From a virus, in the IMG/VR virus record IMGVR_UViG_3300048592_001387, positions 1 to 23,782 of that record: a stretch of DNA of 23,782 nucleotides. The stretch is one strand, 5' to 3'. Positions within the stretch are counted from its first letter, which is position 1. Each line of letters opens with the position of its first letter. Positions 1 to 23,782 of this stretch are shown in pieces. Made by a program: the position numbers and the translations under genes. Below the pieces are notes generated by a model. That model made no database searches and was not told where the DNA came from. It saw nothing but the letters and a program-made list of their open reading frames with translations.

Positions 1-444
1 ATGATTAAAAGATACAACGAAGAATACTTTTTAACAGAAATAAAAAACAAATTCGATTTTCTTTTCAATGACTATAATTTCAATATAGTCAGCTCTGAGA
101 TGCTAAATTATAATGGGTATCAGCTCGTAATTCGTTCGAATGATTTATTTATTGAATTTTATTTTGATAGAAATAAAGTTTGGATAGTTGAAATTAGCAA
201 AAATCACAATGTAAAAGATGCCTTTTCAATTGGAACAATAAAGCAATGGTTCGATGGAACTGAAAACGATTACGAACTTTTTAGTTTAGATGAAAGCAGT
301 CTTTTTCTTAAAAACAATTTAGATACTATTTTGGATTTATTTGGTTCATCTAAATATTCAGAAACAATTAGGTCTTTAACAGAATTGAGTGATAAATTAG
401 TCAACAAAAGATTTCCGGGTGTCAATTATAAATCTAATTATTAA
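1..444 (+). CDS. Hypothetical protein, possibly 5'-truncated by the window edge
   Basis: An open frame of 147 residues begins with ATG at the first base of the window, so neither the ribosome binding site nor a possible upstream extension can be seen. The product is acidic, rich in Asn, Phe and Tyr, soluble-looking and without a signal peptide or membrane segment. I do not recognise a family. The alternating beta-like strands around residues 40-66 followed by helical stretches would fit a small immunity- or adaptor-type fold, but that is only an impression. It converges with the secreted protein gene on the other strand, leaving 95 bp between the two stop codons, so it is probably a separate unit from the head-gene cluster. 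Confidence 0.6.
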   Translation: MIKRYNEEYFLTEIKNKFDFLFNDYNFNIVSSEMLNYNGYQLVIRSNDLFIEFYFDRNKVWIVEISKNHNVKDAFSIGTIKQWFDGTENDYELFSLDESSLFLKNNLDTILDLFGSSKYSETIRSLTELSDKLVNKRFPGVNYKSNY

Positions 445-539
445 CAGTATCTATCATTTTAGTATAACCTCTTTAATAAGTAGAAAGTCAAGAGGATATA
501 AAAATAGTGTTCAATCCATTTTATGGATATGTTAGAATA

Positions 540-1877
540 CTAAGGTAAAGCGATTAGATAAGGATATCCACCATGCTTAGTTGAATCGATTGCCCAGGTG
601 TTTGTGAAATCCCAGCCAATAAAAGTGTTGATGTCTTTTAGCTGTGATGATGTTTTTGGGGCGGGGTGTTGTGATGCAATTAATCTTACTGAACCGTAAA
701 CTGTGTTTGGTTCTGCAAAGCTTGTAATATCACAAAAGTTATAAGTGCTATCGATAATTAGAGCAGTATTTAGGGAATTATCTGCCGTGTAAAACCCGCC
801 GCTTTGATTTACACCAAAGCATTGATTGTTAGCTGCATAGTTCTGATGAAATGTATGGATGTTATCTGTGCCTGCGTAACCGAATATGCCACCCCAACCC
901 CAGGGATGATTATAGGGTGCACCACCGTTTCCAAAATCTGCTACGTTAGAATGTGAATAGTTGTACCTGAATGTTGAGCCGGGTGATAAAATAATACCGA
1001 TCAATCCACCACCAATGTTTTTGCGTGTAGTTGTAGTTATACGTGAGTAAAAGTAATTGTACCGCGAACCATTATATTCAAATGGAATTGAGGCTGAACC
1101 ATCGGGAATAATACCTACAATACCGCCAACATAATGGGCTGTAGATGTAGAAAAGTAATGGATAGTATCGTACTCAACTAAGCAATAGCGAATAAAAGAC
1201 TGCTTACCTACAGTAGGTGTTGAATTAACCCTGGCTGTTAAAAGGCCGACATAGGATAAGGAAGGGAATGTGGTTGGGCTATTAGTAAAATATATAGTAG
1301 AGTTTTTAATTGTGATGTTTGAAAATTGAACTTCTGTATTTAAAAAGTATGATGCAAGAATTGAAGCTGAAAAAACCAAGGCACTTGTAGTTGTAATTGA
1401 GGACTTAACGATTTTTATTCCATCTAAAACAATATTCTTTACCCTGAATGAACCAGATGATTTGCCAGCAAATATACCAAGTGTATATGCTGATGTAGAA
1501 CTACTGTAAATACCTGCTGTTTGTTTTATACCGCTTAGAGTGTAGCCTTTGCCATCGAGTGAGAATGTGCCTGAATTATTATCGTTTGGGATAGGTACAA
1601 ATTCCGGAATAGATGAGCAATCAATATCGTTTGCAAGTTCATAGTATTTATTGTTAAGGCCGAGGTATCTTATTGAATCGATGTGTTCTGCTTTGGATAA
1701 TATGTAAGGATCGACTTCGGTACCATTACCAGTAATATGTGAAATCTGATTTTGCTTAATACTAAGCGAATGGCGGGAATTGTTGAATTGTTTAATTGTT
1801 TTGATTGACGGACTGGTTAGCGATTGACTAAAAGTATCCGAAAACAGAATAATAAATATGATTAAGAAATACTTCAT
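540..1877 (-). CDS. Secreted GLUG-like surface/adhesin-type protein
   Basis: The 445-residue product begins with a hydrophobic signal peptide (about residues 1-18, MKYFLIIFIILFSDTFSQS), so it is probably exported. Near residues 50-95 it has the pattern typical of GLUG-type repeat proteins: a GxGTExDPYxLS segment, then YYELANDIDC, then a G-F-LDGKGYTLSGI segment. The middle is Ser/Thr/Gly-rich and beta-helix-like, with repeated GGI/GL-G motifs near 250, 290 and 330. The C terminus (GWDFTNTWAID, then GGYPYLIALP) is the usual end of such modules. The ATG directly abuts the stop of the upstream gene, which implies co-translation with it. It follows phage head genes but lies beyond an intrinsic terminator, so it may be a host-surface cargo (moron) gene or a receptor-binding protein. 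Its role is unproven. Confidence 0.72.
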   Translation of the reverse strand: MKYFLIIFIILFSDTFSQSLTSPSIKTIKQFNNSRHSLSIKQNQISHITGNGTEVDPYILSKAEHIDSIRYLGLNNKYYELANDIDCSSIPEFVPIPNDNNSGTFSLDGKGYTLSGIKQTAGIYSSSTSAYTLGIFAGKSSGSFRVKNIVLDGIKIVKSSITTTSALVFSASILASYFLNTEVQFSNITIKNSTIYFTNSPTTFPSLSYVGLLTARVNSTPTVGKQSFIRYCLVEYDTIHYFSTSTAHYVGGIVGIIPDGSASIPFEYNGSRYNYFYSRITTTTRKNIGGGLIGIILSPGSTFRYNYSHSNVADFGNGGAPYNHPWGWGGIFGYAGTDNIHTFHQNYAANNQCFGVNQSGGFYTADNSLNTALIIDSTYNFCDITSFAEPNTVYGSVRLIASQHPAPKTSSQLKDINTFIGWDFTNTWAIDSTKHGGYPYLIALP

Positions 1878-2258
1878 TTATCTACCTTCTAAAATTATCC
1901 TGATGTTTGCTGTGGATACTGCTTTGAAATAATAATCATCAAATAAAACTGCATCTCTTTGAATTGAAGTGTAGGATTCGTTTGCTTTAAGTCTGAATGT
2001 TTTAACTGCTTCAAAATCTTTTGTTGATGACATATCGATATCTGCATCGGTTGTAATGGTTAATACATACCAGTACTTAAAATAAGTTGATGGCTGGGAT
2101 GTGAATATGTTTTGCAATGAATCCACCGACGTGGTTAGTGCTGTTGAGTTTGCAATTGAATTAGTTGCACCAATAGTTTGGCTGGAGATGCCCTGCGGAA
2201 AAATGAGAAACGAGAGAAGAAAGACGAGAAACGATATTAAAACAATTGTAAATTTCAT
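1878..2258 (-). CDS. Small signal-peptide protein downstream of the capsid operon
   Basis: The product has 126 residues. Residues 1-26 form a strong hydrophobic signal peptide or N-terminal membrane segment (FTIVLISFLVFLLSFLIFP). The rest is Ser/Thr-rich and beta-like, ending in a segment around residues 85-126 (LKANESY, FDDYYFKA, NIRIILEG) that resembles small beta-sandwich structural domains encoded beside phage capsid genes. That resemblance is an impression, not a family match. A TGAGG ribosome binding site precedes the ATG. The stop codon is contiguous with the start of the GLUG-like gene, so the two form one translational pair. An exported domain is unusual immediately after head genes. 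It could be a surface cargo gene or a structural domain that gained a signal peptide. Confidence 0.6.
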   Translation of the reverse strand: MKFTIVLISFLVFLLSFLIFPQGISSQTIGATNSIANSTALTTSVDSLQNIFTSQPSTYFKYWYVLTITTDADIDMSSTKDFEAVKTFRLKANESYTSIQRDAVLFDDYYFKAVSTANIRIILEGR

Positions 2259-2272
2259 TTTATACCTCAGTT

Positions 2273-2298
2273 AAAAAGGGGGGATTGTAATAATCCCC
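2273..2298 (-). terminator. Intrinsic terminator after the capsid gene cluster
   Basis: Read on the minus strand, GGGGATT and AATCCCC (2292-2298 with 2280-2286 in plus coordinates) form a perfect 7-bp stem with a 5-base loop. Two further C residues and a run of five T (plus-strand A at 2273-2277) follow. It sits 8 bp past the stop of the DUF2190-like gene and about 15 bp before the next ATG. It should therefore separate the head operon from the two signal-peptide genes, or reduce read-through into them. I saw no clear TAnnTTTG promoter box in the remaining gap. Confidence 0.7.
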
Positions 2299-2305
2299 TG
2301 AATAA

Positions 2306-2641
2306 TTAAACTAATAAGATGCGGATAAGCTGACCTGCTGCAGAAGCGGTATCCATAGCATAGCCTTCTAATGGACCTGCACTGAATGGAACAGCTACAC
2401 CGTCATCGAATACTTCTATTGCACCGCCAAGAGATATTGCATCGCCAGTTTCTACAATAGCTATACCTTTAGCTGTTACAGGAACGTACTCGTTTTCATT
2501 AGTGGCTGCATTAACTACGCCAAGTGCTTTAGCAGAAGGGGCGGCGTATGCACCTGCGAAACTTACAAAGCGGTTTTTTAGAATCTGAGTTGCTTCAGTG
2601 CATTTGACTGAAGTGATTAAAATAGGTTGCTCGGTTAACAT
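2306..2641 (-). CDS. DUF2190-like phage head decoration protein
   Basis: The 111-residue product matches the look of the DUF2190 family of small phage proteins encoded next to the major capsid gene. It has an N-terminal strand region, KNRFVSFAG, an AKALGVVNA turn, VTAKGIAIVETGDAISLGGAIEVFDDG, and a short C-terminal beta end (GQLIRILLV). Such proteins are thought to decorate or stabilise the capsid shell. Its ATG overlaps the stop of the preceding 63-residue gene by one base (TAATG), indicating translational coupling. It ends the leftward head operon and is followed by an intrinsic terminator. The family call is by pattern from memory, and placement beside the capsid gene supports it. Confidence 0.72.
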   Translation of the reverse strand: MLTEQPILITSVKCTEATQILKNRFVSFAGAYAAPSAKALGVVNAATNENEYVPVTAKGIAIVETGDAISLGGAIEVFDDGVAVPFSAGPLEGYAMDTASAAGQLIRILLV

Positions 2642-2832
2642 TATTTGTTACTCCTTTTTTTAGTTTCAGGTTTAATTACGGGTTCAAGAGATTTTGAACT
2701 ATCTGATTTAATAAGATCAAGAAAATCAGAAATGCTTACAGCTTCTTTATCTTCAAGATCGATTGTACTGCCTTCAGGAAATAATTTGCCTTTGTGCATT
2801 ATGTCTGTGTTTTTGATTATGTATGTTTTCAT
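2641..2832 (-). CDS. Small phage head-cluster protein, unknown function
   Basis: The 63-residue product is made of a short beta-rich N-terminal half (KTYIIKN, IMHKGKLFPEGSTIDLED) followed by a helical segment and a Lys/Ser-rich tail. The 'G..F..G..idL' pattern recurs in tiny proteins encoded between phage capsid and decoration genes, where a role in head completion has been assumed rather than shown. A GAGG ribosome binding site lies just upstream, and the outer edge of a dispersed palindrome overlaps it. The stop codon overlaps the start of the DUF2190-like gene. The complementary strand is also open here (2645-2890), but it has no supporting features and crosses the palindrome, so I treat it as a shadow. 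Confidence 0.62.
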   Translation of the reverse strand: MKTYIIKNTDIMHKGKLFPEGSTIDLEDKEAVSISDFLDLIKSDSSKSLEPVIKPETKKRSNK

Positions 2833-2839
2833 TTATGCC

Positions 2840-2864
2840 TCATACTTCGACAAGCTCAGTATGA
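2840..2864. repeat. Dispersed palindrome between capsid and 63-aa genes
   Basis: TCATACT at 2840-2846 and AGTATGA at 2858-2864 form perfect 7-bp inverted arms around an 11-base centre (TCGACAAGCTC). I remember near-identical 'CTTCGACAAGCTCAGTATGAC' elements as abundant dispersed repeats in many environmental bacterial genomes. It occupies nearly the whole 34-bp gap between the capsid stop and the next start, and its edge contributes to the GAGG ribosome binding site. In the mRNA it would form a hairpin just before that site. Confidence 0.65.
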
Positions 2865-2866
2865 CA

Positions 2867-3790
2867 CTAAGCGTTTGTATCGTTGATTAAATAACCTGCA
2901 TCTGCACCAAGGACTTTAGGAATGAAAATATCTGTGTTACGGATAATTTCTACCTTTCCACCTTCAGTGTATGAATCGACTACAGGATTGTTTTTCTTTC
3001 TGAGCGTATAACCAAATGCAGGTTCGTAATAAGAACGAGGTGCATCAGGATTAGCTTTAGGTACATAGGCTATAACTACGTTATCTGACCATATATCTGT
3101 GAATACGCCTGCATCAGTTGAATAAACAGAATCGCCTATATAGAGTTCATCAAAATCAAGTAAACTCTTTAACAGGGCAGGTGTCATTACTGCTGTTTGA
3201 GTGTATTTAATTCGATCTAAAATAGCAGGATGGTTCTTTAATGCATTATAAGCTGAAGCACCGATAACACAAACATTTGGTCTTTGTGCAATCTTTGCTC
3301 TTACTGCTTCTTTGGCTGTATCGAAAACAGTAAATGGATTTGAAGATGTATTGGTGAACTTATCACCAGCGGCAAGAGTGACTTTATTGCCTACCGGATA
3401 AGTAGCTAGGTTTTGAGCAAGATCGGCTGCGAGCTTTTCCAGGCGAAGTGATATACCATCGGTAACAACATTAGTGGCGTGAAGCCTTAAAGGAAGTATA
3501 TCTTCTTCCTGCTCGCGGTAATCGATTGGATATTCAAGATCGTGCTCTGTAAGAACAAAATCTATTTCACTTCTGTTTTCCGGATTGATACGATTTGATT
3601 TAGCCCTTATTGCTCTTTCTGTATTGTAAATCTTGAAAGCTTCTTTAGTGAACTGCGGTATCTTGCCGCCTTCTTTATTTACAGATACGATAGGGAACAG
3701 GTTTGTTGCAACGTGTGAAGCGTTTTTGAAACCACGTGCAATGTTTGTTAGAACAGGATCTACGACTCTTTTCTTTTGTAATGTACTCAT
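2867..3790 (-). CDS. Phage major capsid protein
   Basis: The 307-residue product has the layout of a major capsid protein used by Mu-like and related head modules. The N-terminal arm (DPVLTNIARGFKNAS, VATNLFPIVSV) is of the kind seen before the HK97-like core. A long helical segment includes LRLEKLAADLAQNL near residues 135-149. A domain with RPNVCVIGASAYNALKNHP (about 169-187) is typical of proteins in which capsid subunits test 'row' positions, and the C terminus reads GYLINDTNA. A strong GGGAG ribosome binding site lies 6 bp before the ATG. It follows the protease/scaffold gene by 48 bp and precedes the small head genes, which is the normal local order. The protein would form the shell. 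The exact capsid family cannot be fixed by eye. Confidence 0.8.
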   Translation of the reverse strand: MSTLQKKRVVDPVLTNIARGFKNASHVATNLFPIVSVNKEGGKIPQFTKEAFKIYNTERAIRAKSNRINPENRSEIDFVLTEHDLEYPIDYREQEEDILPLRLHATNVVTDGISLRLEKLAADLAQNLATYPVGNKVTLAAGDKFTNTSSNPFTVFDTAKEAVRAKIAQRPNVCVIGASAYNALKNHPAILDRIKYTQTAVMTPALLKSLLDFDELYIGDSVYSTDAGVFTDIWSDNVVIAYVPKANPDAPRSYYEPAFGYTLRKKNNPVVDSYTEGGKVEIIRNTDIFIPKVLGADAGYLINDTNA

Positions 3791-3812
3791 TTATAACTCC
3801 CAAGTTATTAAT

Positions 3813-3845
3813 AATGTTTAATGTTCAGTGTTAAATGTTCAATGG
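3813..3845. repeat. (A)ATGTTCAATG tract at the end of the protease gene
   Basis: Degenerate tandem units of the form AATGTTTAATG / AATGTTCAATG fill the gap between the capsid and protease genes. The tract runs into the protease reading frame, where it supplies the last residues (Asn-His) and the TGA stop. Similar tracts occur at 6666-6696, 7887-7909, 8259-8290, 8687-8718 and 19801-19834. Confidence 0.6.
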
Positions 3846-4843
3846 TTAGAAACAGAAAGCTTTTTGACGGCGTTTAAGTAAGTGATATTTTCTTTTTTGG
3901 ATAAAGCAAGTGCTTTACTGTGAAGTGCTTTTGCTTCTGAATCTATTGAATACTCAGAGAACTCATCTGTTAGTTTATCTGATTCAAATTCGGGTTTCTC
4001 TGCAAAGTTTTCATAATAGATTACTTTTGGAAATGAATTGACAAGATCAGTAAGCAGATGATTTAGTTCTTTATTGAATTTATCCTGGCTGAAATCTGCG
4101 CTAAAGTTTTGAGCTTCAGCGAAGTTAGAGACAGCAAGTAATTTATCTTTGATAGCCGGAGTAAGAGAACCCTCCCCCAATTTATTTTCAAGAAGGCTCT
4201 CAAACTCTGACTTGTTTAATTTGGATTTAAGTGAATTGATCTCAGTACTTAGCTGATTGAATTTGACTGTAAGATCGTTGTTCTGTGATTCACTGAAATT
4301 ATTGTTCAATTGTTTAATTGTTTCATTGATTGAATTTAATTGATTTGTGATGTTATCGAGTAATGAAATATCACTGTTCAATTGCCCCGATAGATCGGGG
4401 TCTTCGCTTTGCTTCGATTTCATTGATTGCTCATCGAGTTCAAATTCGATTACTGTTGAAGAAGGCTGAGAGAATTGAATATCTGCCAGACCTTTAACAG
4501 CAGGGGCAGCACCACCGAGAAAACCTACGTGCCTTAGTTTACCATCGGGTGTAAGTGATATACTTCTTTTCTTGTATCTTCCTTCCTGTACTGCATTAAG
4601 GAAATCCGGATGAAGTTTATCATCGGGAGCATCGGCAACAAGCTTGCCATCCTCTGTAACTTCCAGAGAAGAAATCCAGCCGTAAGCAGGTGAATTATCT
4701 AAAGGGTGACCAATTACAATTGGCGCTTCATCTTCTGAGGGGTTATAAGATTGTGCTATAAAGTTGAGATCATCGAGCGAATACTCTTTGGTAAGCCCCT
4801 TATCTGAAGTATGGGTACCAGTTTTGAAAATTTCAAATTTCAT
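3839..4843 (-). CDS. Mu I-like phage protease/scaffold protein
   Basis: The 334-residue product has two parts. Residues 1-125 match the Mu-like prophage I / head maturation protease pattern: an early beta segment, PIVIGHPLDNSPAYGWI (41-57), GKLVAD, then HPDFLNAVQEGRYKKRSISL (78-97), followed by FLGGAAPAVKGL. H46 and S94 are candidate catalytic residues by position. Residues 150-235 are Asn/Leu/Ser-rich and strongly coiled-coil-like, as expected of a scaffold joined to the protease. It would build and then process the prohead. It is the first gene leftward from the divergent promoter, with a GGA-type ribosome binding site before the ATG. Residues 144-153 (KQSEDPDLSG) are encoded by a dispersed palindrome inserted in frame between the two parts. 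The stop lies in a repeat tract. Confidence 0.82.
   Translation of the reverse strand: MKFEIFKTGTHTSDKGLTKEYSLDDLNFIAQSYNPSEDEAPIVIGHPLDNSPAYGWISSLEVTEDGKLVADAPDDKLHPDFLNAVQEGRYKKRSISLTPDGKLRHVGFLGGAAPAVKGLADIQFSQPSSTVIEFELDEQSMKSKQSEDPDLSGQLNSDISLLDNITNQLNSINETIKQLNNNFSESQNNDLTVKFNQLSTEINSLKSKLNKSEFESLLENKLGEGSLTPAIKDKLLAVSNFAEAQNFSADFSQDKFNKELNHLLTDLVNSFPKVIYYENFAEKPEFESDKLTDEFSEYSIDSEAKALHSKALALSKKENITYLNAVKKLSVSNH
4385..4413. repeat. Dispersed palindrome in frame inside the protease/scaffold gene
   Basis: CCCCGAT and ATCGGGG (4385-4400) form a perfect 7-bp palindrome with a 2-base centre, followed by TCTTCGCTTTGCT. A second copy of the whole 29-base unit lies at 18624-18652 in non-coding DNA and matches at 24 of 29 positions. 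Here the unit encodes residues 144-153 of the scaffold linker without breaking the frame. Confidence 0.75.
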
Positions 4844-4871
4844 TGAAAGAATCCTCCAATTATGAGTTAAA

Positions 4872-4886
4872 CCTAATTTATTTAGG
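4872..4886. promoter_or_regulatory. CCTAA-N5-TTAGG palindrome, left operator-like site
   Basis: The site reads CCTAATTTATTTAGG, a perfect 5-bp inverted repeat with a 5-base spacer. It lies between the leftward promoter boxes and the protease start, about 22 bp downstream of the leftward -7 box. A copy with the same architecture lies at 4996-5010 on the other side of the divergent promoters. CCTAA and TTAGG half-sites also occur at 4903-4907 and 4944-4948. Candidate ligands are an element repressor or the small terminase-like HTH protein, in which case the sites could mark packaging initiation. Confidence 0.6.
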
Positions 4887-4907
4887 AAAAATATACATCC
4901 TCCCTAA

Positions 4908-4939
4908 CAAATATACGGAAAAAACTTGAATAATACAAA
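4908..4939 (-). promoter_or_regulatory. Leftward promoter for the capsid operon
   Basis: On the minus strand a TTTG (plus 4936-4939) is followed after 20 bp by TATATTTG (plus 4908-4915), counting from the TTG. This matches the Bacteroidota-type -33 TTTG and -7 TAnnTTTG promoter elements. Transcription would begin close to 4900 and run into the protease gene. The rightward promoter uses the same spacing, and the two overlap face to face. Confidence 0.6.
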
Positions 4940-4956
4940 TAATTTAGGTATATTTG
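4926..4956 (+). promoter_or_regulatory. Rightward promoter for terminase and portal genes
   Basis: TTG at 4926-4928 and TATATTTG at 4949-4956 are separated by 20 bp, as in Bacteroidota-type promoters. The region from 4948 to 4966 is an imperfect inverted copy of 4898-4916, so the two promoters form a near-symmetrical dyad centred near 4932. Initiation would fall near 4963, leaving a leader of about 60 bases that contains the second palindrome before the terminase small-subunit ribosome binding site. Confidence 0.6.
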
Positions 4957-4995
4957 TATAGGAGGGCAATAAAATTTTGTATTTTTATTAAAATG

Positions 4996-5010
4996 CCTAA
5001 TAAATTTAGG
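4996..5010. promoter_or_regulatory. CCTAA-N5-TTAGG palindrome, right operator-like site
   Basis: CCTAATAAATTTAGG is a perfect 5-bp inverted repeat with a 5-base spacer. It lies in the leader of the small terminase gene, 5 bp before its GGAGG ribosome binding site. It is the partner of the site at 4872-4886. A protein bound here could block transcription, and the same DNA may be the packaging recognition site. Confidence 0.6.
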
Positions 5011-5025
5011 TTATTGGAGGAAAAA

Positions 5026-5340
5026 ATGAGGGCTAAGAAAGAAATACCTATCGAAAAGCAGGTTGAAAAACTTGCGTCTTACGGACTAACCAATAAAGAA
5101 ATAGCAGAAGCACTTGGATTTGATGACAGTACCCTGAAAAGGAAATTTGAGAATTTTCTGACAAAAGGGAAGGCTAACCTTAAACAGCGATTAAAGAGAA
5201 AGCAGATTGATGTAGCACTTGGCGGAAATGTGTCTATGCTTATCTGGCTGGGTAAACAGTATTTAGGGCAAGCTGATAAACTGGATGAGAATGGGGAGTA
5301 TGAAATAGTGATCAATCGAAAAGAAGTTAGTGGTAAGTAG
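5026..5340 (+). CDS. Terminase small subunit-like HTH protein
   Basis: I choose the ATG at 5026 (104 residues) because a perfect GGAGG lies 5 bp before it. The frame is open back to 4954, but the upstream codons overlap the promoter and operator palindrome and lack a ribosome binding site. The N-terminal part carries a helix-turn-helix (YGLTNKEIAEALGFDDSTLKRKF, about residues 15-37), followed by a basic helix (KANLKQRLKRKQIDVAL) and GNVSMLIWLGKQYLGQ. This pattern is common in small proteins placed directly before a large terminase gene, where they recognise the packaging site. The large subunit starts 15 bp after its stop. It may also act on the two palindromes beside its own promoter. Confidence 0.75.
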   Translation: MRAKKEIPIEKQVEKLASYGLTNKEIAEALGFDDSTLKRKFENFLTKGKANLKQRLKRKQIDVALGGNVSMLIWLGKQYLGQADKLDENGEYEIVINRKEVSGK

Positions 5341-5355
5341 TGAGTAGTTGGTAGG

Positions 5356-6672
5356 ATGAAGAAGCAAATAGGATTAGATATTGGTTATCATACCAAACAG
5401 AAAGAGATTTTTGATGCTCCTGAAAGATTTAAGGTAATTGCTAAAGGACGAAGATTTGGTTTAACACGTGGCTTTGCAAATTATGTAATTGAACAAATGT
5501 TGAATGGTGTTACACCTATTCTCTGGGTTGATACTATTTACGGGAATATTGAAAGATATGTTGAGAGATATTTTGTGCCTGTGCTTAAAGGATTGCCTAA
5601 GAATTACTGGAAGTACCGGGGCAATAGAAATGAATTAAGAATAGGAAAAAGCGTATGTGATTTTAGAAGTGCAGATAATCCTGAGAACATCGAAGGATTT
5701 GGTTATGCCTTAATTGTAGTTAATGAAGCTGGAATTGTGCTGAAGAACAGAAGCCTCTGGAATGAAAGTATTCTTCCGATGATCTTGGATTATAAAGCTA
5801 ATGTGCTTATTGGCGGAACGCCGAAAGGGAAAACAGTTAAGCGGAGTAATGAGAAGCATCTTTTTTTTGAGTTGTTTGAGCGTGGAAAAAACACACCCCT
5901 TTCTTTCCCCTCTCAAGAGGGGATTAGCAGCGAGTGGAGAAGTTTTAATTATAGTTCTTATGATAATCCTTTGCTTGACCCGAATGATATAGATGAGTTG
6001 GTTAAACAGATTAGTCCTGCACTTAGAGACCAAGAAATATTTGGGAAGTTTATAGAGAAGGAAAGCAGCGGAATAATAAAAAATAACTGGTGGAAGTATT
6101 ATGAAAACGAGAATGATATTTACAGACAGCAGGTGTTTAAGAAAGTACAAAGCTGGGATACAGCATTTAAGAAAAACCAGGAAAATGATTATTCGGTTTG
6201 TACGACTTGGGTTTATACTAACGCTGGCTTTTATCTGATTGATGTTTGGCGTGGAAGGGTTGAGTTCCCGGAATTAAAAAGAAAAGTAGTTGATCTTGCG
6301 AAGCTTCATTCAGTTAATGAGATATTGATTGAGGATAAAGCAAGCGGGCAAAGTTTGATACAGGAATTACAGAGAAATACTGTATTACCAATTAAACCAA
6401 TAAAGGTTGAAGCGGATAAAATAGCGAGGGTGCATAGTGTTACACCTTTAATTGAAGCGGGTAAAGTTTATCTGCCTAAAGAAGCGCACTGGCTTAAAGG
6501 ATTTTTAGATGAGATGGAAGAATTTCCAAATGGTGAGTTTGATGATACTGTAGATAGTGTATCGCAGTTTTTGAATGCTATGAAGGTAACGAGAACACCG
6601 GACGTTAGTGAAGTGGTGCATTTACCGAGAGGCAGAATTAGAACGAAATACTGGAAGTATAGAAAATGTTAA
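5356..6672 (+). CDS. Phage terminase large subunit (packaging ATPase/nuclease)
   Basis: The 438-residue product is the motor that drives DNA into proheads and cuts it. The N-terminal ATPase has a deviant Walker A (K30-GRRFGLT, residues 30-37) with lysine at the start, as in lambda gpA, and a Walker B-like VVNEAG (121-126) with N in place of the usual D but the catalytic E124 kept. IGGTPKGKT (152-160) is the coupling region. The C-terminal RNase H-like nuclease shows D268 in SWDTA, E326/D327 in IEDKASG and D396/D397 in FDDTVDS. Residues 178-191 are encoded by a dispersed palindrome lying between the two domains. The ATG has a poor ribosome binding site (TAGG abutting it), so it may be translated by coupling to the small subunit. 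The stop codon lies in an ATGTTCAATG tract. Confidence 0.9.
   Translation: MKKQIGLDIGYHTKQKEIFDAPERFKVIAKGRRFGLTRGFANYVIEQMLNGVTPILWVDTIYGNIERYVERYFVPVLKGLPKNYWKYRGNRNELRIGKSVCDFRSADNPENIEGFGYALIVVNEAGIVLKNRSLWNESILPMILDYKANVLIGGTPKGKTVKRSNEKHLFFELFERGKNTPLSFPSQEGISSEWRSFNYSSYDNPLLDPNDIDELVKQISPALRDQEIFGKFIEKESSGIIKNNWWKYYENENDIYRQQVFKKVQSWDTAFKKNQENDYSVCTTWVYTNAGFYLIDVWRGRVEFPELKRKVVDLAKLHSVNEILIEDKASGQSLIQELQRNTVLPIKPIKVEADKIARVHSVTPLIEAGKVYLPKEAHWLKGFLDEMEEFPNGEFDDTVDSVSQFLNAMKVTRTPDVSEVVHLPRGRIRTKYWKYRKC
5889..5926. repeat. Dispersed palindrome in frame inside the large terminase gene
   Basis: CCCCTCT (5907-5913) and AGAGGGG (5916-5922) make a perfect 7-bp palindrome preceded by ACACACCCCTTTCTTT. 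I recall very similar 'ACACCCCT...CCCCTCTCAAGAGGGG' units as dispersed non-coding repeats in FCB-group genomes. Here it encodes about residues 178-191 (NTPLSFPSQEG) of the terminase, in the linker between ATPase and nuclease, with the frame intact. Confidence 0.65.
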
Positions 6673-6696
6673 ATGTTCAAGGTTCAATCTTCAATG
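6666..6696. repeat. (A)ATGTTCAATG tract at the end of the terminase gene
   Basis: Units of the type ATGTTAAATGTTCAAGGTTCAAT extend from the last terminase codon through its TAA stop into the gap before the portal gene. The tract belongs to the same family as 3813-3845 and 19801-19834, and gives stops in several frames. Confidence 0.55.
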
Positions 6697-6716
6697 AAAG
6701 AACAAAGAGGAATTAA

Positions 6717-7895
6717 ATGGCAGCAATAACAACAAGCAGGACTATTACAACTGATCTTGCAACAAGGGATAGGTTTGATTTGACTACAACCTATACAAAT
6801 TTTTTACCTGATCCAGATAAGATATTGATTGAGAATGAATATGATTATGAGATTTACCGGGATCTTCTTCTTGATCCGCATTTAATGGCTACGATACAAC
6901 AAAGAAAAATGCAGGTGATGCAATTGGAATGGGAGATTGAAGCGCAAGGGGCAAAGAGCATAGGGCAGAGGGGAATTACAGAAGAGTTAGAGCAGGTTTT
7001 TGAAACTATAGATTTTAATGAACTTGTATCTGAGATAATGGATGCAATTTTCTTTGGATATTCTATTGTAGAATTGACCTGGAAAAAAGATGGGAAGATT
7101 TTAAGACCTGATAAGATTACAGGCAAGCCTCAAGAGTGGTTTATCTTTGATAAGAATAATGAACTGAGATTAAGAAAATACAAACACGGATTTTATTTGT
7201 TTGAAGAAGGTGAAAAGCTTCCTCCTTATAAGTTTATACTAACACAACATAAACCTACGTTCACAAATCCTTATGGGGAAAAGATACTAAGCCGGTGTTA
7301 CTGGCCGGTTACACTAAAGAAGGGCGGAATAGAGTACTGGCAGTTAATGATGGAGCGATATGGAATGCCTTATCTGATCGGGCGTTATCCGAATACATTT
7401 ACAGCAACACAAAAAACTGAGTTCTTAGAGCAGCTTAAACAGATGGTAGTTGATAACATAACCATATTTGATGAGGCACTTGGGATTGAGTTAAAGGAAT
7501 CACCGCAATTTGATATAGGGCAGTTGTATGAAAACTTAGTGAAGTTCCATAACAGGGAAATAAGCAAAGCTGTTTTAACTGTTACATTAACTACTGAAAT
7601 TGAAAAGACTGGCAGCTATAAAGCAGGTGAAGTGCATAAAGAGATGCTTCAGTTTTTGGGAGAGAGTGACAGAAAGCTTGTTGAAACATCACTAAATAAA
7701 ATTATTGATTATTACTGCGAGTTGAACTACGGAAATATAGAACGACCAAAAATAAAATTACTGGATAAAGAAAAAGTGATTGAGGAAAGCGTGGATAGAG
7801 ATAAAGCTTTAACTGATATGGGAGTTAAGTTTAGTAAGGAATATTTTATGAAACGTTATAAGCTTAGTGATAATGACTTTTCACTGAATGTTTAA
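6717..7895 (+). CDS. DUF935 / Mu gp29-like portal protein
   Basis: The 392-residue product is a portal of the DUF935 (Mu gp29) family, which forms the ring at the capsid vertex through which DNA passes. Diagnostic stretches are DPHLMATIQQRKMQVMQLEWEI (about 53-74), the DAIFFGYSIVELTW helix (about 107-120), NPYGEKILSRCYWPVTLKKGG (about 183-203) and YWQLMMERYGMPYLIGRYP (about 205-223). An AGAGG ribosome binding site lies 6 bp before the ATG. In Mu-like modules the next gene is usually a gp30/gpF head-morphogenesis protein, followed by further head and tail genes. Here coding stops and a 900-bp repeat-filled gap begins. The stop codon is again inside an ATGTTTAATG tract (7887-7909). Confidence 0.85.
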   Translation: MAAITTSRTITTDLATRDRFDLTTTYTNFLPDPDKILIENEYDYEIYRDLLLDPHLMATIQQRKMQVMQLEWEIEAQGAKSIGQRGITEELEQVFETIDFNELVSEIMDAIFFGYSIVELTWKKDGKILRPDKITGKPQEWFIFDKNNELRLRKYKHGFYLFEEGEKLPPYKFILTQHKPTFTNPYGEKILSRCYWPVTLKKGGIEYWQLMMERYGMPYLIGRYPNTFTATQKTEFLEQLKQMVVDNITIFDEALGIELKESPQFDIGQLYENLVKFHNREISKAVLTVTLTTEIEKTGSYKAGEVHKEMLQFLGESDRKLVETSLNKIIDYYCELNYGNIERPKIKLLDKEKVIEESVDRDKALTDMGVKFSKEYFMKRYKLSDNDFSLNV

Positions 7896-8805
7896 TGCTA
7901 AATGTAATGACAAGTAAATCAATTTAGTTGGGGGTGTGCGAAAGCGTGAGCCACCCCCAACGCTGAATTACCGCTGTGATTATACCAATGTAAGGTGAAC
8001 TGATAATGTTCTGTGCCGAGTTTACATAAGCCAATATTATTGGACGGTAGATAGAAATACATAGGTAAAGTTAGAAAGATTAGTTTGTACAATAATATTT
8101 CTTATGTAATACTGGCTGTCAATGGTCAGATGAGGTGAGGGAAAAATGTAAATCTTATAACGCAATATATGATCCTGGTTTTTGGCTTGTTGTTCATTGT
8201 TGGTTGGAAGGGCTGAAAATTGGTTATCAATTTTATGAAGCAAGTTTGTGACGATTAGAATGTTAAATGCTCAATGTTGAATTTTCAATGAAGACACTTA
8301 TGAATGACAATGTTAGCTTTTAAGTTTGCGGAACCTGCCTTCATTAATCATTACGGCAGGCAGGTTAGTTTATTTAGCGAGTGTAAAGAAAAAGTTTGCG
8401 GCTAAATGTACTAATTATGCAATCTTTTTTAACGAGCTAATTAAACAGCAAACTGTGCTTTTAGCTGAATGAATCGAAGGAGCGGAATCTAGTGGAGTGA
8501 TAGCGGAACAGTAAAACATTTATGAGTGCAGCAGTTGCCCTGCTGCCAAAATTAAATTAAAGGCAGGGATAAACTGCTTCACGAATGGCTGAAACCTGGA
8601 CTGTGGAGCTATCAAGTAACGAACCTGCCTGACGGTAGGCAGGATGGAGCGTATGAGTGATTGAAGCTAATGGCAAAAGCGGAGAGAATGTAAAATGTAG
8701 AATGTATAATTTACAATGAAGGTGAAGACAAATAACAATATGCAAATATTAAACTTGCTGAATAGTGTTGGTATCAACACCAGCCCTTTAGCCCTGCAAG
8801 GCTTA
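7896..8805. other. Gene-free, palindrome-rich gap between portal and toxin genes
   Basis: I find no convincing gene in these 910 bp. They hold a strong hairpin at 7927-7961, a CCAATA-T-TATTGG palindrome at 8031-8043, AATGTTAAATGCTCAATG-type tracts at 8259-8290 and 8687-8718, and CCTGCC/GGCAGG palindromes at 8332-8366 and 8624-8643. Further inverted repeats lie at 8528-8546 (GCAGCAG/CTGCTGC) and 8765-8780 (GTGTTG/CAACAC). A short plus-strand open stretch ending in a TGA near 8655 reads like protein (KLLHEWLKPGLWSYQV) but has no start and runs through a palindrome. It could be the remnant of a head or tail gene. The gap marks the junction between phage and defence cargo. Confidence 0.6.
7927..7961. 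repeat. 10-bp perfect hairpin just after the portal gene
   Basis: GTTGGGGGTG (7927-7936) pairs perfectly with CACCCCCAAC (7952-7961). The 15-base loop contains GCGAAAGC, which can form a small GAAA-capped inner stem. No T run follows on either strand, so it is not a standard intrinsic terminator. It may still end or stabilise the portal transcript, or be another dispersed palindrome. Confidence 0.5.
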
Positions 8806-9285
8806 TTATTCAAATGAAGGTAATTCAGTGCTTATTGCATTAGCAATTCTTAATTTTAGTTCCTCAGAATAATCTGCTTCATAAATTATTGATGTGATAA
8901 TTCCTAATAAAAAGTTTCTATCAATTACACCAGCAGCTAAATGATAACTAATATTTTCCATCTCGCGTATAAATTTGCTGGTAACAAACATATATCCATT
9001 ATCCAAAAGAAATTGTGCACCTAAGGTAATTGAGATTCTTTTATTGCCATCTTCAAAACAATGAAATTTATTTGCACTAAAGACTAGGTGGTTAAGTTTT
9101 TCTTCAAAGGTTGGATAATAATCATCATTTTGAATATGCTGTAAAACGCTTTCCAATTTTCCTATGTCCAAAATACCAACTGAACCACCACCACTAACTT
9201 GTACAGTGAGTTTATGAGTTTCAATGACTTTTTCTATCGAAGGATAAATCAACTTATTCCCGTTCTTTAAGACGTTTGAAAACAT
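8806..9285 (-). CDS. Doc-family (Fic fold) toxin
   Basis: The 159-residue product contains the Fic/Doc active-site motif HCFEDGNKR at residues 75-83, fitting HxFxDxNKR. The lysine after the asparagine is as in Doc rather than in AMP-transferring Fic enzymes. Doc proteins stop growth by phosphorylating elongation factor Tu; whether this one does so is inference. The segments GGSVGILDIGKLESVLQ and YPTFEEKLNHLVFSANKFH before the motif are typical of the family. The ATG lies 32 bp inside the upstream HTH gene. A TTG at 9250-9252, 1 bp beyond the upstream stop and preceded by GGGAA, would give IYPS near the N terminus and is a good alternative start. No small Phd-like antitoxin gene is adjacent, so the HTH protein may be the partner. 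This is the last gene of the leftward island. Confidence 0.8.
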   Translation of the reverse strand: MFSNVLKNGNKLIYPSIEKVIETHKLTVQVSGGGSVGILDIGKLESVLQHIQNDDYYPTFEEKLNHLVFSANKFHCFEDGNKRISITLGAQFLLDNGYMFVTSKFIREMENISYHLAAGVIDRNFLLGIITSIIYEADYSEELKLRIANAISTELPSFE

Positions 9286-10273
9286 CTTTCATTTCTTCAA
9301 GACGCTCAGATAAATCTTTACTCTTTTCACCCAGAAATCTTTCAAAATCTTCTTTTGGAATTGATGCTACATAATCTTTTAAACGTAAATGTAAAGCATC
9401 TCTAAAACCAAGATCTCTGGATGCCATTTTAGTACGAACATCTTGCAATTGGGGAACCCATAATCTTTGATTTTCAAAATCACTATAAAATTTGTCAACT
9501 TCAGAAGGGCGTAATTTTCGACCAAGCTTTGCATATTGATCTCTTAGCACTTGTGCAAAACCTACTTCAAAACTTGAAATAATTAAAAGGACTTCACTAT
9601 ACATTGTGTCGCGAACATTCTCTTTAGAGTGAAGATTTAAAATTTGGCGATATTCCTGAGCATTTTCTTTGAATATACTCTGATAAATTTTATTCGTAAA
9701 AATTGGATATTTTGCTTTACCCATTTCAACATAATCTCTAAGAGCATCAGTAAATTCTTTACGATAATCCTCACCACGTAAATAATTAACAATAAAATCT
9801 TCATCACGCTGATTTATGTACTTAGTACCGCCGCCAGTTTTTTTATTGACGGTATCTATAACAATATCAAGAATGACGCTACGTAGGGTTTTAGCACGCT
9901 CACTTTCAGTTAAAAGCATAGCTAAGTTAAGAAAAGAGCGGAAGTTAAAGATGCCGAGATTAACTACTTTGTGAACGACATTGATGTCGTCCACACCCGT
10001 CGATTTAATAGCTAACTTAAAGTCCTGTAAGCGTTTACCGCGTAGGACTTCGTAACCATTATTAGATAATTCATTTGAAAATTGTTCTAAATAACGATCA
10101 ATAGTGCGTGGATCAACTTCAAAAAAAGCTGAAACTTGATCTTTTATAAACTTATATTCATTCTCAAAAAGGATACCGATTAAACCAACAGCTTTACGAA
10201 TCTCTTCTATTGCATACTGATTGTTTAGAATATTTTGTCGATCAATTTGAGAGTTTGTTAAATCTTTAGACAT
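9254..10273 (-). CDS. HTH protein partnered with the Doc-like toxin
   Basis: The 339-residue, mostly helical product has a likely helix-turn-helix at about residues 43-64 (IKDQVSAFFEVDPRTIDRYLE), followed by a basic LRGKRLQDFK segment. A second half contains KENVRDTMYSEVLLIISSFE and VRTKMASRDLGFRDALHLRLKDY, and the C-terminal end (KDLSERLEEMKDVFKRLKERE) is coiled-coil-like. I recall similar proteins next to Doc-type genes, annotated only as DNA-binding proteins. The toxin ATG lies inside this gene, so the two are translationally coupled. That arrangement suggests an antitoxin or autoregulator, but I cannot assign it to a named antitoxin family. It is 45 bp after the 204-residue gene in the same leftward run. 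Confidence 0.65.
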   Translation of the reverse strand: MSKDLTNSQIDRQNILNNQYAIEEIRKAVGLIGILFENEYKFIKDQVSAFFEVDPRTIDRYLEQFSNELSNNGYEVLRGKRLQDFKLAIKSTGVDDINVVHKVVNLGIFNFRSFLNLAMLLTESERAKTLRSVILDIVIDTVNKKTGGGTKYINQRDEDFIVNYLRGEDYRKEFTDALRDYVEMGKAKYPIFTNKIYQSIFKENAQEYRQILNLHSKENVRDTMYSEVLLIISSFEVGFAQVLRDQYAKLGRKLRPSEVDKFYSDFENQRLWVPQLQDVRTKMASRDLGFRDALHLRLKDYVASIPKEDFERFLGEKSKDLSERLEEMKDVFKRLKERE

Positions 10274-10318
10274 AATGAAAAATAAATTTATTGATACTTA
10301 TAATACTAATTTTTGCAA

Positions 10319-10933
10319 TCAGAATTCGGATTCATCTTCTATAAGATTATAACATCCTGAGTTGATCCAACTTTGTGCATTACAACTTGCAGGGCTAGTA
10401 TCCATTAAGATTTTAATAATATCTAATTTATCTTGATCTAAATCAGGATTAGTTGTACGCCAGAGTGATATAAAGAGTGTACTACCTGAGCCTAATACTT
10501 TTGATAATAATTGATAAATTTCTTTACGAAAGTGTTTTGATAATTCTTCTAATGCTTTTGAAGCATTAAAATTTTCCGGTAGTTTATTTTCTTTTGGTTT
10601 TATATTTAACTGATAAAAACGACCAAGAGTAAATTCATCAATTTTTAATACTTTTAATAAATGATCGTAATTAAATTCAGTTTGTTTTTCAAAAGACACT
10701 TTGCAGAAATCTTTATAAAAAACACCAAAAGCCACGAATAGTATTTTTAATTTAATGAGTTCAAGATTATTGGAATATGAAGTTAGGTTTAATTCGGATA
10801 ATTTATCCCAAACCTTTTGAGCGAATGCAACTTCTTTGTTTGTGCCCATAATGTTAAACATAGAAATAGCAGCATCTTTTATGTTAGTCCAAGTTAATTC
10901 TTCTTCATTTATCACCATCGTATCCAAGCTCAT
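10319..10933 (-). CDS. Unknown protein in the defence island
   Basis: The 204-residue product is helical and soluble-looking, with no signal peptide, membrane segment or catalytic motif that I can identify. The sequence begins MSLDTMVINEEELTWTNI. It includes a Lys/Glu-rich middle (NIKPKENKLPENFNASKALEEL is longer than the useful core, which is NASKALEELSKHFRKEI at about 123-139) and ends in a Cys/Ser-containing tail (ASCNAQSWINSGCYNLIEDE). It lies between the PIN/SEC-C gene (112 bp upstream) and the HTH-Doc pair (45 bp downstream) and is co-directional with both. It may be a regulator, antitoxin or accessory factor of that subcluster. No function can be stated. Confidence 0.6.
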   Translation of the reverse strand: MSLDTMVINEEELTWTNIKDAAISMFNIMGTNKEVAFAQKVWDKLSELNLTSYSNNLELIKLKILFVAFGVFYKDFCKVSFEKQTEFNYDHLLKVLKIDEFTLGRFYQLNIKPKENKLPENFNASKALEELSKHFRKEIYQLLSKVLGSGSTLFISLWRTTNPDLDQDKLDIIKILMDTSPASCNAQSWINSGCYNLIEDESEF

Positions 10934-11045
10934 TGTAAGACAATTTTTTTAATATTTGCTTAATAAACTTAAAATATCTGACTTTGTAAGAAATTTATTA
11001 TTTGGAATAAAATAAGTAGGATAAATTGTATTCCATTTTCTTTAA

Positions 11046-12323
11046 TCATTTACTTTCTTCTATTCCAGACCGGTAACAACACTCCCCAAATTTTTTACCA
11101 CTTCCACAGGGGCATTGATCTTCTAGGGTGATTTGATACTCATAGGAAATAAAATCAATATCCTCATCTCTAAATACTTCTCCAGGATCTGTTTTCATTT
11201 CTTCTACAGAGGAAATTCTATCTTTTATTTCCGAAACCCGCTTCTCGTCCTTTTGTGGCATTTCTGTCTTTCTGTAAAACCACCCTGGATTCCAAGAAGG
11301 CAAATATTTTTTCCACATTCTGTATGCTAAACACTTCTCGTCATTCGGTGGCTCTAAAGAAAAATTTGTAGTCCACTCCAATTTTAATTCTTCATCTTCT
11401 TTTTCAAGTAAACCAATGATAAAATTCAAATCAGCTTTGAGATCATCACCGTCAATAAATGTTTGGTCATCTGTTAATAAAAATGGAGCTAAATCCTTAT
11501 GAAATTTATCGCGGGATGAGAATATATTACAAAAGGGTAAATAATATAAATATTCGGAATCGATTCTATTAGTTGATCTTGTGGTGATCAAATTATATAC
11601 TATGCCCAATCTAAAAACAGTATCAATTTTCAATGTATAATAAAAGTAAGGTGCAAAATCCTTTATAAGTTTTGAAGGGCTACACTCCCACCTATAAAAT
11701 ATTTGTGTCGCTAAGGTTTGATCAATCCCAAATGCTTCGATAACTCCAGCAAGTATCTGTTGTTGACTGATGGGATTATTTATATAATTTTCAGAAATCG
11801 CAATAAGTGTAGGTATATCTTTACATTCCTTCACACTTTCTTTCACTTTAGCAAATTGTTTTTTTGCAGACTCCAAATCAATTTCTTTTGTATAGGCCCT
11901 CCATTCAGCCGCAAGTTTTTTCTCTGCTTCGCTAAAATTTCCTTTTTGCCAATTTCTGACTGCTTCCTGTTCAGGTAATTCAGACATAATTACACCAATT
12001 TTCCCAGACTTGTCCTTAACTTTTTTCCCACCACCTACGAGTGGTCTCCGAGAATCTAAATAATCAACTCCCATTAAAGATGATACAATTAAGGAACTAT
12101 AATGAACGTTATGTGCATTGTCTTTTTGAATTAGTTTATTAGCAATCTCAATTACTTTTTCTTCATTCAATGCTTCATCTTTGTTTGCTTTTTTAAGATC
12201 AGCCAAAATTTCCATTATAAGCACTGAAGGAATATTTACATAGTATAATTTATTTAATAGGATTAGCTCTTTTTTTGAAAGAGCTTGAAGGCTTGATTTA
12301 TCTAATATTATCGTTGGTCCCAT
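11046..12323 (-). CDS. PIN-like domain protein with C-terminal SEC-C zinc motif
   Basis: The 425-residue product begins TIILDKSSLQALS and continues with NIPSVLIMEILADLKK (30-45). The first acidic residue (D8) and E38 after the second strand fit the opening of a PIN-like nuclease fold. The last 24 residues hold a SEC-C zinc motif with C404, C406, C415 and C416 (CPCGSGKKFGECC), which usually mediates protein or nucleic acid contacts. The roughly 350 residues between them are helical and unrecognised. A nuclease-plus-zinc-tail product inside a restriction-modification cluster suggests an effector, perhaps an RNA-cutting toxin, but the remaining PIN acidic residues cannot be fixed by eye. It follows the Res gene by 50 bp. 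Downstream 112 bp separate it from the next gene. Confidence 0.65.
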   Translation of the reverse strand: MGPTIILDKSSLQALSKKELILLNKLYYVNIPSVLIMEILADLKKANKDEALNEEKVIEIANKLIQKDNAHNVHYSSLIVSSLMGVDYLDSRRPLVGGGKKVKDKSGKIGVIMSELPEQEAVRNWQKGNFSEAEKKLAAEWRAYTKEIDLESAKKQFAKVKESVKECKDIPTLIAISENYINNPISQQQILAGVIEAFGIDQTLATQIFYRWECSPSKLIKDFAPYFYYTLKIDTVFRLGIVYNLITTRSTNRIDSEYLYYLPFCNIFSSRDKFHKDLAPFLLTDDQTFIDGDDLKADLNFIIGLLEKEDEELKLEWTTNFSLEPPNDEKCLAYRMWKKYLPSWNPGWFYRKTEMPQKDEKRVSEIKDRISSVEEMKTDPGEVFRDEDIDFISYEYQITLEDQCPCGSGKKFGECCYRSGIEESK

Positions 12324-12373
12324 AAATAGAAATGTAACATTAAAATTAAATCTGACAGAGATTTAGTTAGTGT

Positions 12374-14887
12374 TTACTCGCTAAATATCTTATTGATTGC
12401 ACTCTTCCATTCATCACCAAATATTACTTGAAACTCAAATTGCTGCTCTGGAAAATCCAATCCAAGTTCATTCCATTTCATCCTAACACCAACATCGTTA
12501 CAAAGCTTAAATACATTTTTCTTATATGTTGTGTCCTCATTTTTCAAATGAATACCTTTTGATTCCAGCACGAAAATACTATCATAATCATTTTGTTTTT
12601 TGGCTTTACCGGATGCAATGAAATCCGGATAAATTTTGTGTTTCTTCCAACCTTGAATACTATAATCTTGTCTTGAAATATTTCTATACCACCAGAGTAA
12701 TTTTTCTTGTTCATCAAGATATAAAGCTACTGACTTTTCTAATTCATTTAGCCCCTCCTCAGGAACATACTGGAGCAGACTTTTCATCAAGGGCGAATTA
12801 TCACGACGTGGTAATGACTTATTACTCCTGATTGTTATTCTACTAGGTAAAACGAATGCACCATTTTCTGTGACTAAGAAGAAATGCAGTTTTTTATCAT
12901 CAAGTAATTTTCTGAATACATCTTCAGCTAACCTATCTTTTTCCTTCTCGAGTATCTTTTTCAATTCTTCAATTATGAAAACAAAATTTGATGCTGTTTT
13001 TTCTTTGCCGTCTTTCTTAATGAAAATGTTGATTGCTTTCCTGCCAATATCGTAAGCAATCCAGGGATTTGGAATAATGTCAATAATCTGTCTGGTTAGA
13101 AACACTTCATTTATTTCTAGTGTACCTGATTTTATTACTCTTTGATGTTCCTCGAGAAAATTATCACCGTCAGAAATACCATAAGTTATTTCTTCTTCTT
13201 TTACTTTGAAATCTGAAAGCGAAATGTCTACTAAATTTGTAAGCTTAATTTTATTCCAATCAATATTCCCAAGTATATCCACGTCATAATTTAGGTCTCT
13301 CCAACTTCCTTTTTCTTGCATCACAAATTTTGGAAGATATATCTTACCCTCATATCTTTTGAATTGCTCGCGATAAATTATATTTCTTTCTTGTAAAATA
13401 TCACCATTCACAAGATCACCCGATTCAACAGCTATTCTGCCGGCTATGTCTCCCAATCCTTCTGACTCAAGACCAGTTTTAATATTTCTAACGAGCTCGC
13501 TTGCATTTTCTCTGAAACAAAAAACGTAGCATTCATCTAATTCTTTAATTTGAGTTTTCCTGGCATAAGGTTGTCGTAAAATTCTTCCAACAAGTTGAGT
13601 GATGCTTAATTGAGATGTGGGATTAGTAAGTATAGCCAAAATGTAGGCAAACGGACAATCCCATCCTTCTTGTAATGCTTGCTTCGTAATAATATACCTT
13701 ATTGATGTTATATCGGATAGGAGGTCGATACCTTCTATATCATCCTTTTCACTCGACTTAATTGCAATTTGCTCTTCCGGCACAGAACACTTTTTAATTA
13801 AATACTCTTTTACATCCTCGGCGTGAATAAACTTTGCAGTTCTTTGATCTTTACCAGTTCGTTCAACCTGGATAAGGATTATGGGTCTAATATATTCGTT
13901 GGTATTTGCTTTATAATCATTCGCCTTCTTTTCTAATTCGTTTCTTCTTTCAAACGCAGCTAAAAGTGTGTCTTCCCATTTTAATGTCGATTTATTTATT
14001 AAATGTATGTCCAGCTTAATCATATCCTCAGAGTGTAAATCTTTGCCAGAAACTTCAACTAATTTATTTGAATATGGTGGGGGAGTTGCAGATAGTTCTA
14101 ATACAATCGAAGGATTAAAATCTCTTATTGTTTTTCTGGCTGTTTCACTATAAGCTTTATGCCCTTCATCTATTATTACAATCGGTTTAAGAATCTTAAG
14201 TGTATTGCCCAAAGAAGTTTTAACAATTCTCCCAAAAAATTCCTTTGTGGTGCCAAAGTGATCTAAGTTTGGAAATTGACGGAGATAATTTTCGTGTCCA
14301 TCATAATCTTCCTCAGATGGAAAAAAATCTGTAAAACCTCCCCGATCCTTAAATACTTTAAGCGTTTCTTTATTTTGTCTGCTTGCAGATGGCAACATCA
14401 GTAGAAGTATTACAAGACTCTCTTCAATATCCTGTTTAGTGAAGATGTCATTTTTTTCTTTAATAAGAGTTCTCCCACCGCTTGATATATCGAGAACTTG
14501 TCTATATGGATGTTCTCTGTCTCTTAACCCGGATAAAGTTTGTCTGTAAATTTGCGTGGATGGAACTATCCAAAGGACTAAGCCGGTTTGTTTTTTAAGA
14601 TAAGTCTTGTTTATAAGATCTATTGAATGACAGGCTAATAAAGTTTTGCCTCCACCAGTTGGAACTTTCAAATAAAAATCAGGTAAGGGCTCTTCCAAAC
14701 CATTTTTCTTTTTTGTATAAGCACCGCCTACGATTTTTTCCCAGGCTTTTGATGGAAAGTCAAACTCTCTACCGATTTCAGGATCTACTTCGAGTGCTTT
14801 ATAATATTTCTGACGAGATTCTACAAGAGCATCCAAGTAACTCTTTACTTTTTCAAGAACCGTTACCTGATAAGATTTCAATTCCAT
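12374..14887 (-). CDS. res: Type III restriction enzyme Res subunit (helicase-nuclease)
   Basis: The 837-residue product is the restriction subunit of a type III system, which translocates or slides with Mod and cuts DNA between unmethylated sites. The superfamily 2 motor shows Walker A PTGGGKT (76-82), DEGH (240-243) in place of DEAH, SATPP (266-270), the TKQALQEGWDCP region (401-412) and motif VI QLVGRILRQ (431-439). A C-terminal PD-(D/E)xK nuclease is visible as P754-D755 in YPDFIASG and E775-x-K777 in FVLESKG. All key residues are present, so it should be active. It starts 6 bp after the Mod stop, and the order mod-res in one operon is standard. Its length is somewhat below that of EcoP1I/EcoP15I Res. 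Confidence 0.9.
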   Translation of the reverse strand: MELKSYQVTVLEKVKSYLDALVESRQKYYKALEVDPEIGREFDFPSKAWEKIVGGAYTKKKNGLEEPLPDFYLKVPTGGGKTLLACHSIDLINKTYLKKQTGLVLWIVPSTQIYRQTLSGLRDREHPYRQVLDISSGGRTLIKEKNDIFTKQDIEESLVILLLMLPSASRQNKETLKVFKDRGGFTDFFPSEEDYDGHENYLRQFPNLDHFGTTKEFFGRIVKTSLGNTLKILKPIVIIDEGHKAYSETARKTIRDFNPSIVLELSATPPPYSNKLVEVSGKDLHSEDMIKLDIHLINKSTLKWEDTLLAAFERRNELEKKANDYKANTNEYIRPIILIQVERTGKDQRTAKFIHAEDVKEYLIKKCSVPEEQIAIKSSEKDDIEGIDLLSDITSIRYIITKQALQEGWDCPFAYILAILTNPTSQLSITQLVGRILRQPYARKTQIKELDECYVFCFRENASELVRNIKTGLESEGLGDIAGRIAVESGDLVNGDILQERNIIYREQFKRYEGKIYLPKFVMQEKGSWRDLNYDVDILGNIDWNKIKLTNLVDISLSDFKVKEEEITYGISDGDNFLEEHQRVIKSGTLEINEVFLTRQIIDIIPNPWIAYDIGRKAINIFIKKDGKEKTASNFVFIIEELKKILEKEKDRLAEDVFRKLLDDKKLHFFLVTENGAFVLPSRITIRSNKSLPRRDNSPLMKSLLQYVPEEGLNELEKSVALYLDEQEKLLWWYRNISRQDYSIQGWKKHKIYPDFIASGKAKKQNDYDSIFVLESKGIHLKNEDTTYKKNVFKLCNDVGVRMKWNELGLDFPEQQFEFQVIFGDEWKSAINKIFSE

Positions 14888-14893
14888 TCGGGA

Positions 14894-16660
14894 CTATTCC
14901 TTTATCCTATAAATTTCAAATGGAAGCTGACAATATTCAATTTTCAGATTTAAGAGGGTATGAGTATCAACGTATTTTGCAGGCGCAAAAACTAATCGCT
15001 TCTTACCATTTTGTTTTCCGAGAGATTCAGCTAACTTAAGTGTCAACGCAGTGTGCCGCAAATATTCTATGTCAGGCTTGTAGAAAAGATATACTTCATA
15101 ATCTTTTGTCTCACCAATAAAATTTTTCCTTTCGTTAACTTTTTTAGGATTGAATTGTTCACCAGTTGCTGTATAAAACACATATCGAGCAAGATCATTA
15201 TACTCAGGTAAATTATTCCCTTTTAATATGTTCTCCATCTCAATCGGCTCACCAAGTTCAAAGAAACTAAAATGGGATTTCTTAAAGATGTTAATCTGAC
15301 TAGACTTTGAAAATCTTAAAAGTCTTTCTTTTGCTATATCAACTATATATTCGAGTTTGGTTCCATCATCTAGTACAAAGGGTTTGTCTTTAACAAGAGT
15401 TTTAGTTTCTCCTTTTTTGGGTTTATTTAATTCAACACCAGTGATTTTGTTGACATAAACCTTTTGTTTAATTTTTTCAGGAATTTGTATCAGAATATAT
15501 TTTCTATTTCCTTCATCCTTTTCATTCAGCTCAATTGTTGCTTGGGCTGTTGTACCACTGCCAGCGAATGCATCCAGTATAATATCATTCTTTTTGGTAG
15601 CTATCTCCAAGATCTGCTTTATTAACTTAACTGGTTTAGGATATGTCATTGGGCAAAAACCAAATATTTTTTTTAGGTCTTTTTTCCCATCACCAGTAAA
15701 GGCAAGCTTGTGGAATAACGTTGAAGGTTTTCTCCCATAAGATAAAAGTGTTCCGTCTTCATCGATAACAACTTCTTCCTTCTGCTCATTGATATATTGT
15801 TTGTAATAAACCTCCCAATCATCTTCATCATTCTTTTCAAATACAATTCTATCTTCACTTATTCTTTTATTAAATTTATTTTCATCACAGCGCCATCTGT
15901 GTTCGTCTCCAATAAGTAATGTGCCATCTGGGCATTCAATATCATAATGAAGTCCAGGTCTATCTCCTATACTGAAATCGTTAAGATTTCTTAAAGTGTG
16001 TTTCCCTCTAGTTTGAACAAAGTCATCTTCCAGATCGTATGTCTGAAGCATTCCTTCTGAAGGTGGAAGATTTAAGACCCTGAACTTATGATGTTTAATA
16101 TCTCTCGCATAAACAAGCAAATATTCGTGTGCTACAGCTATATGTGCGGTGTCGTTACCACCACCTGCGTTTTTCTGCCAAATGATTGTGGCCACATAAT
16201 TCTCATCACCAAATACTTCATCAAGTAACAGTTTCAAATTATTAACCTCATTATCATCTATTGAGACAAAGATGATCCCGTCTTCTTTCAAAAGCTCTCT
16301 TAATAACTTTATTCTTGGCATCATCATACACAACCATTTATCGTGTCTTGTTAAATCCTCTTTATCAACAACTTTCCCAAACCATTCTTTAATCATTGGG
16401 CTGTTCACATTATCATTATAAACCCAGCCTTCATTACCAGTATTATATGGTGGATCTATATAAATACATTTAATCTTGCCAGCATAAGTTGGCAGCAAGG
16501 CTTTTAATGCTTTTAAGTTATCTCCGTGTATTATTAGGTTATCGTGCAAACTTACATTATCAGTTAGGCTTAACTCTGGTTGCGGTACCAACTGGTGATA
16601 TTTTACTGCCAGATGGTGGTTGTAAACGAAGGATTTACCTTTGAAGTTTAGTGTTGGCAT
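14894..16660 (-). CDS. mod: Type III DNA adenine methyltransferase (Mod subunit)
   Basis: The 588-residue product is an N6-adenine DNA methyltransferase of the beta class. The catalytic DPPY motif (DPPYNTGNEGW, 69-79) comes before the SAM-binding DAFAGSGTTAQ motif (363-373). The target-recognition region lies between them, roughly residues 190-330, and sets the sequence specificity, which cannot be read by eye. IIFVSIDDNEVNNLKLLLDEVFG (129-151) is typical of type III and related Mod proteins. With Res it forms the restriction complex, and alone it modifies host DNA. The ATG at 16660 is followed by an N-terminal segment usual for the family. It begins 33 bp after the DUF262-HNH gene. Confidence 0.9.
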   Translation of the reverse strand: MPTLNFKGKSFVYNHHLAVKYHQLVPQPELSLTDNVSLHDNLIIHGDNLKALKALLPTYAGKIKCIYIDPPYNTGNEGWVYNDNVNSPMIKEWFGKVVDKEDLTRHDKWLCMMMPRIKLLRELLKEDGIIFVSIDDNEVNNLKLLLDEVFGDENYVATIIWQKNAGGGNDTAHIAVAHEYLLVYARDIKHHKFRVLNLPPSEGMLQTYDLEDDFVQTRGKHTLRNLNDFSIGDRPGLHYDIECPDGTLLIGDEHRWRCDENKFNKRISEDRIVFEKNDEDDWEVYYKQYINEQKEEVVIDEDGTLLSYGRKPSTLFHKLAFTGDGKKDLKKIFGFCPMTYPKPVKLIKQILEIATKKNDIILDAFAGSGTTAQATIELNEKDEGNRKYILIQIPEKIKQKVYVNKITGVELNKPKKGETKTLVKDKPFVLDDGTKLEYIVDIAKERLLRFSKSSQINIFKKSHFSFFELGEPIEMENILKGNNLPEYNDLARYVFYTATGEQFNPKKVNERKNFIGETKDYEVYLFYKPDIEYLRHTALTLKLAESLGKQNGKKRLVFAPAKYVDTHTLLNLKIEYCQLPFEIYRIKE

Positions 16661-16693
16661 AATTTATACTTTAATATTCTTTATTGACTTTTA

Positions 16694-18445
16694 TTATTCA
16701 TCCAGATCATAAGATGATGGAATCATTCCACAATAGCTTAGAAGTTCCTTAGACCATTGAATACATTTTTCCTGCGACCAGTTTTTATCGATATACAAAT
16801 TATTTAATAATTTTTCTCCTCCCTTGATAAACTTCCTTCCATCACCGTGATAGGGTGTTGTATTTATCAAATAACCCTGTCCCTTAGTCCAGAATCTTAT
16901 GGGACACATTGAAGGTTTTAATTTCCCTTTTCTTATTAACCAGTTAGCGGTTTCAACGAGAACACCTAATGAATTTTTGCAATGAATTCTGTCACCATCA
17001 ATTGTTATTATTCGTTCAACGTGCCTTCTTGTTCGCCTAACTACTGTCCCGCCTGTGGGATGCACACCAGTTGGTATTTCCTGTCCACGCTCTCTCGCAT
17101 TATTACAAAATCTATGAGTTAATCTCGCATTCTCTGGAATAGTTTGCCCACCTTTCCAATACTGTTGAATATGATCTACCGCAGCATCATCTAACGAACT
17201 AATTTTATTATTACATAAAGCACAATATGGATTAGCCTTAAATAATTTTTCTTTAAGTTTTAATGAAAATAAGCGAGGCTCCCTATCAGAAATATTTACA
17301 ATCTCATCAAGCACCATATTCCATTTTGAAAACCTTGCAGTTATTGCTTGCTTTGAGCTAGTTGACAATTCAATCGAATCTACAAACCCCTGGTCGGAAG
17401 TCATTAAATTTATATATGCTTCTCTGATAGCATCCAGATTCTGATATACTTTATTTTTATCCCTTCTTGCAAATGAATCCATAAGAATATCATATAGCGA
17501 TGCATTAAATTTCTTTGGTTCCCAATATCCGTTAATCGAACGAGAGTCACCCGGATAAAATCTTTTGAAAGCGTGCTCACCTAACATTGATTTAATTGTT
17601 GTTATCGCATTCTTGAAAGCAATTCTTAACTCCGTAGCATCCCTATCAGAGATATTTCTATTCTTCTCCATCTCAGTGTTTAGAAACTTTTTAATGGGAG
17701 ATTTGTAATTAAGGTAAGTGTTATGATAAAAAGAAGCAAAACGTAGGACTAGTTCAACATCCCTCATTCTTTTTTCTGGCTTTTTTATTCCCAATAATTC
17801 CTGAAATATTTTTTCCTGCGATAATTCCCAAAGCAGATCGTTGTACTTCCCTCTGTAAATACAATTTCTTAATTCCTGATCATTCAATGATACCGATCCA
17901 GTGTTTAGTCTTTCAAAGACTTCAAACTTCAATTCTTGATCAGATTCTTTTCTAAAGGTTATTGTTCTAATTTTGTAATAGAGAATTTTTTCTTGTAATT
18001 GTTCCGGTAAATCTTTGAAGTATTTACCTGAAAGTTCAGTGAATACATTAAGTCCGGCTAATCGAAACTCTTTACCAAAAGGCAATTGCGGGTCAGGAAG
18101 TGTTCCATTGATAAATGAAAAAAATGAAGTTAATCTCTGTTGGCCATCGATAACATATTCTTTTCCGTCTTGTTCCTGGGATAAATAAATTATCGGAAGA
18201 GGAATGTCCAGCAAAACAGATTCTATCAATCTACTTGCTCTTCCAATATCCCAAACAAATCCTCTTTGGAAATCTGGCTGAACATCGAGTCTACCTCTTT
18301 TCCATTTTTGATGAAGCGAGGTAACTTCCGGATCACCCTGATCAGTAAAAACGTTACGTTTGTTGCTTTCAACTACTTCATCTGATTCCGCAGTGGTTTG
18401 TTCGATACTAAGTTCGTTATTGTTTTCTTCCATTACCCAAGCCAT
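16694..18445 (-). CDS. DUF262-HNH nuclease-like protein
   Basis: The 583-residue product pairs an N-terminal DUF262/ParB-like NTPase domain with an HNH nuclease, the arrangement known from GmrSD and BrxU-type defence enzymes. The DUF262 part shows LDVQPDFQRGFVWD (53-66), RLIESVLLDIPLPIIYL (72-88) and the signature DGQQRLTSF (100-108). The HNH part shows C408-x2-C411, D424-H425 and N439, then H444 and C447. A C-terminal extension of about 125 residues (459-583) with GDRIHCKNSLG and GYLINTTPYHGDG is unrecognised and may confer target recognition. It is the first gene of the leftward island, starting at MAWVMEEN. ATG at 18443-18445 or the in-frame ATG four codons later are both possible, and neither has a strong ribosome binding site. 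A role in restricting modified phage DNA is inferred. Confidence 0.8.
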   Translation of the reverse strand: MAWVMEENNNELSIEQTTAESDEVVESNKRNVFTDQGDPEVTSLHQKWKRGRLDVQPDFQRGFVWDIGRASRLIESVLLDIPLPIIYLSQEQDGKEYVIDGQQRLTSFFSFINGTLPDPQLPFGKEFRLAGLNVFTELSGKYFKDLPEQLQEKILYYKIRTITFRKESDQELKFEVFERLNTGSVSLNDQELRNCIYRGKYNDLLWELSQEKIFQELLGIKKPEKRMRDVELVLRFASFYHNTYLNYKSPIKKFLNTEMEKNRNISDRDATELRIAFKNAITTIKSMLGEHAFKRFYPGDSRSINGYWEPKKFNASLYDILMDSFARRDKNKVYQNLDAIREAYINLMTSDQGFVDSIELSTSSKQAITARFSKWNMVLDEIVNISDREPRLFSLKLKEKLFKANPYCALCNNKISSLDDAAVDHIQQYWKGGQTIPENARLTHRFCNNARERGQEIPTGVHPTGGTVVRRTRRHVERIITIDGDRIHCKNSLGVLVETANWLIRKGKLKPSMCPIRFWTKGQGYLINTTPYHGDGRKFIKGGEKLLNNLYIDKNWSQEKCIQWSKELLSYCGMIPSSYDLDE

Positions 18446-18723
18446 TAAAAATGATCGATAAATAAGTATTGCAGTTGTATTATTATTTTATATTCCCACC
18501 GAATCGGTACCCTTGAGGCTAAAAGAAGGGATGTTTAGCAAATCGTATAGCTGATCCTGAAACAACCGGGTTAAAAATAAGGAAAGAGTATGAAAGAAGG
18601 TAGGGGGAGTAACTAACTTTCTTCCCCGGTAAATCGGGATCTTCGATTTGATCAGGATCCCGATATTCATCGGGACAAGACCTGCCTTTTCCGGCAGGCA
18701 GGCTGCAAATGAAATAGTTAATT

Positions 18724-18750
18724 GTTCTTTTCTTAGCATAAGAAAAGAAC
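18724..18750. repeat. 11-bp perfect hairpin with ACCAAAAGAA tail
   Basis: GTTCTTTTCTT (18724-18734) and AAGAAAAGAAC (18740-18750) flank a 5-base loop and are followed by CAAAAGAA. A sister unit lies at 18786-18811 with the same geometry and a CAAAGAATCAAG tail, so they look like two members of one dispersed family. Confidence 0.7.
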
Positions 18751-18785
18751 CAAAAGAAATATGCACTTTAAAAATAAAACTATAC

Positions 18786-18811
18786 GTACTTTCTTCTTGA
18801 TAAGAAAGTAC
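18786..18811. repeat. 10-bp perfect hairpin with CAAAGAATCAAG tail
   Basis: GTACTTTCTT (18786-18795) and AAGAAAGTAC (18802-18811) flank the loop CTTGAT and are followed by CAAAGAATCAAG. I recall elements of this type ('GATAAGAAAGTACCAAAGAATCAAG') as common non-coding repeats in Bacteroidota genomes. Confidence 0.7.
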
Positions 18812-18841
18812 CAAAGAATCAAGACTCAAAATCTTTTACTA

Positions 18842-18927
18842 AAAATGAATTCCGTTGCACTGAGGCGAATGATATCCACGATAGAGCAATTTGCATTCGC
18901 CTTTATACGTTTCACTACATTCATTTT
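18842..18927. repeat. MITE-like inverted pair of 30-base units
   Basis: AAAATGAA (18842-18849) and AGGCGAATG (18863-18871) in the left unit are mirrored by CATTCGCCT (18894-18902) and TTCATTTT (18920-18927) in the right unit. The interior of each arm (TCCGTTGCACTG versus the complement of TATACGTTTCACTACA) is only partly matched. The two arms lie around a 22-base centre. It could be a small non-autonomous element or two dispersed repeats inserted head to head. Confidence 0.55.
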
Positions 18928-19135
18928 CTTTACGCAAAATATTATATGTCTTTATAATAGAAACGAAAATCATTTGATGTCGATTAAACATTATAGTATT
19001 TTTTTTGTACGAGATGTAAATCCAACCTTGTAAATAATCTATAAGAAAGTTACTTTTACATCCCCGATAAATATTCGGGATATAGTAAGAAATAGTAAAA
19101 AAAAATTAACTATTGTTTTAATATCTTAAAATTTA

Positions 19136-19166
19136 TTGAAATTACGCTCTATTTTTAGTATATTTA
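19136..19166 (+). promoter_or_regulatory. Promoter of the DUF2292-like small gene
   Basis: TTG at 19136-19138 and TATATTTA at 19159-19166 are 20 bp apart, the same spacing as at the divergent phage promoters, with one mismatch to TAnnTTTG. Initiation would fall near 19173. That leaves a leader of about 20 bases to the TTG at 19192 or about 115 bases to the ATG at 19288. Confidence 0.5.
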
Positions 19167-19287
19167 AAAGCTTTAATAGGAACAATATGTTTTGAACACA
19201 AAACAAATAGATTCTCTAAATACTGATTTTAATCAGTACAATTCTTACAACTCTAATAATATTAACACAAATAATTTACAGGAATTT

Positions 19288-19446
19288 ATGGCCAACGGTT
19301 TTATAAACCCTGATCTTATTCCTAAGACTGGCTATGGTAAAGTTATCATATCCTTTCATAAGGGGATTGTTGTGGATATTAAACAAGAAATATCATTAAA
19401 ACCCAGCGATATAATAAAGAACTATCGCAAACCTGTCATCAAATAG
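19288..19446 (+). CDS. DUF2292/YezD-like small protein
   Basis: From the ATG at 19288, preceded by AGGA four bases upstream, the product has 52 residues. GYGKVIISFHKGIVVDIKQEISLKP resembles the core of the DUF2292 (YezD) family, whose members carry a YGSVTI-x-HDGKVVQIE pattern. The function of that family is unknown. The frame is open back to a TTG at 19192, which would add 32 residues very rich in Asn, Gln and Tyr. The close promoter could support that longer form, but the composition looks like translated AT-rich leader. It is a monocistronic unit: a long hairpin begins 5 bp after the stop. It may be a resident host gene rather than part of the element. Confidence 0.55.
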   Translation: MANGFINPDLIPKTGYGKVIISFHKGIVVDIKQEISLKPSDIIKNYRKPVIK

Positions 19447-19451
19447 GAAAA

Positions 19452-19496
19452 AGTTTATAGTAATTGAAAGTGAAAAAATCACGTTTACTATAAACT
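19452..19496. repeat. 12-bp perfect inverted repeat after the small gene
   Basis: AGTTTATAGTAA (19452-19463) and TTACTATAAACT (19485-19496) are perfect complements. An inner stem GTGA/TCAC (19470-19482) sits inside. It starts 5 bp after a stop codon, but no T run follows, so it is either an atypical terminator or a binding site beside the integrase operon. Confidence 0.65.
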
Positions 19497-19539
19497 AACT
19501 ACTTCTCAAATTTCCAAATCCAGGCAGTGAAAAAATCAC
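19469..19539. repeat. Two exact copies of AGTGAAAAAATCAC
   Basis: The 14-base unit AGTGAAAAAATCAC occurs at 19469-19482 and again at 19526-19539, 57 bp apart in the same orientation. Each copy is itself a GTGA-N5-TCAC palindrome. The second is followed by ACCGAGGGTAAACGGG. Paired sites upstream of a tyrosine recombinase could be recombinase arm sites, repressor operators or replication iterons; the sequence does not decide. Confidence 0.5.
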
Positions 19540-19610
19540 ACCGAGGGTAAACGGGATAGCTATATCTATTCCGATAAGATAAGTGTGTTAAAATAACTAA
19601 AAGGATAAAA

Positions 19611-19784
19611 ATGCCAAATAATATTCTTGTGATGACCTATAATCTCAATTTCATCATAAAGAGACTTGAGCAGTTGATTTATGATAATGTGGATTATGAG
19701 ATTAATGAAAAATTAAGAATGATAAATGAGAAGATATATGAAATATCTGATCTGGTGGAGACGATTGAAGTGCTGCTGGAGTGA
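19611..19784 (+). CDS. 57-residue coiled-coil-like small protein
   Basis: An ATG at 19611 lies 5 bp after AAGGA and opens a frame ending in TGA at 19782-19784. The product (MPNNILVMTYNLNFIIKRLE at the N terminus, TIEVLLE at the C terminus) is acidic and almost entirely helical. It has heptad-like Leu/Ile spacing through NEKLRMINEKIYEISDLVETIEVLL. I recognise no family. It precedes the recombinase by 175 bp in the same direction and could be a small regulator or directionality factor, but it lacks an obvious DNA-binding motif. Confidence 0.5.
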   Translation: MPNNILVMTYNLNFIIKRLEQLIYDNVDYEINEKLRMINEKIYEISDLVETIEVLLE

Positions 19785-19959
19785 GTGGCGAGAAGTTAGA
19801 AAATGCTCAAGGTTCAATTATCAATGTTCAATGGTGTAAGAAGTGAAACGAAAAACGGGAGACGAGAGAAGTCAAAGTATGCAATAGACAATACGCAATA
19901 GGCAAACAAAGTAAGACATAAAAGCAAATAAATAAATTATCAATCTAATTGGAGTATTG
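19785..19959. other. Short gap with ATGTTCAATG and GCAATA tracts before the integrase
   Basis: A degenerate AATGCTCAAGGTTCAAT / ATCAATGTTCAATGG tract (19801-19834) is followed by GCAATAGACAATACGCAATAGGCAA (19880-19904 region), another low-complexity repeat. No TAnnTTTG promoter box is evident, so the integrase operon may be transcribed from upstream of the 57-residue gene. Confidence 0.5.
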
Positions 19960-20943
19960 ATGCAAGACGCATTGAATAATATTAGTTCACAGTTAAAAAC
20001 AATGATCAAACAATCACTACAGGAACTATTGATTGTAGAGACGGTAAAGATAGAGTTGATGCAATTTAAAAATCAGATAATGGCTGCTTATGAATTGACT
20101 AAATCAAAATCATATTTGATCTCTATAGACTTATCATTTAATCATTTAATAGATTTTTTCGGGCCAATGATGGATATAAAAAATATAGGTGCAAAAGAAA
20201 TTGACGCATTTATGAAGCACTTAATGATAAAAGTACCTAAAGGTTATAGAGTTTATTACAGAACATTAAAAGCGGTTTTTCAAAAGGCAGTTGACTGGGG
20301 GTATGCACAGGAGAATCCGTTTAGAAAATATAAGTTAGATAAACGACAGGTAAACAAACCGCATTTTATAACCGAAGAAACGCTATATAAAATAGTTGAA
20401 AGAATAGAAGGGAAGGCTAATAAAATCGGGTGTGACAAGAATAAAAGAAAATCTCTCTTATTAATAGCTGATATAATTTTTACTGCATTTTATACAGGTA
20501 TGAGAATTAATGAACTGATAAACCTAAGATTTAAAAATATGAACCTTTCTAAACGCAGAATTACGGTCGGTGATGAACATTTTACAACAAAAGGTCGTAA
20601 GCAGAGAATCATACCAATCTGTGATAAATTAGAAAACAGATTGGAGCAAAGACTAAATATTAAAAATAAAAATGATGAATTTGTTTTTGGCATAAGCGCT
20701 AACAGAACATTAACAAAGGATTATGTTAGTAAAACATTTAAGCAGATATGCAGAGATCTTGGAATTAGTGAAGAAATTAGATTCCACAGCCTTCGTCATT
20801 CATTCGCATCTCACTTAGCACAGCAGGGGGTTAGTCCATATCATTTAAAGGAATTAATGGGGCATTCATCCGTTACTACAACGGAAATCTATGCGCATTT
20901 AAATGAAGAAGTTCTTGAACAAGCTATTTCAAAATTTAATTAG
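19960..20943 (+). CDS. Tyrosine recombinase (phage/element integrase)
   Basis: The ATG at 19960, five bases after GGAG, gives 327 residues; a TTG one codon earlier is less likely. The C-terminal catalytic domain is complete: R182 (TGMRINELINLR), K211 (FTTKGRKQRIIP), H276-x-x-R279 (HSLRHSFASHL), H302 (LMGHSSVTTT) and nucleophile Y311 (EIYAHL). An N-terminal SAM-like core-binding domain (about 40-130) ends in YYRTLKAVFQKAVDWGYAQENP. It would integrate and excise the element. It is the first gene of an operon: the polymerase-like gene begins 8 bp after its stop. It is clearly related to the second recombinase at the right edge, especially in the KAVFQKAV region and the catalytic core. Confidence 0.9.
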   Translation: MQDALNNISSQLKTMIKQSLQELLIVETVKIELMQFKNQIMAAYELTKSKSYLISIDLSFNHLIDFFGPMMDIKNIGAKEIDAFMKHLMIKVPKGYRVYYRTLKAVFQKAVDWGYAQENPFRKYKLDKRQVNKPHFITEETLYKIVERIEGKANKIGCDKNKRKSLLLIADIIFTAFYTGMRINELINLRFKNMNLSKRRITVGDEHFTTKGRKQRIIPICDKLENRLEQRLNIKNKNDEFVFGISANRTLTKDYVSKTFKQICRDLGISEEIRFHSLRHSFASHLAQQGVSPYHLKELMGHSSVTTTEIYAHLNEEVLEQAISKFN

Positions 20944-20951
20944 GGAGTAAA

Positions 20952-22424
20952 ATGAATAGAAGAAAAAAATCTAAAAAGCGAAAAGATATGATGTGGTATA
21001 ATCCGAGATTGTATTGCAGTAATAAAAAACAAAAATCAGCTATTGAAAAATTGGTAGATGCTATTTATCCACAACTTGATATAGAAAAGCCACACTATAA
21101 TACTAAAAAGAAAAAAATGGCACTAAATGTAATTATTAGCAATGTGTACCAGGGATTTATAGTAGACAAATTTGTGGCTTTTCCATTATACAGGGGGTAT
21201 TATACCACACTTACAAATCAGAATCCTGTTTACAATACTTACCAATATATAGTATGCGGTATAAAAGCACTTATAAATTTCAAATACCTTGAGCATAAGC
21301 CACATCATTACCATTATCTATATCCTGATGATAATACGGTTAGTGGAATTAAAGCATCAAAAAAACTTATTGATGCAATAAATGAATACACTGAACCTGT
21401 GAACGTGGTGCAAAATTATTTTGACAGCGGAGAAGTTTATACTTACACTTTTAGTACTGATGAATTAGTGAATTATGATTATAGGCAAGTTGTCGAATTA
21501 AAAGATGCCAGCCCCGAAAAAAAGCTAATGGATTACAGACCCAATAAAACAAGCCTGGATTCAAAAAAATTTTTGGGCGCGTATAATTCGTTTATGCTTG
21601 GATTTGATGTGAAGATACCTATGAATAAAGTAAATCCAACCAAATATCCTTTACTTAAATATTATCCAGCTAATACAACAATAACAAATCAGCAATCAGA
21701 ATACACAACAAATATGACAGTCCCATTAATAGGATTCTGGCAAATTAACTCTGTTCTTTATAAGAAGTTAGCAGTTGTGATTAAGCGTGTGTTTAATAAT
21801 GGCGTTTTCACAGAAGGCGGGCGTTATTACGGTGCTGAGTATCAGTTTCTTTCTGAGGAAGAGAGAAGCTGGATTACGATTGATGATGAACCAGTAGTTG
21901 AGATAGATTATAAAACTTTTCATCCAAGGATTCTTTATCATAAAAAAGGGATAGACATTAAAGGAGATCTATATCTTATGGCTAATCCGGAAGTTGAACT
22001 GAGACCTGCGATAAAGAAAATGATGAATATGATGATCAATACAAAAACTGATTTTAGAGCGGTTAAAGCATTTGAAAAAGAATTGTTAGAAGATGAAAAA
22101 GGGGGTGAAATACAAACCGCAATGATAAAACACAGAGTTGATGTCTGGGATTTAACAAGAATGATACACACGGCACATAAGCCAATTGAAAAATACTTTA
22201 AGACTAGTATCGGAGTTGAGATACAATACGAAGATTCTGAATTAGCGAAGAGCATATTGATTCATTTTATGAACAAGAAAATACCGTGTTTAGTAGTACA
22301 CGATAGTTTTTTAGTGCAGGAGAAGTATAAAGATGAGTTATATGAAGTGATGATGACTGAATATGAAAAAATGTTTGACTTTAAACCTGAGTTAGAAATA
22401 AATGAAAGGAAAGAAACAATATGA
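20952..22424 (+). CDS. Palm-domain protein with family A polymerase-like motifs
   Basis: The 490-residue product is not a standard annotated enzyme, but its C-terminal half shows polymerase-like motifs in the right order. VEIDYKTFHPRILYHKKGID (316-335) resembles motif A of family A DNA polymerases (DYSQIELR), with D319 as the metal ligand. RPAIKKMMNMMIN (351-363) is in motif B position. VVHDSFLVQEKY (448-459) resembles motif C (VHDE in Pol I, HDSF in T7-type RNA polymerase), with D451. GGRYYGAEYQ (289-298) precedes motif A. There is no exonuclease domain; the first 280 residues are basic, Tyr/Asn-rich and unrecognised. GGGAG precedes the ATG, which follows the integrase stop by 8 bp. A replication polymerase or primase of the element is the natural inference. 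A catalytically different nucleotidyltransferase cannot be excluded. Confidence 0.7.
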   Translation: MNRRKKSKKRKDMMWYNPRLYCSNKKQKSAIEKLVDAIYPQLDIEKPHYNTKKKKMALNVIISNVYQGFIVDKFVAFPLYRGYYTTLTNQNPVYNTYQYIVCGIKALINFKYLEHKPHHYHYLYPDDNTVSGIKASKKLIDAINEYTEPVNVVQNYFDSGEVYTYTFSTDELVNYDYRQVVELKDASPEKKLMDYRPNKTSLDSKKFLGAYNSFMLGFDVKIPMNKVNPTKYPLLKYYPANTTITNQQSEYTTNMTVPLIGFWQINSVLYKKLAVVIKRVFNNGVFTEGGRYYGAEYQFLSEEERSWITIDDEPVVEIDYKTFHPRILYHKKGIDIKGDLYLMANPEVELRPAIKKMMNMMINTKTDFRAVKAFEKELLEDEKGGEIQTAMIKHRVDVWDLTRMIHTAHKPIEKYFKTSIGVEIQYEDSELAKSILIHFMNKKIPCLVVHDSFLVQEKYKDELYEVMMTEYEKMFDFKPELEINERKETI

Positions 22425-22699
22425 TTTCGATGTGGCAATTACAACACGGTGAAAAATATTATTGGTTTCAGACTGATAATAAAGCAGCTGCAAATAAGAT
22501 GAAACGCAGGAATAAGTTCCGGTTAGTTTCTTATGGTGTTAATTGTGATCATTGGACTTTTGAGGCAATATTTACCCGTCCTGATATTGCAAGAAATGCA
22601 CTAAAAACACTCGCAGGGAATGCTGTGAAATATGATAAAAATGATGATGTTTATTTTGCACCTATAAGAATATCGGATAGCGATAATTTGGCTGCTTAG
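22421..22699 (+). CDS. Unknown 92-residue protein of the integrase-polymerase operon
   Basis: The ATG overlaps the polymerase-like gene's stop by four bases (ATGA), so the two are translationally coupled. The product is basic in its first half (NKMKRRNKFRLVSYG) and has two compact blocks, YYWFQTDNKAAANKMKRRNK (about 13-32) and HWTFEAIFTRPDIARNALKTLAG. It has no signal peptide or zinc motif. I do not recognise the family. The alternating strand-helix pattern would suit a small nucleic acid-binding or replication accessory protein working with the gene before it. A terminator 50 bp downstream closes the operon. Confidence 0.65.
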   Translation: MISMWQLQHGEKYYWFQTDNKAAANKMKRRNKFRLVSYGVNCDHWTFEAIFTRPDIARNALKTLAGNAVKYDKNDDVYFAPIRISDSDNLAA

Positions 22700-22734
22700 A
22701 GCATAGGGTTTTAGTCAATATCCTACGCTATGCT
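22700..22734. repeat. Imperfect inverted repeat after the operon
   Basis: AGCATAG (22700-22706) and CTATGCT (22728-22734) form 7-bp arms around a 21-base loop that also contains GG/CC partners. It starts directly after the stop of the 92-residue gene. It could be an mRNA 3' structure or an attachment-type dyad. Confidence 0.4.
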
Positions 22735-22747
22735 GTATAGAAAAATG

Positions 22748-22776
22748 AGTGCTGGTTTATGGCCAGCACTTTTTTT
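22748..22776. terminator. Bidirectional intrinsic terminator between operon and second integrase
   Basis: AGTGCTGG (22748-22755) and CCAGCACT (22763-22770) form a perfect 8-bp stem with a 7-base loop. On the plus strand it is followed by a T run (22770-22776). On the minus strand a T run corresponding to AAAAA at 22741-22745 follows two bases past the stem. It ends the rightward operon, and on the other strand lies just after the leftward integrase stop at 22775-22777. Confidence 0.8.
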
Positions 22777-23782
22777 ATAAAAGACTGATTGCATTTGATA
22801 AGCTGCTTTGTGTTAAGTGTGAATATATTTGAGTTGTTTTAATATCTTCGTGGCCTAAAAGCTCCTTTACAACATATAGATTAACCCCTTTTTGAACTAG
22901 ATTACTTGCGAAGCTATGACGCAATGAATGAAAGTGAATATCATCATTAAGTTTTGCAGCACGTAACGCTTTTTTAAATTGCTTACTTACATAGTCCTCG
23001 TTGTATTTGATGTCAGCTTTACGATTAAAGATAAAATTATCACAACTTGAATTATGCTTTATGACTATTGATGCAATACGCGGATGAATAGGAATAATTC
23101 TTTCTTTCTTGCTTTTGGTTGTGAAATGATCTGAATTTTTAAGAGTTATAATATTTTGCTGAGTGTCTATCCAAGAAGATTTCATATTTAGGATTTCTGC
23201 CAATCTCATCCCGGTAAAGAAAGCTACTGAGAAAATATTTTTTAATTGTATGTCTTGAGTTTTTTCTAAGATAAGGTTTAATTGGTTTTCAGAAATGAAA
23301 ACAGGATTTGACTTTGGTACTTTAGGAGCCTTTATTTTCTTTATTGGATTGTCTTCCAGGTAATTCCAAACTACAGCTTTACTAAATGCAGCTTTTAATG
23401 TACGATAATATAGAGCTGCAGCTGATTTAGATTTGTTATACTTAGCAATAATAAAATTATCAATCGTTTTTAGGTCTAACTGCTTTAGTGGAATATCGCC
23501 AGCATACTCGATTAAAAATTTAAAAGCTGGCTCAATTGATCTTTCAACATAGCTTTTAGAGAATCTTAGTTTTGCGTAGTTGAGATATTCTTTTTTGAAG
23601 TCTGAAAGTTTGAGCAGGGGAGAATTAGTATTTTGTTTTTCCTGATTACCGGGGATAAAAGAATTTAAAAATTTAGTTGCTTCGTCTTTGTCGGATGTTT
23701 TTGTAGAGATTGTTTTACGCTTACCATTTAACTCGTAAACAACCTGATAAAACTGAGAACGTTTAATTTTAGTTAAGAACAT
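22775..23782 (-). CDS. Second tyrosine recombinase, convergent with the first
   Basis: The 335-residue product has a complete active site: R193 (TGMRLAEILNM), K223 (FTTKSKKERIIP), H285-x-x-R288 (HSLRHSFASNL), H311 (LLGHEDIKTT) and Y320 (QIYSHL). The N-terminal part begins MFLTKIKRSQFYQVVYELNG and contains an AMP-like strand region and a SAM-like core-binding domain (about 55-150). The ATG is the first three bases of the gene at the window edge, so an upstream extension and the promoter cannot be seen. It resembles the 327-residue recombinase over most of its length, for example YYRTLKAAFSKAVVWNYLEDNP. It may serve a second, adjacent element or be the resident integrase of the island. Confidence 0.9.
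   Translation of the reverse strand: MFLTKIKRSQFYQVVYELNGKRKTISTKTSDKDEATKFLNSFIPGNQEKQNTNSPLLKLSDFKKEYLNYAKLRFSKSYVERSIEPAFKFLIEYAGDIPLKQLDLKTIDNFIIAKYNKSKSAAALYYRTLKAAFSKAVVWNYLEDNPIKKIKAPKVPKSNPVFISENQLNLILEKTQDIQLKNIFSVAFFTGMRLAEILNMKSSWIDTQQNIITLKNSDHFTTKSKKERIIPIHPRIASIVIKHNSSCDNFIFNRKADIKYNEDYVSKQFKKALRAAKLNDDIHFHSLRHSFASNLVQKGVNLYVVKELLGHEDIKTTQIYSHLTQSSLSNAISLL

What the first reader, a model, noticed from the sequence alone, without database searches (positions are those of the whole stretch)
20952..22424. Uncharacterised minimal family A-like polymerase in an integrase operon
A 490-residue protein carries motifs resembling A, B and C of family A polymerases in the right order: EIDYKTFHPRILY (D319), RPAIKKMMNMMIN and VVHDSFLV (D451). 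It has no exonuclease domain and an unfamiliar N-terminal half. HDSF is nearer the T7-type RNA polymerase than the usual VHDE of Pol I. It lies in a tight operon with a tyrosine recombinase and a 92-residue protein. I have an unverified memory of similar uncharacterised proteins near integrases in other phyla. It could be a primer-making or element-replicating enzyme that is a deep branch of the palm fold.
Basis: partly seen in the sequence, partly recalled or inferred. Interest (0 to 1): 0.75.

Follow-up and report, generated by a model that had tools for sequence, protein, structure and literature searches.

The report
Mobile-element family A polymerase beside integrase
The gene encodes a small polymerase of the family A (DNA polymerase I) type, a distant member of a group first described in 2008 in mobile elements and viruses; it probably copies or primes the DNA of an integrating element, and the residues that normally exclude RNA building blocks are changed.

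Summary
It is not an unknown lineage. It matches PHROG 4756 (unknown function) at 4e-52. The profile built on its family finds AUR84708, the published divPolA2 representative (2024), along nearly its whole length. It also meets most defining features of TV-Pol, the mobile-element polymerases described in 2008, including the integrase and restriction-island setting. The best reading is a primase-polymerase of an integrating element, encoded with its own tyrosine recombinase; fold and active site are well supported, function is inferred from context. The 92-aa partner has no detectable relatives, and an SSB role is unsupported. One point deserves attention: across 61 homologues the Klenow sugar-gate residues E710, F762 and Y766 and the motif C E883 are mostly His, Leu, Asn and Ser. 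CcPol, the only assayed TV-Pol that I found, keeps E710 and F762. Substrate choice (dNTP, NTP or both) is therefore open in this branch and easy to test.

The parts
19957..20943 (+). Tyrosine recombinase (integrase), 328 aa, TTG start or ATG at 19960; first gene of the operon
   Evidence: Pfam Phage_integrase E=1.5e-35 and Phage_int_SAM_5
20952..22424 (+). TV-Pol/divPolA2-type family A polymerase, 490 aa
   Evidence: PHROG 4756 E=3.9e-52; AF2 model pLDDT 79, pTM 0.77; Foldseek to family A DNA polymerases
20952..21761 (+). N-terminal region (residues 1-270), shared in part by the family, no known domain; includes low-confidence insert 232-267
   Evidence: A3 alignment; near full-length profile match in AUR84708; pLDDT profile
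21822..21824 (+). R291, invariant hairpin arginine, aligned with the Arg of TGR in Pol I
   Evidence: 61/61 rows; hhalign register
21900..21935 (+). Motif A, EIDYKTFHPRIL, residues 317-328; D319 metal ligand; H324 at the Klenow E710 gate position
   Evidence: D319 61/61, H324 57/61; register from hhalign
21999..22043 (+). Motif B (fingers), LRPAIKKMMNMMINT, residues 350-364; R351, K355, N359 (Klenow F762 position), N363 (Klenow Y766 position)
   Evidence: R351 58, K355 59, N363 53 of 61 rows
22290..22319 (+). Motif C, LVVHDSFLVQ, residues 447-456; D451 metal ligand; S452 at the Klenow E883 position
   Evidence: D451 58/58 rows present, S452 53/61
22421..22699 (+). 92-aa protein, start overlaps the polymerase stop; no detectable relatives
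   Evidence: negative; single-sequence model pLDDT 47
22747..22771 (.). Terminator-like hairpin between the two convergent units
   Evidence: consensus scan, found on both strands
22775..23782 (-). Second tyrosine recombinase, convergent, 38% identical to the first; runs to the window end
   Evidence: Pfam Phage_integrase E=5.1e-35; BLASTP

Best explanation
The gene encodes a minimal family A polymerase of the TV-Pol kind: palm, fingers and a family-specific N-terminal region in place of the exonuclease. Shown by sequence and model: the fold, the two metal-binding aspartates, the template-side arginine and the RxxxK fingers motif. Inferred: it works with the co-encoded tyrosine recombinase as the replication module of an integrating element. 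After the recombinase excises the element, the polymerase synthesises primers and/or copies the element's DNA before re-integration. The restriction genes nearby are cargo or neighbours in the same integration hot spot. Also inferred: because the Klenow sugar-gate residues are replaced, the enzyme may accept NTPs as well as dNTPs, which would suit a primer-making role. The 92-aa protein is translationally coupled and may assist in an unknown way.
For: PHROG 4756 match E=3.9e-52. AF2 model on 30 homologues, pTM 0.77, palm pLDDT above 90. All 44 PDB fold matches at E<1e-3 are family A DNA polymerases (apicoplast Pol, Taq, Bst, Klenow, M. smegmatis, Aquifex); viral-library matches include the Rheinheimera phage Barba31A 'DNA polymerase' and the Zamilon virophage replication protein. 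hhalign with Pol I is weak (P=0.048) but collinear over 198 columns, with TGR, LQNIP, DYSQIE, RxxxK and HDE all in register. AUR84708, the published divPolA2 representative, scores 164 bits along nearly the whole profile. An integrase upstream of the polymerase in the same direction recurs in Paracoccus versutus, P. denitrificans, P. kondratievae and a Rhodobacterales MAG. Family present in 38 of 198 genomes of the order of P. denitrificans, up to 5 matches each. 11 of 20 polymerase loci carry a tyrosine recombinase within about 6 kb against 2 of 20 control stretches. Neighbours match 81 defence-system models against 5 in controls at 1e-20. Published: TV-Pols are predicted primase-polymerases (PMC2579912) and one member, CcPol with MP, is a proven primase (PMC7581432).
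Against: No activity has been shown for any member of this branch, as far as I found. No helicase lies next to the gene, unlike the D5-linked TV-Pols and CcPol. Large phages carry the family beside their own replicative polymerase in variable neighbourhoods (PMC11348598), which a replicase role does not explain. Element ends were not found: no convincing flanking repeats and no tRNA. The record ends at the second recombinase, so the unit may be incomplete.
Confidence: 0.6

Rival explanations
1. It is an RNA polymerase or a strict RNA primase of family A descent, closer in function to T7-type enzymes than to Pol I.
For: Motif C is HDSF with serine where Pol I has glutamate, and aligns with T7-type RNA polymerases at P=0.0029 over 50 columns. 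The Klenow E710, F762 and Y766 positions are His 57/61, Leu 46/61 and Asn 53/61. The divPolA2 authors raise the same possibility from structural matches to mitochondrial RNA polymerase (PMC11348598).
Against: All 44 PDB fold matches at E<1e-3 are DNA polymerases. No T7-type promoter-binding domain was seen. The tyrosine that T7 RNA polymerase uses for ribose selection is replaced by asparagine here (role of that tyrosine from general knowledge).
Confidence: 0.18
2. It is a repair or gap-filling DNA polymerase that acts on element or phage DNA without priming.
For: Suggested for divPolA2 in phages that have another replicative polymerase (PMC11348598). It is small and lacks proofreading.
Against: Tyrosine recombination leaves no gaps to fill (established mechanism). 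The association with mobile elements rather than repair genes does not suggest repair.
Confidence: 0.12
3. It is a defence or counter-defence polymerase, acting somewhat like the defence reverse transcriptases, and the integrase only moves the island.
For: Neighbours of the family are rich in defence genes (Gabija, type II and IIG systems, AriA) compared with controls. In the window the gene lies next to a type III restriction system and a GmrSD-HNH gene. In two Thioclava loci the polymerase is directly upstream of methyltransferase and helicase genes of that kind. Phages carry several paralogues in variable places (PMC11348598).
Against: No PADLOC family matches the polymerase. Defence genes are common cargo of integrating islands, so the enrichment is expected either way.
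Confidence: 0.08

Closest known systems
divPolA2 (PolA variant of barbaviruses, Vibrio and other phages; PMC11348598, 2024)
   Same: Palm with motifs A, B, C; no exonuclease; family-specific N-terminal domain; the representative AUR84708 is hit by the family profile over positions 18-400 of 404
   Different: About 26% identical over 202 residues; here the gene is in an integrase operon, not a large lytic phage. AUR84708 keeps Glu, Tyr and Glu at the three positions that are His, Asn and Ser here
TV-Pol with N-terminal domain (Iyer, Abhiman, Aravind 2008; PMC2579912)
   Same: Hairpin arginine, two palm aspartates, fingers aspartate plus RxxxK, no nuclease, integrase or resolvase neighbours, restriction hot spots; Paracoccus denitrificans and other Rhodobacterales in both sets
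   Different: Identity with the individual 2008 sequences could not be checked; the Microcystis phage Ma-LMM01 record, said to carry a TV-Pol, gives no match to this profile, so this clade does not cover all TV-Pols
CcPol-MP and the PolA-SSB primases of Bacillota (PMC7581432, PMC10061031)
   Same: Family A polymerase on a mobile element, small ORF directly downstream, recombinase nearby
   Different: CcPol is close to Pol I and keeps E710 and F762; here both are replaced. No adjacent helicase, and no evidence that the 92-aa protein is an OB-fold SSB
Bacterial DNA polymerase I (Klenow/Taq)
   Same: Fold and active-site layout
   Different: No exonuclease domains, four motif residues changed, too distant for Pfam DNA_pol_A

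Membership tests
Superfamily A polymerases | RRM-type palm with two catalytic aspartates in motifs A and C | tested here: met
   D319 61/61 and D451 58/58; 44 PDB fold matches at E<1e-3, all family A
Superfamily A polymerases | Sequence-profile match to the family A Pfam model or solved family A chains (usual, not essential) | tested here: not met
   No Pfam hit; PDB profile search finds no polymerase; hhalign P=0.048 only. The sequence is too diverged; the structure carries the assignment
TV-Pol | Beta-hairpin with absolutely conserved arginine before motif A | tested here: met
   R291 in strand 289-294, 61/61, aligned with TGR of Pol I
TV-Pol | Fingers module with conserved aspartate and RxxxK | tested here: met
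   D339 57/61, R351 58/61, K355 59/61
TV-Pol | Thumb of two antiparallel helices | tested here: inconclusive
   One clear helix 199-215 in the model, neighbouring insert 232-267 of low confidence; domain boundaries not resolved
TV-Pol | No nuclease domain; integrase, resolvase or transposase neighbours | tested here: met
TV-Pol | Direct match to the sequences named in 2008 | tested here: inconclusive
   P. denitrificans, named there, has one locus matched by the profile, downstream of an integrase and split over two frames, but the 2008 accession was not checked; Ma-LMM01 gave no match; Zamilon, a virophage related to Sputnik, is a weak fold match
divPolA2 | Homology to AUR84708 along the whole protein | tested here: met
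   164 bits, profile positions 18-400 of 404; direct BLASTP of the window protein E=3e-11
PolA-SSB primase (CcPol-MP type) | Downstream small protein with OB fold | tested here: inconclusive
   Single-sequence model pLDDT 47, strands alternating with two helices rather than an evident barrel
PolA-SSB primase (CcPol-MP type) | Adjacent helicase (COG3378 or DUF927) | tested here: not met
   No such helicase in or next to the operon; the only helicase seen is the type III Res protein of the restriction system

The most novel reading that the evidence does not exclude
This branch of family A has lost the dNTP sugar gate as a group (E710 to His, F762 to Leu, Y766 to Asn, with E883 to Ser) and works as an RNA-making or mixed NTP/dNTP primase-polymerase of mobile elements, a third route between Pol I and T7-type RNA polymerases. 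It also unites divPolA2 of phages with the integrase-linked TV-Pols of bacteria.
Probability: 0.3. Interest if true: 0.65.

Novelty: new member of a known kind. Interest (0 to 1): 0.42.

Why it matters
TV-Pols were proposed in 2008 to stand near the root of family A DNA and T7-type RNA polymerases and to be primase-polymerases. As of 2020 only CcPol had been assayed, to its authors' knowledge, and that one is close to Pol I. This branch is far from Pol I, common in mobile islands and large phages, and consistently altered at the residues that choose deoxyribose over ribose. Testing one member would show whether family A palm enzymes prime and copy element DNA without a dedicated primase, and which sugar they use.

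Tried and rejected
Sequence search for a solved relative: phmmer and profile search of the PDB gave nothing relevant. A viral-contig scan with the single protein found nothing; the 9-row alignment had no stretch conserved enough to scan with; a 3-row core alignment and a motif A DNA pattern worked, and all 17 pattern loci held a family member. Relatives of the 92-aa protein: none in phages, plasmids, viral contigs, Pfam, PHROG or NCBIfam. Relatives of the whole cassette through the integrase: none in viral contigs. Element boundaries by repeats: only short imperfect repeats, none flanking convincingly. An attachment tRNA: none. Tree placement of the window protein: end branch 2.15, no well-supported set holds it, nearest rows from Rhodobacterales; placement unsure. 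A defence-gene identity for the polymerase itself: no PADLOC match. The idea that it is a T7-type RNA polymerase: not favoured, because the fold search gives only DNA polymerases. The host of the record was not identified.

Full report
What was claimed.

What is there. The ORF 20952-22424 is present, with the motifs at the stated residues. The recombinase ends 8 bases before the polymerase start, with GGGAG between, and the polymerase stop overlaps the next start as ATGA. A terminator-like hairpin at 22747-22771 separates this unit from a second, convergent tyrosine recombinase, 38% identical to the first. The window is a 23.8-kb viral-collection record. Its left part carries Mu-like head genes and its middle a defence island with type III restriction and GmrSD-HNH genes.

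Family. No Pfam or NCBIfam model matches; PHROG 4756, of unknown function, does at 3.9e-52. tblastn finds 31 phage records (Vibrio, Aeromonas, Pseudoalteromonas, Shewanella and Pseudaeromonas) and three alphaproteobacterial plasmids, all below 60% identity. A core alignment and a degenerate motif A pattern brought in Rhodobacterales, Phyllobacterium and more viral contigs. Among 61 collected rows R291, R305 and D319 are invariant, D451 is invariant in all rows that reach it, and R351/K355 almost so. The window protein is a lone long branch; its best identity to any row is 26%.

Fold. AlphaFold on 30 homologues gave pLDDT 79 and pTM 0.77, with the palm and fingers mostly above 90 and a few uncertain N-terminal stretches. 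Against the PDB all 44 matches at E<1e-3 are family A DNA polymerases. TM-scores are low (about 0.25-0.35 by query length), as expected when only the roughly 280-column polymerase part is shared. Sequence profiles alone are weak: hhalign with 30 bacterial Pol I sequences gives P=0.048, but the one alignment runs collinearly through TGR, LQNIP, DYSQIE, RxxxK and HDE, while an unrelated control (a recombinase alignment) gives P=0.3 over 12 columns. I could not measure the D319-D451 distance; D319 ends strand 313-320 and D451 sits in the 446-456 hairpin, as in a family A palm.

Known kinds. The 2024 paper on polymerase swapping in phages described divPolA2: palm, no exonuclease, a new N-terminal domain, role unknown, possibly an RNA polymerase. 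Its representative AUR84708 is matched by my profile over positions 18-400 of 404 with 164 bits. The 2008 TV-Pol paper described mobile-element polymerases with the hairpin arginine, palm aspartates, fingers aspartate and RxxxK, no nuclease, and neighbourhoods of integrase, resolvase or transposase in restriction hot spots, including Paracoccus denitrificans and other Rhodobacterales. The features I could test are met apart from the thumb, which is unresolved. That divPolA2 and this part of TV-Pol are the same family is my inference; neither paper states it in the text that I read. The link to the individual 2008 sequences is unproven, and the Ma-LMM01 phage, said to carry a TV-Pol, gave no match.

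Context test. The order of P. denitrificans shows the family in 38 of 198 genomes, up to five matches each. I fetched 20 such loci and 20 control stretches from the same genomes. A tyrosine recombinase is present in 11 of 20 against 2 of 20. At 1e-20 the neighbours match 81 defence-system models, among them Gabija, type II and type IIG systems and AriA, against 5 in controls; BglII-type restriction genes also appear. Many of those models overlap, so the number of systems is smaller. An integrase immediately upstream and in the same direction recurs in Paracoccus. This is the setting of integrating islands.

The unusual point. In register with Klenow, E710 is His in 57 of 61 rows, F762 is Leu in 46, Y766 is Asn in 53, and E883 is Ser in 53. 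The only two rows with Glu at the first position, both from related Vibrio phages, also have Glu at the last. E710 and F762 exclude ribonucleotides in Pol I, and CcPol, the one assayed TV-Pol that I found, keeps both and prefers dNTPs. The register rests on a weak but collinear alignment. Whether this branch uses NTPs, dNTPs or both is therefore a real and testable question.

Mechanism, with the status of each step. Family A fold and an intact active site: well supported by model and conservation. Co-expression with a recombinase: shown by gene layout only. Replication or priming of an integrating element: inferred from context and from CcPol-MP. NTP use: inferred from residues. Role of the 92-aa protein: unknown; no relatives and a poor model.

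Verdict. It is a divergent new member of a known kind.

Noticed in passing
window 8806-18445 (-): A run of defence genes: Fic (8809-9285) with a PDC-M59A homologue (9257-10273), a SEC-C protein (11049-12323), type III restriction Res and Mod (12377-14887, 14897-16660), and a GmrSD-HNH gene matching NsnA and PD-T4-2_A models (16697-18445).
   Followed up: partly
window 2306-7895: Mu-like head genes (Portal_Mu, terminase, capsid E, a weak Mu-like protease match) in two opposite directions, suggesting a rearranged or degraded prophage left of the defence island.
   Followed up: no
window 22775-23782 (-): A second tyrosine recombinase, convergent with and 38% identical to the first; two recombinases may mark two nested elements or one element with two enzymes.
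   Followed up: partly
L002 5614-11246; L013 7257-13255: In two Thioclava species the polymerase gene lies directly upstream of a methyltransferase and helicase pair that looks like a type III restriction system, recalling the one in the window.
   Followed up: partly
L017 2081-4148; L019 6720-8786; L004 4930-6786: Paracoccus copies: the P. denitrificans gene is split into overlapping frames while the P. kondratievae and P. versutus ORFs are longer, so some copies appear to be decaying.
   Followed up: no
L010 3398-4672; L051 25472-26761: Two Vibrio phage members are the only rows with Glu at both the gate position and the motif C position, the Pol I-like state.
   Followed up: partly
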